Shown: one piece after another, positions 1 to 64,000 of the stretch
Numbering within the stretch: the stretch's first letter is position 1
Layout: each line of letters starts with the position of its first letter
Source: a virus
DNA: 64,000 nucleotides
Reading direction: 5' to 3' (one strand)
Virus record (IMG/VR): IMGVR_UViG_3300050821_005690
Span: 38,450-102,449 of that record
Notes under the pieces: generated by a model
Told to the model about the DNA's origin: nothing
Seen by the model: only the letters and a program-made list of their open reading frames with translations
The model's database searches: none
Program-made: the position numbers and the translations under genes

Positions 1-14
1 ACCTGTCAAGGACT

Positions 15-197
15 ATGGCAGAGCTTGGCGACGGCGGCGCTCCCGATTTGCAAAAGCTGGTGCAAAAATACGGAAGCTATGCAGCTATCCCGGAATCTGA
101 GTGGAAGGCGTACGACGAAGCTCTTGTGGCGTGCAACAAGCGTCTTGCCGGGTATCATAAGGTGGCAAAGGCGAAGCCAAATGCGAGTTCGCTCTGA
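15..197 (+). CDS. hypothetical protein, 60 aa
   Basis: Unrecognised small soluble protein with an amphipathic middle (LQKLVQKYGSYAAIPESEW) and a basic C-terminus. Residue use is that of a genuine protein. AAGGA lies only 2 nt before the ATG, so the true start may lie outside the window to the left. It heads a short rightward run of small genes. Confidence 0.55.
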   Translation: MAELGDGGAPDLQKLVQKYGSYAAIPESEWKAYDEALVACNKRLAGYHKVAKAKPNASSL

Positions 198-280
198 TAA
201 TCTGTGCGAGGTTCCCAAGGACGTGGCCGAGTTGGCGCTGTTAAGCTTCCTCGCCGCCTCCAGATATTGGATGCTTTTTC

Positions 281-391
281 ATGTATATAGAAAATAGGAC
301 TATTGAGGCGTGGTGTCGTGCCGTGTTCTGGCTATTCGTTGTCGTGGGTGCCCTGGGTGGGTTCATCTGTTTAATTAGGATGGTGGTTTGA
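281..391 (+). CDS. small single-helix membrane protein, 36 aa
   Basis: A 36-residue frame consisting of a short polar N-terminus followed by one hydrophobic helix (VFWLFVVVGALGGFICLI). Its TGA overlaps the ATG of the next gene (TGATG), the spacing used throughout this genome. The ribosome site is weak, so this call rests on the helix and the overlap. Function unknown. Confidence 0.4.
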   Translation: MYIENRTIEAWCRAVFWLFVVVGALGGFICLIRMVV

Positions 392-606
392 TGACTCTTT
401 CGAAGATCGTCGAGAAGGCGGAGCACCAAACCGGGATGGACGCCCTGGTTGGCATCCCGATCTACGAATCGTCCACGAACCAGATCGCGCCAGCTTTGGC
501 TGAAATCATCCTCAATCACCTGTTCGAGCGCGGGTACAGGATCGTCCGGCATGTCTCCGTTCCCAGGAAACCGTTCGCGTTCCGAGAGGACGACAATGTC
601 GCTTGA
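391..606 (+). CDS. hypothetical protein, 71 aa
   Basis: Unrecognised. The protein is mostly helical by eye in the middle (IAPALAEIILNHLFERGYRIV) with a basic tail. An in-frame TTG just upstream is possible, but the ATG at 391 coincides with the stop of the preceding gene and is preferred. Its end overlaps the next gene. Confidence 0.6.
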   Translation: MTLSKIVEKAEHQTGMDALVGIPIYESSTNQIAPALAEIILNHLFERGYRIVRHVSVPRKPFAFREDDNVA

Positions 607-1054
607 CGTCTACCTTTACCTCGATGCGCCGCCGACCGCGCCCGCCGAAGGCAGCGGCATCTATGTTCGCCGCAATGCCGAGGTCGTGGAGATCACGCGC
701 GCGGAGTGGGATAGTAGGTTCCCGGGCCAAGAGCCCTTCGTGCTGGCTGCGGAGTATGGTGTGGATTGCACGGTCTACACTGCGAACATCACGCACAATC
801 TCGCGCCCATGGCGGTGGCTGCCAATTGCTACGAGGCCATATGGCGGCCGGAGGAAATTAGGGCGACGCGAGCGAAGGACATTATCCGCTACCTCAAGCA
901 GGGCCTGGAGCTTCTGCGCTCCGACCCGGAGCGATTCAAGGTCTACAATCCCAAGAACAAATGGGGCGACTATGACGGTCTGGTGAGATTCATTGCAGCC
1001 TACCTGGACGCCTGCGAAAGGTATCCGGAGGCCACGATCAGGGCGTCGGCCTAA
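596..1054 (+). CDS. conserved phage protein of unknown function, 152 aa
   Basis: Start at the ATG preceded by GAGAGGA. The N-terminus MSLDVYLYLD and the internal NITHNLAPMA, YEAIWRPEE and GDYDGLVRFIAAYLDACERYP segments match a small protein family I recognise from many tailed phages, without known function. A cytoplasmic, soluble protein is expected. Confidence 0.75.
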   Translation: MSLDVYLYLDAPPTAPAEGSGIYVRRNAEVVEITRAEWDSRFPGQEPFVLAAEYGVDCTVYTANITHNLAPMAVAANCYEAIWRPEEIRATRAKDIIRYLKQGLELLRSDPERFKVYNPKNKWGDYDGLVRFIAAYLDACERYPEATIRASA

Positions 1055-1055
1055 A

Positions 1056-1295
1056 ATGGGCATGAAGGTGGTCTGCCTTGACGAATTTGCGGTATTTCCT
1101 CGACCTTGTGCGCTTGAACTTTCTTGCGACAGCAAGGAGTCGTTATTCTGCGACGCCGAGTGGCGGTCTGTTCACCGGGATGGCTTTGTCGCGCAACACC
1201 GAGAGGCAATGGCCGCAGGTTGGCTGGAGCGAAATGGCGGAGCTAGAGGCCGCATTTGGGTATGCCCCGAGTGCTCGGGCAAGAAGGCAACGTGA
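1056..1295 (+). CDS. hypothetical protein with Cys cluster, 79 aa
   Basis: Starts 1 nt after the previous stop (TAAAATG). Four cysteines, ending with a CPEC pair near residue 73, suggest a small metal-binding module. No family recognised. Confidence 0.5.
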   Translation: MGMKVVCLDEFAVFPRPCALELSCDSKESLFCDAEWRSVHRDGFVAQHREAMAAGWLERNGGARGRIWVCPECSGKKAT

Positions 1296-1296
1296 C

Positions 1297-1440
1297 ATGG
1301 GCAAGCAGGCGATCGGCGAGCGTGAGCTTCAGCTGCGGAAGCAACGCGAGGCAACGGCGAGGCGGGCGGAGGAAAAACATGCCAAAGCGAAGAAGGAAGC
1401 TCGCGCCGCTCAAAAAGCCAAGGCGGTCAAAGCCCGCTGA
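1297..1440 (+). CDS. very basic Lys/Ala-rich protein, 47 aa
   Basis: Short, highly charged helical protein (alternating K/R/A/E, ending AAQKAKAVKAR). Its 3' third overlaps the next gene in another frame. It could bind nucleic acid non-specifically, but only composition supports this. Confidence 0.4.
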   Translation: MGKQAIGERELQLRKQREATARRAEEKHAKAKKEARAAQKAKAVKAR

Positions 1441-1678
1441 AGTTCTCGTCGGCGCCCCTGGCGGCCGGATGCTGTGCCTCGTCCCCTTTTGCCGACGAAC
1501 GCGCAAGGATGACGGTCGTTTCGATGAGTGGATTTGCGGTAAACATTGGACCTTGACGCCCCGTTCCTGGCGCCGCGGCCTATTTTTGTTCAGGCGGCGC
1601 GGGGTCCATCACGAGCTTGTTGCCCGCATGTGGGATCGACTAAAGCGCGTTGCTATCGAGCGGGCGGCCGGGCTGTGA
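1379..1678 (+). CDS. small Cys/His protein, 99 aa
   Basis: N-terminus is Arg/Lys-rich, then CLVPFCRRTRK and DEWICGKHW give a C-x4-C...C-x2-H arrangement compatible with a zinc site. The pattern (CRRT..DGRFDEWICGKHW) resembles small phage proteins of unknown role. Its 3' end overlaps the convergent leftward gene by about 70 nt. Confidence 0.6.
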   Translation: MPKRRRKLAPLKKPRRSKPAEVLVGAPGGRMLCLVPFCRRTRKDDGRFDEWICGKHWTLTPRSWRRGLFLFRRRGVHHELVARMWDRLKRVAIERAAGL

Positions 1679-1884
1679 TGGCGTTGCCTGAGTTCGTCGC
1701 CCAGACTTTCCTGGCCGCCCTCGCTTTCATTCCAGATGTCATGCAACAGTTCGTCGTCCTGGTCGAGCCATTGCGGGAACTTCTGCAAGCATCCTCCGCA
1801 AATCTGCCATCGGTCAACGCCCAGCCACGGGGTTCCCGGGTTGATCGGCTTCTTGCACTTGTCGCAAGCCACGGTGAAGGTCAT
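1609..1884 (-). CDS. zinc-ribbon protein, 91 aa
   Basis: N-terminal CDKC and CGGC pairs (residues 8-32) form a clear four-cysteine zinc ribbon, followed by an acidic helical part. The last ~25 residues, read across the convergent gene, look less protein-like. It is the last gene of a leftward run and its ATG overlaps the stop of the gene before it (ATGA). Confidence 0.65.
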   Translation of the reverse strand: MTFTVACDKCKKPINPGTPWLGVDRWQICGGCLQKFPQWLDQDDELLHDIWNESEGGQESLGDELRQRHHSPAARSIATRFSRSHMRATSS

Positions 1885-2384
1885 GGGGCGGTCGGGTTCC
1901 TATTGGGGTTAGTGATTGTGCCGCCCTGCGGCATCGGTCGCGTTGTCATTTTATCGATTTCCTTGAGCCCCTTCTTCAAAAACTCGCGCGCTCGATCGTA
2001 GTGAAGCGGCGGCTGGTAGCCGTACAGGGGTGAGCGCAGTCGGCTGGCAACGTGGTGGAAGATCCGTCGGCGCGCTTCCCTGGTCTTGCCGTGGTGGTCG
2101 ACCAGCACCTTGTATTCGATGACGTGGGCGGCGAGTTCTTCGATCAGGCGGAAGTTGTCGTCGGCTAGGTATTGGTCCCACCATCCGGCCGGGTTCGACC
2201 CTTGGCGTGCGCTGTGCACCTTCTCGTGCTCGAACAGCTCCAGCGGGATCTTCGTCCTGTGCGGGTTGAATATGAACAAACCATAAGCGAAAATCGGCTT
2301 GAACTTCTTCTTGTCGAATTGGTCGAGGCGAAAGCGGCGGTTGATCGCCTCGTAATTTGGCGGGAAATCCAGTCTGACGATCAT
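1881..2384 (-). CDS. zincin-like metallopeptidase-type phage protein, 167 aa
   Basis: An HEKVH motif (HExxH zincin signature, about residue 53) is followed by QGSNPAGWWDQYLADDNFRL and EELAAH, which could supply the third metal ligand. This layout is seen in small phage zincin-like proteins whose substrate is unknown. It overlaps neighbours on both sides by 4 nt, so it is part of one leftward operon. Whether it is catalytically active is not known. Confidence 0.7.
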   Translation of the reverse strand: MIVRLDFPPNYEAINRRFRLDQFDKKKFKPIFAYGLFIFNPHRTKIPLELFEHEKVHSARQGSNPAGWWDQYLADDNFRLIEELAAHVIEYKVLVDHHGKTREARRRIFHHVASRLRSPLYGYQPPLHYDRAREFLKKGLKEIDKMTTRPMPQGGTITNPNRNPTAP

Positions 2385-2848
2385 CGGACGGGCGTCTGCT
2401 TGTAGGGGAGGGGGCGGAGCCTCGTCCTCTCCTCGGCCTCCAACAGCTTGACCTCGGGCGGGACGGTCAGGTCATAGGTGTCGTCATCGACCCGAACGAT
2501 AGCGCATTTCACTCCGTCGAAGATATCATCGCCGAAGCGCGGGACATGTCCGAAGTGCAGTCTGATGAAGGCCTTGAAGTTCACCCCCGTGACGCCGCCC
2601 GGCACGCCCGGCTTTAGGCCGGTGATGCGGAGCTTGTTGCGGTCTGCCCCGGTCCCGACCGCAATCGCAAACTTCTTGCACTTGGAGATGCAGATGACGG
2701 TTGGCAGCGTCACCAGTAGTTTTGGCTTTGGCGGCGGTGTTCCGGCCTTCCTTGGCTTGGCCGTATTGCGGGCGTGCGTCAGGTAGGACAGCGATGCCAT
2801 CGGCGGCGTATTGGCCTTGGTGTGCGTTTCAAGGTCCTCGAACGGCAT
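2381..2848 (-). CDS. hypothetical protein, 155 aa
   Basis: Pro/Lys-rich first third, then a beta-rich stretch (GLKPGVPGGVTGVNFKAFIR; IVRVDDDTYDLTVPPEV). No family recognised. Overlaps its neighbours by 4 nt and 20 nt. Confidence 0.6.
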   Translation of the reverse strand: MPFEDLETHTKANTPPMASLSYLTHARNTAKPRKAGTPPPKPKLLVTLPTVICISKCKKFAIAVGTGADRNKLRITGLKPGVPGGVTGVNFKAFIRLHFGHVPRFGDDIFDGVKCAIVRVDDDTYDLTVPPEVKLLEAEERTRLRPLPYKQTPVR

Positions 2849-3077
2849 CCCCCGCCTCCTTGTCCTTTTTATCCACGAGGAGGTAGATCATCTGGCCCTC
2901 GACGCTGACGATATCGCACTGATGTTCGAATAAATTGAGGCAGCGGTTGACGAAGGGGAAGAGAGCCCGGTCGCAGGCCAGGACTCGGCTTCGGACTTGG
3001 CAGTCGTGCTCAAGCTCGGCGACGATCTGCTCGATCGGGATCATGTCCGACGCTTCTCGGATTGCTTCAACGCTCAT
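2829..3077 (-). CDS. hypothetical protein, 82 aa
   Basis: Start at the ATG giving MSVEAIREASDMIPIEQ. An upstream extension is Arg/Pro-rich and out of character, so it was not used. Helical protein with a hydrophobic core (VNRCLNLFEHQCDIVSVEG). Function unknown. Confidence 0.6.
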   Translation of the reverse strand: MSVEAIREASDMIPIEQIVAELEHDCQVRSRVLACDRALFPFVNRCLNLFEHQCDIVSVEGQMIYLLVDKKDKEAGDAVRGP

Positions 3078-3081
3078 GGGG

Positions 3082-3738
3082 TCATTCTTCCTCTGAGGCC
3101 GCAGTATTGGAGACGGCCTTGCGAAGCTGATCGCGCAGTTCGGCCTTGCTGGGGGAAGATTGGGGCTTTTCCCAGCCTCCGGCGGCGCCGGCCCTGGTCT
3201 TATCGAAAATTGGCTTATCGTCCTCGTCCTCGTCCTCGACCACCTTGGCGATGGTTCCGGGCGGCGGCCGGTAGCCTTCGCCCTCAAGCGCCCCCGCCAG
3301 CGCCCGGGCGCGCACGTCCTTGGGCCTAGCTCGCCCGCCCTGTGGCCGCTGGGGCGTTTTTTCCCGTGGGGGGGCCTGTCCTACCGGGGCAGGCAATGGC
3401 GCATCCAGGGCCTTCTGAGGGGGCAGGGGCGGAACCGGCATCCTCGCCTTAGCCTCCGCCGGCTTCGCCCTGCTGGGGTAGGGCTCCGTCGACCAGTCGA
3501 TCTTCTTCCGCCCAGTGGCGAATTCGGGCCGCTCGACGGGCTCGGGCGGTGTGACTGGAATCTCGACGGCCGTCGCCCCGACGACAACGATCTCCGCCTC
3601 AGCGAAAGCGTCCCGCTGCAGCACGCCCTGCGGGTCAAACCACGCGGCGGTGTAGAAGCCATCCGTGCGCCCCATCTCGATGATGGTCATGGCGGGGCCG
3701 CCACTCTTGAGGATGACAATCGTTCCGATCGGGATCAT
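3082..3738 (-). CDS. DUF2158-like protein with Pro-rich tail, 218 aa
   Basis: Residues 1-50 (VILKSGGPAMTIIEM...AAWFD..G) match the small SH3-like DUF2158 (YodC-type) fold. Residues 55-180 are Pro/Arg-rich and probably disordered, with an EDEDEDD acidic patch, and the C-terminus is helical. DUF2158 proteins are usually under 80 aa, so the long tail is unusual. Function unknown. Confidence 0.6.
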   Translation of the reverse strand: MIPIGTIVILKSGGPAMTIIEMGRTDGFYTAAWFDPQGVLQRDAFAEAEIVVVGATAVEIPVTPPEPVERPEFATGRKKIDWSTEPYPSRAKPAEAKARMPVPPLPPQKALDAPLPAPVGQAPPREKTPQRPQGGRARPKDVRARALAGALEGEGYRPPPGTIAKVVEDEDEDDKPIFDKTRAGAAGGWEKPQSSPSKAELRDQLRKAVSNTAASEEE

Positions 3739-3776
3739 CGCTTGTTCCAGGGCTTGAATTTAAGCAGTTCAGATCT

Positions 3777-3953
3777 TCAAACTCCGCAGTTCGGGCACGA
3801 GTGCACCCAGTCTTCGTCCCCCATCTTCCGGGTTCTCCAGCCGTCACGCTTTGCCGCCGCCCAGACCTCGGAGAACTCGCCGCTTTCTCCATCGAATACC
3901 TCGCCGCAGGAGTCGCATTCGAACAGGAGCTTGCCGTGCTGCCGGTCAATCAT
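3777..3953 (-). CDS. zinc-ribbon protein, 58 aa
   Basis: Starts MIDRQHGKLLFECDSC and ends HSCPNCGV: two CxxC pairs about 40 residues apart form a zinc ribbon. Its ATG overlaps the stop of the HNH gene (ATGA), so the two are translated together. Confidence 0.65.
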   Translation of the reverse strand: MIDRQHGKLLFECDSCGEVFDGESGEFSEVWAAAKRDGWRTRKMGDEDWVHSCPNCGV

Positions 3954-4351
3954 GAGGTCCTCTGTGGCACTATTTTCAAAATGGTGTCAAGGCTCCCGGT
4001 CCCGATCTGTATCCCGTGGGCAATTGCGCGATTCTTCAGCCGTCCCGTCAGGAATGCGATATACTTGGGGTGAAGCTCCCCGGCCGCAAGAAAATGCCTG
4101 TACTCGTCGCTCGTCATGTCGCCCTTGATGTGATTGCACGCCAAACATGAGAGCACGGCGTTGGGCCCGAATCGCGCTCCTCCCCTGGTCTTCGGGGTCG
4201 CATGGTCGAGCGTCGGCTTTCGCCATTCCGCAAGATGGTCAAAGCGGTCAAAGAGCCGGCCGTCGTGGTCGATACAGGGCCGCCGGCAATAAGCGCAAAT
4301 CCCATCGAACGCCAGCTTGAGCTTCCGTATCTGTGATCGCGATTTGCCCAT
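3950..4351 (-). CDS. HNH endonuclease, 133 aa
   Basis: CAYC near residue 19, the core PTLDHATPKTRGG (residues ~46-58), then SCLACNHIKGDM give the HNH/ββα-metal nuclease pattern with a flanking zinc-binding cysteine quartet. Proteins of this kind are either homing endonucleases or packaging-associated nickases. Here the gene is 15 kb from the terminase and heads a leftward operon, so a packaging role is not indicated. Confidence 0.85.
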   Translation of the reverse strand: MGKSRSQIRKLKLAFDGICAYCRRPCIDHDGRLFDRFDHLAEWRKPTLDHATPKTRGGARFGPNAVLSCLACNHIKGDMTSDEYRHFLAAGELHPKYIAFLTGRLKNRAIAHGIQIGTGSLDTILKIVPQRTS

Positions 4352-4424
4352 GTTTTGCCTTTAATAGAGGTGTATCTAATCCCGGTCCTAAGCCTAACCG
4401 TATGGAACACCAAGGTTACCTAGC
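4352..4424. promoter_or_regulatory. divergent intergenic region
   Basis: 73 nt between the leftward HNH operon and the rightward 4425 gene. It is more AT-rich than its surroundings and must hold start signals for both directions. TAGATAC-like and TATTAA-like hexamers are visible on the minus strand, but I cannot assign a convincing -35. Confidence 0.35.
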
Positions 4425-4904
4425 ATGAAGCGACCACGAGGGAAGCGACTACGGGGAAAAGGCCGCAAGACGCTGGCACGCGAGCGGGCGGCCCGGATCA
4501 AGAAGGTGCTAGGCGAGTACGCCAAGAACGCCCCGCCGATCGATTTCAAGGCCTCGCTCGACAGCCTCGATCTCATGGAAGGGGTAATGCGGCATTTTTA
4601 TTTCCGCGCCCTGGTCGAGCGCAGCGTTGGGGACGAGGCAAATTGGGACAAGGTCGACGCGCTCATGCTCAAGACCTTGACGGCGGCCGAGAAGGTTGCG
4701 CGTTACAAGCACGCGCAGTTGTCGGCGGTCCGCCTTGCCGGGGACATCAGTGGCAACATGGACAACGTCAGCCTGGACGAACTCTTGGTGACCATCCGGC
4801 AGGAGTGGGCCAAGCTCGGCCCGCTGATCAATCTCGAAACCGAGGACGAGGAAATCGAGGCTTTGGGGATTGAGAACCAACCTCCGCCAGGACGGGAGCA
4901 TTGA
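4425..4904 (+). CDS. hypothetical protein, 159 aa (possibly small-terminase-like)
   Basis: Very basic N-terminus (RGKRLRGKGRK) followed by a helical body. The segment LTAAEKVARYKHAQLSAVR followed by SLDELLVTIRQEW resembles phage proteins sometimes annotated as terminase small subunits or their relatives. It is far from the large terminase, which weakens that reading. First gene of a rightward run. Confidence 0.6.
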   Translation: MKRPRGKRLRGKGRKTLARERAARIKKVLGEYAKNAPPIDFKASLDSLDLMEGVMRHFYFRALVERSVGDEANWDKVDALMLKTLTAAEKVARYKHAQLSAVRLAGDISGNMDNVSLDELLVTIRQEWAKLGPLINLETEDEEIEALGIENQPPPGREH

Positions 4905-4907
4905 GCA

Positions 4908-5213
4908 TTGAAACTGTTTTATATCCCGATGGTGGACGACAATGGCGAGCAGATGCACGAGTTCGTGTGGGCCGAAGGCCCCGTGAGTGCCGCCATCATC
5001 TTTTGGAAACCTTACATCGAGCAGGGATTGAGGCCTCTCGACGTCTGGGTCTACTGCCTGTCAGACTGCTGGCCTGCCAATTCGCCGCGCAGGATCGACG
5101 CTGGGGACATGCCGGCCTCAAAAGTCAGAGGCGATATCGACGGTCATTTCACTACCATCATCGACTTGAACGTGGTGCCGGAAGCCCCGCCGAAAGCTGG
5201 CGGTCGTGGTTGA
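4908..5213 (+). CDS. hypothetical protein, 101 aa
   Basis: TTG start chosen because it gives a sensible N-terminus (MKLFYIPMVDDNGEQM) 4 nt after the preceding stop and GGGAG lies upstream. Soluble mixed alpha/beta composition. Not recognised. Confidence 0.55.
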   Translation: MKLFYIPMVDDNGEQMHEFVWAEGPVSAAIIFWKPYIEQGLRPLDVWVYCLSDCWPANSPRRIDAGDMPASKVRGDIDGHFTTIIDLNVVPEAPPKAGGRG

Positions 5214-5229
5214 CATGGGGATTTGAAAG

Positions 5230-5430
5230 ATGCCGAGCATCCATGTGATCTACGTTCCCGCCGGAGAGCTTGTGGTGCCAAGTGAAACGCTAAAGCACAT
5301 GAAGGCCTCCTACGCCGTTCTGCGCCTGGAGGACGAGATGTCGGACGAGCACATCGCCGAGGTGGTTCAAGCTCTGGCAAAAATGGTGATTGAGCCGAAC
5401 ACGGCACAGAGAGGTGACGGGGATGCTTGA
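5230..5430 (+). CDS. hypothetical protein, 66 aa
   Basis: Compact frame (SIHVIYVPAGELVVPSETL; an acidic helix EDEMSDEHIAEVVQALAKM). Its end overlaps the start of the next gene by 8 nt. Function unknown. Confidence 0.6.
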   Translation: MPSIHVIYVPAGELVVPSETLKHMKASYAVLRLEDEMSDEHIAEVVQALAKMVIEPNTAQRGDGDA

Positions 5431-5725
5431 GCGTCGTGGGTTCCTGTTAGGCTTGGCAACGAGCGCGCTGGCGGCGCCAGCTATTGTGCGGGCCGCCAGC
5501 ATCATGCCGGTCAAGGCGCTCGTGGGCGATACGTGGACGCTGACAGGCTTCGATATGTACGGCGAGCCGATAACTGAAACAATTCGTTGGGTAGTGGATC
5601 ATTGGATGGTGGAGATGCCGGTTAAGACAATGCGCGAACTTGAGTTGCCGGGACTGACGGGCGTGCGATGGTCGTATTCTGGTTATGAGCCCCACTGGTC
5701 CAGACAAGCATTCTGTTCAGTTTAA
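5423..5725 (+). CDS. small exported protein with twin-arginine-type leader, 100 aa
   Basis: Start at the ATG preceded by GAGGTGACGGGG. The N-terminus LERRGFLLGLATSALAAPA has the RRxFL motif, hydrophobic core and Ala-x-Ala-like cleavage region of a Tat signal. The ~75-residue mature part is beta-rich with no known domain. Three other genes in the window carry similar leaders. Confidence 0.65.
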   Translation: MLERRGFLLGLATSALAAPAIVRAASIMPVKALVGDTWTLTGFDMYGEPITETIRWVVDHWMVEMPVKTMRELELPGLTGVRWSYSGYEPHWSRQAFCSV

Positions 5726-5745
5726 CGGATTTGCAAATCCGTTAA
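5722..5745. repeat. perfect 24-bp palindrome
   Basis: The half-site TTAACGGATTTG is followed directly by its exact reverse complement. It begins inside the TAA stop of the preceding gene and lies in the only convergent junction of this part. It could be a protein-binding operator, or a strong hairpin stopping transcription from both sides. No T-run follows. Confidence 0.7.
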
Positions 5746-5746
5746 T

Positions 5747-5790
5747 TCATCAGGCCTCCAAGAGGAGCAGGCGGACGCTCTCAAGAAAGA
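5747..5790 (-). pseudogene. remnant copy of the 3' end of the 5959-6189 gene
   Basis: About 30 of 32 bases from 5747 match those from 5956. Read leftward this encodes ESVRLLLLEA and a stop, matching ARVRLLILEA at the end of the 5959-6189 gene. No start or body of a gene remains, so this is a duplicated gene end left by recombination. Confidence 0.55.
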
Positions 5791-5818
5791 TGCCAGAAGG
5801 CCCGAAGCTCGGCGTTGG

Positions 5819-5959
5819 TCATAGTCCGAGCCAGTGGAACAGCGTGGCGACAAACCAGAATAAATCCATCGCGAACCACAGAAGCGCAAAGAGTGCGGCT
5901 GCCCGTACCTCGCGCGGTGTGATGGGCGCTCCCGAGAACACTCGGTAGAAAGCGTTCAT
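5819..5959 (-). CDS. small membrane protein, 46 aa
   Basis: Starts MNAFYRVFSGAP, then one long hydrophobic helix (AALFALLWFAMDLFWFVATL). Its ATG overlaps the stop of the upstream gene (TGATG read leftward). Unknown function. Last intact gene of the leftward run. Confidence 0.6.
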   Translation of the reverse strand: MNAFYRVFSGAPITPREVRAAALFALLWFAMDLFWFVATLFHWLGL

Positions 5960-6189
5960 CAGGCCTCCAAGATGAGCAAGCGGACGCGCGCGATCGTGTC
6001 GACGCTTGAACGCCCTACGAGTTCCTTGTGGACAATCTGGGCGAGACGCTCGCGCTCGGCGCGGGTGTCGGGCACGAAGACCATGCCTTCCTCGTAGTAG
6101 CGATAGAGCCAGCCGCCGGGGACGGCGAGGCGGTATGTGTTGTTGAGGCCGTCGACGCACTCCCATTTCGGCGGATTATTTTGCGGCAT
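5959..6189 (-). CDS. hypothetical protein, 76 aa
   Basis: Small mixed protein (WECVDGLNNTYRLAVPGGWL; RAERERLAQIVHKELVGR). A degraded copy of its 3' end lies at 5747-5790. Overlaps neighbours on both sides, indicating one transcript. Not recognised. Confidence 0.65.
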   Translation of the reverse strand: MPQNNPPKWECVDGLNNTYRLAVPGGWLYRYYEEGMVFVPDTRAERERLAQIVHKELVGRSSVDTIARVRLLILEA

Positions 6190-6355
6190 TGTAAGCCTCC
6201 TTGAAACGCCTCTGCCATGCGGCGTACTCGATGCGCACGCGCATCCAGTCCTCGTACTCGGCTGCGGTTAGCTCGATGGTCTCGTCATATTGCCCTTCGT
6301 CGCGGGCGACGTTGAAGTCTGGCCAGCGCTCGTCGAGTTCAAAGAAGTATTTCAT
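6176..6355 (-). CDS. hypothetical protein, 59 aa
   Basis: ATG chosen because AGGAG lies ~8 nt upstream. Acidic N-terminal half (MKYFFELDERWPDFNV) and a helical C-terminus rich in Trp/Arg (YEDWMRVRIEYAAWQRRF). Unknown. Confidence 0.65.
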   Translation of the reverse strand: MKYFFELDERWPDFNVARDEGQYDETIELTAAEYEDWMRVRIEYAAWQRRFKEAYNAAK

Positions 6356-6383
6356 CGTTTTCGCTCCTTTGGATAACACACAC

Positions 6384-6872
6384 TCACATGAGACCCGCAC
6401 CCAGTCTTTGTGCTCGGCTGAGCATCAAGCTGTCGGCGTCGTGGCGGGGGATCGAATCTAGATACTTGTCGGCTCGCTCATGGGCCGCCTTGGCCTCGGC
6501 GCGCAGTATGACCCAGCGTTGAAGCTCGGCAATGTTTTCGACTGGTACGAGGGCATCGAGACGGACCTTGCTGCGGCCTTCCTTGCTCTTGATCCAGCAA
6601 TGAACGATCGAAGGTGGGTGGCCGTGTCCATACGTCTCGGGCTCGCACAGGACGGTGACCGTAACCTCTTCGACCTGAGGTGTTCCGCAATAGTTGAGCA
6701 ATAGGGCACGCACGTCGATGCGTCGCTCTCCCTTGCTGAGTTCATCGATCTTGCGCTTAACGGCCGAGAGGCTTTGCTGGCCCTCGATGCTCAGATCGGG
6801 GCAGGCCCAGGTCTCGTCGTCATCTCGGAACTTAATGATTCGCCCGCGATAGTTGATTTCTAGTAGGTTCAT
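6384..6872 (-). CDS. hypothetical protein, 162 aa
   Basis: Start at MNLLEINYRGRIIKF, with AGGAGA upstream and ATGA overlap with the gene before. The first half contains a beta hairpin and a DLSIEGQQSLSAVKRKIDEL segment, and the second half a long charged helix (ILRAEAKAAHERADKYLDS). Not recognised. Confidence 0.65.
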   Translation of the reverse strand: MNLLEINYRGRIIKFRDDDETWACPDLSIEGQQSLSAVKRKIDELSKGERRIDVRALLLNYCGTPQVEEVTVTVLCEPETYGHGHPPSIVHCWIKSKEGRSKVRLDALVPVENIAELQRWVILRAEAKAAHERADKYLDSIPRHDADSLMLSRAQRLGAGLM

Positions 6873-7105
6873 GCGTTCTCTCCTATTCGATCTGGGGTGG
6901 CAGCCGGGCTGTCGTCGTTCAAAACCTGAATGGCGCTCCTGATTCCGCGGTTGGCCGCTTCGATCTCGGCGACCTTCCGCTCGATGGCGATTGAAAAGCC
7001 ACGTAACATCCCCAACTGCCGCTCGATGCGGCGCAGCCGGTATTGATGCGATGCGATTATTGTGACCCAGGCGAGAACGCAGGCGATCATTAGTGTTTCG
7101 ATCAT
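6869..7105 (-). CDS. membrane-anchored coiled-coil protein, 78 aa
   Basis: N-terminal transmembrane helix (LMIACVLAWVTIIAS), then a heptad-like charged helix (RRIERQLGMLRGFSIAIERK). Such anchored coiled coils occur among phage spanin or holin-associated proteins, but nothing here proves a lysis role. GGAAGGAG precedes the ATG. Confidence 0.65.
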   Translation of the reverse strand: MIETLMIACVLAWVTIIASHQYRLRRIERQLGMLRGFSIAIERKVAEIEAANRGIRSAIQVLNDDSPAATPDRIGENA

Positions 7106-7107
7106 GG

Positions 7108-7722
7108 TTACTCCTTCCCGAGGGGATGCCAGGATTGGCTGGCGATGTTCCAGGCATGGGTCTGCTTCCAGCCGTCGTACCGTTTTTGAAACTCGATGAT
7201 GTCGTCGGCGAGGCGCTGGATGGCTTGTTCGCGGTTGAACAGGTCTGTCGTCTTGACCTTGTTGAAGTCATGCCAGGAATGCGTGAGGAACAAGCCCTCA
7301 CGTTCGGCCTTGACCGCCTGGAAGGTCGCTCGTGTGACCTGTATCGTTCGAGGGTCGCGCCGTCCGGTATTCCGATTGCGCTCCCCGTAGGTGAGGACGA
7401 TCGGGATTGTCTCAGCCTCGGCCTTGCCTCGGTCCTCGATCTCCCTAGCAAGCCAAGCTTGCAGCGAGACGATGAGGGTGCCGATCGCATCGCGGCTCAC
7501 CTCGAAGGGCGGTTTCTTCGCGCCGTGGCAACTCGACGTCTGCCAGCCTTGGCCCGGCCGGGTGTAGCCGTGGAGGGCGATGTGGCCGGTGTTGGCCAGG
7601 ATCGCCCGCCCGCAGATTTGGCAGTGCATAGCCGCCGCCAAGCGCGCGGCCTTGCGAGCGGCGTTGGCGGCAGTCTGCTCCGGCGTCAGTTTCTCGCGCG
7701 GTCCCCTCCAGACTCTCCTCAT
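7108..7722 (-). CDS. zinc-finger phage protein, 204 aa
   Basis: Basic helical N-terminus, then CQICGRAI...GHIALHGYTRPGQGW...SCHG (residues ~34-68), a metal-binding cluster of two CxxC-like pairs with intervening His. The remainder is helical with VSLQAWLAREIEDRG. This arrangement recurs in phage proteins of unknown function. Overlaps the upstream gene by 4 nt. Confidence 0.7.
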   Translation of the reverse strand: MRRVWRGPREKLTPEQTAANAARKAARLAAAMHCQICGRAILANTGHIALHGYTRPGQGWQTSSCHGAKKPPFEVSRDAIGTLIVSLQAWLAREIEDRGKAEAETIPIVLTYGERNRNTGRRDPRTIQVTRATFQAVKAEREGLFLTHSWHDFNKVKTTDLFNREQAIQRLADDIIEFQKRYDGWKQTHAWNIASQSWHPLGKE

Positions 7723-7976
7723 GTCAGGGCTCCTTCCTCGTTCTCGCCGTCGACGAACGCGCTGATTCGCGCCGTGACGCTGCGGCCTCGCGCGGATCTG
7801 ACGATCTCCTTCCAGGGGTTCGGCCGCTTGAACTCGCCAATCCGGTTTAGGTGGACCCAGACGCCTGCCCAGTAGCCGAACATCTGGAACTTGTAGCGGC
7901 CCAGGCTGTCCCAGGCCTTCGCCTCGGCCTCTTCGAGTTCAATCAAGAGGCGCGCGTTGAGCAGTGATGCTGTCAT
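7719..7976 (-). CDS. conserved phage protein, 85 aa
   Basis: ELEEAEAKAWDSLGRYKFQM followed by FGYWAGVWVHLNRI is a segment I recognise from small phage proteins without known function. 58 nt separate it from the next upstream gene, an unusually wide gap here. Confidence 0.65.
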   Translation of the reverse strand: MTASLLNARLLIELEEAEAKAWDSLGRYKFQMFGYWAGVWVHLNRIGEFKRPNPWKEIVRSARGRSVTARISAFVDGENEEGALT

Positions 7977-8034
7977 CCGGTACTCCCTTCCCCTGATTGC
8001 CGTGGGAGCCCTCCGAAGAGGGCTCGGGCTGCAA

Positions 8035-8322
8035 TCAGCCGTCTCGCGGCATCGGTGCGACTTGTTCCATTTCCGAGGGTGTGATCGCCGTGCCAGCCTT
8101 GAGGGCGGCGCGGCGCTCTGCGAGCACCTCTTCGCACTTGAGCACGAAGGGCATGCGCTTCTCGATCTGCTCGTCGGTCAAGCTATCGAGGGGCACGCTG
8201 CAGGTCCCGACGCCAGGGACGAACTCCAGCACTACCTTGGTTCGATCCTCATCGTTGCGGATGCCTCGATAGTCGCGGTGGGTGTAGCGCCAGATCAGCT
8301 TGAGCTTCTGTTCCCGTGTCAT
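8035..8322 (-). CDS. hypothetical protein, 95 aa
   Basis: Three ATGs are possible. The one at 8322 has GGAGG at 5 nt and overlaps the stop of the gene before (ATGATGA), so it is preferred. Basic N-terminus (REQKLKLIWRYTHRDYRG) and a central helix (LTDEQIEKRMPFVLKCEEVL). Not recognised. Confidence 0.65.
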   Translation of the reverse strand: MTREQKLKLIWRYTHRDYRGIRNDEDRTKVVLEFVPGVGTCSVPLDSLTDEQIEKRMPFVLKCEEVLAERRAALKAGTAITPSEMEQVAPMPRDG

Positions 8323-8516
8323 CATGTCCTCCATCCGTCGGCGGGGCAGCAGAAAAAGCAGCGGTCGTCCTCCACTCGGTCGACCTCGATGTGATGGTCG
8401 CTACGGCTGTCCCAGACCATGTAGGACCCGGGCTTGCCGCGTATCGGCCGGACGACGTAGTCGCGATCCCACTTCGCGACGATCTCGGCTTGGAACCTGG
8501 TGAACTCTGCTGCCAT
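8322..8516 (-). CDS. hypothetical protein, 64 aa
   Basis: Beta-rich small protein (DYVVRPIRGKPGSYMVWDSR) with two adjacent cysteines near the end (FFCCPADGW). GAGGAAGGA precedes the ATG. Confidence 0.65.
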   Translation of the reverse strand: MAAEFTRFQAEIVAKWDRDYVVRPIRGKPGSYMVWDSRSDHHIEVDRVEDDRCFFCCPADGWRT

Positions 8517-8533
8517 GTCAGTCCTCCTTCCCC

Positions 8534-8713
8534 TCAGTAGTTGGTTTCAAAGTCACAGTGATATAGATCGGCGATTTTCTTGGCCCTGGTCTCAGCTTCA
8601 GTCCTGAAGGCGAAGCAACTGTCTGTCTCCCGCTCGTCATCCTGCATGATGCACTCGACGTGGTAGGTATCGCCATCGAAGTCCACCTGCACCGTCCTGA
8701 CTGTCTTTCCCAT
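8534..8713 (-). CDS. hypothetical protein, 59 aa
   Basis: Starts MGKTVRTVQVDFDGDTYHVE and ends YHCDFETNY. AAAGGAGGG lies upstream of the ATG. Small beta protein with three cysteines. Unknown. Confidence 0.65.
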   Translation of the reverse strand: MGKTVRTVQVDFDGDTYHVECIMQDDERETDSCFAFRTEAETRAKKIADLYHCDFETNY

Positions 8714-8716
8714 TGA

Positions 8717-8914
8717 TTAGCCCTCCTTTGCGAAGATCAGGTCGTTGTCGTACCGGACCGCCGACCCCGAGCGGCCAAAGCGCACGTCGTACCAGACGCT
8801 GCCCTTCCAGTTGGTGACCTTGGTGACCGTTCCGACATGGCCGTCACGGTCGCGGACCCGGTCGCCGACCTGGAAGGTTGCTGCCATTCGCCAGCGCCAG
8901 CCTATTCCCATCAT
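8717..8914 (-). CDS. SH3-like small protein, 65 aa
   Basis: Start at the first of two ATGs, 6 nt after AGGAGGG. FQVGDRVRDRDGHVGTVTKV followed by VWYDVRFG is a KOW/SH3-type beta-barrel pattern found in small phage and DUF proteins. A nucleic-acid or protein-binding role is possible but unproven. Confidence 0.65.
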   Translation of the reverse strand: MMGIGWRWRMAATFQVGDRVRDRDGHVGTVTKVTNWKGSVWYDVRFGRSGSAVRYDNDLIFAKEG

Positions 8915-9108
8915 CGTGAGCCCTCCTTCTGCGCTACCTCGCGGTTCAGTCGGTCGCGAGTTAGATTGGCGCGGCCATGTGCTTCGCCGCGCGCCAATTC
9001 GCCTTTCTTGTAGGGGAAAGCCTTGAAGGTCGAGGCGTCCGCCACGCAATAGACTTCGTACCGGGTGGTGGGGGTCTCAGTCCAGCGAACTCCGTACTTC
9101 GTCGCCAT
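8911..9108 (-). CDS. hypothetical protein, 65 aa
   Basis: First gene of the second leftward block. ATG preceded by GGAGG. MATKYGVRWTETPTTRYEVY, then a basic, probably flexible C-terminus. Overlaps the next gene by 4 nt. Confidence 0.65.
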   Translation of the reverse strand: MATKYGVRWTETPTTRYEVYCVADASTFKAFPYKKGELARGEAHGRANLTRDRLNREVAQKEGSR

Positions 9109-9231
9109 GTTCGTCCTCCGCCCTAAAAGATATTCGCGAGCAATCTTTTTCGCAATAGGGAAAATCCGCCCCTTGCGAAAATAGTGCCACGGGGATATGT
9201 TTATGGGGCAACGGGGAAAGGAGGCTTTCGG
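9109..9231. promoter_or_regulatory. divergent control region with inverted repeat
   Basis: Separates the leftward 5.8-9.1 kb block from the rightward genes that continue to the window edge. It holds a 9-bp inverted repeat, TTTTCGCAA (9147-9155) and TTGCGAAAA (9173-9181), with 17 nt between arms. This is a reasonable operator or overlapping-promoter site controlling both transcripts. Confidence 0.5.
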
Positions 9232-9489
9232 ATGAAGGGATGGCGGAAGGAAAGCCAAGCCCGCTACCACGAGATGCTGGAGGTTCTGCCTCCGGCCATG
9301 TGGATCGGGGACGGCTTCTTGGTTGGCGAGCCTTGGGATCACGACGCGGAGGGCAACCCCCGCTTCGAGGCGCACTTCAAAACCACGGACGGGTACGTGG
9401 TCTCGACCAAGCCCATGACCGGCGCTCGGTTCGCGGCGGTCGCGAGGGCGGGCGGGCCTTGTGTGTGCCCGGTCTGCGACCCGGAATGA
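9232..9489 (+). CDS. hypothetical protein, 85 aa
   Basis: ATG chosen because GGAGG sits at a normal distance. A GTG farther upstream would run through the inverted repeat. The protein has a beta-rich centre and ends with CVCPVCDPE, possibly metal-binding. First gene of the long rightward transcript. Confidence 0.6.
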   Translation: MKGWRKESQARYHEMLEVLPPAMWIGDGFLVGEPWDHDAEGNPRFEAHFKTTDGYVVSTKPMTGARFAAVARAGGPCVCPVCDPE

Positions 9490-9499
9490 GGAGGACTGA

Positions 9500-9856
9500 A
9501 TGAAGAGATACATCACGCTTGGCTGCGGCCGTCACATCGGCCTCGGCCGCTACGTCGCCGCTTGGAAGGCCTGCCTAGTCCTCGGGCCCGACACTCCGAT
9601 CGGGCGCGGGGTTGACGGCTGGGGCCAGAACGCCGGCGAGGCGCTGCGCGACCTGCGCGCGGGCCTGGATGACCGGATCAACCGGCACCTGCCCTGGTAC
9701 GGCAAGGGCCGGAAATGGGATGGCGACTGGCAACGCTCGATGAGCTACGCCGCGCGCGAACTGAACACCCCGCGCCTCGTGGTCCACTGGTTGCCTTCGG
9801 ACCTGCGCAAGATTGAGCGGTTCCGTGAACGGGAAGGGGCGATAGGCCCTCTGTGA
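9500..9856 (+). CDS. hypothetical protein, 118 aa
   Basis: ATG preceded by GAGGAGGA. The Gly-rich start (MKRYITLGCGRHIGLGRYVA) is followed by a helical segment (NAGEALRDLRAGLDDRINRH). Not recognised. Confidence 0.65.
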   Translation: MKRYITLGCGRHIGLGRYVAAWKACLVLGPDTPIGRGVDGWGQNAGEALRDLRAGLDDRINRHLPWYGKGRKWDGDWQRSMSYAARELNTPRLVVHWLPSDLRKIERFREREGAIGPL

Positions 9857-10098
9857 CCCGCTGTTTGACTATGACCCACTGGATGGTCTGTGACTGCGGG
9901 CACTACGTCTCGGCGCCCTTGAAGAAGCCTTGCCTGTTCGATGAGGGCGCCGGCTTGCGGCGGGGCGATCCACCCCGCTGCATTCGTCACGGTGCCTTAT
10001 TGTTCAGCGATAGCACACTCAGCGGGATGACTCGCGAAGAAGCCCGCCGCGTGGTGCGCGAGCGTCACGAGGCAGAGGAAAGGTGGGGCACCAAATGA
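9853..10098 (+). CDS. hypothetical protein, 81 aa
   Basis: GTG start overlapping the previous stop (GTGA); an in-frame ATG at 9871 is the alternative. Contains CDCGHYV and a lone CIRHG, so a metal site is possible, and ends in a charged helix (MTREEARRVVRERHEAEERW). Confidence 0.55.
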   Translation: MTRCLTMTHWMVCDCGHYVSAPLKKPCLFDEGAGLRRGDPPRCIRHGALLFSDSTLSGMTREEARRVVRERHEAEERWGTK

Positions 10099-10331
10099 GA
10101 ATCGTTCTTGATCCGCACGGCAAGTATGTCGAATTGAAAGCTAATGAGTGGGTGCGCTTTTACTTCGACGATGAGACTGCGCTTCCGGGCGAGGTCAATC
10201 GTTTCGTTGACGCCCATCCTGATCCCGATACCGGGCGCCTTGTGTTGCGCTCGGATGGGTGGCACGGCGGCATAATTGTTCGCCCGCGCGCCGCGAACGA
10301 GATTGAGATCGAATCGGAGAAGGGCAAATGA
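10095..10331 (+). CDS. hypothetical protein, 78 aa
   Basis: ATGA overlap fixes the start (MRIVLDPHGKYVELK). Beta-rich, acidic. Not recognised. Confidence 0.65.
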   Translation: MRIVLDPHGKYVELKANEWVRFYFDDETALPGEVNRFVDAHPDPDTGRLVLRSDGWHGGIIVRPRAANEIEIESEKGK

Positions 10332-10846
10332 CCGAGCGCACCGTCGAGCTTATCCGGCCGGGTCCGCAGAACGAGCGCTTTGACGTCGGCGAGCGCATTA
10401 TTGTGGTCGATGGTGTTCGCTGGGGCCGCACCATTGTTCAGTCCAAGGGGCCACTCGGGCAGATCCACAGATTTCACCAGGACGGCGGCGAGGGATTTAT
10501 TATGGACGTTTACCCCCCTAGCCGCTTCAATCGTTTCACCGAGGTGCGCAGCCTCAAAATGCGCATGCGTAATAGGGATTTTCGAACGACCGAGGAAGCC
10601 GTCCTTGCCAAAGCGCGCGAGCTAGTCGCCGACGGCCTGTTGCGTGATCCGGCGATTGTCCGCCGTGAGCACGCCGTTGCCGCAGAGGGTGCCCGGCTGG
10701 AAGCCTACCGGAAGGCCGAGCTTAAGCTTCGCGCCTTCTACTGCATCCCCGAGGATTTGCCGATTACGCAAGAGGCGCGCAATGCGCTTGCTGCCAGCAT
10801 CGTCCAGGCGATGGAATGGGCAATGGAATGGGAGCGGACCAAGTGA
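10328..10846 (+). CDS. hypothetical protein, 172 aa
   Basis: ATGA overlap with the gene before. An N-terminal beta domain (ERIIVVDGVRWGRTIVQSKG) is followed by a helical C-terminal half (EEAVLAKARELVADGLL; EARNALAASIVQAMEW). No family recognised. Confidence 0.65.
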   Translation: MTERTVELIRPGPQNERFDVGERIIVVDGVRWGRTIVQSKGPLGQIHRFHQDGGEGFIMDVYPPSRFNRFTEVRSLKMRMRNRDFRTTEEAVLAKARELVADGLLRDPAIVRREHAVAAEGARLEAYRKAELKLRAFYCIPEDLPITQEARNALAASIVQAMEWAMEWERTK

Positions 10847-11061
10847 GAGCAGATGCAATGAGGGCCCTAGTGTTGATCACCGTAGGCATTGCTGTGCTTG
10901 TGTACGGCTCTGCTTCGTTCGAGCTTGGCTTTCGGTACGGCCGCGCGATGGCATCTCCGCCGCTGACGTTCGAGGATCGGTTCGGCAATTGGCACAGTCG
11001 TCCCTTTCACCGTTGGCATCCTACCTTGCCACCGGAGCCTGGGCGAAGTTTTTACGCATGA
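10843..11061 (+). CDS. small membrane or exported protein, 72 aa
   Basis: GTG start with GGAGCGG upstream and GTGA overlap; ATG 10858 is the alternative. Hydrophobic N-terminal helix (LVLITVGIAVLVYGSASF), then a short polar tail. It may be a membrane anchor or uncleaved signal. Confidence 0.55.
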   Translation: MRADAMRALVLITVGIAVLVYGSASFELGFRYGRAMASPPLTFEDRFGNWHSRPFHRWHPTLPPEPGRSFYA

Positions 11062-11246
11062 AGGATCGTGGTCACGAGTTCGTCGAGGTCGGCGCCCGGC
11101 GCTGGTGCATGGGCTGCGATCTATTCCAGCGCCGGACATGGATAGCCGGTCCGTTCCCGGAGCCGCGCCAGGACTGCCCGCGCGACACACCCTATGCGGC
11201 GAGGTGTGACGGCCGACTTGAATTGCCGCTAACGAAGGAGGACTAA
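11058..11246 (+). CDS. hypothetical protein, 62 aa
   Basis: ATGA overlap. Contains CMGCDLFQ plus two further cysteines (RQDCPRDTPYAARC), so a small zinc-binding fold is plausible. Confidence 0.6.
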   Translation: MKDRGHEFVEVGARRWCMGCDLFQRRTWIAGPFPEPRQDCPRDTPYAARCDGRLELPLTKED

Positions 11247-11247
11247 G

Positions 11248-11652
11248 ATGCCATACGCCCGAGTGGGGCCGCTATGCCGCTACTGCGCCGAGCCGATTGC
11301 CAAGCGCACCATCAAGGTCCACGTTGTGGCCGCACGGACCGGCTTCAACAAGGACAGCGCGTTCTGGCGCTACGTCGAGGTGGGCGGCAACTTCCCGCTG
11401 AACTGGGCTGAATGCGAGAAGCTCACGAACCAGCAGGTAATCGCGGTCCGGTATGCTGACAGCGGCGGTGCCACAGCTCGCCCGCACGTCATTGACTGGT
11501 TCACCGAATGGGACGGGCAGAGCTACGTCGACCCGTATTTTTGCAATGGGGATCACGCCCAACTGTTCGGGCGCGCTCTTGCGAGAGTCGGCCTCGGTTC
11601 GACGAAGTATTTCGCGGCAGTCCGCGAGCAGCAAGGGAAAACGGCGGCATGA
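11248..11652 (+). CDS. zinc-ribbon-like phage protein, 134 aa
   Basis: ATG preceded by GAAGGAGGA. CRYCAEPIAK at residue ~10 and FCNGDHAQLFGRALAR near 108 form an N- and C-terminal Cys/His pair flanking a beta-rich body. This recalls small phage treble-clef proteins of unknown role. Confidence 0.65.
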   Translation: MPYARVGPLCRYCAEPIAKRTIKVHVVAARTGFNKDSAFWRYVEVGGNFPLNWAECEKLTNQQVIAVRYADSGGATARPHVIDWFTEWDGQSYVDPYFCNGDHAQLFGRALARVGLGSTKYFAAVREQQGKTAA

Positions 11653-11888
11653 CCCGGCCCGAGCCGACGATCGCCGAAGAATACTTCGCGCGCCTCATTG
11701 CCTTCTGGCACGGGCAAAGGCTCGTTTGCTTTACGCGCGACGGCGCCAAGACCGTCGCGGCCCTGCGCGGGTATGATTCCGGCTGGGCCTGGGAGACCGA
11801 TCGTTACGTGGACGCTCATTGGCGGGAGTACGTGCCAGCCGCCCAGGCGGTGATTCGAGATCGAGGCGAGGTTGATCAATGGTCGTGA
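11649..11888 (+). CDS. hypothetical protein, 79 aa
   Basis: ATGA overlap with the previous gene. Aromatic-rich helical protein (TIAEEYFARLIAFWHGQRLV). Not recognised. Confidence 0.6.
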   Translation: MTRPEPTIAEEYFARLIAFWHGQRLVCFTRDGAKTVAALRGYDSGWAWETDRYVDAHWREYVPAAQAVIRDRGEVDQWS

Positions 11889-12067
11889 TTGACCAGTACG
11901 GTGAAGATTGGACCATTATCGAGCGCAGCGGCAGCTTGTGGGCCACGCGCCCTGGTATGATCCGATTCATCTTAAACGATGAAATCCACACCGATTTGTC
12001 TGAACCACGGGGCATCCGCAACCTAAAAGGAGGGCGCAAATGGACACCACTTACGCCGACGCGATGA
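11879..12067 (+). CDS. hypothetical protein, 62 aa
   Basis: Starts inside the previous gene's last codons, with GAGG upstream. Beta-rich small protein (DWTIIERSGSLWATRPGMIR). It overlaps the next gene's start by 28 nt. Confidence 0.55.
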   Translation: MVVIDQYGEDWTIIERSGSLWATRPGMIRFILNDEIHTDLSEPRGIRNLKGGRKWTPLTPTR

Positions 12068-12186
12068 ACGAGCTTAACGATGCGATCTCTCGCGCCTGCG
12101 CCTTGGTTGACGGCATACTGAGCCGCGAGGAAATCGCGAAGGAACTGCGTGCCATAGCCGAGCAGATCGAGAAGGGTGAATTTTAG
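12040..12186 (+). CDS. hypothetical helical protein, 48 aa
   Basis: Very strong AAAGGAGGG before the ATG. Entirely helical, acidic (MDTTYADAMNELNDAISRA...REEIAKELRAIAEQIEK). Unknown. Confidence 0.6.
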   Translation: MDTTYADAMNELNDAISRACALVDGILSREEIAKELRAIAEQIEKGEF

Positions 12187-12191
12187 GGCAG

Positions 12192-12238
12192 ATATGCCCC
12201 CTTGACTTGGCACTATTTTCCATTAGCTTGGGTGGACT
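12192..12238 (+). promoter_or_regulatory. candidate promoter (CTTGAC type)
   Basis: This gap, unusual in a tightly overlapped run, contains CTTGAC at 12201-12206 followed by AT-rich sequence with TTAGCT about 16 nt later. The CTTGAC -35 form is typical of alphaproteobacterial sigma-70 promoters. A second CTTGAC gap occurs at 15631. The -10 is weak. Confidence 0.35.
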
Positions 12239-12433
12239 ATGAACGAACTGGACCTGCGAAATAAAATTGCCGACGGCCATGTCGCGCTGAGGATCGAGCG
12301 CGACAAGCGCCGGTTCGCCGATAGCCGCGTGCTCGGGCCGTTCATTAGCGCAGCACGCAAGGAGTTGATAAGTTTCACGAATGCTCAACCCGCAGCATGG
12401 CCGGAGATGTCGCGCGATGTCGATGAGGGCTAA
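12239..12433 (+). CDS. hypothetical protein, 64 aa
   Basis: First gene after the candidate promoter. Helical and charged (NELDLRNKIADGHVALRIER), with no family recognised. Confidence 0.6.
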   Translation: MNELDLRNKIADGHVALRIERDKRRFADSRVLGPFISAARKELISFTNAQPAAWPEMSRDVDEG

Positions 12434-12566
12434 AGCGGGACTTGCAGGGGCCCCGGAAGGTTGCAAGGCCTTCTGGGATCACCCCTGGCCAATATCGCGG
12501 ACGTCGCTTGGCGTGCTGGAGGAAAGACGGCATCCCTCGCGGCCCGTGGTTAGTCCTGCCGGGTAG
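12417..12566 (+). CDS. possible small protein, 49 aa
   Basis: Overlaps the end of the previous gene. The middle (GCKAFWDHPWPISRTSLGVL) looks protein-like but the ribosome site is poor. The rest of this 245-nt stretch to 12678 holds no other gene. Confidence 0.3.
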   Translation: MSMRAKAGLAGAPEGCKAFWDHPWPISRTSLGVLEERRHPSRPVVSPAG

Positions 12567-12614
12567 GCACCACGGCAGGCGGTCATCGGGTTCTTGGCGG
12601 ACCCGCTGGTGACA

Positions 12615-12654
12615 GGCTCCCTCCGCGCCGAGCAACGACGGTGCGGAGGGGGCC
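12615..12654. repeat. GC-rich hairpin in intergenic region
   Basis: Arms GGCTCCCTCCGC (12615-12626) and GCGGAGGGGGCC (12643-12654) pair over 12 bp with one mismatch and a 16-nt loop. No T-run follows, so it is not a standard terminator. It sits just ahead of the 12678 gene and could influence its translation or mark an attenuation site. Confidence 0.45.
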
Positions 12655-12677
12655 TAAAGATCGGAGTGGATTTTGAT

Positions 12678-13157
12678 ATGGCTCGTCGCTTGCCTCGCCT
12701 TCCGATGATCTTTGACTCCGAGGGAAAGCCTAAAATCGTGAGTAATGGCGGTTGGGGTCCGTACATGGACCCGGACTTTATCGACTCGGTCGACGACCAT
12801 CTCCTGGCACACATCAGCCACTTCCCGATCGCCGGGTACTCTCTCGGAGAGGTGGCGGGCACTTTAACCGAGGAACTTTCTGTCCACTTCGGCGGCTCCC
12901 GTCTGGGAGAGCTGGATTCCATCGCCTACTGCTGGGATGCAGATCGCAGCGGGTCGCCTTGGTTCAATGACGAGGCCTTGGCGATACGTGGTATCACCAA
13001 AGCGGAAGTCGAGGATCGGGTGGCACTCAAAAAGTTTTATCGAGAGGAACTTCGCAAGGAACGTGAGGCCGAGGAACGTGAGGCACAGTTGGAATGGGAG
13101 TTGAGCGTCGAGCGGGCGCGCCAGATTGCGGAAATCGAGGAAGAGCGGGGACGCTAG
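12678..13157 (+). CDS. hypothetical protein, 159 aa
   Basis: ATG preceded by GGAGTGG. Residues ~1-100 are mixed alpha/beta (WGPYMDPDFIDSVDDHLLAH), and residues ~110-159 form a continuous charged helix (EELRKEREAEEREAQLEW), probably a coiled coil. Not recognised. Confidence 0.65.
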   Translation: MARRLPRLPMIFDSEGKPKIVSNGGWGPYMDPDFIDSVDDHLLAHISHFPIAGYSLGEVAGTLTEELSVHFGGSRLGELDSIAYCWDADRSGSPWFNDEALAIRGITKAEVEDRVALKKFYREELRKEREAEEREAQLEWELSVERARQIAEIEEERGR

Positions 13158-13313
13158 ATGGCGATCACAGAGGAAGAAATTATGCGGTTAAAGCTCCGGG
13201 CAGCGCTGAATGCCGCGCCGCGCCCTACCGCCAAGCCCGACGCCGAGTGGATGGTTGCGTACATGGATTGGTTTTTCCAGATGCGTATCAATGCTTTGGA
13301 GAACAAACAATGA
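13158..13313 (+). CDS. hypothetical protein, 51 aa
   Basis: Starts directly after the previous stop (TAGATG). Small helical protein ending MDWFFQMRINALENKQ. ATGA overlap with the next gene supports it. Confidence 0.6.
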   Translation: MAITEEEIMRLKLRAALNAAPRPTAKPDAEWMVAYMDWFFQMRINALENKQ

Positions 13314-13735
13314 GTCGGTCCGGGTACAACGACGATTACGACATCTCCGCGGTTGCCATGTGGCGCGGCCAAGTCGCCAGCGCGATCAGGGGTCGGCGCG
13401 GGCAGGCATTTCTCCGGGATCTGCTGGCGGCCCTTGAGGCGCTCCCTGATAAGCGCCTGATTGCCGACCACATGGAGCGCGATGGCTGCGTCTGCGCGAC
13501 CGGCGCCCTCGGCAAGGCCCGTGGCGTTGATATGACGCAGATAGACAAGTTCATCGATGCGGAGGACGACGATGAGGATGTGGTCGCCTATTGGGTGGCT
13601 GAGGCCTTCGACATCGCGTCTCCGTTGGCGCGCGAGGTACTCTACATGAATGATGAAGGGTTCTTCGGCGTCGAGACCGACGAGCAGCGCTACGAGCGCA
13701 TGGTGGGGTGGGTGAAGAGCAAGATCAGAGCGTAA
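13310..13735 (+). CDS. conserved phage protein, 141 aa
   Basis: The segment VASAIRGRRGQAFLRDLLAA followed by LPDKRLIADH and CVCATGALGKARG is one I recognise from a widespread phage protein of unknown function. Acidic patch EDDDEDVV in the middle. ATGA overlap. Confidence 0.7.
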   Translation: MSRSGYNDDYDISAVAMWRGQVASAIRGRRGQAFLRDLLAALEALPDKRLIADHMERDGCVCATGALGKARGVDMTQIDKFIDAEDDDEDVVAYWVAEAFDIASPLAREVLYMNDEGFFGVETDEQRYERMVGWVKSKIRA

Positions 13736-13771
13736 TAGTTGCATCGCTATCCGCACGAAAAGGTCCGACAT

Positions 13772-13930
13772 ATGGCTGGCAAGATCAACGAGGCCGGTCA
13801 GGTCTCGGCGCTATGCTCTGATCCGCCCAAGCCTATTCGACTGGCGGTCGCGGGCTGGGTACTCCAAGCAAAATATGTGACCTGCAAGAAATGCCTCAAA
13901 AGGTTGAAGGGAGGAACCGATGTGCGATGA
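13772..13930 (+). CDS. small Cys-containing protein, 52 aa
   Basis: Start ATG after AAAAGG; a TTG at 13739 is a weaker option. Contains ALCSDPPKPIRL and TCKKCLKRLK, with spacing of cysteines suited to a zinc ribbon. Similar short proteins occur in many phages. Confidence 0.55.
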   Translation: MAGKINEAGQVSALCSDPPKPIRLAVAGWVLQAKYVTCKKCLKRLKGGTDVR

Positions 13931-14222
13931 ATGCGGGGCGGAATTTGTGGTGTATCCGAGCGGGCCGCCGTTCACGGTGGTCAAGCTGCAGGCCGGATCG
14001 ATCGTGATCCTGGACAGCTTCGACACCGAGATCAGGGCGGAGGCCTTCGCCGCCGAGCTACACTCCGACCGTCTGGAGGAACACGCCAAGTTCGGCCAAT
14101 TCAAGGAGTGCGCCAATCTGGTGGCTGAGGAATTTGAGCGGGGGATGGTGGATGCGCTTCTCAAGCCCCATCCAAAGGTCGAGAGAATTCTAGCCAAAAG
14201 ACGCGCAGAGGCCCGAAAATAA
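13920..14222 (+). CDS. hypothetical protein, 100 aa
   Basis: Starts MCDECGAEFVVYPSG with GGAGGA upstream, inside the end of the previous gene. CDEC could bind metal. The rest is helical (LHSDRLEEHAKFGQFKECAN). Not recognised. Confidence 0.6.
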   Translation: MCDECGAEFVVYPSGPPFTVVKLQAGSIVILDSFDTEIRAEAFAAELHSDRLEEHAKFGQFKECANLVAEEFERGMVDALLKPHPKVERILAKRRAEARK

Positions 14223-14380
14223 TGAAGGACCAGCTCGAGATTTTCCGCAAGATGCTCGACGAACGGAACTGGCCGAGGTTTGACATTATTCACCAGGGCC
14301 GTCTTTACAGGTGGATCAGCGACGACCCGGACGAAGAGTGCTTTGTCGAGGTTTTCTTGTCCGAGGGCAGGTTCCAGTGA
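14222..14380 (+). CDS. hypothetical protein, 52 aa
   Basis: TAATG overlap with the previous stop. Short soluble protein (MKDQLEIFRKMLDERNWPRF). Its stop overlaps the GTG of the next gene. Confidence 0.6.
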   Translation: MKDQLEIFRKMLDERNWPRFDIIHQGRLYRWISDDPDEECFVEVFLSEGRFQ

Positions 14381-14577
14381 CCAAGGCTCGAAGGCGGAGC
14401 GCCAGCCCGGCGCGGCTTTGGTGGTACATACAGCACCGGCTAGGGCGCATTTTCCGGCGCGAGATGAACAAGGTGGCCGTCGACGCCATGATGCGCGGTT
14501 CGGGGGCCTACCGTATTGGGCCCGAGGTGCCAGACCTGATCGAGCACATTAGTTCGGAGCAGTTCCGTGACCTTTGA
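14377..14577 (+). CDS. basic hypothetical protein, 66 aa
   Basis: GTG start, GTGA overlap, AGGGCAGG upstream. Strongly basic N-terminal half (RRRSASPARLWWYIQHRLGR), acidic C-terminus. It might bind nucleic acid. Confidence 0.55.
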   Translation: MTKARRRSASPARLWWYIQHRLGRIFRREMNKVAVDAMMRGSGAYRIGPEVPDLIEHISSEQFRDL

Positions 14578-14881
14578 GCAGGCGACGAAGACCGACATTG
14601 TGGCGTGGCTGCGGGGCTTTCGTAATACGGATTTCAGCGTTTATGACCTGTGGGCCGCTATTCGCAAAGCCGCCGACGAGATTGATCGGCTGCAGGCCGA
14701 CCTGAATCGGCAAGGCGAATACTCGGCGGCGGCTTATGCCGAGCGCGATCAATACATGGAAAGCAATGTTAAGCTAGTCGCCGAGATCGAGCGGCTACAG
14801 GCTCTCGGCGGGCCAAACAAGTGCTTGAATTGCGACGACGTGCTCGAAGGCTTCTGCCCCGAGTGCTCACAGAAGATGTGA
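14567..14881 (+). CDS. coiled-coil protein with C-terminal zinc knuckle, 104 aa
   Basis: GTG start overlapping the previous gene. Heptad-like helix (ADEIDRLQADLNRQGE; LVAEIERLQAL) followed by CLNCDDVLEGFCPECSQKM, a clean four-cysteine zinc ribbon. Function unknown. Confidence 0.6.
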   Translation: MTFEQATKTDIVAWLRGFRNTDFSVYDLWAAIRKAADEIDRLQADLNRQGEYSAAAYAERDQYMESNVKLVAEIERLQALGGPNKCLNCDDVLEGFCPECSQKM

Positions 14882-14882
14882 A

Positions 14883-15194
14883 ATGACCTGGGAGCGCATG
14901 CTTGAGCGAATGAAGTGGCGCAGCCCGTTCGGCGATCTGCCTGATGCCTGGAAGGGCGGCCGGATGCGCCGCTCGTGCTGGCCTAAACGCGACGGCCTCG
15001 TTTGGCACATCTGGCACCACGACGACGTGGGTGACCAGAGTACATACGAGGGCGGCTTGTGTCAGGGGTGGGGTGGGCAGATCGGATGGGAGCATGCCGA
15101 GATCGTTTTGGTTAACGGCGACCAGCTACGCGATGGCACCATGTACTCCTCAACCGAAGGCGATAGGTTGGCGCAGGATTGGGAGATCGCCTGA
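14883..15194 (+). CDS. DUF2829/Tad2-like protein, 103 aa
   Basis: FGDLPDAWKGGRMRRSCW at the N-terminus and a closing DRLAQDWEIA match the two hallmarks of DUF2829 (family LKAGKKVRRxGW and DLLAEDWE). Members of this family include Tad2, which counters the Thoeris defence by binding its signal nucleotide. The central part diverges from what I know of Tad2, so ligand binding is an inference. It sits in the accessory run, where anti-defence genes would be expected. Confidence 0.5.
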   Translation: MTWERMLERMKWRSPFGDLPDAWKGGRMRRSCWPKRDGLVWHIWHHDDVGDQSTYEGGLCQGWGGQIGWEHAEIVLVNGDQLRDGTMYSSTEGDRLAQDWEIA

Positions 15195-15346
15195 TGACGC
15201 CGCTATGGTTCTGGCAAGAACTGTGGCAACCTGTGCTGGTGAACAACCGCATTGTAGATGACAACGTAGGGGCATGGATAGCTCACTTCAAACGCCATGG
15301 TTATCCTAGCTGGAAGGAATGGCAACTCAACAGGAGAGAGCAATGA
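15194..15346 (+). CDS. hypothetical Trp-rich protein, 50 aa
   Basis: TGATG overlap with the previous gene. Seven tryptophans in 50 residues (MTPLWFWQELWQPVLVNNR). Soluble or membrane-surface location possible. Unknown. Confidence 0.55.
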   Translation: MTPLWFWQELWQPVLVNNRIVDDNVGAWIAHFKRHGYPSWKEWQLNRREQ

Positions 15347-15371
15347 CACAGCAGCACCAGCGAGGTGTCTG

Positions 15372-15464
15372 ATGATGTCCACCGTGGCTTTGTGGGTGAT
15401 CGCAATCTCGGTCGCGTGGTTGGCGTTCCGGGCAACGCTTTGGTTCAATGACCATCCGGTGTGA
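15372..15464 (+). CDS. tiny membrane protein, 30 aa
   Basis: One hydrophobic helix (VALWVIAISVAWLAFRATLW) with GAGGT upstream. Directly precedes a second small membrane protein, and the pair could be lysis-related. Confidence 0.4.
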   Translation: MMSTVALWVIAISVAWLAFRATLWFNDHPV

Positions 15465-15468
15465 AATT

Positions 15469-15618
15469 GTGAGCGACATGATTCAGAGAATTGTAGTTTT
15501 TGTCCTGATATGCGCCGCCTTAGCCCCGGTTGCTCTCTTGTTTTGGCTGGCCGCTGCCGGTCTTTATGCGAGATGCGGCACTTGGCTGGCTCTAGTGGTA
15601 GGCGTGTGTGCGAAATAG
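15469..15618 (+). CDS. two-helix membrane protein, 49 aa (holin-like candidate)
   Basis: GTG start 4 nt after the previous stop. Two hydrophobic segments (IVVFVLICAALAPVALLFWL and TWLALVVGVCA) with a short charged loop between. Size and topology suit a small holin, but no lysis gene is adjacent, so this is a guess. Confidence 0.45.
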   Translation: MSDMIQRIVVFVLICAALAPVALLFWLAAAGLYARCGTWLALVVGVCAK

Positions 15619-15630
15619 TGCAATTCTGCC

Positions 15631-15660
15631 CTTGACACCGTTTCCCTGTGGTAATTAGTG
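15631..15660 (+). promoter_or_regulatory. candidate promoter (TTGACA)
   Basis: A perfect TTGACA (15632-15637) lies in the 68-nt gap before the 15687 gene, with TTAGTG 17 nt downstream. It is a plausible start for the transcript that runs into the terminase and virion genes. Confidence 0.4.
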
Positions 15661-15686
15661 TCACCGCTCACCCAAAAGGCTGGCCA

Positions 15687-15977
15687 ATGAAGCAGCGCCG
15701 TCGAACCCGCCTCTCTCGCGCTCTGAAGCTCGGGCTGGTGGCCCGCCAAGCGGAGACCCAGTTGGTGCCGCTAACGGCCGACGACCGTGATGAACGCTTG
15801 AGCCGGTCCGAGACCGATCGCCTCTTGATCGAAACCACAGCCAAGCTCAAGGACATGGTTGCCCTGTGCGATCGGCAGCGGGTCGAGCTGCGCTATCTGC
15901 GGGCGGTTTACACCGCCACCAGGGCCATACACGCGTCCGATCTCGATGCTTCGCTTTTGGAAAGGCAGGCCCCCTAG
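15687..15977 (+). CDS. hypothetical basic protein, 96 aa
   Basis: MKQRRRTRLSRALKLGLV start, then a long helix with heptad character (ETDRLLIETTAKLKDMVALC). First gene after the TTGACA site. Could be a regulator, but no HTH is evident. Confidence 0.6.
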   Translation: MKQRRRTRLSRALKLGLVARQAETQLVPLTADDRDERLSRSETDRLLIETTAKLKDMVALCDRQRVELRYLRAVYTATRAIHASDLDASLLERQAP

Positions 15978-16159
15978 TGGCAAAAAAAGCTAAGGCGAAG
16001 AAGCGGAAGTCCAAGCCGAAAGCCGAGAGGCGCAAATATGGCGGACGGCCGCAGAGCGGCATGGAAGCCTGGACGATCGAGGCCGACGCCCCATGGAAGC
16101 GCCTCGGGATCTCGCGGCGGACCTACTATCGGTGGAAGAAGCGAGGGAAGAAGGTGTGA
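15977..16159 (+). CDS. small HTH DNA-binding protein, 60 aa
   Basis: GTG start overlapping the previous TAG. A very basic N-terminus (KKAKAKKRKSKPKAERRKYG) is followed by PWKRLGISRRTYYRWKKRGK, which reads as the second and third helices of a helix-turn-helix. Probably binds DNA, perhaps as a regulator of the structural genes or a packaging aid. Confidence 0.6.
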   Translation: MAKKAKAKKRKSKPKAERRKYGGRPQSGMEAWTIEADAPWKRLGISRRTYYRWKKRGKKV

Positions 16160-16165
16160 TGATGC

Positions 16166-16399
16166 ATGGCTTCCATGTTGGCTGACGATATTGCGAAGGT
16201 GATGGCCGATGCGATGTTTGAGCGCATCCGCGATAACCTCCGCGCTCAAATCCTAGAGAAGATCGAGCCGGATATTCAGGCCTCGATCGACGCGGTGATG
16301 GAGACCTTCAAGGCGCGTGTCGCTGTCTGGAAGGATTACGCGCAGGACGAGCTAGTGGTCAAATTCCTTATCGAGGACCGTCGCGAGAACAAGAAGTGA
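16166..16399 (+). CDS. hypothetical helical protein, 77 aa
   Basis: Continuous amphipathic helices (DDIAKVMADAMFERIRDNLR). Unknown. GTGA junction with the next gene. Confidence 0.6.
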   Translation: MASMLADDIAKVMADAMFERIRDNLRAQILEKIEPDIQASIDAVMETFKARVAVWKDYAQDELVVKFLIEDRRENKK

Positions 16400-17019
16400 C
16401 CGACGACGCCCCCGTGGACCCACAGCCGTCTCGGCGTCATCTGTACGTCGCCTTCTCGGCCCGTAAGCAGGGCCAGTTTGTCTTTGGATGGTCGGTAACC
16501 ACCACCGACGACTGGGTCATACGTAGCGGCAAGGAAATCGAGGAGCTGTCATCCACGATCGAGAAAATCTTTGGCTATGATGAGAACTCGGTCGTCATCA
16601 TCAATTTCATGCGGATGGAGGAACCATTGACGGACGAACAGAAGCCGATGATCGTGACTCATGTGCCCCCGCCACCCATCAAGCCCCCGCCGTCTGCGGT
16701 CCCTGCGTTTGCTGGACCGCAGTTTGTGACACAGCCGCCCGCGCCGGACGCGACCGCCACCTCTTATGAGCCGCCGCCTGCCTACCCTTGGGACGGCCCC
16801 CCTGTGGTGCAGGATGATGTATCAGGGCCGATGGTTACATCGATCGAGCCGAAGCCGAAGGTCGACCTGCTCCGCCTGTGCGCTACCATTGTCGAGCTTC
16901 TCCACGACCTGTGTGCTGAGATGAGGTATTCGACGCCGTCGCACTCCTGGAGGGACATGCCTAAGATTCGGGACAAGATCGAACAGTTGCGCGACGAGTT
17001 GAGGGAGCTGACGAAATGA
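16396..17019 (+). CDS. hypothetical protein with Pro-rich linker, 207 aa
   Basis: An N-terminal alpha/beta domain (LYVAFSARKQGQFVFGWSVT) is followed by a Pro-rich linker (residues ~90-150) and a C-terminal helical domain (LLRLCATIVELLHDLCAEMR). GTG start, GTGA overlap. Not recognised. Confidence 0.6.
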   Translation: MTDDAPVDPQPSRRHLYVAFSARKQGQFVFGWSVTTTDDWVIRSGKEIEELSSTIEKIFGYDENSVVIINFMRMEEPLTDEQKPMIVTHVPPPPIKPPPSAVPAFAGPQFVTQPPAPDATATSYEPPPAYPWDGPPVVQDDVSGPMVTSIEPKPKVDLLRLCATIVELLHDLCAEMRYSTPSHSWRDMPKIRDKIEQLRDELRELTK

Positions 17020-17309
17020 AGCTCTTTGAGGACAGCCAGGGCTTCATCTTTGCGTTCGGCTTCGACATGAACGCGCGCAAGCCGCACCACAGTATGATCT
17101 GCTGGTGCGATCCCGAAACGAAGGAGTGGGAGGCTACCTCCGCCAATCAAGCCGGGTGGCTCACGGTGCCGACCACGATCTTGGCGCCGGAGTTCGTGTT
17201 CGAGAGCCGGGACCGCGCGATCGTGGCTTATCAACCGGGGCTGTGCATCGAGCTGCGGCGCCAGGGGAAGCCGTTCGTGTTTACCCTGTTCACTATGCAC
17301 GCGAGGTGA
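17016..17309 (+). CDS. hypothetical protein, 97 aa
   Basis: ATGA overlap. Beta-rich (QGFIFAFGFDMNARKPHHSM; FESRDRAIVAYQPGLC). No family recognised. Confidence 0.6.
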   Translation: MKLFEDSQGFIFAFGFDMNARKPHHSMICWCDPETKEWEATSANQAGWLTVPTTILAPEFVFESRDRAIVAYQPGLCIELRRQGKPFVFTLFTMHAR

Positions 17310-17319
17310 GAGTGAACGG

Positions 17320-17478
17320 ATGTCCTGGCCGCACGACAACGACGCGACCGAGCGCTACTTTGAAGCGGTGCACCGCCGGCATCGGCGGGAGTTATGGCTG
17401 TGGCGCGTCAAGATGTGTACCCTGGTCGTCGTTCTTGCCGCAGGCATTAAATACTTGGTGTGGGGATGGCTGATATGA
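17320..17478 (+). CDS. small membrane protein, 52 aa
   Basis: Basic N-terminal half (ERYFEAVHRRHRRELWLWRV), then one hydrophobic helix (MCTLVVVLAAGIKYLVWGWL). Its stop overlaps the start of the next, exported protein. Confidence 0.55.
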   Translation: MSWPHDNDATERYFEAVHRRHRRELWLWRVKMCTLVVVLAAGIKYLVWGWLI

Positions 17479-17837
17479 ACAGACGCGCTTTCCTATGGCT
17501 CGGCTCGATCGGTGCGGCAGTTGTCACCATGGGGCGCATCGGGCGTGACGCGCCGCTAGTCCACCCGGAGCAAGAGGTCTTTTTCGACGTTGGCTGGAAT
17601 ACGTATCCCAAGGTCTTCGCCTCCGCTGGCGAGGTCGTGACCTGCGAGAGTGGGCATTCGATCTGCACCTTCGCCGAGACGGTGAACATTGGCCAGTACC
17701 AGTTGCCGCACCACCTCGGCGAATGGAGGCAGGAAGAGCCGAAGATCGGGACCTTTCCCATGCCGGTCTGCGCGAAGTGCGGTTCGAAGTTCGTGCTCGA
17801 TAACGGCCATTTCCATTTCCATGGAGGCTGGCGATGA
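17475..17837 (+). CDS. exported protein with Tat-like leader, 120 aa
   Basis: MNRRAFLWLGSIGAAVVTMG is an RRxFL leader. The mature part ends with CAKCGSKFV and HFHFHGGW, a Cys/His group that may bind metal. One of four such leader proteins in the window. ATGA overlap with the preceding membrane protein. Confidence 0.6.
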   Translation: MNRRAFLWLGSIGAAVVTMGRIGRDAPLVHPEQEVFFDVGWNTYPKVFASAGEVVTCESGHSICTFAETVNIGQYQLPHHLGEWRQEEPKIGTFPMPVCAKCGSKFVLDNGHFHFHGGWR

Positions 17838-18211
17838 GACTGGTGGCTTGCGATTGCTCGGTTGGCGACTCGTGCCCGCAGGGAAAGACTGGGTTTGAAG
17901 TCCGGTGCAAAATCTTAGTTAAGGAGTCGGGGCGGAGAACGAAGCTTGATGCGAAGTTCACCGGCATCATCACCAAGGTAAAAGACGGCTCGGACGTCCC
18001 GGACGATGAGTGGATGGTGTTCCTGGCGAAGGACAACGCCTTCCCGGCGGCGCTAGCTTACTATCGCGCTCGCTGCGTTGGACTAGGTTGCGACACCGAA
18101 CAGATCGAGGCAATCGACCGTGCGATCGATCGCGTGAACGTCTGGCGAGCGTCTAATCCGGGCCGTTGCAAGACGCCGGATGCCAAGGGCGAGAAGCTTC
18201 TGGATGTCTGA
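17834..18211 (+). CDS. hypothetical protein, 125 aa
   Basis: Six cysteines (CDCSVGDSC near the N-terminus; RCVGLGC later). The central VPDDEWMVFLAKDNAFPAAL segment resembles a phage protein family of unknown role. ATGA overlap. Confidence 0.6.
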   Translation: MRLVACDCSVGDSCPQGKTGFEVRCKILVKESGRRTKLDAKFTGIITKVKDGSDVPDDEWMVFLAKDNAFPAALAYYRARCVGLGCDTEQIEAIDRAIDRVNVWRASNPGRCKTPDAKGEKLLDV

Positions 18212-18437
18212 CCGTCCATACAAAGAACAGCCATCTTACGGCAAGGACGGGATTACCTCGCCGTGGAACCCGATGTCGAAGGGAATGCAGAAGGGCTTGG
18301 AACTGGCGGCCTACATCTGCCGCATGTACGGCGATGGCGATCAGTGGGCCGATATGATCTTGAATTACGGCGAGCAGGTCCGCGCCCGCTGGTGGATGGA
18401 AAAGGAGAAGAAATTTGACCGTAACCGTAACCGTTGA
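18204..18437 (+). CDS. hypothetical protein, 77 aa
   Basis: Start ATG inside the previous gene's end. KGMQKGLELAAYICRMYGDG and YGEQVRARWWMEKE are helical. Overlaps the next gene by 23 nt. Unknown. Confidence 0.55.
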   Translation: MSDRPYKEQPSYGKDGITSPWNPMSKGMQKGLELAAYICRMYGDGDQWADMILNYGEQVRARWWMEKEKKFDRNRNR

Positions 18438-18912
18438 TCTTGCCGATCTGGAGCGCATCATCTTTGCCGCCTCGGCGGTAAAGCAGATCGAGGCCTCACT
18501 GGCGGCGTTCAAGCGCGATCCGTTCGTGCAGCCGCATCTTGAGTTCACTGACGCGGCGAAGCGCCTGGAGGGTGCCATGAACCATGCCAAGCGTGCCGCG
18601 CGCGCAAGAGAGGACACCCTGATCGACTACAACGAGCCGCCGAACAAGGTGGAGATGGCGGCACTAAAAAGAGTTTTCGACGAGAAACTGCCGTTCATGT
18701 TCATCAAGGCAAACGAGAAAGCCCCGGACCCGAAATTGAACGAGGTCATGTCGGTCTTCGACCGCTTGGAGGCCAAGGGCCTAGTTCGCATGGGGCAGGT
18801 TGTGACGGGGATTGTTTGGGCCGGTCATAATCATCCAGACCTGCGGAAGGAGGCTAAGTTCGCCGTCGCCTTGACCGATCGCGGGATGGACATAGCCAGG
18901 GAGATCGCATGA
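18415..18912 (+). CDS. hypothetical protein, 165 aa
   Basis: TTG start supported by a strong AAAAGGAGAAG. Helical N-terminal half, and a C-terminal part (VFDRLEAKGLVRMGQVV...ALTDRGMDIAREIA) that reads like a winged helix. Possibly DNA-binding. Confidence 0.55.
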   Translation: MTVTVTVDLADLERIIFAASAVKQIEASLAAFKRDPFVQPHLEFTDAAKRLEGAMNHAKRAARAREDTLIDYNEPPNKVEMAALKRVFDEKLPFMFIKANEKAPDPKLNEVMSVFDRLEAKGLVRMGQVVTGIVWAGHNHPDLRKEAKFAVALTDRGMDIAREIA

Positions 18913-19454
18913 CCGACGCAAGGTTCCCCGACTGGCCCAAGATTAGTGAGGCCCTTCGCGAGAAGGCGAAGGAATTGTGCCGCGATCTAGCGGTCGATCT
19001 TAACCCGAGCATCGAGGGGCTTGTGCTTACCGCGCTGCGGGCGGCGCACTTCGATGCTTACCGGGATGAATTTAAGGCGAAGGTCGAGGCCAAAGGGGCA
19101 TGGGCGGAGTTGGAGGTCGCAAAGCAAGTCATGCGGGGTGAAGGCTTCACGGATGAGATGCTTGACTTGGTTTGCGGCATCCCGGGCTTCAAGGCGCCTG
19201 TCGCCACTATGGCGGACGGCAAAGAAGCTGTCTGCGTGGAGTATATGGCTGGGCTTAACCCAAGGCCGCTTTCGGCCTATTTTCTAGAGCGGGTCCGGGA
19301 GGCTATTGAAATTTCGGCCAGGGTCGGAGCATTAGAGATGCTTAAGGCCGAGGGGAAGGGCGATGTCGCTGCCGTACAGGGTGTCGAGAAAGAAGCTGCC
19401 GCCGAGTCCGCTGACGCGCAAACGGGCTTCGCCTTCGGTGACGCCGCCGGGTGA
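18909..19454 (+). CDS. hypothetical protein upstream of terminase, 181 aa
   Basis: Helical protein directly before the large terminase gene (6 nt gap). Position makes it a candidate terminase small subunit, but no helix-turn-helix can be seen and a hydrophilic Ala/Glu-rich tail follows residue 150. Treat the role as unknown. Confidence 0.6.
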   Translation: MTDARFPDWPKISEALREKAKELCRDLAVDLNPSIEGLVLTALRAAHFDAYRDEFKAKVEAKGAWAELEVAKQVMRGEGFTDEMLDLVCGIPGFKAPVATMADGKEAVCVEYMAGLNPRPLSAYFLERVREAIEISARVGALEMLKAEGKGDVAAVQGVEKEAAAESADAQTGFAFGDAAG

Positions 19455-19460
19455 GGCGCC

Positions 19461-21206
19461 GTGAAGTACCAGGAACTGCTCAAGCTCGGGAACCTGAACG
19501 AACTGTTCTTGGCCGCGACCCACGCGAAGCGGGCGAACTCCATGATCGATCGCGAGGACCTTGAGAACGATTTTTTGATGTTTCTGGAGGCTGCATGGCC
19601 GTCGATCGACTCGGCGCCGTTTCAATCGTGCTGGGCGATTGATGCGATGGCCCAGCACCTTGAGGCGGTCACGCTCGGTCATATCAAGCGGCTGCTGATC
19701 AACATTCCGCCCCGCTGCGCGAAGACGAACACGGCCTCGATCTGCTGGAACGCCTGGATATGGGCGCGCTCGCAGCAGAGCTTCGTCAGCGGCCCGCAGG
19801 TCAAGTTCCTAAGCGCCAGCTATAATTCAGCCTTGTCGTTGATGGCCTCCAACAAGACCCGACGTCTGATCATGAGCCCGTTCTATCAGGCGCTTTGGGG
19901 CGATCGATTCACGCTGCGGCTCGATCAGAACAGCAAGTCCCAGTTCGATAACACGGTCGGCGGCTCGCGCATCGCCACCTCGGTCCGTGGCTCGCTGCTC
20001 GGTCTGGGCGGCGATGTGATCTGCGTCGACGACCCACACAACACCGAGACCGAGAAGAAGATCGAGACCGATGCCGATCGGCGCGTTGTGGCTTCTTGGT
20101 ATCAAGAGCTTCATGGCACGCGCCTCAATAATCCGAAGCTCACGCCGCTCGTGGTGGTAATGCAGCGCCTGCACAAAGGCGATCTTTCTGGCATCATCCT
20201 CGACGGTTCCGAGCCATTTGTGCACGTCATGGTCCCGATGGAGTTCGACAGTCGGCGGCGGAGCGTCACTGTGATCCTCCCGCAACTCGATTACGAGGGG
20301 AAGGAACCCACCCCGTGGGCGGACCCCAGGACCGATGACGACGAGCTTATGTGGCCGGAGCGGTTCGGGCACCGTGAGTTGGAGCGCATGAAGCATCTGC
20401 TGGGGCCGTACATGGCGGCGGGGCGTTTACAGCAGAGTCCCATCGCCAAAGGCGGAGCAATCCTCAAGCGCGGCTGGTGGAAGCTGTGGGACATGGATGT
20501 AGCTCGCACCTATGGCCTGGAATGGGCCGAGGGTGGCCGGAAGGAGTTCCCGGAGTGCAGCTTCATCTGCGGGAGCCTCGACACCTCGTACGGGGAAAAG
20601 GACGAAAATAACTTCAACGCTCTGACGGTCTGGGGGGTGTGGGTCGATCACAATAAGAATCGCCGGGCGATGCTCATGTTCGCCTGGGCGAAGCGCCTGC
20701 CGCTGCACGGTCAAGTGCTCACGCCTCGGCCCAACGAGGCCGGGGTGAATTTCCGGGCCCGGCAGCAAAGGGAATGGGGACTGGTCGAGTGGGTCGCCGA
20801 CACCTGCCGCCGGTACAAGGTCCATCGCCTGCTGATCGAGGATAAGACCAGGGGGCACGACGTGGCGAACGAATTACGGCGCCTGTACGCCCGCGAGAAC
20901 TTCGGCATCGAGATGATCTCGGTAAACAAGATAGACAAGGTCTCCCGCACCCATTCGGTGGTTTCGCTTTTCGTCGATGACGTGGTATGGGCGCCGGAAA
21001 CGAAGTGGTCGGAAGAGGTGCTCGACCAATGCGAATACTTCCCGCGGCACGATCATGACGATCTGCACGACACGGTGACACAGTTCTTGAATTGGGCTAG
21101 AGAGCGCGGCATCTTATTGCGTGGCGACGAGATGAGCGCGGCTCTTGAGGATGAGGCGGCTTACAAGCCGAAGGATCATGGCGTCGCCGAGCATTACGGG
21201 GTTTGA
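19461..21206 (+). CDS. terL: terminase large subunit, 581 aa
   Basis: ATPase-nuclease motor that packages phage DNA into the procapsid through the portal. The ATP-binding loop is NIPPRCAKT (residues 81-89), and the Walker B is VICVDDPH (186-193). The RNase H-like nuclease has acidic clusters at SLDTSYGEKD (372-381), LLIEDKTRG (457-465) and HDHDDLHDT (530-538). The residues before the Lys-Thr are Cys-Ala instead of the more usual small/Gly pair. GTG start. Length is typical of the family. Confidence 0.93.
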   Translation: MKYQELLKLGNLNELFLAATHAKRANSMIDREDLENDFLMFLEAAWPSIDSAPFQSCWAIDAMAQHLEAVTLGHIKRLLINIPPRCAKTNTASICWNAWIWARSQQSFVSGPQVKFLSASYNSALSLMASNKTRRLIMSPFYQALWGDRFTLRLDQNSKSQFDNTVGGSRIATSVRGSLLGLGGDVICVDDPHNTETEKKIETDADRRVVASWYQELHGTRLNNPKLTPLVVVMQRLHKGDLSGIILDGSEPFVHVMVPMEFDSRRRSVTVILPQLDYEGKEPTPWADPRTDDDELMWPERFGHRELERMKHLLGPYMAAGRLQQSPIAKGGAILKRGWWKLWDMDVARTYGLEWAEGGRKEFPECSFICGSLDTSYGEKDENNFNALTVWGVWVDHNKNRRAMLMFAWAKRLPLHGQVLTPRPNEAGVNFRARQQREWGLVEWVADTCRRYKVHRLLIEDKTRGHDVANELRRLYARENFGIEMISVNKIDKVSRTHSVVSLFVDDVVWAPETKWSEEVLDQCEYFPRHDHDDLHDTVTQFLNWARERGILLRGDEMSAALEDEAAYKPKDHGVAEHYGV

Positions 21207-21222
21207 CCACGACATCCTGCGC

Positions 21223-21282
21223 ATGATCGTCGTCCTGATTGTGCTCGGGATTATTATCTGGCCGGCCTCCCGATGGCCCTAA
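21223..21282 (+). CDS. possible 19-aa hydrophobic peptide
   Basis: MIVVLIVLGIIIWPASRWP is a plausible single membrane helix in the 66-nt gap after the terminase, but the frame is too short for any firm support. Confidence 0.2.
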   Translation: MIVVLIVLGIIIWPASRWP

Positions 21283-21479
21283 GCCCTCGGCCGAAGCCGT
21301 GGCGGGTCCGGGTCCGGCGCGTCATAGAGACCTGGATCGAGGTGAGTGCGCACAGTGCGACCGAGGCCGAGGGGCTAGCGGCCAACTATCCGCAAGTGGT
21401 GTCCGTCTTCGTTGGGTCCACCATCCGGGCCGATCTAAAGGACGCTGAACCGAGGGACATAGGAGTCGAGGATGAGTGA
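21273..21479 (+). CDS. hypothetical protein, 68 aa
   Basis: RVRVRRVIETWIEVSAHSAT with AEGLAANYPQVVSV has the beta-beta-alpha-beta pattern of small DUF-type phage proteins. Unknown. Confidence 0.6.
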   Translation: MALSPRPKPWRVRVRRVIETWIEVSAHSATEAEGLAANYPQVVSVFVGSTIRADLKDAEPRDIGVEDE

Positions 21480-21750
21480 CGTTGGAGCCATGAACGGGTT
21501 GCCGCCCGCGGCGGCGGTTTCAGTGAATGCCGTAGCGATCGAATTAGTCGAGAGGCATCTTGCGGCGCTCAAGCGTGGCGAAACCAATACGGTTGCTATC
21601 ATCTCGGTTGACCATCAGGGCCAGACGGTCACCAATTGGGCGGGACCGCGACTCGGCGACGTCTATATCGGTTGTGCGACGATCCACCGAAAGCTCATGG
21701 ATGGGTTCATCGCCCCGCCGCTGCAATCGCGGATTTTGCGTCCGCGCTGA
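21472..21750 (+). CDS. hypothetical protein, 92 aa
   Basis: Helix (VAIELVERHLAALKRGETN) followed by beta strands. Overlaps the previous gene by 8 nt. Not recognised. Confidence 0.55.
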   Translation: MSDVGAMNGLPPAAAVSVNAVAIELVERHLAALKRGETNTVAIISVDHQGQTVTNWAGPRLGDVYIGCATIHRKLMDGFIAPPLQSRILRPR

Positions 21751-21818
21751 AGGCTACGCTTCCTTCGACTTTCCCCGCGATTCGGGGTAAGACTTGCCCT
21801 TCGAGGGGGCGCGGTCCG

Positions 21819-22208
21819 ATGGCTGACACGTTCTACATCCTGCGGAAGCTGGTGAGCGAAGTTAAGTACAAGCCCGGCTGGACTTTCCGCATTGTTAACG
21901 AAGACGACGCGCTTCGCCTCGTGATCACCGACACGAAGTGTGTGGATGCGTACAATTCTGCGCAGCAGATGCCGCTGTCCCACTTTCATCCTGTCCCGAT
22001 CGCGACCTACAACGAGAAGACATGGAAGCGGTGGATTTATGAGCAATGCCGCCGCGTCGAGAACCATGAGATAGGTGAATGGCTGCGGTGGGGCGAGGAT
22101 CGGCCGTTTGCCCCGCTTCACGGCCCCGGCGAGGATCCCTATACGGTTCACGAGTACCGCGACGAGGGCGATGCCAGAATCACTCAAGATGGATCAATGC
22201 GGCAATGA
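21819..22208 (+). CDS. conserved phage protein, 129 aa
   Basis: ATG preceded by GAGGGGG. VKYKPGWTFRIVNEDDALRL, LSHFHPVPIATYNEKTWKRW and RPFAPLHGPGEDPYTVHEY match a widespread phage protein of unknown function that is commonly found near packaging genes. Confidence 0.7.
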   Translation: MADTFYILRKLVSEVKYKPGWTFRIVNEDDALRLVITDTKCVDAYNSAQQMPLSHFHPVPIATYNEKTWKRWIYEQCRRVENHEIGEWLRWGEDRPFAPLHGPGEDPYTVHEYRDEGDARITQDGSMRQ

Positions 22209-22486
22209 CCGACATTTCTCCAGCAATGCGCAAGGCCCTAAACGAGGTCGAGGCGGCGCTGTCGCCTCTGCCCGAGGGATACACGGTCGAGCCGACGGCG
22301 AACGGCAATGCGATCATTGTCGCCTGCAAGTACCCGGAGCCTGAAGGCTTAGGCTTTGCTATCACTGAGCTTGAAATCAAGGACGGCAAGCACGTCGAGC
22401 GGGCGGTCGAAAACTTTGGCCCCTTGATGCGCGCCGTGGAAACGGGGAATCGGTCGGATGGATCGAAAACCAGTTACCTCCAGTAA
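22205..22486 (+). CDS. hypothetical protein, 93 aa
   Basis: ATGA overlap. MTDISPAMRKALNEVEAALS, then a beta sheet region. Overlaps the KTSC gene by 29 nt. Unknown. Confidence 0.55.
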   Translation: MTDISPAMRKALNEVEAALSPLPEGYTVEPTANGNAIIVACKYPEPEGLGFAITELEIKDGKHVERAVENFGPLMRAVETGNRSDGSKTSYLQ

Positions 22487-22688
22487 TATCGCCAGCGTCG
22501 GCTACGATCCCGCCACGCGCGAGCTAGAGGTTGAGTTCAAGGGTGGCAAGGGGAAGCTCGGCACGGGGCCGGTCTACCGATATGCGGATGTGCCGCAAGA
22601 GACCTATGATGCGTTCATGGGGCATGATTCGAAGGGGGCGTTCCACCATGCGTCGATCAAGGGCAAGTTCAGCTACACGAAGCTCTGA
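22458..22688 (+). CDS. KTSC-domain protein, 76 aa
   Basis: SSNIASVGYDPATRELEVEF, YRYADVP, and a closing IKGKFSYTKL match the KTSC domain, a short family found in phages and in bacterial RNA/lysyl-tRNA-synthetase-linked proteins. Its biochemical role is not established. Confidence 0.8.
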   Translation: MDRKPVTSSNIASVGYDPATRELEVEFKGGKGKLGTGPVYRYADVPQETYDAFMGHDSKGAFHHASIKGKFSYTKL

Positions 22689-22697
22689 GCGGCTTTA

Positions 22698-25472
22698 ATG
22701 GCTGGAGGCCTAACCCCGTTCAACGGCGCGGATGCGGTCGAGGTCGTCGTCTCGTTCGCGGACGCTAACGGATTCGACCCCGAGAGCGATACCAGGATCG
22801 TCGCCAACGAGGACGGCTCGGTCGAAGTCGGCTGGGGCCCAGACGCGCGTCCGAAGCGCAAGCCGAGCGAATCCGAGAAGTTCGACGACAATATCGCCGA
22901 GTACCTGACCGACGCCGACCTGTCCATGGTCGCCGAAAGGCTGATTCTCGGCATCGAGCAGGATCTTCAAAGCCGATCGGAGTGGCTGGAGAACATGAGC
23001 CAGGGCATCTCCCTGCTCGGGCTCCAGATCAAGAACCCGCGCGGTGCGGCGGCAAGCGGGGCGACGCCGGCGGAGGGCGTCTCGACCGTCGACAGTCCGA
23101 TCCTGTTGGAAGCAGTCCTACGGTTCCAGGCGAATGCCGTTGGCGAGCTTTTGCCTGCGGACGGCCCGGTGAAGGTGCGCAACGACGGCTTGGGCAACGC
23201 CCTCACCGATCAGCTTGCCGACGCTCTCGAAAAGGACATGAATCATTACCTTACGAAGGTAGCGACAGAATACGTTCCCGACACCGACCGCATGCTGTTG
23301 ATGTGCGGCTTCTGCGGCATCGCCTTCAAGAAGGGGTTTCACGATCCGATCAAGCGGCGGCCGGTGATTGCCTCGATCAATGCCGAGGATCTGATCGTCT
23401 CGAACGCGGCGACCGACATCAACGGCGCCGGGCGCATTACCCATCGGATTCTGATGCGGCCCTCGTTGCTCCGCCGCATGCAATTGGTCGGGGCCTATCG
23501 CGATATCGTTCTGCCCGACACCGGCATGCCGCTGCAAGAGGACGCAGTCAAAAGCAAAATCCGGCAGACTCAAGGCATCGCGCCGCCAGCTTACGTCGAG
23601 CCGGGCGACCAGGATCGCGAGCTTTACGAGTGCTATTGCGAGGTCGACCTTCCCGGGTTTGAGCACACCCTGAAGGATGAAACGCCTACCGGCCTGCCGC
23701 TCCCGTACAAGGTCGTGCTCGATAAAGAATCGCGGCAAATCCTCGAAATCCGCCGCAACTGGGACGAGGATGATCTGTTCTGCCTCGCGCTGAACAGGAT
23801 CGTCGCCTACACCTTCATCCCGGGACTGGGTTTCTACGGCATCGGCCTGCTCAATGTGCTCGGCAACGCCACCAAGGCGGTGACGGCAGCGTGGCGCCTG
23901 CTGATCGACGCGGGCATGTACGCCAATTTCCCCGGATTCCTCTATCTCAAGTCTCTTGCCAAGCAATTGACTAACCAGTTCCGTGTGCCTCCGGGCGGCG
24001 GCATGCCGATCGATACCAGCGGCCAGGACATCCGCACGGCTATCATGCCGCTGCCGTACAAGGACCCGAGCGCGGTCTTTATCCAACTGATCGAGAAGAT
24101 CGCCGAGGGCGCGCAGCGGGTCGGCGGGACGGCCGAGCTACAGGTCGGCGAGGGGACGCAGAACGCCCCGGTCGGCACCACGCTCGCTTTGATCGAGCAG
24201 GCGACGCGGCTCATGGCGGCGGTGCACAAGCGCCTCCACCAAGCCCAAGGGCAGGAACTCGACATGCTCAAGAGCCTGCTGATGGAGGACCCCGAGGCGC
24301 TGTGGCGGCACAACAAGAAGAGCAAGGTGCTCAAGCTTTTGACCCAGATGGCCGGGCAACAGACTGTCGCTGACCAGATCGAGGAAGCCCAGAATCGGCA
24401 TCGGGCGTTGTTCCTGACGGCCTTGAGCGATGCGGAGCTTGTGCCGGCGTCCGATCCGAACACCTCGTCGCAGACCGAGCGCTACATGAAGGTGGTGGCG
24501 GCGCGGCAGATGGCTCAGACCAACCAGTCGATCGACATGAACGCCGTCGATTCCAAGGCCTTCAAGGTCATGGGCTGGGACAACCCCGATCAGTATTTCA
24601 AGCCGGCGCCACCTCCTGGTGCGCAGCCGCAGCCGTCGCCGGAAGAGCTTACCGCCCAGGCCACGATCATGGCCGCCCAGGCGCGCATCGCCGATTCCAG
24701 AACCAGGGCGCAGGAAGCTCAGATCAAGGCGACGACCGGGCAAGCCGAGCTTGCCTCAAAGGAGAAGATCGCCTCGCTGCAGGTCGCGCGCGAACTCGTT
24801 ATCCACGGTTCCGAACGCGAGCAGGCGGCACAAGAATCCGGCATTGCCAATCGCGAGAGTGCGGCCAACCGGCTTCACAAGCTTGCTCTGGCAAATATGG
24901 CCGGCCGCACCGCCAGTGCGCAGGGCGTGGCGGACAATGCCCACGAGGCAAACCAAGCGGCGATCGATCGCGCGCATGAAGCTGGTCTGGCCGACCAGCA
25001 ACGCCGGCACCAATTCTTCTCGAACATACTCGCCCAGCACCATGAGGCGACAGAGGGGGTGCTGGACCGCCAGCACGAGAAAGCGATGCAGCCTGCGGCG
25101 GAGGGGGTGGCGCGGCGGGCCTCTGGCGGCCGAGTCGAATCACCTTATCAAGAGCCTCCGCCTTCAAGGGTTATGACGGACTTGGTCGAGGCACTTCGCG
25201 CCATCTCGCGGGAGAATGAAGCGCGGACTTCGGCCTTGCGATCGATGGTGCAAAGCGGAACGCCGGCCGGGAACGATACGTCGATCGAAGTCTTGACCGC
25301 CTCAGTTAACCGTCTGATCGACTTGCAGTCGGCGCCCCGGGTGATCGTTCGTGATAGCAGCGGGAGGCCGATCGGGGCGCGTATCGATTTGCCCGCCGTG
25401 AGGAGTGAGTTGCCGACAATTACTAAAACCTCTGGCGGCGAGGTTGATATTCAGGTAGAAATCGAGGAATAG
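22698..25472 (+). CDS. portal protein, 924 aa
   Basis: Dodecameric portal of a short-tailed phage: the DNA entry/exit ring at the capsid vertex. The N-terminal VDSPILLEAVLRFQANAVGE and the middle KAVTAAWRLLIDAGMYANFP and GTTLALIEQATRLMAAVHKR segments fit the P22-type large portal family. Residues ~640-810 are a long Ala/Gln/Glu-rich helix, and an ASGGRV motif lies near residue 808. The protein is longer than P22 gp1 (about 725 aa) because of this tail. Position after terminase supports the call. Confidence 0.85.
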   Translation: MAGGLTPFNGADAVEVVVSFADANGFDPESDTRIVANEDGSVEVGWGPDARPKRKPSESEKFDDNIAEYLTDADLSMVAERLILGIEQDLQSRSEWLENMSQGISLLGLQIKNPRGAAASGATPAEGVSTVDSPILLEAVLRFQANAVGELLPADGPVKVRNDGLGNALTDQLADALEKDMNHYLTKVATEYVPDTDRMLLMCGFCGIAFKKGFHDPIKRRPVIASINAEDLIVSNAATDINGAGRITHRILMRPSLLRRMQLVGAYRDIVLPDTGMPLQEDAVKSKIRQTQGIAPPAYVEPGDQDRELYECYCEVDLPGFEHTLKDETPTGLPLPYKVVLDKESRQILEIRRNWDEDDLFCLALNRIVAYTFIPGLGFYGIGLLNVLGNATKAVTAAWRLLIDAGMYANFPGFLYLKSLAKQLTNQFRVPPGGGMPIDTSGQDIRTAIMPLPYKDPSAVFIQLIEKIAEGAQRVGGTAELQVGEGTQNAPVGTTLALIEQATRLMAAVHKRLHQAQGQELDMLKSLLMEDPEALWRHNKKSKVLKLLTQMAGQQTVADQIEEAQNRHRALFLTALSDAELVPASDPNTSSQTERYMKVVAARQMAQTNQSIDMNAVDSKAFKVMGWDNPDQYFKPAPPPGAQPQPSPEELTAQATIMAAQARIADSRTRAQEAQIKATTGQAELASKEKIASLQVARELVIHGSEREQAAQESGIANRESAANRLHKLALANMAGRTASAQGVADNAHEANQAAIDRAHEAGLADQQRRHQFFSNILAQHHEATEGVLDRQHEKAMQPAAEGVARRASGGRVESPYQEPPPSRVMTDLVEALRAISRENEARTSALRSMVQSGTPAGNDTSIEVLTASVNRLIDLQSAPRVIVRDSSGRPIGARIDLPAVRSELPTITKTSGGEVDIQVEIEE

Positions 25473-25526
25473 GGCGGGGTCGAGGCGTTTACGGGGCACA
25501 ATGATGGGGGTTTCGGGGGCATCAGC

Positions 25527-25847
25527 ATGAGTCGTCCGAAGTATTTTGGTTATTTGTTTGTCGACCACAGGAACTCGCCCGGCATTCCCGACATGCCAGG
25601 GTACGGACCGGGTCAAGTTTTTGAAGCGGATACGCAGCATTGCAATCACTGTCATGTGCCGGTGGTGCTCAATCCACAGCGTCAGCGCGAGCGCTTCATC
25701 TGCCCCAAGTGCGACTGGTACTGCTGCGATAATTGTGCCGTCGCGTTCAAAATCAATGGGATCTGTAAGCCTTTCGAACAAGTTGCCGACGAAGTTCAGA
25801 GCGGGAAGATTCCCTTCCCGGTCCTAGCCAAGGATATGAGGGGGTAA
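25527..25847 (+). CDS. zinc-finger protein, 106 aa
   Basis: CNHCHVPVVL, CPKCDWYCCDNCAVAF and a further Cys give six to seven clustered cysteines over ~50 residues, likely a double zinc site. Located between portal and tail-type proteins. Role unknown. Confidence 0.65.
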   Translation: MSRPKYFGYLFVDHRNSPGIPDMPGYGPGQVFEADTQHCNHCHVPVVLNPQRQRERFICPKCDWYCCDNCAVAFKINGICKPFEQVADEVQSGKIPFPVLAKDMRG

Positions 25848-25851
25848 GCCA

Positions 25852-26370
25852 ATGTCCGTCTTCACCTTTAATGCGCGTCAGGTGTCTCCTGGCACGGGAA
25901 TCGCCGACACCGTCGCTCTGACCAATGGCACCTACATGGCGATCCAGGGCGCCGCCGCCACGCAACGGACCAATATTCTGGAGGTTTTCATCCAGGGGGA
26001 GAGTACGGCCGCTGCCATATCCTATTTGACGCTTGCGCACGACACCACGATCGGCATCACCGCGGCCGCGCTGGTCACGCCGAACTCGAACGGCACGAAC
26101 GACCCTAACGCCGGAGCCTTGGCAAACCCGGTCGTCGTGGGTATCTCGTTCACGACCCCACCGCAGCGCGCCACGACCATCACGCTTCCCAAAGTCCCCT
26201 TCAGCATCAACGCTTTTGGCGGTGTGTTGAAATGGAACCCGTGGGCGCCGAACATGGCGTTTGCCAACCTCGGCAATACGCAGCCGCTGGGTGAGTGCTC
26301 GCTTTCGGCCTTCACCGGCTCGTCGGGTTCCGCTCAGGTCTCGGCCCACATCATGTACGAGACGGCGTAG
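25852..26370 (+). CDS. virion-type protein, 172 aa
   Basis: Ser/Thr/Ala/Gly-rich beta protein without charged clusters (GTGIADTVALTNGTYMAIQG), a composition typical of capsid decoration or tail-sheath beta domains. Strong GAGGGGG ribosome site, consistent with high expression. Family not recognised. Confidence 0.6.
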   Translation: MSVFTFNARQVSPGTGIADTVALTNGTYMAIQGAAATQRTNILEVFIQGESTAAAISYLTLAHDTTIGITAAALVTPNSNGTNDPNAGALANPVVVGISFTTPPQRATTITLPKVPFSINAFGGVLKWNPWAPNMAFANLGNTQPLGECSLSAFTGSSGSAQVSAHIMYETA

Positions 26371-26380
26371 GCAATGATGA

Positions 26381-26734
26381 ATGCTGATCGCGCCTGTCGG
26401 TTTGAATCGTGTTTGGTTCAACCCCACCGCCGGGGCGCTCACGGATTTCGTCTATAGCTCTGCACTGACCGGCTTCCAGTCTCCCGTCGCGGCCGGCGCG
26501 GTCAACGGCGCACAGTACAGTTACTTCGCGCAATCGGCGGATCTCACGCAATGGGAGGTCGGCGTCGGCACCTGGGCCTCGGGCACGACGCTGCAAAGAA
26601 CTTTCGTGCAGTTTTCCACCAACGGCAACGCGAAGGTCAATTTCACCCTCGTGCCGACGGTCGCGATCGACTGCCGAGCCGAGGATGTGCAGAACTTGGC
26701 TGACGTGAATCATGCCCTCAACGGAGGCATCTGA
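26381..26734 (+). CDS. virion-type protein, 117 aa
   Basis: NRVWFNPTAGALTDFVYSSA and a closing AEDVQNLADVNHAL are reminiscent of phage tail-fibre-associated modules with beta structure. TGATG junction with the next gene. Exact role unknown. Confidence 0.55.
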   Translation: MLIAPVGLNRVWFNPTAGALTDFVYSSALTGFQSPVAAGAVNGAQYSYFAQSADLTQWEVGVGTWASGTTLQRTFVQFSTNGNAKVNFTLVPTVAIDCRAEDVQNLADVNHALNGGI

Positions 26735-27438
26735 TGGCTTTCACACCAAACAATGCCGGTATTTACGTCAAACAACCGCGGCGCTGGATAGCCTCCATAG
26801 GCAACGGTGACGCCTCGGCCTGGAAATTTCTATACAACGGTTCGGGCGTCGGCAACGGTCTGGCCGGCGCAGGGGTGAACGGCTCCAAGATTACCTCGAT
26901 CCAGGCGACCGGCAACGACACAGCGTCGCGCATTGTGCAGACCGCCTTGGCTTTCACCACGAGCGGCGTGACCATCACGCTAGCCACTCCTGGGGTGGTG
27001 AGCTGGCCAGCATTCAACAACGGCTACAACGCGGCGGTCGGCGATCAGGTCGTGTTTTTGAACAACGGCGACACGCTACCCACGGGTTTGAGCTTCAATA
27101 CGACCTACTTTCTCGTTGCCACCTTCGTGTTCGGCACGTCATTTTCCCTCGCTGCTACGGCTGGTGGTGCGGCGATTGCCACGTCGGTCTCGCAGGCTGG
27201 CACACACCTGCTGGCGCTGATGAAACCGATCGCTGCCGCCACGGTGGCGATCACCTCGGGCACGGACGGCGTCACGGCGGCGACCGATCTGCTCGGCCTC
27301 AATGCGGTGCCGAACCAGGATAACGACGGCCAGAAGTATCTTTATTTGGAGAGTGGTGACCTTCTCGCGGTGTCGAGCACCACGACGGTGACGGCGAACA
27401 AGATGCTCAGCGTCATAGCCCACGGCGGGGACTTCTAG
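26734..27438 (+). CDS. virion-type beta protein, 234 aa
   Basis: MAFTPNNAGIYVKQPRRWIA then repeated Ser/Thr/Gly-rich beta strands (LSFNTTYFLVATFVFGTSFS). Consistent with a structural tail or fibre component. No specific family. Confidence 0.6.
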   Translation: MAFTPNNAGIYVKQPRRWIASIGNGDASAWKFLYNGSGVGNGLAGAGVNGSKITSIQATGNDTASRIVQTALAFTTSGVTITLATPGVVSWPAFNNGYNAAVGDQVVFLNNGDTLPTGLSFNTTYFLVATFVFGTSFSLAATAGGAAIATSVSQAGTHLLALMKPIAAATVAITSGTDGVTAATDLLGLNAVPNQDNDGQKYLYLESGDLLAVSSTTTVTANKMLSVIAHGGDF

Positions 27439-27440
27439 CG

Positions 27441-28940
27441 ATGGTGATGTCGGCCGGATCGAGGATCGGCCGCACGCGGGTGCCGACTACCGGCGCGCAG
27501 CCGGCGTTTGCGCAGAAAAATACGACCGGCACTTTCACTGGGTCGAGCACGACAGTCTTTGTCATGGCCGGTCTTGCCCTGACGATTACGCCGAAGGTGA
27601 CCGGCAACATCCTGGTGACATTTCAGGGGTTTCTAACTTCTACGGCCGTTACGATCAATGAAGGGACTATCCTTCAGATCGCATATGGCACCGGCAATCC
27701 GCCAGCAAACAATGCTGCTGCTATAGGCACCCTCGTCGGCGAGCCAACACAGTTCGGCTTTGGCGTGGCTCAGACAACGGCTGCCGACTTCTTTCAACCG
27801 ATCTCGCTCTCTTCCTTGATCCAGGGATTGACTCCTGGCGTAACTTACTGGATCGACATCCAGGTTAAAGCGGTCACCGGGATAAATGTTATTGTCACCA
27901 ACGACCCGGTTCTGACCGCGATAGAGCTTGGCGGTTCGCAGCCCGCGACTGCCCCTGTGCAGGTATCCGGAGGTCCCGGACCTGTGTTTGGCGGCCGCCT
28001 GACGTTGACCTCGGGCACGCCGGTCCTCAACGTCAATACGACGGCGCAGGGCACGGTCTTTTATACGCCGGCGGATGTTCCTGGCAGCGGCACGGTCGCA
28101 ATCTACAACGGGAGCAACTTTGCGAATTATCCGTTCACTGAGCAGAGTGTCGTGCTCGACAGCACGAACTGGCTGCTTGGTCAGGTCTATGACTGGTGGA
28201 TGTTCCTGGTCGGCACCACGCCCACGCTCGGCTACAATGCGGCGTGGACCACGCCCCTGGCGCCATCGGCGGCGCGGTCGGCGGCGCTGGCGCGCCTGAA
28301 CGGGGTTAGGACTAACGCCGCGCAGATCACGATACGAACGAGCAGCGGCACGACGTTTGTCGTGCCAGCGAACCAAGCGACTTACGTGGGGTCAGGCTAC
28401 GGCACTGCGAACGCCCAGACCGGCATGAACTTCAACCCGGCTGCGGCGCTTGGCGGCAACAACCTCTTCCTCGCTCTTTACAATGCGCAAAACAAGGTTC
28501 CGATACTGGCGATTTCCCGAGACAGCACCGCCAGTTGGACTTACGCGACCAATACTTGGCACGTTGCCAACTCGGGGGGCACTGGATCGGGGTTGAATAA
28601 CCGCATTTCCTGGCTGGATGGACTGGCGGATTGTTCCGTTTTGGCCACCTATTCTACGCAGGTAGTCGTGGCTGCGACGCTAAATTCAGCAGCTCTTGGC
28701 GTCACTTTTAACTCCACTTCGGCGACGCCGGCGCAAGCTGCGGAAGCCCGCAGCAATAATGCGGGCACGGCCATGCGGATACCCCCTATAGCTTATGGTG
28801 TCACTCCACCGATCCTTGGGCTTAGCTTTGCTCAAGCGATGGAGATTGCACCTGACGCCGCTACTGTTACTTTTGAGAGCACCGACGGCATCGGCGCTGC
28901 CGGGCAACTTCAGCGGCTAACATTGCAATTGAGTATGTGA
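27441..28940 (+). CDS. tail fibre / minor virion protein, 499 aa
   Basis: GGRLTLTSGTPVLNVNTTAQ followed by GTVFYTP, IYNGSNF and a Gly/Thr-rich beta region match a family of phage minor tail proteins that I recognise. The N-terminal ~150 residues are a separate beta domain. Likely a surface-exposed, host-contacting virion component. Confidence 0.65.
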   Translation: MVMSAGSRIGRTRVPTTGAQPAFAQKNTTGTFTGSSTTVFVMAGLALTITPKVTGNILVTFQGFLTSTAVTINEGTILQIAYGTGNPPANNAAAIGTLVGEPTQFGFGVAQTTAADFFQPISLSSLIQGLTPGVTYWIDIQVKAVTGINVIVTNDPVLTAIELGGSQPATAPVQVSGGPGPVFGGRLTLTSGTPVLNVNTTAQGTVFYTPADVPGSGTVAIYNGSNFANYPFTEQSVVLDSTNWLLGQVYDWWMFLVGTTPTLGYNAAWTTPLAPSAARSAALARLNGVRTNAAQITIRTSSGTTFVVPANQATYVGSGYGTANAQTGMNFNPAAALGGNNLFLALYNAQNKVPILAISRDSTASWTYATNTWHVANSGGTGSGLNNRISWLDGLADCSVLATYSTQVVVAATLNSAALGVTFNSTSATPAQAAEARSNNAGTAMRIPPIAYGVTPPILGLSFAQAMEIAPDAATVTFESTDGIGAAGQLQRLTLQLSM

Positions 28941-28942
28941 AA

Positions 28943-29494
28943 ATGCCCGACATCCAGCCACTTCACAACGCCGTTGCCGCTGCCGCGCTTGCCGCTGGTT
29001 CCGTGCCGCAGCAGCCTGTTGTTGGGGTTTCCGTTGGCAATTGGGCCGACAAAGCCACGTGGGGCATAACCTTTGATCTTGCGGCTACGGCAGCGCAGAA
29101 GTCGGCGGCGCAGACCGCGTTGCAGGCTTTCGATCCCGCTGGTGCGGCTGCAACCAGCCAGGCCACTTTCGACGCGGCTTTTGCCGCCGGCCTCACATTG
29201 ACTTGGACAATCAGCACGGCGTTGAACGACGTCTATCCGATCGACACGGCAACTCAGGTGCGGATGCTGGCAGAGCGCGTTCAAGTTCTGATAAACGGGA
29301 CTTTCACCAACGGCACGACAACGCTGACTTGGTTCGGAATTACGGGCACGTCGCATACGATGACGCTCGCGCAGGCCGGCTTATTTATCAAGGCAGTGTG
29401 GGCGTACCTCAGCGCGCTGTTCGTTGCGCGCGCGGTCGCTGCCTCTGGCGGCACGCCGTCGTGGCCGTTGTCTAGTGTAACGATCACGGGCTAA
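28943..29494 (+). CDS. DUF4376-like tail protein, 183 aa
   Basis: Start ATG after GTGAAA. Ala-rich helical N-terminus, a central VYPIDTATQVRMLAERVQVL and a closing TLAQAGLFIKAVWAYLSALF fit the DUF4376 pattern found at the end of phage tail proteins. Probably a tail-fibre accessory. Confidence 0.55.
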   Translation: MPDIQPLHNAVAAAALAAGSVPQQPVVGVSVGNWADKATWGITFDLAATAAQKSAAQTALQAFDPAGAAATSQATFDAAFAAGLTLTWTISTALNDVYPIDTATQVRMLAERVQVLINGTFTNGTTTLTWFGITGTSHTMTLAQAGLFIKAVWAYLSALFVARAVAASGGTPSWPLSSVTITG

Positions 29495-29498
29495 AGTC

Positions 29499-31583
29499 AT
29501 GCCTTTCCTCTTAGGGGCTCCGCTTGCTGGGCGCCCCTACATGGGCGCGCTGCCTATCGCCGCGCCGTTCGCGGGCCGGCCGTTCGACGTCCCGTTCTCG
29601 CCGCGCCGGCCCCCCGAGTTTCAATTTCCGAACCTTGTCTTAACCGCAGCAGCACCGGCGAAGCCCGTCGGCGCGGTGCTGGATGAGACGATCCCGCAGG
29701 TCCTGCCCCGGCAACTCGACTTCCAGTTCCCAAATATCCCGGTGCTGGCCTCCGCGCAGTCGCGTGTTGTGCCCGTCGGCAAGGCGATCGACGAGACCGT
29801 CCCGCTGCCGCCGCCGCACCCGGTCGACTTCCAATTTCCCAACGTCGCGCTGCTCAATTTTGCCCAGTCGAGGGTCGCATCCGTCGGCAAGGTGATCGAC
29901 GAGACTACCCCCCAGGTCTTGCCTCGGCAGTTGGATTTCCAGTTTCCGAATCTTTCAGCGCTGGCCTCCGCGCAGCAGCAGGTCCACCCGGTCGGCGGTA
30001 CGGTCGACGAGACTGTTCCGCTGCTGCCGGCGCATCCGGTTGATTTCCAATTCCCCAATGTCGCGCTGCTCAACCTCGCGCAATCGCGGGTCGCGTCCGT
30101 TGGGAAGACGGTCGACGAGACTATTCCGTTGCCGCCGCCGCACCAACTCGACTTCCAGTTCCCAAATCTCTCGGCGTTGAACGCCGAGCAGTCACAAGTC
30201 TTCCCTGTTGGGACGGCGCTAGACGAAACTGTCCCGTCTCCGCAGCCCAAGCAACCAGACTTTCAGTTCCCAAATCTCCCCGCCCTTACGACCCCCGTTG
30301 CTAATCCAATCATCCCGCAGTTGTTCGGTGACCGACCCGCGCCGCAGCAGCGGGTGCAAGAGTTCGTGCCGCCGAACATTGCGCTTGGCTACTTTGCGCA
30401 ACTGCAAGTCAAGTCGGTTGGTGCGGCAATCGATGAAACGATCCCGGCGCCACTGCCGCACCAACTGGACTTCGCCTTCCCGAACGTTGCGTTCTTCACT
30501 GCCCAAGTCGTCACGGTCGGCAAGACGATCGACGAGAGCACGCCGCAGGTTCTACCGCGGCAACTCGACTTCCAGTTTCCGAACATTGCGCTGCTGAATT
30601 TTGCGCAGTTGCAGGTCTCTCCGGTTGGCGCAAAGCTGGACGAGACCCTTCCGCTGCCGCTGCCGCATCAACTCGACTTTGCTTTCCCGAATGTGGTCAT
30701 CGCAACGGCAACCGCTGCCGTTAAGCCGGTCGGAGGCGTGCTCGACGAGACCGTTCCGGCGCCGCTACCCCGGCAGTTGGACTTCCAGTTTCCCAACATC
30801 TCGGCGCTAAGCGCAGCGCAAGCGCAGGTCCATCCGGTTGGCGCTGCGGTGGACGAGACCGTTCCTCGGCCGCCTCCGCATCAATTAGACTTCCAGTTCC
30901 CCAACGTCGCGCTTCTTGGGTTTGAGCAACTACAAGTCAAGTCGGTTGGTGCGGTACTCGATGAGACCACACCGAAGCCGCTTCCACGCCCGCTAGACTT
31001 TGCGTTCCCGAACGTCGCCCTTGACATAGCTCAGATCCAGCCGCCGTTCGTTCCGATCTTCGATCGGCCGGTTGTGGCGCGGCCGCCGGTTGATGTGCTG
31101 TTCCCGAACCTGCTGACGACCACGCTTGTCGTCACCACCAAGCCGGTTAGCGTGCCGCTGTTTGGCGACCGCCCGGCGCCGCAGCCGCGGCCGCAGGACT
31201 TCGTTCCGCCGAACATCCCGCTGCTCAACTTCGCGCAATCGCAGATCAGGCCGGTTGGGACATCCATCGACGAGACCGTCCCGGCGCCGCAGGCGCGGCA
31301 GGTCGATTTCCTGTTTCCGAACCGAATCATCTTTACGACCGTTCCTGCCACACCACCCGTTCCGCAGTTGTTTGCTGATCGTCCGGCGCTGCTGCCGCCG
31401 TCGCAAGATTTCCTGTTCCCGAATCTCGCGCTGCTGGAGGGGGAGGAAGAAAGCTTAAGATGGCGCGCTATCCTCGCCCAAACGAGTCCGGGCGCTGTCC
31501 TGCTACGCCATCCCCCGGATTGGGTTATGAAGGAGATCGAGTACGAGGACGAAATCGCCATGATCATCGCTTCGTCGTTTTGA
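29499..31583 (+). CDS. FPN-repeat protein, 694 aa
   Basis: Built almost entirely from ~32-35-residue repeats: PVGKAIDETVPLPPPHP, then VDFQFPNVALLNFAQSRV. I count 18 FPN/PPN cores and 13 DET/DES cores. A related side-motif, LFGDRPAPQ, occurs about three times. The last ~70 residues are non-repetitive and acidic. No known family recognised. Position among tail proteins suggests an extended virion fibre. Confidence 0.75.
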   Translation: MPFLLGAPLAGRPYMGALPIAAPFAGRPFDVPFSPRRPPEFQFPNLVLTAAAPAKPVGAVLDETIPQVLPRQLDFQFPNIPVLASAQSRVVPVGKAIDETVPLPPPHPVDFQFPNVALLNFAQSRVASVGKVIDETTPQVLPRQLDFQFPNLSALASAQQQVHPVGGTVDETVPLLPAHPVDFQFPNVALLNLAQSRVASVGKTVDETIPLPPPHQLDFQFPNLSALNAEQSQVFPVGTALDETVPSPQPKQPDFQFPNLPALTTPVANPIIPQLFGDRPAPQQRVQEFVPPNIALGYFAQLQVKSVGAAIDETIPAPLPHQLDFAFPNVAFFTAQVVTVGKTIDESTPQVLPRQLDFQFPNIALLNFAQLQVSPVGAKLDETLPLPLPHQLDFAFPNVVIATATAAVKPVGGVLDETVPAPLPRQLDFQFPNISALSAAQAQVHPVGAAVDETVPRPPPHQLDFQFPNVALLGFEQLQVKSVGAVLDETTPKPLPRPLDFAFPNVALDIAQIQPPFVPIFDRPVVARPPVDVLFPNLLTTTLVVTTKPVSVPLFGDRPAPQPRPQDFVPPNIPLLNFAQSQIRPVGTSIDETVPAPQARQVDFLFPNRIIFTTVPATPPVPQLFADRPALLPPSQDFLFPNLALLEGEEESLRWRAILAQTSPGAVLLRHPPDWVMKEIEYEDEIAMIIASSF
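29621..31450 (+). repeat. in-frame tandem coding repeats (~100 bp)
   Basis: Roughly 18 degenerate units of about 96-105 bp encoding the DFQFPN and DETVP cores. Units diverge at third positions, showing the protein sequence is what is kept. Two subfamilies alternate (PQVLPRQLDFQFPN and PLPPPHPVDFQFPN), suggesting growth by duplication of unit pairs. Confidence 0.75.
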
Positions 31584-31593
31584 GGGCGGACTG

Positions 31594-31689
31594 ATGACAA
31601 AAAGCTGGCGGTCGCGTATATCGGGGGCGGCGAAGGGGCTGAGTCGGAGAAATAGGGGGCTACGAAATGGCGCATCCGCATCGCAATGA
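31594..31689 (+). CDS. possible basic peptide, 31 aa
   Basis: MTKSWRSRISGAAKGLSRRN in a short gap, overlapping the next gene's start by 23 nt. No clear ribosome site and no similarity. Confidence 0.2.
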   Translation: MTKSWRSRISGAAKGLSRRNRGLRNGASASQ

Positions 31690-32584
31690 GGCCAAGGACG
31701 GCCACAACGCCAAGCTCAAGAGGATGACCGATGGTTACGGTCTCGCCAGCGGCCCCGCCAACAACATCGACGCCCCGCCCGAGCGGTACAAGGGCGAAGG
31801 TCCCGAGGATGCAATCGGCTTCGGGGCAAATTCAGAACAGCCTCGCGGTCGATCTGATCGCGCCAATCGCAAGCAGTTAGTCGCCAATCCGGTTGCCACG
31901 CTCAAGCATGGCGGCCATCCGAAACATCGCAAGTACGGCGGCCGCGCCGAGGGCGGGCCCGCTGGCGCTCTGCTCTCAGAAAGCCGTGGTTTGGCCCCGA
32001 TCTCGCAACGCGCACGCGGTGGCCGCAAGGGGCATGGCAAAACTCAGGTCAATGTTCTTGTGGCTCCGCAGCATGGGGGAGCGGGAGCGTCTGGGGGCGC
32101 ACCCGTTGTACCAGTACCGCCGGTGGCTGGGGGATTGCCACCGGCGGCCTTGCCGGCCCGTCCGGCTGGACCGCCCATGGGTGCCGGGCCGATGGTCCCG
32201 CCCGCGCCGATGCCAGGGCCGATGGCCCCGGGCGCTCCCGGCGGTATCCCGCCCGGCGTGCTTCCGCCCCGCAAGCACGGCGGGCGGGTTCATAGCGACG
32301 AAGCCGAGGACAAAGCGCTGATCGAGAAGTCGCTGAAGAAGCATCACCTCGTTCGCAAGGACGGCGGCTCGATCGGTGGTTCAGCGAGCGGCGATGAGAT
32401 GATGGCGCACTCCCGCAAGGAACAGGGCCTCAAGGCTCCGGTGGTTGCCAGCGAGGGCGAGGGCCACAAGCCCAAGGGCAGGCACATGCCCCACCTCAGC
32501 GGTGGCTCGGTTTCCGGTGTAGGCCGTCTTGAGAAAACCGAGTGGATGCGCAAGCACCCGGACCGCCGCACACAAGAGGTTTAA
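31667..32584 (+). CDS. disordered GG-motif virion protein, 305 aa
   Basis: Low-complexity Gly/Pro/Ala/His protein with repeated LKHGGHPKHRKYGGRAEGG, PRKHGGRVHSDEAED, VRKDGGSIGG and LSGGSV motifs and a Pro/Met-rich centre. The same GG motifs appear in the portal tail, the 41278 and 43961 proteins and the giant polyvalent protein. Probably intrinsically disordered and virion-associated. Confidence 0.65.
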   Translation: MAHPHRNEAKDGHNAKLKRMTDGYGLASGPANNIDAPPERYKGEGPEDAIGFGANSEQPRGRSDRANRKQLVANPVATLKHGGHPKHRKYGGRAEGGPAGALLSESRGLAPISQRARGGRKGHGKTQVNVLVAPQHGGAGASGGAPVVPVPPVAGGLPPAALPARPAGPPMGAGPMVPPAPMPGPMAPGAPGGIPPGVLPPRKHGGRVHSDEAEDKALIEKSLKKHHLVRKDGGSIGGSASGDEMMAHSRKEQGLKAPVVASEGEGHKPKGRHMPHLSGGSVSGVGRLEKTEWMRKHPDRRTQEV

Positions 32585-32802
32585 TGGACCCGGCCCGGAT
32601 CATTGATCCGTTCTTCCGTGATCTCGATCGGGTCATTCGCGAGAAGCGAGATCTGCGGGTAGAGCAGATGCTTGCGGGTTCCGCTGTTGATTTTGCTGAG
32701 CACAAATGGCAAATAGGCTATCTTCAGGCTTTGCACGACGTCCTCCAATGGGGTGAGGACATCGAGCGCGACCGATACGGACGCAAGCCAGATGCGGCTT
32801 AG
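32584..32802 (+). CDS. hypothetical protein, 72 aa
   Basis: TAATG junction. Helical protein (ARIIDPFFRDLDRVIREKRD; IGYLQALHDVLQW). Unknown. Confidence 0.6.
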   Translation: MDPARIIDPFFRDLDRVIREKRDLRVEQMLAGSAVDFAEHKWQIGYLQALHDVLQWGEDIERDRYGRKPDAA

Positions 32803-32816
32803 GGGGCTTTCACACG

Positions 32817-33338
32817 ATGGCGGAAGGGTCATTGATCGTGCCGAGCAATGTAGCTCGGGCGCGACGCGCGCAGCTTGCTGAACAGCAACCGCAGCGTAAG
32901 GGGCTAGGTCGAGCGGTCCACGATGTGGACCCGATCCAGGAAATCCTCGATCGCATTGGGATCGCGAAACTTGGCGATCCGGTCACTGACCCGAGGGATG
33001 GCAAGCCATGCAAGTTGTTTGGCAACCGCCTTCTGGTCGCCATTTACCAGCGGCCGGAAAAGATGGACGCTGGTGGCGGGAACACCCTCTACCTTTCCGA
33101 TCAGACCCGGCGTGAGGACGAGCACCAGGGAAAGTCCGCCCTCGTGCTCATGATGGGGCATTCCTGCTTCAAGTCGGACGCCATGTTCGATTTTGGTCCC
33201 GACAAGGTCGAGATCGGCGAGTGGATTTCGCTGTGGGTGACCGACGGTCGCAAGATGGTGCTCAATGGCCAACTGTGCCGCATCGTCCGCGATCAGGATA
33301 TCAACATGGGCCTTCCGGCGCCTGACATCGTCTACTGA
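32817..33338 (+). CDS. GroES-like co-chaperonin-type protein, 173 aa
   Basis: Residues ~65-173 show the GroES barrel layout: GNRLLVAIYQRPEKMDAGGG (first strand and mobile loop), GKSALVLMMG, KVEIGEWISLW, DGRKMVLNG, and a closing RIVRDQDI. An N-terminal ~60-residue extension is unusual. Phage GroES-like proteins assist capsid-protein folding with host GroEL, which fits its place near the scaffold gene. Confidence 0.6.
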   Translation: MAEGSLIVPSNVARARRAQLAEQQPQRKGLGRAVHDVDPIQEILDRIGIAKLGDPVTDPRDGKPCKLFGNRLLVAIYQRPEKMDAGGGNTLYLSDQTRREDEHQGKSALVLMMGHSCFKSDAMFDFGPDKVEIGEWISLWVTDGRKMVLNGQLCRIVRDQDINMGLPAPDIVY

Positions 33339-33353
33339 CCGAAGGGGGACAAA

Positions 33354-33611
33354 TTGGCGGATTTTTTAGGCGATCCAAAGCCGGAGCGGGTATTGGGCGG
33401 ACCGAACCTGTCTCATGTGCTTTCAGTCGGTGCGGTGATAACCGAGACCGATCATCGCGGCCTCAACATTGATCCGACTACGGAAATCGCCGTTTGCATC
33501 GGCGTTGACGGCGCCATTGAGCGGGCAATGTTCAAGATGTCTCCGTCAATCGCGCGCGAGTTTGCAGGGCGCATGATCGAAATATGTGACCAAGCCCAAA
33601 AAGGGGAGTGA
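33354..33611 (+). CDS. hypothetical protein, 85 aa
   Basis: TTG start with AGGGGGA upstream. TTEIAVCIGVDGAIERAMFK and SPSIAREFAGRMIEICDQAQ. Soluble. Lies between the GroES-like and scaffold-like genes. Unknown. Confidence 0.6.
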   Translation: MADFLGDPKPERVLGGPNLSHVLSVGAVITETDHRGLNIDPTTEIAVCIGVDGAIERAMFKMSPSIAREFAGRMIEICDQAQKGE

Positions 33612-33614
33612 CCC

Positions 33615-34688
33615 ATGGCTGGGGAAGCGGCAATCGAAGTTCCTGACGACACCATCATTGACGTCGAGGTGGACGCGGGAGAGGGCACGGAAGGCGCTAC
33701 AGGCGCTGGCGAGGGCGCGAAGGGGGCAGGTGAGGGGGGTGCCGTAGTCTCACCAGCGGCCTCGGCTGCCACGACAGACGCCCTTGCAGACGCCCAGGCA
33801 AAGATCGAGGAAGAGCGCCGCCGCCGTGCAGCCGCCGAAGCCACGGCAGCCGCGGAACGCCAGCGTGCGGACCAAGCCACGCGGATGGCGCAGCAGTCCG
33901 AGCAGGAAGCCGCTGCTGCCCGCGAGGCCATTGCCAGTGGCGAGATGACCGCGGTCACGACCGGCCTTGCCAACGCCCAGAAGGCGCTCGCCTCGGCCAA
34001 GGCCGAACTCAAGGCGGCCCATGAATCCGGCGACGTGGACAAGATGGTCGACGCGCAAGAGGCGATCGGCAACGCCACAGCCGAGCTTCGAGATTTCAAC
34101 AACCGCAAGACGGCCCTGGAGTCCGGCAAGCGGACCGGGGTGGGGACCACCGAACCGCGACCGTTCACCACGCTCTCTCCGCTCGAACATTACATCCAAG
34201 CGAGCAATTTTGCCCCAGTGGCCCAGAACTGGCTTCGTGCGCACCCCGAGTGCGCGCCGCCGATCGCGGGTGGCAACGAAAAGAAGAACAACGCGATGAT
34301 GGCGGCACACTACGATGCCGTCGACAAAGGCATTACGCCGAACACGTCGGAGTATTTCGAGCACCTCGAAAAGCGCATTGCTAGCGGCGAGGCTTCGGCA
34401 GCGGCTGACCCGCGATCGAAGGCAGCAGCATCCGTGCCGGCCGCACCGGCCCGCAGGGCGGCGCCATCGGCTCCGCCGACAAATGAACCGCTTGCAGCCG
34501 CGGGCACGCCGGTGCGCTCGATGCGCTCGGTCCGCCTCTCGCCGCAGCAGCAGGAAACCGCGCTCTTTTCCTATCCAGCCAAACCCGGCGAGGACGATGA
34601 TGCGCACCGGCGACGCGCCTTCAAGGTCTACGCGCAAGAGTTTCTGAAGGCCCAGGCCGAGGGGAAAATCGGGCGGCTAACACACTGA
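33615..34688 (+). CDS. scaffold-like protein, 357 aa
   Basis: Acidic, Ala/Glu-rich: a long coiled coil (residues ~50-180, EEERRRRAAAEATAAAERQR), then a middle domain (PLEHYIQASNFAPVAQNWLR) and a short C-terminal helix (AFKVYAQEFLKAQAEGKIGR). Coiled-coil scaffold proteins with a C-terminal capsid-binding helix have this shape and position, after portal and GroES-like genes. Identification is by architecture, not motif. Confidence 0.6.
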   Translation: MAGEAAIEVPDDTIIDVEVDAGEGTEGATGAGEGAKGAGEGGAVVSPAASAATTDALADAQAKIEEERRRRAAAEATAAAERQRADQATRMAQQSEQEAAAAREAIASGEMTAVTTGLANAQKALASAKAELKAAHESGDVDKMVDAQEAIGNATAELRDFNNRKTALESGKRTGVGTTEPRPFTTLSPLEHYIQASNFAPVAQNWLRAHPECAPPIAGGNEKKNNAMMAAHYDAVDKGITPNTSEYFEHLEKRIASGEASAAADPRSKAAASVPAAPARRAAPSAPPTNEPLAAAGTPVRSMRSVRLSPQQQETALFSYPAKPGEDDDAHRRRAFKVYAQEFLKAQAEGKIGRLTH

Positions 34689-34745
34689 TAATCACAGTGT
34701 ATTAGATAATCATTGATTCCGTAATACGGGAAAACGGGGGCTTCG
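34689..34745 (+). promoter_or_regulatory. AT-rich intergenic region with small palindrome
   Basis: 57 nt, much more AT-rich than its flanks, with TATTAGATAAT and a short palindrome CCGTAATACGG before the ribosome site. A local promoter or operator for the 34746 gene is likely. Confidence 0.4.
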
Positions 34746-35330
34746 ATGAATACTCCAACTGGCCAATCCGGCGGCACGAGACCGGGGCAAGGCAAAACGT
34801 CACAGACGGGAACACCGCAGGTGCCGATGGCGGCCCGGCCGACAGAGCATGTCTCGACCGAGAATCTTCGGGCCGAAGACAAGCGCGGAACTGAGCACGT
34901 TCCTCCGCGCGCGCGCACGAGACTGCGCAAGGGCCTTGTGCAGCGGGATGAGTTCTTCGTCCCGATCGAGGAAATCCCGGACGGCCTGACCTATGAGTGG
35001 AAGCGGTTCAGCGTGAATGGCCAGGAAGACCCGTACTACCTCGCCCAGATGCGCGAGCAGGGGTTCGAGCCGGTTCCGCCCTCCCGCCACCCGAGCTGGA
35101 TCCCGCCGGGCTACAACGTCCCGCACATCGTCAAGGGCGGCATGATCCTGATGGACCGGCCGGTCGAGTTCACCAACGAGGCGCGCGCCGAGGCGCACGA
35201 TGCCGCCAACAAGCAGATCAGGGAAGCCGAGCAGCGTTTGGGTAAAACCCCTGTAGGCGAAATGATCCGCGAGGCTCCGAAGGTAATCAAGGAAATCGGC
35301 CGCATGGTGCCGATGGCAATCGAGGAATGA
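34746..35330 (+). CDS. virion-associated hypothetical protein, 194 aa
   Basis: Pro/Gly-rich disordered start (to ~60), then a compact domain (GLTYEWKRFSVNGQEDPYYL; MREQGFEPVPPSRHPSWIP; GGMILMDRPVEFTNEARAEA). In other phages a protein of this type lies between scaffold and major capsid genes. It is far too small and not capsid-like itself. Confidence 0.6.
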   Translation: MNTPTGQSGGTRPGQGKTSQTGTPQVPMAARPTEHVSTENLRAEDKRGTEHVPPRARTRLRKGLVQRDEFFVPIEEIPDGLTYEWKRFSVNGQEDPYYLAQMREQGFEPVPPSRHPSWIPPGYNVPHIVKGGMILMDRPVEFTNEARAEAHDAANKQIREAEQRLGKTPVGEMIREAPKVIKEIGRMVPMAIEE

Positions 35331-35836
35331 TCTCCCGCCGCTTCTTTCTCACGGGTGCTCTGGCGGCGCCAGTCGTGGTTGCCGCCAGCAACCTCGTGCC
35401 GCTCCGGGGCATCAAGTTCGATCCGATCATGCGTGTTCAATCATGGCCGATCGGGGAGAGCGCTTTCGGCGCATATTGGTCGCATGAAGGACCGCTGTCG
35501 AAGATCGGCGCCGTCGAAGAGACTATGCGGGAGATGTTCGGCGCCGCGTATCACCAGAAGATCGATTTTCCTATGCCCGGGGGGCCGATGTCCATTTTGG
35601 GTGTGCGGCCGACATTCGAGGAATGCGCGGAGCATCACCGGATGGCTAATAGTGGGTACGGGCCGAACGATCCACCCCCCAGGCGTTTTGCTTACAGAGG
35701 CGGCGTCGTCCGTCCTGATTCTGCTTATCCTCTCGAAGAGCAGAAGCGGGACATCGATCGCTACAAGGCGTATCACACCAGATCGACCAGGGCGCTTCGC
35801 AAACAGCTTGCCGAAATCTGCCATTGGGGCGCCTGA
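35327..35836 (+). CDS. exported protein with Tat-like leader, 169 aa
   Basis: MISRRFFLTGALAAPVVVAA is an RRxFL leader with Ala-rich core. The mature part is a mixed domain with FGAAYHQKIDFPMPGGPMSI and a helical end. ATGA overlap with the gene before. Its place in the virion module is unexpected for an exported protein. Confidence 0.65.
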   Translation: MISRRFFLTGALAAPVVVAASNLVPLRGIKFDPIMRVQSWPIGESAFGAYWSHEGPLSKIGAVEETMREMFGAAYHQKIDFPMPGGPMSILGVRPTFEECAEHHRMANSGYGPNDPPPRRFAYRGGVVRPDSAYPLEEQKRDIDRYKAYHTRSTRALRKQLAEICHWGA

Positions 35837-35891
35837 CAAGTGATATAAAGGCCTCCGGGGAATCGGATGCGGAGCGGGGGCTTAGCGGAGG

Positions 35892-36596
35892 ATGTCGTAC
35901 GACTACAACGGCTTCGTTCAGTCGCTTGCGGGCATGCTCGTCATCCCCGCGACTAACACCGACTTCCTCACCAACCTTCCGAACGTCATCGACGACGCCG
36001 AGCAGCGCATCTACCGCGAGCTTGATCTTCTAGCGACCATCGTTCGCCAGACCGGCGCGTTTACCATGAACAGCCGCAACTTCATCCTGCCGAGCGGGGC
36101 GGGGCGGTTCGTGGTGACTGAGTCCATGAGCGTCATCGATCTTAGCGGCGCCCGCCGCGCCTTGATTCCGGCCTCGCGCGAGTACATCGACTTCGTCTAC
36201 GGATCGGACACGCCGAACACCACGCCATCCTACCCCGAATACTACGGGATGCTCACCGACCAGACGGTCCTTGTCGGACCGCCGCCGGACTCGGCCTACA
36301 CAGTTGAGGTGACCGGGACCATCCGGCCAACGCCGCTCTCGCCCACCAACACGACCACGTATCTTACGAACTACCTGCCGGATCTGTTTTTGGCCGAGGC
36401 TATGATCTTCGGCTACGGCTACATGAAAGACTTCGGGGCAATTGCGGACGATCCGCAGGGGTCCGCTAGCTGGACGAAGCACTACCAAGACTTGTGGCAG
36501 TCGGCCAACACCGAGGAGCAGCGCAAGCGCTACGCCTCGATGGTCTGGAACAGCAAGCAGCCGTCACCGATCGCAACGCCGCCGCGAGCGCAATAG
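35892..36596 (+). CDS. head-tail adaptor (gp4-like), 234 aa
   Basis: LPNVIDDAEQRIYRELDLLA, then PASREYIDFVYGSDTPNTTP, YYGMLTDQTVLVGPPPD and a closing YLPDLFLAEAMIFGYGYMKD fit the P22 gp4-type adaptor family that extends the portal channel. Size and position support it. Confidence 0.75.
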   Translation: MSYDYNGFVQSLAGMLVIPATNTDFLTNLPNVIDDAEQRIYRELDLLATIVRQTGAFTMNSRNFILPSGAGRFVVTESMSVIDLSGARRALIPASREYIDFVYGSDTPNTTPSYPEYYGMLTDQTVLVGPPPDSAYTVEVTGTIRPTPLSPTNTTTYLTNYLPDLFLAEAMIFGYGYMKDFGAIADDPQGSASWTKHYQDLWQSANTEEQRKRYASMVWNSKQPSPIATPPRAQ

Positions 36597-36617
36597 GACG
36601 AGTCATAGAAAGGTAGC

Positions 36618-36929
36618 ATGAAAATGCTTGCAGACGCACCGTTTTCGCTTCCTCGAAATGACACAGGCGGAGGTGTCACTAGAGCAACGGTTGACGACCT
36701 TATCCTCTATTTTGCAAATAACCTTCATCTTTTGCTCGTCGAATTAGATGGTGGATTACAAGAAAACTTTCCAGGAATTGTGTCGACAGATTCAGAGACC
36801 ATCCCTGGCGTTCCGACGCGGCGGCATGAGGGGCAGAAAGGCGAAATCGTTGATGCTCTGGAGGAATGCCGAAAGCTGGTATGGCGAGCCAAGAAAATGG
36901 TTGCCTCGCGCATGCCTGCCGTAAAATGA
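36618..36929 (+). CDS. low-GC hypothetical protein, 103 aa
   Basis: Base composition is clearly lower in GC than flanking genes, roughly 45% by eye, with A/T-ending codons common. ATVDDLILYFANNLHLLLVE helix, then a polar C-terminus. The composition suggests recent acquisition. Function unknown. Confidence 0.6.
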   Translation: MKMLADAPFSLPRNDTGGGVTRATVDDLILYFANNLHLLLVELDGGLQENFPGIVSTDSETIPGVPTRRHEGQKGEIVDALEECRKLVWRAKKMVASRMPAVK

Positions 36930-36938
36930 GGGGGAACC

Positions 36939-37925
36939 ATGGCCGACCCACAAACCAGTAACCTTGGGTTTTACGTTCCGACCCGTGGTTCAGATTCGGG
37001 CACTTGGGACTCCCCAGTAAATGCGAATTCCTCTGCGCAAGACTCGATGTTCGCGAACGTGGCGACGCTGTCGCTTTCTAATGCCAATGTGACCTTGAGC
37101 ACGCCGCCGAACAGCGGCGCCGCGTGGTCAGGCCCGTATCAGTCGCAGAGCGCCTTGATCAAATGCACCGGGGTGATCAGCGCCAACATCACGATCACGA
37201 TCCCTCGCGCTGGATATTTCATCTTTTGGAACCTGTGCACCATCGCGAGCGGCGCCCCGGCCGGTTCTACTGGCTTCTACATCCTGGTGGGGAGCGCCGC
37301 CCCCGGGAAATTGATCGGCCTTCCCCCAGGCGAGATGTGCCACGCCTTCTGTGACGGCGTCGATCTGAACTACGTTAACATGGGGCGCGTCGGCTCAGCG
37401 CTGGACCTGCATGGCGTGCAGACCGTACCTACCTGGATCGCGGCCTGCACGTTTCTGCCGTTTCTGCTCAAAGATGGTACAAACTACACCAACGCGGCCT
37501 TTCCAACCCTGGCCGGTGTGATCGGGACCAAATTCGGGGGGACCCCGGGCCTCAACTTCAATGTTCCCGACGAGCGGGAAAGAGCGCGCATCGCCTATGA
37601 CCCGGGCGCTGCCACTGGGCGCCTGAGCAGTGTTATCGGCGACGGCATGGGAGATCACGGGGGCGATCAGTTTTTGCAAAGTCACAACCATGGCGCATCT
37701 GTCAGCGACCCCCAACACAGTCATAATGTTAGTGTTCCCAGGCTTGTAGGCGCGAACACGGGTGGCGCCGGCAACAGCAATCTTTTGGGGAGCGCCACCA
37801 GCGCCAGCGTTACCACTGATCCGGCTTCTACCGGCATCGGTGTCAACATAAGCAGTTTTGGCTCTGGCGGCTCGCAAAATGTTCAACCTTCGATCATCTC
37901 GTTCTTGCCGCTGATCAAGACGTGA
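36939..37925 (+). CDS. tail-collar fibre protein, 328 aa
   Basis: C-terminal GLNFNVPDERERARIAYDPG, HNHG/HSHN histidines and the final GGSQNVQPSIISFLPLIK are the phage tail-collar domain, which forms trimeric fibre tips with metal-binding His. The N-terminal ~150 residues are a beta domain (FYVPTRGSDSGTWDSPVNAN). Likely receptor-binding or collar spike. Confidence 0.8.
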   Translation: MADPQTSNLGFYVPTRGSDSGTWDSPVNANSSAQDSMFANVATLSLSNANVTLSTPPNSGAAWSGPYQSQSALIKCTGVISANITITIPRAGYFIFWNLCTIASGAPAGSTGFYILVGSAAPGKLIGLPPGEMCHAFCDGVDLNYVNMGRVGSALDLHGVQTVPTWIAACTFLPFLLKDGTNYTNAAFPTLAGVIGTKFGGTPGLNFNVPDERERARIAYDPGAATGRLSSVIGDGMGDHGGDQFLQSHNHGASVSDPQHSHNVSVPRLVGANTGGAGNSNLLGSATSASVTTDPASTGIGVNISSFGSGGSQNVQPSIISFLPLIKT

Positions 37926-37929
37926 TCTC

Positions 37930-40188
37930 ATGGCCTTCGGCTCAGTCACATTGCAGCCCGGCGTCAATGTCGAAAAGACGCCCACGACTCTGCGCGCGAG
38001 CTATGCCGTCTCCAGCCTCGTTCGCTTCCGCGATTCTCTGATCCAGAAGTTAGGCGGCTGGCTCCGCTTTTATCCGTTCTCGGTCTCCGGGGTTCCGCGC
38101 GAGCTGCATTCGTGGCAGGACCTGAACAACAACAAGTATCTGGCGATCGGCACCACGACGCAGCTTGCTAAGCTCAGGGGCGGCCAGCTTGCCGACATTT
38201 CGCCGGAAACTCTGACTTCAGACATACCGCCGAACATCTCGACCACGATCAACAGCCCGACCGTCGCCATCGTTGATCCGAATGCCAGCGGCATCAGCGT
38301 CAATGACAGCGTGTTCTTCAATGTCCCGGTGTCGATCGGCGGCCTGATCCTGTTCGGGCTCTACCCGGTCACCTTGGTGACGGGCGCTACCTCGTATCAG
38401 ATCACCGCGTCGAAGAACGCCACCGCCACCTGCACCAACCCGACCGTCACGAATGGCACGACGGCGGCGGGCAATCCAACGCTGAATTTCGCGGCCACTC
38501 CGACATGGTGGCTGCCGTTCATGGTGGTCGCCGACATCACGACACCGGCGGCCATTCCGACGGGGACCTATCTCACGGCGGCGGGCGGCACGACGGCGAC
38601 CATGGACGTCAATGCGACCGCGCCCGGCGTTGGCAATGGCGACAGCATCGTCGTTGCCAGCATCCCGGTGTTCCAAACCACAATCGGCTCCAGCGCTGTA
38701 CTCGTAAAGTTCATTGCTCACGGCCTGAGCGTAGGAAGCACGTTCGTTCTGCAAATCCCGGTCACACTCGGCGGCATCACGCTGGCCGCCGGGCTTTACA
38801 CCGTCACCGCAATCATCGACGCCAATACCTTCCAGATTGCCGCGATGGCGCAGGCCACGAGCACGGTCACCGTGGCCATGAACAACGGCAATGTGGAGCT
38901 TGTTTATTACATCTCCATTGGCCCTCCACCCGCTGGCGTTGGCTTTGGTCTCGGCCCCTTCGGCACTGGCGGTTTTGGTCTAGGAACTGGGGGCGGGGTG
39001 CTGACCGGGACAGACATCGCCGCCACTGATTGGACTCTCGACAATTGGGGCGAAATTCTCATCGCCTGTCCGAAGAACGGGGGGATTTTCTACTGGGACC
39101 CGACATCCGGCTTCGCCAATGCGCAGATCATTCCGGGTGCCCCGCCTTTCAATACCGGCATATTCGTCTCGACCTCGGCGCAAATCCTCATCGCCTTTGG
39201 CTCGTCGATCAGCCAAGGCGTCGGCGTTCAGCAACAATTGCTGCTCGTGCAGTGGAGCGATGCGGGTAATTTCTTCCAGTGGACACCGAGCGCCACCAAT
39301 CAGGCGGGCAACTTCACTATCCCGACCGGCTCGGCGCTGATTGCTGGCTTGGCTACTCCCAATCAGAATTTGCTGTGGACCGATCTCGACCTGTGGGCGA
39401 TGAATTATCTCGGGCCGCCATTGGTCTACGGCTTCAACAAGATAGGTGCTGGCCTCGGGGCGGTGAGCTTGCATTCAATGCAGCAATTGCGTGGGTCGAT
39501 ATTCTGGATGAATGCGACCAACTTTTGCGCCTACACGGCCTCGGGCCCGAGCGTTATCCCCTGCCCGGTCTGGGATGCGGTGTTTCAAAATATCAACACC
39601 GCATTTTTGCAGAACGTGCGGGCAATGCCGAACACGTCCTACAACGAGGTGGGGTGGTTCTATCCGAGCGCGGCCAGCGTGTCGGGTGAGAACGACTCCT
39701 ACGTCAAGTTCAATATCACCGACCCGGGTGCGCCGTGGGATTACGGGCCGATGCAGCGCTCGGCCTGGATCGATCAGGGCATCCTCGGCCCTCCGATCGG
39801 AGCCACTTCCACCGGGATCATCTACCAGCACGAGACCAGCCCGGACGCCGACGGCTCGCCGCTGATGCCGAGCTTCACGACCGGCTTCTTCTACCTCGAA
39901 GAGGGCGAGCAATTTGTCACCGTGGATCAGGTTATCCCTGATTTCAAATGGACGACGTTCCCTGCCGGGGGAACATCTGCCCAGATTCAGCTTAGCTTCA
40001 ATGTAGTCGACTATCCTGGTGACCCGCCGAGGGTTTATGGTCCATATACGGTGACTTCGACAACGAAGTTCATTCCGACCCGGTTCCGGGGGCGTCTGAT
40101 GAGCGTCACGGGTAAGTCCAGCGACATCGGCAGCTTCTGGAGGCTAGGGAGTATAAAATACAGGTATGCACCGGCGGGACGGCGATGA
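37930..40188 (+). CDS. long tail protein (gp10-type stabilisation protein), 752 aa
   Basis: SVTLQPGVNVEKTPTTLRAS followed by SSLVRFRDSLIQKLGGWLRF and ELHSWQDLNNNKYLAIGTTT is the start of the P22 gp10-like tail hub or stabilisation family. The middle ~250 residues are Thr/Gly-rich beta inserts. Near the C-terminus: YNEVGWFYPSAASVSGENDS. It would plug or extend the head-tail channel below the adaptor. Confidence 0.75.
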   Translation: MAFGSVTLQPGVNVEKTPTTLRASYAVSSLVRFRDSLIQKLGGWLRFYPFSVSGVPRELHSWQDLNNNKYLAIGTTTQLAKLRGGQLADISPETLTSDIPPNISTTINSPTVAIVDPNASGISVNDSVFFNVPVSIGGLILFGLYPVTLVTGATSYQITASKNATATCTNPTVTNGTTAAGNPTLNFAATPTWWLPFMVVADITTPAAIPTGTYLTAAGGTTATMDVNATAPGVGNGDSIVVASIPVFQTTIGSSAVLVKFIAHGLSVGSTFVLQIPVTLGGITLAAGLYTVTAIIDANTFQIAAMAQATSTVTVAMNNGNVELVYYISIGPPPAGVGFGLGPFGTGGFGLGTGGGVLTGTDIAATDWTLDNWGEILIACPKNGGIFYWDPTSGFANAQIIPGAPPFNTGIFVSTSAQILIAFGSSISQGVGVQQQLLLVQWSDAGNFFQWTPSATNQAGNFTIPTGSALIAGLATPNQNLLWTDLDLWAMNYLGPPLVYGFNKIGAGLGAVSLHSMQQLRGSIFWMNATNFCAYTASGPSVIPCPVWDAVFQNINTAFLQNVRAMPNTSYNEVGWFYPSAASVSGENDSYVKFNITDPGAPWDYGPMQRSAWIDQGILGPPIGATSTGIIYQHETSPDADGSPLMPSFTTGFFYLEEGEQFVTVDQVIPDFKWTTFPAGGTSAQIQLSFNVVDYPGDPPRVYGPYTVTSTTKFIPTRFRGRLMSVTGKSSDIGSFWRLGSIKYRYAPAGRR

Positions 40189-40403
40189 CGGCGGCGCTCG
40201 TGACATCCTGGCGATTGGCGGTGCGCCTGGGGGCAAATCCGCACAGGGGCATGCCTATGCCTATGCCTGCTTTGGGCGACAAGCCGGTCGATGCGGTAAT
40301 CGAAATTCGCACGCCGCTAGGGAAAATGTCCTGGCCGCTCGTGCCGGATGGGGCGAGGACACAGGGGGCCGACAAGTGGCGGACACTACGACGCCTTTCG
40401 TAA
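40185..40403 (+). CDS. hypothetical protein, 72 aa
   Basis: ATGA overlap with the tail protein. MTAALVTSWRLAVRLGANPH, then AVIEIRTPLGKMSWPLVPDG. Overlaps the next gene by 28 nt in another frame. Unknown. Confidence 0.55.
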   Translation: MTAALVTSWRLAVRLGANPHRGMPMPMPALGDKPVDAVIEIRTPLGKMSWPLVPDGARTQGADKWRTLRRLS

Positions 40404-40561
40404 GCCCGGAGCAGGACTCGTCTTTTGCGTCCGCCGCGGCGCAAACTCCGCCTGCCTCGGGTGGCGATGTGACCAACATCAACTCGACCTTGCAGACCAT
40501 CGTGCAAAATCTTTCTCAGTTGCTTGCCGCCATCAATGCCCTGATCCAGGACGCCACCTGA
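40376..40561 (+). CDS. hypothetical virion-type protein, 61 aa
   Basis: GTG start with AGGGGG upstream. VADTTTPFVSPEQDSSFASA, then a C-terminal helix (LQTIVQNLSQLLAAINALIQ) like fibre trimerisation helices. A frameshift fusion with the overlapping gene is conceivable but its own start looks good. Confidence 0.6.
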   Translation: MADTTTPFVSPEQDSSFASAAAQTPPASGGDVTNINSTLQTIVQNLSQLLAAINALIQDAT

Positions 40562-41220
40562 TGGCCCTCACCGATGTCAATTCAACGCTGAAGAATATCG
40601 CGGTGGCCCTGTCGAAGATCATCGTCGCAACCAAGAAGCTGGGAACGACTCTCGCCACTACGATTGCCGGGATCAGGTCTTCCATCGCCACCATCCAGGC
40701 GACCACCGGCCTGATCTACCTCGGCACCGTCAGTGTTTCCGCTGGCGCCATCACTGACACAACGATCGTCGCCGCCAACAACGCAAAATATCGGTCGTTC
40801 CAGTTCGTGTTTAAGAACATTCAGGATTCCGTGGGGAATAGTGGTCTGAGGTGGCGATGGCACTCGGGCGGGTCATTTCAGACGACCAGCTATAACTCTG
40901 TGTCGACTGGCTCGGTCTCGACCGGCCCCAGCCCATTTACGAGTGTGGACGGAACTTTCATCCGCCTTGGCGTGACGGAGTTAAGCACGAACGCCGACAT
41001 CGGGTCTTCTGGCGTCCTGATTGCGTCTAATCTTGCCAGCACAACGGCGTACAAGCCGGTGACCGGAACATCGTTTAGCTCCGATGGTGGCGTTTACACC
41101 ACCTACAGCATCGGCGGATATTGGCACGGTGGCCTTGGGACAATCGACGGATTCCAAATCGTCACCGGGGGTGGCTCTACGCTTGTTTCCGGCAGCGTCG
41201 ATATTTACGGAATCCTGTGA
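40561..41220 (+). CDS. tail-fibre-like protein, 219 aa
   Basis: Starts on the previous stop (TGATG). Helical N-terminus (LKNIAVALSKIIVATKKLGT), then a Ser/Gly-rich beta domain closing with GSVDIYGIL, a pattern common at the ends of phage tail proteins. Confidence 0.65.
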   Translation: MALTDVNSTLKNIAVALSKIIVATKKLGTTLATTIAGIRSSIATIQATTGLIYLGTVSVSAGAITDTTIVAANNAKYRSFQFVFKNIQDSVGNSGLRWRWHSGGSFQTTSYNSVSTGSVSTGPSPFTSVDGTFIRLGVTELSTNADIGSSGVLIASNLASTTAYKPVTGTSFSSDGGVYTTYSIGGYWHGGLGTIDGFQIVTGGGSTLVSGSVDIYGIL

Positions 41221-41277
41221 GCCATGCCATGATAGAAGGGGTCTTGCGAATCTGCGCTCCTACCGGAGGTAAGGGCA

Positions 41278-42516
41278 ATGCCGCTTGAACACTCGTCCTC
41301 GGATGCGGCTCTCCATCGCAACATGCACACCCTGATGGGGGAGATCGGCAAAAGCCCGCACGTTCAGTCGCGGAAGCAGGCGATTGCAATTGCACTCGAA
41401 ACACAACGCCGGGGCGGGCGCGACACCGGCGGGGTAGTTGGCGACGACGAGGACCAGCCGCAGACCGGGAAGGGCAACGTGATGCTCTATCAGCGTTCCC
41501 AGGCCGGGACGATGAGGCAGATAGATCGCGATCGTGCGCAAGGGCGTGCCGATGGCGGCGTTGCACCACCAAGCGGCAACCCTTTCGCCGTCCTGGCGGG
41601 GCTCGACGCCATGGACGCGACGGGTATAGCGCCGTCCTATGCTGCCGGTGGCGGGGCCCCGGCCGACCCGGTGCAATCCGTTATCTCCGCCTTGCAGCAA
41701 GGGTCGGGCAACAGCGCGAGTCCGATGGCTTCGGGCTACCCCGGCGCGGGCATGGGGGTGAACAACACGCTGCAGCCGTCGAGCCCGATGCTGACGGCCA
41801 TGGCCAATCCGACCAGCGTGGCGAGTGGGGTTGCGCCGTCGCCGACTAATCCGGCTGCCATGGGCGTGGCAACGCAGTCTTTGCCAACTTTGGCGATGAT
41901 GCAGAAGAGAGACGGCGGCGCTGCCAAGCTCGCAATTGGCGGCTTCGATATTGCAAAGGGGCAAACGCCCGGTGTGCCCTGGTTTGAGCGCAGCGAGGCG
42001 CGGCAACTCCACACCGGCCCGGTCCTGTCGCACGTTCCTGGTCGCAGCGACAATCACCAGATCAAGGTCCCCTCGGGATCCTACGTCCTTCCGGCGCAGC
42101 ATGTCGCTTCGATGGGGCACGGTAATACGCTTGCGGGCATGTCGCTTGCGCACTCGATGTTCGGCGGCTACGTGCCTGGAGGAGGCGGGATACCTCACGG
42201 GCATCTGCCTCGCCCGCCGCGACCGGGTTTTGCCGCGGGCGGAGTGAGCGAGGGCGGCGCGCGCGAGGGGCACAATGGCTTTGAGGCGGTCCCGGTCGAC
42301 GTCAGCGGCGGCGAGTACATCATCCCGCCTTGGGCTATCATCCGCCGGTACGGCAGCCTGAAGAACGGCCACAAGATCCTCGACCGCTGGATCATGGATA
42401 CGCGGAAGGAAGAGATCAAAACCCAGAAGAAGCTTCCGCCGCCGGCAACCCGGTGGATCGGCGGCGGCGTTTGGGCGCCCTCTATTGTGCCAGACATCGA
42501 GGTTTTTGTAGCATGA
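41278..42516 (+). CDS. virion-associated GG-motif protein, 412 aa
   Basis: Excellent GGAGGTAAGGG site. Disordered Gly/Pro/Ala N-terminal ~230 residues with RADGGVAPP. It then has GFDIAKGQTPGVPWFERSEA, HVPGRSDNHQIKVPSGSYVL and VPVDVSGGEYIIPPWAIIRR segments that I recognise from phage virion proteins of unclear role. Probably packaged or ejected. Confidence 0.65.
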   Translation: MPLEHSSSDAALHRNMHTLMGEIGKSPHVQSRKQAIAIALETQRRGGRDTGGVVGDDEDQPQTGKGNVMLYQRSQAGTMRQIDRDRAQGRADGGVAPPSGNPFAVLAGLDAMDATGIAPSYAAGGGAPADPVQSVISALQQGSGNSASPMASGYPGAGMGVNNTLQPSSPMLTAMANPTSVASGVAPSPTNPAAMGVATQSLPTLAMMQKRDGGAAKLAIGGFDIAKGQTPGVPWFERSEARQLHTGPVLSHVPGRSDNHQIKVPSGSYVLPAQHVASMGHGNTLAGMSLAHSMFGGYVPGGGGIPHGHLPRPPRPGFAAGGVSEGGAREGHNGFEAVPVDVSGGEYIIPPWAIIRRYGSLKNGHKILDRWIMDTRKEEIKTQKKLPPPATRWIGGGVWAPSIVPDIEVFVA

Positions 42517-42965
42517 ACAGACGTCAGATTTTTGCCGTTCTAGCGGCCCTGCCGATCGTGGGGAAAATGATCCCCGCAGTCTCGGCTTCAGCACAGGAGC
42601 AGGTGGCCACTGACCATCTTGCCGCTGATATCGCCCGCAAGCTGGATACTTTGGCGGCGGTGTATCGGCCGTCTTCGCTTGCGGCTTATCGCGATCTGCT
42701 TCTGCCGGGATTGCGGGGGGCACTGCGCTATCCTGTCGAGGCCGACATCCAGATCGACTTTCTTACGGATACGCTTCTGGTGATGGCCGTCTACCCGCAA
42801 TACCCGCGAGCAGAGGATCGTTTGGTTATAGGCGTCATCACCCGGGAAAACCTTTCCAATCACCAGTGGTCGAAGTTTCAGCCGCTGCTTTCTCGAATGC
42901 GCGAGGTATTGTTCGCGCCAGACAGCGCTCCGGTAACACGCATCACCATGGACGAAATCACATGA
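42513..42965 (+). CDS. exported protein with Tat-like leader, 150 aa
   Basis: MNRRQIFAVLAALPIVGKMI then AVSASA is an RRxxF leader with likely signal peptidase cleavage near residue 30. The mature part is alpha/beta with no recognised domain. ATGA overlaps on both sides. Confidence 0.65.
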   Translation: MNRRQIFAVLAALPIVGKMIPAVSASAQEQVATDHLAADIARKLDTLAAVYRPSSLAAYRDLLLPGLRGALRYPVEADIQIDFLTDTLLVMAVYPQYPRAEDRLVIGVITRENLSNHQWSKFQPLLSRMREVLFAPDSAPVTRITMDEIT

Positions 42966-43279
42966 AGACGATCGACGAGCGCGTGGTGTTCTCGAATATC
43001 TGCCTGGGCACCGGGTATTTTGCGGGCGTTGTGAACGTCACTCTCGGGGTGGCCTTGTGGACTCCCGAGCCGCAAGTGGACGGGGACGGCAAGCCTGCGG
43101 GCTACAAGATTGAGAACGCAGACATAGCGATTAACAATCGCCTGCGCCTCGACGTGCCGACCGCCAGGGCTCTGCATCAGCAGTTGGGTGATAGATTGGC
43201 GTTGATCGATTCGCAGTCGGTGGTGGGGGCCGGGCCGATTGCAGAGAATGGGGCGGCCGCAGGGGCAAAGCCGAATTGA
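42962..43279 (+). CDS. hypothetical protein, 105 aa
   Basis: ATGA overlap. Beta-rich segment (VFSNICLGTGYFAGVVNVTL), then a helix and an Ala/Gly tail. Not recognised. Confidence 0.6.
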   Translation: MKTIDERVVFSNICLGTGYFAGVVNVTLGVALWTPEPQVDGDGKPAGYKIENADIAINNRLRLDVPTARALHQQLGDRLALIDSQSVVGAGPIAENGAAAGAKPN

Positions 43280-43959
43280 CCGCGCAAGCGCTACCGGCAG
43301 TCCGCAGGGCTGATCCGCGTGACGAAGAGGCCCTTATGGGCATGTGCCGCCGGCTGCACGCCGAGAACGGCCTGTTTTCGTTTTCCGACGCCAAGGTTCG
43401 CGCCATCCTCCGGCATTCTTTCACCGGCACGGCGCCGTACATCATCGACGTCATCGGACCGCAGAACCCCAAGGATGGCGAGCTGCAGGCATCGATCTGC
43501 TGCATGATCACCGATTTCTACTACACCGACGACATCCACCTCGCCGAGTTGTGGAACTTCGTCGAGAAGCCGTTCCGCAAGTCGAGGAATGCGCAAGCCC
43601 TGATCGAGCACGCCAAGCGGATATCGAACGAGTTCAAGCTTCCGTTCTTCACCGGCATCATCACGAACCAGCAAATGGCCGGGAAGGTTCGTCTCTATCG
43701 GCAGATGCTCGACAATCCGGTTGGCGCCTTCTTCCTGTGGAATGGCAACTGGAAGCCCGACCCCCTCGAAGATCACGCCGAGCTGCGGCACAAGCTTAGG
43801 GCCTTTGCCGATCGGTGCGCCACCAAGCCGAGAACGGTCACAAGCGCTGTGGCGCAACAGGAAATCGCGCCGGTCCTGCGCGAGGCCGCCATGGCTTTGG
43901 CGGAAGACAACCTCTGGGGATCGAAGCCGAACGGGTCCGGCGCAGCGGCGAGAGTCTAA
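43276..43959 (+). CDS. GNAT-family acetyltransferase, 227 aa
   Basis: TTG start. RRADPRDEEALMGMCRRLHA is the GNAT N-terminal strand and helix. LAELWNFVEKPFRKSRNAQA is motif A with a lax acetyl-CoA loop, and AKRISNEFKLPFFTGIITNQ follows. The substrate is unknown. GNATs occur in phage virion modules, where they may modify virion or host proteins. The C-terminal ~50 residues are an extension. Confidence 0.75.
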   Translation: MTAQALPAVRRADPRDEEALMGMCRRLHAENGLFSFSDAKVRAILRHSFTGTAPYIIDVIGPQNPKDGELQASICCMITDFYYTDDIHLAELWNFVEKPFRKSRNAQALIEHAKRISNEFKLPFFTGIITNQQMAGKVRLYRQMLDNPVGAFFLWNGNWKPDPLEDHAELRHKLRAFADRCATKPRTVTSAVAQQEIAPVLREAAMALAEDNLWGSKPNGSGAAARV

Positions 43960-43960
43960 A

Positions 43961-46900
43961 ATGTGCAAGGGCTCTACCTCGACCACGACCCAGGCGCCTA
44001 GCTCGCAGGCGATGGCGGCGTATGAGCAAATAATGCAGCAGGCGCAGGGCGTCGCTGCGACCCCGTACCAACCTTACACCGGACAATTGGTCGCTCAGTT
44101 CACGCCTGAGCAGATCACGGCGCTGAACAACATCAACCAGTATGCGACGTCGGCGCAACCCGCGTACGCGGTGGCTGGTCAGATGGCGGCGGAGGCGGGT
44201 CAGCCGATCACCGCGGCCGATATCCAGCAATACGTCAATCCGTGGACGAGCGGCGTCGTCGGCGCGACCGAGGCGGAGTTTGCAAACACTCTCGGCATGA
44301 ACCTCAATGCCACTAAGGGCAATGCGATTTCGTCGGGGGCCTTTGGTGGCAACCGTGAAGGGGTGGCGGAGGGCATTACGAGCGGGCAGGTGGCGACACA
44401 GGAAGCGCCGGTCCTCGCTAGCCTGGAGTCGCAGGGTTATACGCAGGGCGTCAATACCGCGCTCTCCCAGCAACAGGCGAAATTGGCAGCTGCTTATGGC
44501 TTGAGCAGCGTCGCTGGAGCTGGCCAGCAATCCGCTCTGACGGGTGCGCAGGCGCAGTTCGGCGTCGGCTCGGCGGCGCAGACGACCGAGCAAGCGCAGC
44601 TAAACGCCGCGTATCAGCAATACCTCAACGCCATGGGCTACCCGTTCCAGACCACGGGATGGGAAGCTGGTGTCGCCGGCGGCATTGGTTCGCTCATGGG
44701 CGGAACAGGGACGACCACGACGCCCTACACAGCACAGCAACTGATCGGGCAGCTAGGCGGCGCCACTACATCGAGCATTGGCATTCTTGGAGGCACCGGG
44801 GCGTTCGGTACTACCGGCTATCTGAATCCATCGTCGTCTAATTCAATCTGGAATTTTGCACACGGCGGAGCCGTTGCCGCTCTCGCACGCGGCGGCGGTG
44901 TCTCGGCCGACGGCGTGGCGAACCGCACGCCGACCGTGCCGGAGGCACCTCGGACCCTGCACGCGCAGCAAAGGCACATGGTCGAGGGGCATCGCCGGGC
45001 CATGCTGTTCCCGCACGGGACCAGGGAAATCCCGGTTGCGCCGGGCATGCGGCGGACCGAAGTGAACGGCGAGGTCTACCACTACAATCCGCGCATGACC
45101 CACGAGGCCGAGGTACATGGTCTCGCGAGGGCCGGCCGCGAGCACGAACTTCTCGGCCTGGGGCCGTTCTCGAAGCAGGAAGTTTTGCATCGTATTGCCG
45201 GCGGCGAGGTCCCGGCGGCGGTGGTCGAGCGCGATCGGGACGGGACAGAGGTGCGAGGGACAGTCGGCACGCACGTTACCGCACCGCACCAGTGGCGGCA
45301 TTTTCACCGCACCAAGGTGCCGGGGAACACGGTCCACATTGAGAATCCAGAGCACACCCTGGCGATCCGTCATCACCATCACCGTGCCGATGGCGGCATG
45401 GTGCCGGGCTATGATCTGGGCGGCGCCACGCCCCAGGCGGCTGGCGTGGCTTCGCCAAACTACGCCATTGCCGCCCCGATCACTTTCAGTGGTAGTCCGT
45501 GGTCAGGATCCAAGCTCCCAGTTCCGCAAACTCAAATCCCGCACGGCAGCTTGCCGTCGCCACCGAAGCAGCCGCAGCAGCAACAGCAGACTCCATCGTC
45601 GACCAATCAAGCCCAGCAAGTCGGCGAACTTGCAAAGGCGATCCAGAAGGGAATGAACAGCCCGGCGACCGGAGTAACCCCGGCGGCGGCTGGGGTCGGG
45701 GCGGTTCAAACGCCGAGCGGCGTCGCGGATGTGATCGGCAGCGACGCAGCGCTCTACCGGCGCGGCGGGCGCGTGCCCCAGTACGCGGAGGGTGGGGGCG
45801 ACGACGATGCGATCTATGTGCCGCCCGATATGCCTGCGGCGGCGCCGCTGAATTTTGTCTCGGGCATGCCGTCCAATGGCGTGGCCTCGGACGACGACAC
45901 GCTTAATCAGGTTGCTGCGCGCGCGAGCACGCATCCGCGCGACGTTGGTCCGCCGCTTGCTCTTGTGGCTCCGTCCGATGGCGTTGCGCCTGCCACCGCC
46001 GGTCTGCCGCCCGAGATCGCTCATGGGAACAGCCTGAAACCTGCCGATCGCGACGCGGCTATCCGCACTATTTACGGTGAGGCGGCTGATCAAGGTCCTA
46101 ACGGGCAAGCTGCCGTCGCCAACGTCATCCGCAACCGTGTGCTCGACGGGAGCTATGGCAAGAGCGCATCGGATGTGGTGCACGCCCCAAATCAGTTCGA
46201 GCCGTGGAACACGGCGGCCGGCCGCGCGCGCATGAACTCGATGACGCCGGAAGAGTACGAAAGCATCGGCAACATCGTGGATAACGTGTGGGGCGGCAAG
46301 ATCAAGGATCAGACCGGCGGCGCCACGCATTTCTACGCTCCTGGCGCGCAAGCCGCGTTAGGCCGCAATGCGCCGAACTGGGATGACGGAACCGGCCTGA
46401 AGATCGGCGATCATCTGTTTTTCAAGCCCGGCGACGGTGCTCCTGGCACCAGGGCAATGGCGCTCCGGGCTTCAGGGGATGAAGGCGGCGATATGAGCGC
46501 CGCCGCCTATCGCGGGGTCGGATCCGGCGCCGGGGCGTTCCGTCCGGCCGGTCGCGGCGGGATCAAGCCTGATGCAGCCGGCGTCGCGCCCGGGATCGAC
46601 TTCTCGCAAAACTCCAAGCTCTGGCCGGCCCTGATCATGGCGGGCGGCAGCATGATGGCCGCAAGCCGGCCGGGCACGACGCTTGGCGAGGCGGTCGGCC
46701 ACGGTGTCGTCTCTGGCGCGCAGACCTACGAGGGCTTGAAGCAGCAAGAGCAAGCTGCGGCGATGAACGAGAAGAAGATCAACCTGGAGAGCCAGAAGCT
46801 TGCCGAGGAACTGAACTATCACCGCAGTCACCTCGACATCATGACTAAGGAGGCAAACACCAAGGAGGCCGCCGAGAAGTCGCTGGCCGATTGGCGCCAG

Positions 46901-47755
46901 CGGATGAACCTGAAGCCGAGCGGCCGTATGACGTTGGATGATCATCCGATTCTGACCGATGCGTATGGCCGAGGTGGAAGCTTCGACGGGATTACCATGC
47001 AACCTCTCGACCCTGGCGCCGAGACGAAACCGGTAAAGCAAAACTGGAAGTCGAGTGGGTATGTGATCGATGGCGGCCCGCATGACGGCGACCTCATTGC
47101 TTTTGACACGACCGGCGGCTCGCGGGTGGCGCGTGATGCCATGACTGGCGAACAGCTTGACATGAGCGCCATCCGCACGCGCCCAGCGGCGAAAGCGCCG
47201 GGTGCCATGGAATCGCTGGCCAACCGCCTCATGGAGGAAAACCGGAAACAGCGCGAGACCGATCCCTCAATGCCAGAGATGACTTTCGAGCAGGCTCTAG
47301 CTCTCGCGCACCGGGCTCCGAACGAGGATCAAAATACCATCAAGCTTCTCAATTTGGCGGAGCGCGATTGGGCAAATTGGAATAACAACCCCGCAAACAT
47401 GGCAGCGGCGAGGAAGGGAGCCCCAGAATCCACGCTCGACTATTGGGAGCAGCGCTACGGCGTCTCGCCGCGATCTGTGCACTCGCCCGCGCCAGCGCCT
47501 GGAACACCCGCGCCTGCAGCCTCACCACCAACCCCGGCACCTGCAGGAACGGGCACGCCGCCGACGGCTAGGCCCGCACCAACGCCGTCGGCGGCACCAA
47601 CGCTCCCGCCCGGCGTTCCGCCTGGGTCGGAGCACTACCAAAGCAACAAGGGCAAAGAGCGCTGGGTGTCACCGCCGACGGCCGCGGCGCCTAAAGGCAA
47701 TGCCTACGTGCCGGATGGCAAGGGCGGGTGGGTTAACAGCGGGCCGGTCCCGTAA
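43961..47755 (+). CDS. large virion protein with SleB-type cell-wall hydrolase domain, 1264 aa
   Basis: Residues 1-250 are Gln/Ala-rich (QQAQGVAATPYQPYTGQLVA). A Gly/Asn region carries FAHGGAV and ARGGGV. YRRGGRVPQYAEGGG lies near 600. At ~695-800, AAIRTIYGEAADQGPNGQAA with VANVIRNRVLDGSYG and QFEPWN is the SleB/CwlJ-type peptidoglycan hydrolase domain. A long coiled coil and a Pro-rich C-terminus follow. Likely an ejected virion lysin that opens the cell wall on entry, since the hydrolase sits inside a structural protein. Confidence 0.75.
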   Translation: MCKGSTSTTTQAPSSQAMAAYEQIMQQAQGVAATPYQPYTGQLVAQFTPEQITALNNINQYATSAQPAYAVAGQMAAEAGQPITAADIQQYVNPWTSGVVGATEAEFANTLGMNLNATKGNAISSGAFGGNREGVAEGITSGQVATQEAPVLASLESQGYTQGVNTALSQQQAKLAAAYGLSSVAGAGQQSALTGAQAQFGVGSAAQTTEQAQLNAAYQQYLNAMGYPFQTTGWEAGVAGGIGSLMGGTGTTTTPYTAQQLIGQLGGATTSSIGILGGTGAFGTTGYLNPSSSNSIWNFAHGGAVAALARGGGVSADGVANRTPTVPEAPRTLHAQQRHMVEGHRRAMLFPHGTREIPVAPGMRRTEVNGEVYHYNPRMTHEAEVHGLARAGREHELLGLGPFSKQEVLHRIAGGEVPAAVVERDRDGTEVRGTVGTHVTAPHQWRHFHRTKVPGNTVHIENPEHTLAIRHHHHRADGGMVPGYDLGGATPQAAGVASPNYAIAAPITFSGSPWSGSKLPVPQTQIPHGSLPSPPKQPQQQQQTPSSTNQAQQVGELAKAIQKGMNSPATGVTPAAAGVGAVQTPSGVADVIGSDAALYRRGGRVPQYAEGGGDDDAIYVPPDMPAAAPLNFVSGMPSNGVASDDDTLNQVAARASTHPRDVGPPLALVAPSDGVAPATAGLPPEIAHGNSLKPADRDAAIRTIYGEAADQGPNGQAAVANVIRNRVLDGSYGKSASDVVHAPNQFEPWNTAAGRARMNSMTPEEYESIGNIVDNVWGGKIKDQTGGATHFYAPGAQAALGRNAPNWDDGTGLKIGDHLFFKPGDGAPGTRAMALRASGDEGGDMSAAAYRGVGSGAGAFRPAGRGGIKPDAAGVAPGIDFSQNSKLWPALIMAGGSMMAASRPGTTLGEAVGHGVVSGAQTYEGLKQQEQAAAMNEKKINLESQKLAEELNYHRSHLDIMTKEANTKEAAEKSLADWRQRMNLKPSGRMTLDDHPILTDAYGRGGSFDGITMQPLDPGAETKPVKQNWKSSGYVIDGGPHDGDLIAFDTTGGSRVARDAMTGEQLDMSAIRTRPAAKAPGAMESLANRLMEENRKQRETDPSMPEMTFEQALALAHRAPNEDQNTIKLLNLAERDWANWNNNPANMAAARKGAPESTLDYWEQRYGVSPRSVHSPAPAPGTPAPAASPPTPAPAGTGTPPTARPAPTPSAAPTLPPGVPPGSEHYQSNKGKERWVSPPTAAAPKGNAYVPDGKGGWVNSGPVP

Positions 47756-47955
47756 TGCTGGAGATCTTTCTGCGCGCGCAGCACCCCTGTGTGTTTCTGT
47801 GAAACATTTGCGATTAGCCTTTATCTTTCAGTCCGTTCGTTGCGCGCATCACAAAAATCGGTTGTAGGGCTTCAGATCACGTCCCATCCGTATATGAGTT
47901 CGGCCTTCATTTGATTTGTGATATTGGTTCCTCCGGGGATTCTCCGGGGGGCATC
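47756..47955 (+). promoter_or_regulatory. 200-nt intergenic region before giant gene
   Basis: The longest gene-free stretch in the right half. AT-rich in places (GATTTGTGATATTGG), and ends with two copies of CTCCGGGG around 47936-47951, which provide the ribosome site of the giant gene. Probably holds its promoter, but no convincing -35/-10 pair can be named. Confidence 0.45.
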
Positions 47956-50900
47956 ATGGCCGAACCAGCCAGCAATCCAGCCGACGAAGAGGAAGTCTGG
48001 ACGAAGACGCCAGCAGGTGGCGAGACTTCGGCGCCGGTCTCAGCCGCGCCCGCCGCCGAACCGGCGGAAGAAGAAGTCTGGACGAAGACACCGTCCTGGC
48101 GCGGCTATCCACAGGTCATCGGGTCGGGCGTCGCGCAAGGTGCCATCACCTCGGTTGGCGGGGCGATGCAGGGTGCCGCAGAGCTTCGGCACCCCGACTC
48201 CGAGAACTTCTATACAAGGGCTTTGAAGGTCATCGACCGCGTCGACCGGGGCGAAAGCGTCCCGGAGGACGAAGACATCATCGGCTACCAAAAGCTGGTC
48301 AAGTCCGATGGTTCGCCTGATGTCGAGCACCGGAAGCAGGTGCGATCCGACGCTATGACCTCGGCCGGGATCGCCAAGTCTCCCGAGGCCCCAGCCGCTT
48401 ACGACCCAAGGGAAACGTGGCTCTACAAGACGGGAAAGGAAGTCTCCGAGTACGGCGAACGCAAGTTCCCGATGTCGCAAGAGGAAAAGGAGTCGTACAC
48501 CGGGCGCATTAGCTCTGGCCTCGGCGCTATAGCGCCCCTGGTGGTCGCTGGCGCGGTCGCAGGCCCGGAAGTGGCCATGGGGCTTGGTGCGGCCCAGATG
48601 GGCCTTGGTGCCGCGCACGAGACCGCCGAAGAGGCGCGCGCCAAGGGCGCTTCACCGGAGGCCGTATGGGATGCGGCCGCAACTTCCTTCGGGGTTAATG
48701 CTGCGCTCGGTGCGGTGAAGTTTGATGCCGCGCTCAGGCCGATCAATCGGCTGGCACCAGGGATTTACGACTGGGCGCGCGCTCGCCTGCTGCACGCCAT
48801 GCAGAGTGGTGCGATCTTCACCACTATCGGCGAGGCGCAGGAATGGATCGGCAAGGAGATTGCCAACAAGTTCTATGACGACAAGGCGGGATACAGCTTC
48901 GACATCAAGCGCGTCCTCAGTTCACTTGGCGTCGGCGCGATCGTGGGGCAATTGCATCCGACAAAATACGAAGCCAAGCCTGGAGAGGAAAAGCCCGCGG
49001 CCGAGACGCCTGGAGCGGAAACACCTCCGGCAAAAGGCGGAGAAACCTTCGAGGACATGATGGGTCCTCGGCCCGGGCCGCCGCCGCCGCCGGCCAGAGA
49101 CGATGTGCTTGACGTGGCGCGCGCTAACGGCATCACGCCGGAGGCGTTCGAGGCTCTTGCGCCGGAGGTTCAAAGGAACCTCATACGGGATTTCAAGGGC
49201 GACACATCGATCTTGCCGGAGCAGGATGAGCATCGTCCCGGCGTTCCTGGCGGGCTAAGTGATCCGTCTATCTTTGCGCCCCAAGCCTCGCCTACGGGGC
49301 CAAGCGACTTCCTGCGCGAACGCGGTTTGACCTATGAGCAACTGGCGTCTGCCGACACAAAATATCTGAAGGTTCTTCAGGACGAATGGGCGGCAACGCA
49401 CCCTGACGAACCGTTGCTCAATATCGAGACGTTCAAGCCATCTGATATCCAGGCCGATCCCCAGCGGTTCCAGTTCCGCACCGACCAGATCGATGCAGCG
49501 TCGGGCGTCACCGCGAAGAAGCTTCGCCCTGGTGGCTTTAACCAGACCTTTCCGATGGTGGTCTGGCGCGATCTCGCTGGCAAAGACTTCATCGTTGACG
49601 GTCATCATCGGCTTAATGTCACCAAGCAGATGGAGGCAGCAGGCGAGCCGATCACCGTTCAGGCAATCGTTCTCAGGGAGCAAGACGGCGTCACGCCGCA
49701 AATGGCGAAGGATTTCGGCGAGCGTCGCAACGACTACCGCGACGCTACGGCGGGCGCGCGCCGCATTCCGGGGCTCAATGCGACCCCGCAGGAAATTGCC
49801 GAACTTCAAAACGCTATAGGTCAAAAAGCTCACCCGGAAGAGATTGAGAAGCTTCCGATCGTTCAAAGGGCCTACGCTCTCGGCAATGCGCAAAAGCCGG
49901 TCCAGGATCAGCCCGGCTATGGGTCGCCGGAATATCGTGCCAATCGGGTCTTCAATTTCAATGGCGAGCGGGTTGTTGGTTGGGACAATGCCGTTGACCG
50001 GCTTGAGCAGCGGGCACGCTCGTTTTCGACGGACGGCCCGGTCGCGAATGAGCGACGTGCCTGGATTGTCATGGGACCGGGCGGCGCGGGCAAGTCAACC
50101 GCAGTCATGGACTCGTTAGCGAGGCGTACCCGCTCCGCCATCGTCGATGCCGATGAAGCCAAGCCAACGATGCCGGAATATGCCGGTGGCCTCGGCGCCG
50201 GTGCAGTGCACGAAGAATCGACCGACCTGACTTACGGGCCGCACGGTGTTCTGCCCCGGATAATCCAAAATGGTGCCAATTTTGTCGTTGGCAAGATCGG
50301 CCATAAAGCGTCGAGCATCCGCGAACTCCGGGACGCCCTGAAGGCCGAAGGCTACAAAGTCAGTCTAATCAATGTCGATATTGAGCCGCAGGAGGCGTTT
50401 CGGCGCCGCATGGGCCGTTTCCTGCGGACCGGCCGCATCAACTCGACCGGGTTCCATGGTGATACGAGTTCCGCCAAAGGTGTGGTCACCACTAAAAATT
50501 ACCATATATTGAAGGGAGAAGGTTTCGATGGCTCACTCACGATTGACAACAATCGCCCCGAGCGCCCTTGGGAAGGGTCCGAAGAACTCGCCCGAGAAAT
50601 TGGATTACAACAGCCACGAAGCCCAAGACGAGCGGGATACCAAGAAGATGCTGGCGGGCATACGCTCCAAGGCGAAACGGTTCCCAACCTCAGACCGCAC
50701 CGAGTAGTAGCCGCCGACGGCACGTCGATCGACGTTGTGCCGATTGTCGTCGAAGCCAGTCAGTTACGCACCTCCAAAGATCCTGGATACAATCAGGCGC
50801 TTCAACCGCGTCAGCGCGATCGGGCGGCAGCGGAGGCGCAGGAAAGATACATTGCGGCTAATCTTGATCCTGAACTCTTGGGCCATTCGGCAGAGGCCGA

Positions 50901-53900
50901 CCGAGGCGCCCCGATCGTTGGACCGGACGATCCCGATGTCGAGAGCGGCAATGGCCGCGTCGAGGCGATCAGGCTGGCTTATGGGCAGGAACGAAACGGC
51001 CAGCCGTCGACTGCACAAATCTATCGGAACTGGCTGACGCAGCAGGGCGTCGACGTCTCCCGCTACCGGGAACCCATCCTGGTGCGCAAGCGCATCACGC
51101 CGATGACGCTGGAGCAGCGGCGGGCTTTCACTGTAGCAGCCAATAAGGATACCAAACTTTCGATGTCGATGCCGGAACGGGCGCTGGTCGATGCCCGGAA
51201 CCTTGGCACCGACGCCTTGGCTCTCATTCACAATCCCGACGACCTGGGCGCGGCGATCAACCGGCCGTTCTTCCGCCGGTTCGTCGCTTCGCTGCCGCAG
51301 GCCGAGCAGGGCGGCATGGCGGACGCCAAGGGCAATCTGTCGGCCGAAGGCCTCGCGCGCCTGCGCAACGCTATCCTGGCCAAGGCCTATGGCGATGCGG
51401 GCCTATTGGCGCGGGTGACCGAGTCCACCAACGACGAAGTTAAGTCAATTTCGAATGCGCTGACGGCTGCCGCGCCGCAATGGGCGCGCTTGCGGGCGGC
51501 TGTCGCTGATGGGCGAGTGCGCCCGGACATGGACGCCACGCCGCAATTGATCGAGGCAATAAGCCGGACGGCCGAACTCCGCAGCAAGGGCATCAAGCTT
51601 CACGACTATCTCGCCCAACTGGACGCCTTCGACCGGCCGGAGCCGGAGGTCGAGGACTTCATGCTGGCGTTCTACCATCCGGTGACGCGGCGTGCCGCCT
51701 CCTCGTCGCGCATTGCCGATGAGCTTCGGTTTTTTGCCCAAGAGGCCGCCAAGGTTTCGTCCGAGAAGGGCCTTGATCTGGGGCTAGCGCCAGTTGACCG
51801 CGAGCAACTCAGCAAACTCATGCTCGCTAAGGCAAGGGAGGAATACGAAAATGAGCTACCCGACCGCGATGGCACTCGTGCAGGCGCGCGCGATGAAGAG
51901 GATGGCCGCGAAGTACGCGGACTTAGACCTGGGACGGAGGGCCAATTACCTTCACAAAGAAGCCCTCTTGGCTTTGAAGAAGAGGCAATCCGCGCTCAGC
52001 AACCCACGGCCGACGAACTCCGCGCCCTCCGAAGGCCAGAGAGGCGGCTGAACGCTCGCGATCCGAGCCCGTGGGAGATTCGGAACAGCTACAAGAACAA
52101 AGCGAACACGGCTCTCGCTCACAAGATTTTCCCATTTCTGACCCACATCTCATACGATCGGTTTGCCGCCCATCGCTGGGTCCTCAAGCTTATCGACTTC
52201 AATCCATCGAACGGCGAAGAGGTGGCGAGAGGCCTTGTTAACCATGGCTACATGGCCGAGGGCGCCGCCGCCAAATATCGCAATTCTCCGGCCGATCAGA
52301 GGCGGTACGACGCCGTTTACAAGGCGTTTGCCGACTGGAAGGCGAAGCAAGAGGCAGGGTTGTTCGGCGGAGAAAAGGCGCAGGTCCCGCTGCGGCGCGA
52401 AGATGCGTACTCGGAAAATCAGAAGCTTGTTTATGGCCTGAAGCCTGGGGGAGTCGTCGTTCATGACGCGCTGGAGCTTGCCGTCACGAGACTGCCGGGA
52501 GCGAGCGATAAATATCACGTCGAGGGGTTCAAGACGCCGTTTGCCGCCAGCGGCGCAATTGCAAAGCTAACCGACCTGCAAATGCAGCGGGGGGTAAGGT
52601 CGCCGACCGAGTCCACAGTCCTGAAGGGGCCGAACGCTCCCGCGGTCGAGCCCGGCGCCGAAGGTAAGCCGCAGACCGTCATCCCTGGCGCCGAGCGGAT
52701 CAGCACCGCGGAACTCCTTCGCCGTCGCGCCGCCGAGCCGCTTCGAGCAACCCAGCCGCAGGCAATTCCCGGTGGCCTGTTCGGCAATCTGCTTGGCCAG
52801 ACCGATCTTCTCGACGCCATCCGCAAGGAGCCGCGCGCGCGCAAGGTGTTTGGCCACGAGACCCTGATCGATCAAGCGCTGCGCAAGGTGCCCTTGACGT
52901 CTGGGGAAAATCTGCCCAACTTATTCGGAGAGGTAGAAGATGCTGGACAAAGACCTAGACCTGACCGAGGAAAGGTTCGCCCTGGAGCACAAGCGCTTCC
53001 TGGAGCAGCACAACCCAAGCGTCCTACGCGGGCAAAGCGACCCGGACAGCTATCTCTCTTCGGTGGGGAGGGCGGCGGGGGAGAGGCTCGACCACCTGAT
53101 GTCGCACTACCTCCGGGACAAGGACCTACAGAAGCTATCGGCCCCGAAGAGGGCACTGGCGTTACAAAGCCGCCAGTTCGAGGTGGAGGAAGTGATCAGG
53201 CACGACCTGATCTTCCAACCCCTGCCGGAGGGGCACGACCGCCCGTACGAGTAAAGCCATCGATCCGGCAAGGCCAGCAGGAAGCCGAGCAGAAAATCGC
53301 CGAGCGCTCGCGCTCGAACTATCGCATTACCGATGAGGACGCGATCGGCGAAGGCGGCCCGAAGCAGAAGGTTCGCCAGAACATCGAGGCTATCCGCCTT
53401 CTCAAGCAGATCGAGGACGAGGGCCGTGAGGCGACGCCCGGCGAGAAGGCCATCCTGGTCAAGTACACCGGGTGGGGCCACGTCGCGCAGGATATGTTCG
53501 CGACTACGGGCAATCGCGAAGCCTGGGAGGGCGAGCGCGCTCAGTTACGGGCGCTGCTGACTGACGAAGAACTAGAGGCGGCGCAGGCCTCCACCCCCAA
53601 CGCCCACTTCACCTCGCCCGACGTCATCCGGGGCATGTGGGACGCGATGGACCACCTCGGCTTCGAGGGCGGCAATACCATCGAGCCATCTGTCGGCATT
53701 GGGCATTTCATCGGTCTCATCCCCGACAAGATGGCGCCCAAGACGGCCTGGACGGCGGTCGAGCTTGATCCGATCAGCGCGCGGATCACGAAGGCGCTCT
53801 ATGCCGGGACGGAAGTGAACGCTCACGGATTCGAGGATCTGAAACGACCGGCCAATTATTACGACCTCGCCATCTCGAACGTGCCGTTCGGCAAATATAA

Positions 53901-56900
53901 TTTGCGGGAGAAGCCCTACGGCTCGTTCCCGATTCACAATTTCTTTTTCGTGAAGTCGCTCGACAAGGTGCGGCCGGGCGGCATCGTCGCTTTCATCACC
54001 TCGCGTTATTCCATGGATGCGCCGGAGCACACCGAGTTTCGGCGCTTGTTGGCAAAGACCTCCGATCTGGTCGGCGCCATCCGCCTGCCCGGCGGCAAAG
54101 AGGGCGCGTTTGCTGACAACGCCGGAACACAAGTCACGACCGATCTCCTGTTCCTGCGCAAAAAGATACCCGGTCAGGATTTCGCTAGCGGCCATAAATG
54201 GGACGGGCTGAAGGATATCGAAACCCCGGAAGGCCCCACCAAGATCAACGAGTATTACGTCGCTAATCCGCACATGATGCTCGGCGACATGCGCCTGATC
54301 GGCTCACAGTACGGCCCCAACGAACCCGTGCTGATCGGCGATCCGAACGGGCTGCGCGAGAAGATCGCGGAAGCGGTGGCCAAAAACACCCCGGCTGGCG
54401 CAATGACGCCTCGCACCGAGGCCACGACCGTTGAAAACATTCCCGCGGGCGACATTGATGCGGGCATTAAAGACGGGGCCTTCTTCCTTCAGAACGGCAA
54501 GCTGCATCAGCGGGTCGCCGGACTGGGCGTGCCGAGGGATGTGTTGCCCGCCGATCACGCTCGCATTGAGCGCCTCATCGGCCTTCGCGATCTCTATAAC
54601 GGTCTGCTCGGGGCCCAACTCGGCGGCGAGGGAGATCGGGAAGCCCTGCGCAAGCAATTGCGCGAGGCCTACGATGATTTCGTCAAAGAGCACGGACCGA
54701 TCAATAAGGAAGTCCGCACGGTCACCAAGCGCCTGACCCAGGCAGGCGAGCCCGTCGTTATTACCAGAACGCCGAATCTGCGGACGTTCAAGGAGGACCC
54801 CGACGCGTGGAAGGTGGCATCGCTCGAACACTACGATGCCGAGAAAGACACGGCGAAGCGTTCCGACATTCAAACGCGAGATGTTATCGCTCCCCCGCGC
54901 GAGCGAGAGATCAGAGGGCCTTCTGATGCTCTAGCCGCCTCGCTCAACGACACCGGCGGCATCGACCTCGATCACGTTGCCAACTCGCTCAATGTCGACA
55001 GCCACGATGCTGCCATCTCGGCCCTCGGCAACCTCATCTTCCACGACCCCAACGGACGGCAGTGGAAGACCGCCGACGAATATCTCAGTGGCAACGTCGT
55101 AGAGAAGCTGGAGGAAGCGCGCTCGATCGCGCAAAGCGATCCGTCGTTCCAGCGCAACGTAAAGGCCCTGGAGAAGGTGCAACCGAAGCCGGTCACCGGC
55201 AGCCAGATTTATGCTGGCTTCGGAGCGACATGGATTCCCGGTGAAGTGTACGAGAGCTTCCTGGAGGATCATCTTGGCGCCAGTGATGTTCACGTCCAAC
55301 AGATCCCGATCACCGGCGAGTGGCGCGTCGAGGGCGACACTTTCGCGAGAGATGCGCGCATCAAGTACATCCCGAAGGATCAGAATGGCATTTCGCGTGC
55401 AAACGTCCGTGAGATGGTCTCTGCCGCCCTGAACGGGCGCACCATAACCATCAGGGACAAGATTAAGAATCCTGATGGCAGCACCAGCGAGCGGGTCAAC
55501 ACCGCAGCAACCCAGGACGCCTCTAACAAACTTGAGGCTTTGAAGGAGGCCTTCACCGGCAATCCCCAAGAAGGAATCGACGATTGGTGGTCAAAGGACG
55601 ATGAGCGCCGGCAGCGGATGGAGGGAATCTTCAACCGCACTCACAACAATCTCGCCCCCCGCGAGTTTGACGGCTCACACTTGGAGCTGCCGGGGCTCAA
55701 TCCGATGTTCGCCGAGCGTAAGCATCGCCTCGACGCGATCTGGCGGATTATCCAGCGCGGCAACACCCTGCTCGGGCATGCGGTCGGAAGCGGCAAAACC
55801 GTGACCATGATCGCGGCGGGCATGGAGCAAAAGCGCCTCGGGCTGATCAACAAGCCCGCCTATGTGGTGCCGAACCACATGCTGGAGCAGTTCTCGCGCG
55901 AGTTCCTACAGGCCTACCCGAACGCCAAAATCCTCGTCGCCAGCAAAGAGGAAACGTCTGCGGATCATCGCAAGGCCTTCCTGGCCAAGGTGGCGTCGAA
56001 CGACTGGGACGGCGTTGTCATCACGCACGACGCTTTCGGCCGGATCAACATGGGCCAGGAGTATCGGCGCCAGTTCATTCGCGACCAGATCGGTGAAGCC
56101 ATCCGGGTCATCCAGGCCGAGAAGGCCGAGTCCGGCGCCAAGTCACCCACGGTCAAGCGCCTGGAGGCAGCCAAGAAGCGACTGGAAGAAAAACTGCAAA
56201 AGCTGCTGAACGAAGAGCGCAAGGATGAGGGCACCTCGTTCGAGGAAAGCGGCATCGATCATCTGTTCGTCGATGAGGCGCACCTGTTCAAGAACCTGCA
56301 TTTCTTCACGCGCCTGGGCGGTATCAAGGGTTTGGCCACAAGCGAGGCGCAGCGCTCCGAGGACTTGTTTTTGAAAATCCGATACCTGGAGCAGAAGCGC
56401 CCTGGGCGCTCGGCGGTGTTCGCCTCGGGCACGCCGATCTCGAACACCATGGCCGAAGCCTGGACCATGATGCGCTATCTCCAATTGGACAATCTGCGCG
56501 AGCGCGGCCTTTCGAACTTCGATGACTGGGCCCGGACCTTCGGCCGGATCTCCAAGAAGATGGAGACTTCGCCGGACGGGCGTACGCTGCAGGAAGTCGC
56601 CTCGATGTCCTTCGGCAATGTGCCGGAGTTGGGTGCCCTTTGGAACGAGGTTGCCGACACCAAGACGGCGGACATGCTCAAGCTGCCGCGGCCGGACGTG
56701 GTGCGCGAGAACGGCGAGAAGGGGGTCACGACCGTCGAGGCCGAGCCCTCCCGCCAGGAAGAGGCGGCCATTCAAGCCCTGGTCGCCGAGGCCGAGCATA
56801 TGAGGGCGCACCCGAAGCGGCCGGAGCCGGGCGACCGCATCATGCTCAACATCGTCACGGACGGCCGCAAGGTGGCGACCGATGGACGCCTGCTTGGCGA

Positions 56901-59900
56901 TATGGATTTCAACCCGCGCGGCAAGGTGGCGCTCGCGGTCAACAACATTCACAAAATCTGGGAGGAAGGTAATCAGGACCCCGACGCTCCAAACAAGGGG
57001 CAGATGGTTTTCCTCGATCTCGGCGTGCCGAAGAAAGGCGGCGGCGCCGATCGATTTGACCTTTATCGCGATCTCAAGCAGCGCCTAGTCGAGAAAGGCA
57101 TTCCGGCAAAGGACATTGCGTTTATCCACGACGCGGACAGCGACGACAAAAAGGCCAAGCTGTTCGGGGCTGTGCGCAGCGGCAAGGTCAGAGTCTTGGT
57201 TGGCTCGACCGGCAAGATGGGTATGGGCACCAATGTCCAGGACCGCCTCATCGCTAAGCACGACATCGATGCGCCGTGGAAGCCTGCCGAGGTGGAGCAG
57301 CGCGACGGCCGCATCGAGCGCCAAGGCAATTTGAACGCGAACGTGCGGATCTACCGCTACGTGACCAAGCGCTCGTTCGACGCCTTCATGTGGCAGACCC
57401 TTGAGCGCAAGGCGAACATGCTCAACCAGTTCTTGAGCGGCGCCAAGGGCTCGCGAACCATGGAGGACGTGGGCGAGGTATTGCCGGAGGCGGCCGAGTT
57501 GAAGGCAGCCGCGAGCGGCGACCCGCGCATCATGGAGCATGCCGAGCTTGATCGGCGGGTGCGGCAACTGTCCTCGCAGCGGCGCTCGTTCGAGCAAACG
57601 CAGCAGCGCGCGACTTACGAGATCGGCGTGGGCAAAAGCCAACTCAAGCAGTATCAGGACCATTTGCCCGGCGCGCGCCTGGACGCCGACATGGTCAACG
57701 ACCTGTCCGGCAAGAACTTCCAGGTCGACCTCGGTGACCTGGGGCCATTCACCGAGCGCAAGGCCGCGGGCGATGCCATTCTAGATGCCCTGCGTAAGCT
57801 CGACTCGCGAAGTTACTACCGACCTGTCGTGCTCAACATGGGCCGCATGTCCGGGTTCGACATGCAGATGCAGGTGCAAACTCACTACGACCACAGCAGC
57901 GGCACGGTGCTCGTAGCCAACCCTTCACTGAAAGGCCCGTCCGGCGCCGGCTACATCGCCAGCGACTTTTATATCAATGAGCACACGGAAGGTCTCGCAG
58001 TAATCCGCCGCCTCGAAGGTGCGCTTGGCCGGGTCAAAGACGAGCCGTCGCGCATAGAAGGGCTCATCAAAAACCAGCAAAATGAAATCGAGCGGCTTCA
58101 GAAGACGTTGGGCGAGACGTGGCCGCGCGAGCAGGAGTACCGCGAGGCCTTGGCGAAGCTCGACGCTCTGACGAAGGCACTCAAGGCACCGAAGCATCCT
58201 GACGTCGCCGAGATGGAGCACGAGAACGCTTACGCCAAGCTCCAGGCCGAGGCGCTCGAAGCGCAGCACGAGTCGCCGATCTTTGACGAAGACAAGGAGT
58301 GGCTGTCTAAGCCCAAGCTGATCAAGGAGAAGGCGGAGAAGGTCGCTGAGACCGTCCGTGATATCCCGCGCCCGCGCGATGTGGTTGGCGTCAGCGACAT
58401 CACCAAGGTCGGGCCGCCGCACGACATGCAAAAGCATGCGGTGTTCGGCCTGCCGCTCAATCCCTTGAGCGCCCTGGAGCAACTCAAGGGGCATTCGTTC
58501 AACGTCAGTTATGCGACCAGGGCGAAGCTCGGGCGGCAGTTGGACGACGCCATCCGTCTTGTCGGCAAGGACAAGATGCTCCTACTCGACAACGGTGCCT
58601 TCTCATTGCACCGCCAGGGAAAAAGCACCCTCGAACCGGGCTACATGGAGGATTACGAGAAGTGGGCGGGCGGCATCATGGACCGCTCGCCGCAGGCTAT
58701 TGCTGTTGTGCCCGATGTGATCGGCGGGACCGAGCACCAGAATGCGCAGCTTGTCCGCGACTGGCTCGGCGGCAAGATCGACCCGGACCGCTCAATGGCG
58801 ATCTGGCACCTGCACGAGAGCATGGATTACCTGAAATACCTCGCTCAAAGCTTCAATCACATCGGGTTTGGAAGCTCCGGTCAGTTCTGGAAGGTAGGCA
58901 CACCCGAGTGGCACGCCCGCATCCAGGAAGCGCTCGACACGATCCAGAAGATGGAGGACGACGGCGAGATCACCCGTCCGCGCATTCACATGATGCGGGC
59001 CCAGTCGCAAGCGCACCTCTATCCGTTCGATAGCTCGGACTCGACCAACGTCGCGGTCAATCACAATCGCTTCCGCGAACTCTACCCCGGGCCGGACCAC
59101 GTCGGCCGCATGGCCGAGCGCATCAACGAGCGCATCCAGGGGAGCGCCACAGGCAAGGAAACTCCGCACCAAGAAGCCCGGCCGCTTGGCGAGACGCCGG
59201 AGCGCCCGGACTCTGATCTGTACGCCTTGGCACAGTGGTTCAACCACAATTACGAAGTGGTGAAGCGGCAGGGCGACCTGTTCGACCACATCAAAGAGAA
59301 CCGTCCGGCATGGGGGAAGGGCGCGCAAGAGCGCATCCCTACCGACTGGGAGACGGCGCAGCGGCGAGTGATCGGCCTACTTGATGAGAACGCTATCGAT
59401 CTCGGCCCCACTACTCGCGCCTATGTCAGCGAGAAGTGGAGTGCCAACGAGCGCAAGATTGCCGACGCCGTCCAGGCGATCGGCGACCGCATGGCGCCGC
59501 AATCCTCGATCTATGGCGCCAAGGCCTTGCACATGCACGGTTCGCCGATCTGGGGTGTGTTCGTCAACTCGAAGGCCTTCCCGCAGACCATCGCGTGGTC
59601 GCTGGAGCGCGCGGGCAAGCTCGGCGATGCAGTCGAGAGGGCGGGCCCGCTGGCGCGCGTCGCCACGACCGTCCGTCACGAGATTATCCACCACCTCAAG
59701 AACTCGGGGCTTATCCGCCCCGACGAATGGAAGGCCCTTGAGCAGGCTGCGAAGGAGGGCGATTGGCTCAAGAAGTACGACATCGAGGACCGCTACTCTC
59801 ATCTCAATGAAGCCGGCAAGCTGGAGGAAGCAATTGCCGATCATTTCGGGCAATGGGGGCAAGAGCGCGAAATCCTCAAGCAGATTAAGGACCCGATACA

Positions 59901-62900
59901 GCGACTGGTTCGGCAAGCGTACATGCGCATGGACCTGTTCTTCCGGCAGGTGGCGGCGGCGGCGCGCAAGTTCCTCGGCAAGGATGCGACCGCCAGCGAC
60001 GTGTTCTCGCGCATCGAGAGTGGCGAAGTCGGCAAGCGCACCTCAGAGCAGATCGAAGCGCAGAAGCGCTATATGGCGGAACACCCCGACGAGTTCGATG
60101 AGGGTGCTAAAGCCCAGACCCCTGGCGGCGAGGCGCGCGAGCGTCGTCAAGCGGCCCGCGCCGCCGGCGTGACGCCGCCGAGAGAAGGCGCCTTCGATCG
60201 CATCCTTCGCAATGAGACCGCCGACAAGCTTCGCGAGGCCACTGCCAAGCTCGCCGGGCAATTCGGCGTCGATAAGTTCGTTCGCGATGCGCAGGTGCGA
60301 TGGACGCCGATGGCCGCGCGCGATGCGACGGTCGAGTTCCGCTACGACATCAAGCAGTACATGAACGCGCGGCGGCAAGCCCGTGAGGACTGGAATCGCT
60401 TTGACAAGCGCCTCGAAAAGGAATTTTCGGACGAGCAGCGCAAGCGGATGTACGACGCCGCCGATGAGGAAAGCGTGGCTCTGCAACAGGGCCGCCCGAC
60501 AAATGGCATTGGCCTTTCTCGTCTGACGGGAAATGAGCGCGATGCTGTCAAAGCCCTACAAGATCGTTCCCAGCTTAATTGGGAAACAGCCAGACTGCTC
60601 AAGATCGTCAGGGGTGACGGCCTGCCGAGCTACGTCCCGCGCATGCTGGTGCGCGCAGTCGAAGGCATTTGGGGAAGGAAGTTCGAGAAGGGTGTCGGCC
60701 CCGGGGCCGAGGTGGTGCGCGACATCCGCACGCTGGCGCTCGCCAACGCCAAGCTCGAAGAGGCGATTGCGGGCAAGCAACTCGTCAATACGATCAAGGA
60801 GATCGGCGACCGCGCTGGCAATCCGCTGGTTAACGTCGGCGGCGCCCCGGTGCATCGGCCGGGCCCGGAGGCCATGGTCGGGCACGCGCTCGATCAGGCC
60901 TTCGGCCACGACTTCACGACCACGACGCCAAACCTGAAGCATCGCAAGTATCTCACCCGCGAAGAGACTGAGGCGGCGGCGAACCGCCTCGCGCCGCGTA
61001 CGGAAACGCCCGAGTGGACGTTCCTCAACCATCCGTCCCTGCAGGAATTGCGTCTAATGACGGTGGACCCGGAGGGCGACACCTATCGGAGCAACGTGAA
61101 GCGCGTGAGCGGCATGACCGTACCGAAGCGCATGACCGCACTGAAAGATCAGTACGGGGACGTTCACTGGGAAAAGGCGCCGATTTACTTCCGCAGAGAG
61201 CTAGAGGGGCCGCTGAAGGCGGCGATGCAAGCCGGCGGCGGGTTTGAACGTGCGTTGATGCAGCTAAAGGGCAAGATCATGAGCTACATCATGTTCTCGC
61301 CCCTGATCCACAATCAGATCGAGTGGGGCCGTGCGCTCCCGGCGGCGCCCGGGAAAGTGCTGACGTTCCAGGTTTACTTGGAAGGCAATCGCATCGCCAA
61401 CGATCCGGCGCAGATGCGCTTGGCCATCTCCGGTGGCGTCGTTCCGATCGGCGGTCACGGCTTCATGCAGGACGTGTCCTCGATTGCGGAAGCCCCGACC
61501 ATGCGGGCGGGCAAGTCGATCGAGGCAAAGACGCTCGGTTACGGCGCAGCCGCCATTGGCCATCTGACCAGACTCTACGACCCGGCCACGGGCATGAACG
61601 AGGTGCGCAAGGCGACCGACTGGTTCGGCAATATGTGGAACAACGTCTTCCTCTGGGATCGGGTTCGCGATCTGCAGATGGGGCTTTGGAGCTACATCAA
61701 AGACGACATGATCGCGAAGGGCTATCACGCCATTGCGGCGAACGTGGCCGCTGCGCATTTTGCCAACCGATACGCCGGTGCGCTCCCGCTGGAAGCCATG
61801 TCGGGGTTTGCGCGCGGGGTCGCCAACGTGGCGTTGTTCTCGCGCTCCTTCACGCTCGGCAACGTGGGGGCGATCAAGGATGCGGTGGTTGGTCTGCCGC
61901 GCGATGCCCAGGCTTTGATTCAGCACCAGCTTGGGTGGGAGGAACTGGCGAAGACGCAGAGCTATGTGAAGCGCAAGTCGCGCGTGATGCTGGCGATGGA
62001 TGCGGGGCTTTATTTCGCCACCCTCTCGCTCATGCAGAGTGCGTTCCATGTTGCCGGTCCCGGCCACACCATGATGACGCTCGCTGGCACAATTGCTGGT
62101 GGCGCGCTCGGCGGTCGTGCTGGTCCGTACGGCCGCCTTGCGGCGGCGGCGGCATTGGGCGCGGGCGGCTTCGGCCTTGCCAGCGTGCTCGGTGCTGGTC
62201 CTGGCACGCGCAAGCTTGAGGATGAGCTTCAAGGCTACTGGGATCGCCTCGGTGATCTGGCGGCCAAGGTCTATGAACACCCGGTGCAGGCGGTTGCGAA
62301 TCCCTTCTTCCAGTACAAGGCCCTGATGGGCCTGTCGGCGACCTCGGAGAACGAGCCCGGCAAGGAGTGGCGCATCCTTTGGGGATACGACAAGGACGGC
62401 AGAGCCCAATACATACGCCTGCCTGTGGGCAAGGTGACCGAAGAGCTTATGAGTTGGGGCATCGAGCCGCTTGATTTGCTCCACCGCAAGCTGAGCACGT
62501 TCCTGAAGCCAATTACGCAAATCTGGGATAATAACGCCGGGTTCAATCAGAAGGTCTACGATAAGAACGCGGAGGGCGCGGTTGAAAATGCGGAGGTCCT
62601 CGCCAAGATCGCGGGGCTCATAATCTCAGAGCAAATGCCGTGGGACGTTCTGAAGACCGGCGCGGAGGCGGTGGGTAGTGGCCCGACAGCCGACACCGCG
62701 CGCGGGAAGCTTGTCGGGCAGGCGACCGGGTTTACCTTCAGTCAGGGGCACCCCGAGGGCCCGGAGGCTGGTGTTCTGGCGCATGCGCGCGAGCGATACG
62801 AGTACCGCAAGCAGCAAGCGTTGCCCGAAATTCGCAAGCTGATCCGTGACGGTAAGGTGGACGATGCGTACAAGCTCATGGACAACATCCACATCCCGCC

Positions 62901-64000
62901 TGGGCTGCAAAAATACTACGTCTTCACCACGGAGAATCCGAAGGCGGGCCTTTCCAACCGGATGCTCCGCGACTTCATGCAGTACGCCTCGCCGGAGGAA
63001 ATCGAGCAATTCCAGCGGGCGCAAGAGCGGGCTGCGGCTGAGACCCCGCAGGCCGAACCGACGGCCGGCCATGCCGACGGCGGCGCGGTCGAGGATGCGG
63101 ACCTGGGCGATGCGCCGACGCCAAAGCCGGGGCAGATTATCCCCACGCGCGACGATATAAGGTCCGCGCCGTCCAAGGTCGCACACAGCCTCGGCGAGGT
63201 GACCGGCGTCAACGATGCTGTGAAGGCCGCACGCGGGGAGATGACCCCGGAAGAGGAAAAGAAGTTTGCTCTCACGGCGGCGGCGGGTCTGCTTCCTGGT
63301 GGACGCGGCCTCGGGTCCGCCGCTTCGCTGGCGCGGATGATCGGCCGGAGGGCCTTCGGCACAGAGCTTCACTTCGAGCGCGCGCGCGGCGGCCGGGTTG
63401 TCCCGCCCGGCCTATCCGCTGAGTACGCCGATAACCTCGGGCGCTGGGGCATTTTCAGCAAGAGCGGTGAACTGCTATCGAGCGGCCCGACGCGCAATCA
63501 GGCGATCGAGGCCCTGGTGCATCGACGCGCGAGCGGCGGTCGCGTCGATGCACGGAACATCAACCATAATCCGTCAGAGGCGCAAAAACGTAGTGGCAAC
63601 TACGCCAAGGACCATCTGCATTGGAACGGCCTGCCGCTGACCATCGAGAACGCCAGGGGCTCGGTCCGCCGCGGCGTTGGCAGAGACGGCAAGCCGTGGG
63701 CCGTCCGCATGCCGGCGCACTATGGCGATGTGGCGGGTACGAAGGGCAAGGACGGCGATAAAGTTGACTTCTACCTGGGGCCGCACACCAAGGCGCCCAT
63801 AGTGTACGTGGTGGATCAGAAGGATCACGAGACCGGCCGTTTCGATGAGCACAAGGCCATGGGCGGCTTCGCCAGCAAGCTCCATGCGCAGCGGACCTAC
63901 GAACAGGCGTTCTCGGACGGCAAGGGCAAGCACCGCATCCACGCCATCACGGCCGCGCCAGTCGCGGCGTTCAAGCGCTGGCTGGACGAAGGCGACACCA
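47956..64000 (+). CDS. giant polyvalent protein, at least 5,348 aa, cut by window end
   Basis: One uninterrupted frame. Order (residues): tandem EEEVWTKTP (1-45); hydrophobic helix region (189-255); ParB-like nuclease, DGHHRLN at 548; zeta-toxin-like kinase, GPGGAGKS at 707; ddrB-type ParB, ESGNGR at 996; helical LPD region (~1,340-1,700); DNA methylase, EPSVGIGHF at 1,910 and SNVPFGKYN at 1,974; SNF2 helicase, GSGKT at 2,611, VDEAH at 2,772, QRDGRIERQG at 3,115; coiled coil; TGT/DpdA-like domain (~3,480-3,730); zincin HEIIHH at 3,908; large hydrophobic LPD region; GG motifs; pyrophosphatase-like domain, VDFYLGP at 5,270. The family (DarB-like polyvalent proteins) is thought to be ejected and to shield phage DNA. 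Domain assignments are from motifs only. Confidence 0.9.
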   Translation, partial: MAEPASNPADEEEVWTKTPAGGETSAPVSAAPAAEPAEEEVWTKTPSWRGYPQVIGSGVAQGAITSVGGAMQGAAELRHPDSENFYTRALKVIDRVDRGESVPEDEDIIGYQKLVKSDGSPDVEHRKQVRSDAMTSAGIAKSPEAPAAYDPRETWLYKTGKEVSEYGERKFPMSQEEKESYTGRISSGLGAIAPLVVAGAVAGPEVAMGLGAAQMGLGAAHETAEEARAKGASPEAVWDAAATSFGVNAALGAVKFDAALRPINRLAPGIYDWARARLLHAMQSGAIFTTIGEAQEWIGKEIANKFYDDKAGYSFDIKRVLSSLGVGAIVGQLHPTKYEAKPGEEKPAAETPGAETPPAKGGETFEDMMGPRPGPPPPPARDDVLDVARANGITPEAFEALAPEVQRNLIRDFKGDTSILPEQDEHRPGVPGGLSDPSIFAPQASPTGPSDFLRERGLTYEQLASADTKYLKVLQDEWAATHPDEPLLNIETFKPSDIQADPQRFQFRTDQIDAASGVTAKKLRPGGFNQTFPMVVWRDLAGKDFIVDGHHRLNVTKQMEAAGEPITVQAIVLREQDGVTPQMAKDFGERRNDYRDATAGARRIPGLNATPQEIAELQNAIGQKAHPEEIEKLPIVQRAYALGNAQKPVQDQPGYGSPEYRANRVFNFNGERVVGWDNAVDRLEQRARSFSTDGPVANERRAWIVMGPGGAGKSTAVMDSLARRTRSAIVDADEAKPTMPEYAGGLGAGAVHEESTDLTYGPHGVLPRIIQNGANFVVGKIGHKASSIRELRDALKAEGYKVSLINVDIEPQEAFRRRMGRFLRTGRINSTGFHGDTSSAKGVVTTKNYHILKGEGFDGSLTIDNNRPERPWEGSEELAREIGLQQPRSPRRAGYQEDAGGHTLQGETVPNLRPHRVVAADGTSIDVVPIVVEASQLRTSKDPGYNQALQPRQRDRAAAEAQERYIAANLDPELLGHSAEADRGAPIVGPDDPDVESGNGRVEAIRLAYGQERNGQPSTAQIYRNWLTQQGVDVSRYREPILVRKRITPMTLEQRRAFTVAANKDTKLSMSMPERALVDARNLGTDALALIHNPDDLGAAINRPFFRRFVASLPQAEQGGMADAKGNLSAEGLARLRNAILAKAYGDAGLLARVTESTNDEVKSISNALTAAAPQWARLRAAVADGRVRPDMDATPQLIEAISRTAELRSKGIKLHDYLAQLDAFDRPEPEVEDFMLAFYHPVTRRAASSSRIADELRFFAQEAAKVSSEKGLDLGLAPVDREQLSKLMLAKAREEYENELPDRDGTRAGARDEEDGREVRGLRPGTEGQLPSQRSPLGFEEEAIRAQQPTADELRALRRPERRLNARDPSPWEIRNSYKNKANTALAHKIFPFLTHISYDRFAAHRWVLKLIDFNPSNGEEVARGLVNHGYMAEGAAAKYRNSPADQRRYDAVYKAFADWKAKQEAGLFGGEKAQVPLRREDAYSENQKLVYGLKPGGVVVHDALELAVTRLPGASDKYHVEGFKTPFAASGAIAKLTDLQMQRGVRSPTESTVLKGPNAPAVEPGAEGKPQTVIPGAERISTAELLRRRAAEPLRATQPQAIPGGLFGNLLGQTDLLDAIRKEPRARKVFGHETLIDQALRKVPLTSGENLPNLFGEVEDAGQRPRPDRGKVRPGAQALPGAAQPKRPTRAKRPGQLSLFGGEGGGGEARPPDVALPPGQGPTEAIGPEEGTGVTKPPVRGGGSDQARPDLPTPAGGARPPVRVKPSIRQGQQEAEQKIAERSRSNYRITDEDAIGEGGPKQKVRQNIEAIRLLKQIEDEGREATPGEKAILVKYTGWGHVAQDMFATTGNREAWEGERAQLRALLTDEELEAAQASTPNAHFTSPDVIRGMWDAMDHLGFEGGNTIEPSVGIGHFIGLIPDKMAPKTAWTAVELDPISARITKALYAGTEVNAHGFEDLKRPANYYDLAISNVPFGKYNLREKPYGSFPIHNFFFVKSLDKVRPGGIVAFITSRYSMDAPEHTEFRRLLAKTSDLVGAIRLPGGKEGAFADNAGTQVTTDLLFLRKKIPGQDFASGHKWDGLKDIETPEGPTKINEYYVANPHMMLGDMRLIGSQYGPNEPVLIGDPNGLREKIAEAVAKNTPAGAMTPRTEATTVENIPAGDIDAGIKDGAFFLQNGKLHQRVAGLGVPRDVLPADHARIERLIGLRDLYNGLLGAQLGGEGDREALRKQLREAYDDFVKEHGPINKEVRTVTKRLTQAGEPVVITRTPNLRTFKEDPDAWKVASLEHYDAEKDTAKRSDIQTRDVIAPPREREIRGPSDALAASLNDTGGIDLDHVANSLNVDSHDAAISALGNLIFHDPNGRQWKTADEYLSGNVVEKLEEARSIAQSDPSFQRNVKALEKVQPKPVTGSQIYAGFGATWIPGEVYESFLEDHLGASDVHVQQIPITGEWRVEGDTFARDARIKYIPKDQNGISRANVREMVSAALNGRTITIRDKIKNPDGSTSERVNTAATQDASNKLEALKEAFTGNPQEGIDDWWSKDDERRQRMEGIFNRTHNNLAPREFDGSHLELPGLNPMFAERKHRLDAIWRIIQRGNTLLGHAVGSGKTVTMIAAGMEQKRLGLINKPAYVVPNHMLEQFSREFLQAYPNAKILVASKEETSADHRKAFLAKVASNDWDGVVITHDAFGRINMGQEYRRQFIRDQIGEAIRVIQAEKAESGAKSPTVKRLEAAKKRLEEKLQKLLNEERKDEGTSFEESGIDHLFVDEAHLFKNLHFFTRLGGIKGLATSEAQRSEDLFLKIRYLEQKRPGRSAVFASGTPISNTMAEAWTMMRYLQLDNLRERGLSNFDDWARTFGRISKKMETSPDGRTLQEVASMSFGNVPELGALWNEVADTKTADMLKLPRPDVVRENGEKGVTTVEAEPSRQEEAAIQALVAEAEHMRAHPKRPEPGDRIMLNIVTDGRKVATDGRLLGDMDFNPRGKVALAVNNIHKIWEEGNQDPDAPNKGQMVFLDLGVPKKGGGADRFDLYRDLKQRLVEKGIPAKDIAFIHDADSDDKKAKLFGAVRSGKVRVLVGSTGKMGMGTNVQDRLIAKHDIDAPWKPAEVEQRDGRIERQGNLNANVRIYRYVTKRSFDAFMWQTLERKANMLNQFLSGAKGSRTMEDVGEVLPEAAELKAAASGDPRIMEHAELDRRVRQLSSQRRSFEQTQQRATYEIGVGKSQLKQYQDHLPGARLDADMVNDLSGKNFQVDLGDLGPFTERKAAGDAILDALRKLDSRSYYRPVVLNMGRMSGFDMQMQVQTHYDHSSGTVLVANPSLKGPSGAGYIASDFYINEHTEGLAVIRRLEGALGRVKDEPSRIEGLIKNQQNEIERLQKTLGETWPREQEYREALAKLDALTKALKAPKHPDVAEMEHENAYAKLQAEALEAQHESPIFDEDKEWLSKPKLIKEKAEKVAETVRDIPRPRDVVGVSDITKVGPPHDMQKHAVFGLPLNPLSALEQLKGHSFNVSYATRAKLGRQLDDAIRLVGKDKMLLLDNGAFSLHRQGKSTLEPGYMEDYEKWAGGIMDRSPQAIAVVPDVIGGTEHQNAQLVRDWLGGKIDPDRSMAIWHLHESMDYLKYLAQSFNHIGFGSSGQFWKVGTPEWHARIQEALDTIQKMEDDGEITRPRIHMMRAQSQAHLYPFDSSDSTNVAVNHNRFRELYPGPDHVGRMAERINERIQGSATGKETPHQEARPLGETPERPDSDLYALAQWFNHNYEVVKRQGDLFDHIKENRPAWGKGAQERIPTDWETAQRRVIGLLDENAIDLGPTTRAYVSEKWSANERKIADAVQAIGDRMAPQSSIYGAKALHMHGSPIWGVFVNSKAFPQTIAWSLERAGKLGDAVERAGPLARVATTVRHEIIHHLKNSGLIRPDEWKALEQAAKEGDWLKKYDIEDRYSHLNEAGKLEEAIADHFGQWGQEREILKQIKDPIQRLVRQAYMRMDLFFRQVAAAARKFLGKDATASDVFSRIESGEVGKRTSEQIEAQKRYMAEHPDEFDEGAKAQTPGGEARERRQAARAAGVTPPREGAFDRILRNETADKLREATAKLAGQFGVDKFVRDAQVRWTPMAARDATVEFRYDIKQYMNARRQAREDWNRFDKRLEKEFSDEQRKRMYDAADEESVALQQGRPTNGIGLSRLTGNERDAVKALQDRSQLNWETARLLKIVRGDGLPSYVPRMLVRAVEGIWGRKFEKGVGPGAEVVRDIRTLALANAKLEEAIAGKQLVNTIKEIGDRAGNPLVNVGGAPVHRPGPEAMVGHALDQAFGHDFTTTTPNLKHRKYLTREETEAAANRLAPRTETPEWTFLNHPSLQELRLMTVDPEGDTYRSNVKRVSGMTVPKRMTALKDQYGDVHWEKAPIYFRRELEGPLKAAMQAGGGFERALMQLKGKIMSYIMFSPLIHNQIEWGRALPAAPGKVLTFQVYLEGNRIANDPAQMRLAISGGVVPIGGHGFMQDVSSIAEAPTMRAGKSIEAKTLGYGAAAIGHLTRLYDPATGMNEVRKATDWFGNMWNNVFLWDRVRDLQMGLWSYIKDDMIAKGYHAIAANVAAAHFANRYAGALPLEAMSGFARGVANVALFSRSFTLGNVGAIKDAVVGLPRDAQALIQHQLGWEELAKTQSYVKRKSRVMLAMDAGLYFATLSLMQSAFHVAGPGHTMMTLAGTIAGGALGGRAGPYGRLAAAAALGAGGFGLASVLGAGPGTRKLEDELQGYWDRLGDLAAKVYEHPVQAVANPFFQYKALMGLSATSENEPGKEWRILWGYDKDGRAQYIRLPVGKVTEELMSWGIEPLDLLHRKLSTFLKPITQIWDNNAGFNQKVYDKNAEGAVENAEVLAKIAGLIISEQMPWDVLKTGAEAVGSGPTADTARGKLVGQATGFTFSQGHPEGPEAGVLAHARERYEYRKQQALPEIRKLIRDGKVDDAYKLMDNIHIPPGLQKYYVFTTENPKAGLSNRMLRDFMQYASPEEIEQFQRAQERAAAETPQAEPTAGHADGGAVEDADLGDAPTPKPGQIIPTRDDIRSAPSKVAHSLGEVTGVNDAVKAARGEMTPEEEKKFALTAAAGLLPGGRGLGSAASLARMIGRRAFGTELHFERARGGRVVPPGLSAEYADNLGRWGIFSKSGELLSSGPTRNQAIEALVHRRASGGRVDARNINHNPSEAQKRSGNYAKDHLHWNGLPLTIENARGSVRRGVGRDGKPWAVRMPAHYGDVAGTKGKDGDKVDFYLGPHTKAPIVYVVDQKDHETGRFDEHKAMGGFASKLHAQRTYEQAFSDGKGKHRIHAITAAPVAAFKRWLDEGDT
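50528..50707 (+). CDS. nested small gene A in the +1 frame, 59 aa
   Basis: AAGGGAGAAGG then ATG at a normal distance, inside the giant frame at the junction between the kinase and ddrB-ParB domains. The protein (MAHSRLTTIAPSALGKGPKN...RDTKKMLAGIRSKAKRF) is soluble and basic. By hand count about three quarters of its third codon positions are G/C, whereas fewer than half are in the giant frame over the same bases. Not recognised. Confidence 0.55.
   Translation: MAHSRLTTIAPSALGKGPKNSPEKLDYNSHEAQDERDTKKMLAGIRSKAKRFPTSDRTE
51851..52051 (+). CDS. nested small gene B in the +1 frame, 66 aa
   Basis: Strong AGGGAGG 9 nt before ATG. Helical protein (MALVQARAMKRMAAKYADLD...RRANYLHKEALLALKK) with roughly 80% G/C third positions, at the junction after the ddrB-ParB domain. 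In the same bases the giant frame reads as an Arg/Gly/Asp-rich linker. Function unknown. Confidence 0.6.
   Translation: MSYPTAMALVQARAMKRMAAKYADLDLGRRANYLHKEALLALKKRQSALSNPRPTNSAPSEGQRGG
52940..53254 (+). CDS. nested gene C, TnpV-like protein, 104 aa
   Basis: GGAGAGG 6 nt before ATG. ERFALEHKRFLEQHNPSVLR, YLSSVGRAAGERLDHLMSHY and FEVEEVIRHDLIFQPLPEGH follow the TnpV layout (long helix, EHRPxL-like turn, AxERLD helix, AEEIVxxELI end). TnpV proteins are small and of unknown function, and often lie beside SNF2/methylase giants in mobile elements. Hand-counted G/C third positions: about 86% here against about 35% in the giant frame, which reads a Pro/Gly/Arg linker. Strong case for a real nested gene. 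Confidence 0.7.
   Translation: MLDKDLDLTEERFALEHKRFLEQHNPSVLRGQSDPDSYLSSVGRAAGERLDHLMSHYLRDKDLQKLSAPKRALALQSRQFEVEEVIRHDLIFQPLPEGHDRPYE

Follow-up and report, generated by a model that had tools for sequence, protein, structure and literature searches.

Overprinted small genes at the domain seams of a giant DarB-like phage gene: probable dual coding with a TnpV-family member

Can one stretch of phage DNA encode a giant polyvalent protein in one frame and, in another, small proteins of their own at the places where its domains meet? The window analysed here, 64,000 nucleotides long, comprises bases 38450-102449 of the 102,449-base IMG/VR record IMGVR_UViG_3300050821_005690 and contains one frame with no stop from 47911 on, which exceeds 5,300 codons in length and continues to the end of the record. 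Profile matches within this giant frame include a zeta-toxin-like kinase, ddrB-ParB, a DarB-like methylase-helicase, a queuine tRNA-ribosyltransferase-like domain and an inorganic pyrophosphatase (InPase), and the GC content of its codon positions 1, 2 and 3 is.66,.45 and.75. The methylase/helicase region corresponds to phrog_10089 (1652.7 bits, E about 0), which makes the gene DarB-like by profile. DarB-like polyvalent proteins such as P1 DarB and those of Bcep22-like phages likewise join domains of ParB, kinase and other types to a methylase-helicase (Iyer et al. 2017, PMC5512222), and a word search of that paper found no mention of overlapping or nested genes or of TnpV. A homologue of the giant, JC1 gp69, was detected in the JC1 virion through 51 unique peptides (PMC9144972). 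The features considered are the following, named A, B and C in the case of the nested genes.

47956..63999, plus strand: giant DarB-like polyvalent gene (host frame), defined by profile matches and open to the end of window and record
50508..50527, plus strand: Shine-Dalgarno (SD) region of A, upstream sequence tgaagGGAGaaggtttcg; attgaaGGGAGaaggtttcg
50528..50707, plus strand: nested gene A, 59 aa, ATG start, +1 of the giant, from the frame scan, SD and third-position GC (GC3); between the zeta-toxin-like and ddrB-ParB domains
51831..51850, plus strand: SD region of B, upstream sequence gcaaGGGAGGaatacgaaa; ggcaaGGGAGGaatacgaaa
51851..52051, plus strand: nested gene B, 66 aa, ATG start, +1 of the giant; predicted basic, two-helix protein
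52920..52939, plus strand: SD region of C, upstream sequence tcGGAGAGGtagaag; cttattcGGAGAGGtagaag
52940..53254, plus strand: nested gene C, 104 aa, ATG start, +1 of the giant, assigned to the TnpV family by sequence; overprinted directly 5′ of the methylase domain
53047..53069, plus strand: dual-coded stretch in C, read as QLSLFGG (beta-clamp-binding-like) by the giant and as SYLSSVG by C

The coordinates, ATG codons and common shifted frame given for A, B and C in a preliminary description of this DNA proved exact, the frame being +1 of the giant. That description also used the shared frame as an argument; the sharing is true, but composition accounts for it, as synonymous shuffles of the giant predict 18.2 ATG-initiated ORFs of at least 55 aa and 21 are seen, all of them in +1. 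Since long +1 ORFs are expected from composition, neither the length of A, B and C nor their common frame carries evidence. The strong SD sites and G/C-rich third positions attributed to the three genes, in turn, held up well: ORFs that combine an SD of at least 4 bases with a GC3 more than 0.2 above that of the giant are expected 0.013 times in shuffles of the giant, and three are seen (nested versus giant GC3 of.73/.49 for A,.81/.53 for B and.85/.34 for C). When codon usage is scanned along the giant in 265 sliding windows, the places won by another forward frame are A, B and C alone, and the few remaining exceptions are an antisense shadow frame. Their siting at domain junctions agrees with the domain limits, taken here from the limits of profile matches: A lies between the zeta-toxin-like match (ending at 50439) and the ddrB-ParB match (starting at 50716), B begins 5 nt after the end of the phrog_5143 match (51846), and 12 nt separate the end of C from the start of the DarB-like match (53266). 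PADLOC and NCBIfam gave no useful match for A, B or C. We regard the three as real coding sequences at domain seams, with near certainty for C, strongly for B and with moderate confidence for A.

Pattern searches with the single sequences of C or B returned no matches because the relatives are only 40-50% identical; profile searches recovered them. Among 80 IMG/VR loci recovered with a profile of the methylase region, 79 carry a +1 ORF that lies no more than about 580 nt 5′ of the methylase and is mostly about 80-130 aa long after start choice; this count uses a lenient cut-off, and in a few of the weakest loci the score in the nested frame is no higher than that in the giant frame, the assignment resting on family resemblance and an SD. 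In the exception, L065, the nested TnpV is found at a greater distance upstream (909-1265, +1), and the end of the gene is overlapped by another copy. The relative L002/L013, whose giant is 60-67% identical to that of the window, encodes a 103-aa homologue of C in the same frame behind a GGAGG site, and SD-bearing start sites of C are conserved among the phage relatives. In five phage groups, substitutions over C peak at nested position 3 (position 1 of the giant codon). The adjoining methylase of the same groups, used as control, has its peak at giant position 3; amino-acid identity over C is higher in the nested than in the giant frame in each group. The window's own group follows the same pattern more weakly, with an identity of.50 nested versus.42 giant and nested position 3 fastest. 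The giant frame, too, is constrained: over C, 186 stops would be expected across 46 loci (not phylogenetically independent) if only C mattered, and none is seen, while the third frame has 2-10 stops in each locus. Comparison of relatives thus points to an overprinted pair in which both frames are under selection, the nested one at the protein level and the giant one for avoidance of stops. The preliminary description had called for such a two-frame comparison and had named drift of the nested frame beside a conserved giant linker as the result that would speak against it; for both C and B the relatives show the opposite, nested position 3 being fastest and the giant frame less conserved.

What kind of protein would C be? 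Against the TnpV profile (PF14198, curated cut-off 27 bits) the C of the window scores 17.0 bits (E 0.006) and so falls short of it, and its orthologues from the same seam pass it with 49.8 (L002), 46.2 (L009) and 56.9 bits (L016). Residues 12-91 of C align to profile positions 25-111, covering most of a profile of about 110 aa, and a six-frame search of the whole 102-kb record with TnpV matched C alone. AlphaFold predicts an all-helical protein with a pLDDT of 89.8 (47 family members), for which PDB and BFVD hold no match below E 1, leaving function without a lead from the fold. The membership of C in the TnpV family is an assignment by sequence only.

The same arrangement recurs in Clostridia. 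A Clostridia-type methylase profile, run against genomes, gave 80 loci. In about 63 of them TnpV is nested in the +1 frame of a giant SNF2/methylase frame, as a rule 1-3.5 kb before the methylase; the loci lacking it are mostly on contigs that end before that point. An SD of at least 5 bases, typically AAAGGAG, precedes 59 of 62 nested Clostridia copies, which are full-length (profile 1-111); in three groups of them nested position 3 evolves fastest, and the stretch of the giant that precedes them shows the pattern of an ordinary gene. Ten Clostridia genomes contain 30 TnpV loci: 14 are nested, the surrounding frame being 870 codons or longer, and the other 16 are standalone, with no long open frame across them. 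In a tree that is unrooted and built on few columns, the nested Clostridia copies fall within the standalone radiation and the phage copies lie on one side of a well-supported branch.

Taken as a whole, dual coding of A, B and C, with C of the TnpV family, is the reading that we consider probable on these comparisons. In this model, the SD sites of A, B and C would let ribosomes initiate within the mRNA of the giant and produce small proteins from the +1 frame, a translation that we infer, and the giant frame would also be read across this DNA, yielding a flexible linker. C would then be a TnpV-family helical protein that has been kept overprinted in the DarB-like genes of phages and in the SNF2/methylase genes of Clostridia mobile elements.

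For B, the comparison spans four phages, the window and three relatives. Identity is 51% in the nested versus 35% in the giant frame and nested position 3 is fastest, a pattern that argues for protein-level selection on the nested frame; the basic product is predicted as a two-helix hairpin, and searches of other phages found no homologue outside the window's group. For A, position and frame are common to L009, L013 and L017, and the profile of these relatives' A proteins does not find the A of the window, which has no detectable sequence homology to them; identity in the window's group is 29% nested versus 22% giant, near saturation. A is thus supported, moderately, by its signature, position and frame, and that A alone arose by chance is a rather unlikely outcome, though one to be reckoned with. 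Homologues of A and B in L002 that had been guessed from length alone (4018-4197 and 6106-6300) turned out to be wrong, and alignment of the giants gave the right ones.

Could C instead serve recombination? An Xis-like role has been postulated by homology for the TnpV of Tn4451 (PMC3158075), and a large serine recombinase gene lies immediately upstream in 6 of the 7 standalone TnpV loci that were typed, so that C might act as an excisionase (recombination directionality factor) whose nesting does no more than save genome space. However, the integrase census disfavours this role: among 43 phage records with the nested gene, a large serine recombinase (PF07508) occurs in one and a tyrosine integrase in 30, neither type is present in the record of the window or in 4 of the 5 nearest relatives tested (these records may be incomplete), and C stays tied to the DarB-like gene rather than to an integrase. 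C does not lie beside a large serine recombinase in a transposon, a context that is no part of the definition of TnpV as a sequence family; whereas TnpV of the Tn4451/Tn6104 type is an ordinary gene of transposons and integrative mobilizable elements (IMEs), C is overprinted in +1 within a polyvalent methylase/helicase gene. We therefore judge the excisionase role improbable. Equally improbable, in our estimate, is that nested TnpV genes are mere relics of elements that inserted into snf2-like genes, retained since their removal would break the giant frame. IMEs of Streptococcus suis that carry TnpV do insert into snf2 (PMC9815147), and in L193 a TnpV that directly adjoins a recombinase gene has a flank with a remaining likeness to the giant frame; but purifying selection acts on the TnpV protein itself, beyond what an open giant frame needs, and the SD-bearing start sites are conserved. 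Such insertion may account for the origin of nested TnpV, not for its maintenance.

Three further alternatives fare worse than these two. The giant might be several cistrons with A, B and C as ordinary genes between them, across which the giant frame is open by accident; its linkers over A-C are indeed of low complexity, and the annotation of PBC5 lists the N-terminal ORF and the methylase as two separate genes. Against this stand the complete absence of the stops expected over C, the contrast in Clostridia between nested copies, with a long open frame across them, and standalone ones, without it, and the assignment of the JC1 virion peptides to a single giant product (a product-wide count, not one by seam position), and we hold it very unlikely. 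The same low probability attaches to the idea that +1 translation serves regulation, by pausing or coupling the synthesis of the giant, and not the making of a small protein: strong SD sites partway along a long mRNA could slow ribosomes, but amino-acid conservation extends throughout C, its predicted fold is confident and it has standalone homologues. Finally, that A, B and C are frames left open by chance, the gene being GC-rich and its linkers unusual in codon use, is the least credible reading of all, because despite the abundance of spurious +1 ORFs of this length in the giant and the lack of a detectable homologue of A, the SD and GC3 combination, the reversed order of substitutions and the conserved products of C and B, and the predicted fold and TnpV membership of C refute it for C and nearly so for B.

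Which of the two readings is older? The preliminary description proposed that a former operon of separate genes had been fused into one frame, with spacer genes surviving as overprinted ones. The second part finds some support, as C belongs to an independent family that also exists standalone and probably predates the giant reading; the first part is not supported. No relative was found with the domains separate and A, B and C between them, and where TnpV stands alone, the gene before it is mostly one for a large serine recombinase, not one for a phage domain. The nearest approaches to a separate arrangement are L065 and L089, where TnpV and the 3′ end of the SNF2 gene share about 20 nt, and PBC5, whose N-terminal ORF has TnpV as its end. 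The fusion history is plausible in part. Because standalone TnpV exists, the linker of the giant is probably the younger reading, and C, the small gene, the older one. A, B and C resemble classical overprinting in being same-strand genes nested in a shifted frame; in the classical case, however, the nested gene arises de novo, whereas C comes from an independent family and it is the host linker that is probably new. Linkers in giant proteins may therefore come about when an older gene is read over, a course opposite to that of textbook overprinting.

Why would a small gene be kept in such a place? The linkage of C to DarB-like genes both in phages and in the mobile elements of Clostridia suggests an accessory of the giant, and we tentatively propose that C is co-expressed with it and assists its folding, restrains it in the producer cell or loads it into the virion or transfer machinery, an idea that we regard as possible rather than probable. 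TnpV also occurs away from DarB-like genes, beside serine recombinases, which is unexpected for a dedicated partner of the giant protein. In P1, the separate proteins Ulx and DdrB bring DarB into the capsid, and Ulx aids the localization of DarB (PMC9024508). Both are encoded near the DarB gene, as separate genes, whereas C is nested, and their likeness to C is a functional analogy only: Ulx has no sequence similarity to C, and P1 darB, Ulx and DdrA, considered as homologues, showed none. P1 darB also lacks a nested TnpV, and therefore C is not universal for DarB-type proteins. C is nevertheless a candidate partner for anti-restriction proteins delivered by virions or by conjugation. As a wider, similarly tentative proposal, the DarB-like genes of phages and of Clostridia mobile elements might form a multi-output class, in which several conserved small seam proteins, TnpV among them, are read in +1 from the mRNA of the giant and serve it, and linkers are read over older genes.

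Why would nested genes of this kind have been missed? The preliminary description knew of no case at the seams of a polyvalent protein, and our literature search, made among open-licence papers and not in itself a proof of novelty, found no description of one. Published phages that carry the nested gene have none annotated at the site of C, namely POI1126, Atu_ph08, BcepIL02, Itty13, VvAW1, SopranoGao and LASTA, and likewise PEp14, Stean, Pavtok, JC1 and CSP3, as well as 8P, judged by frame-switch. The comparison exposes a conserved protein family inside genes that annotation pipelines treat as single. As a separate observation, further candidates nested in +1 are seen in some relatives, for example in BcepIL02-type phages.

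Relatives of the virus carry further candidate nested ORFs on the giant DarB-like frame (numbered relative loci, with positions within each locus):

L007:3908-4072, second nested +1 ORF of 54 aa, strongly frame-switched, with an AGGAGG site and a sequence beginning MLEPLSVQIGLVLM
L014:9261-9452, nested +1 ORF with a Shine-Dalgarno site, within the giant gene, 3' of the methylase
L006:11732-11941, nested +1 ORF with a Shine-Dalgarno site, within the giant gene, 3' of the methylase
L017:3489-3632, candidate ORF located between B and C, very basic and some 40 aa long

Equivalents of the first, which belongs to the BcepIL02-type giant genes, are present in L036, L038, L054, L055 and L067. The last might represent a fourth nested ORF of the nearest relative to the window.

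The following dual-coded stretch lies within the TnpV-family gene C:

window 53047-53069, dual-coded stretch, QLSLFGG in the giant frame and SYLSSVG in the C frame

The giant frame of L009, L013, L017 and L011 retains QLSLF or QVSLF. QLSLFGG resembles the bacterial beta-clamp-binding motif, and the stretch could have a second function.

TnpV is also found in other arrangements. Two additional copies overlap the 3' end of an SNF2 gene by around 20 nt:

L065:7995-8369, second TnpV
L089:10118-10496, second TnpV, frame-broken

In L193, a large serine recombinase gene terminates just upstream of the TnpV core (at 1552), whose flank retains resemblance to the giant frame; a mobile element may have integrated within snf2 here, at the seam where TnpV lies. 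In phage PBC5 (L004, 1-5497), the TnpV core shares the reading frame of orf33, the N-terminal ORF, and the methylase is encoded by a gene of its own; this is either a natural split or a frameshift. In the phage Itty13 record (L008), the ORFs annotated on the opposite strand across the DarB-like gene are probably GC-driven miscalls.

Elsewhere in the window, positions 29499-31583 encode a 694-aa protein built from many DETVPxPxPHQLDFQFPN-type repeats.
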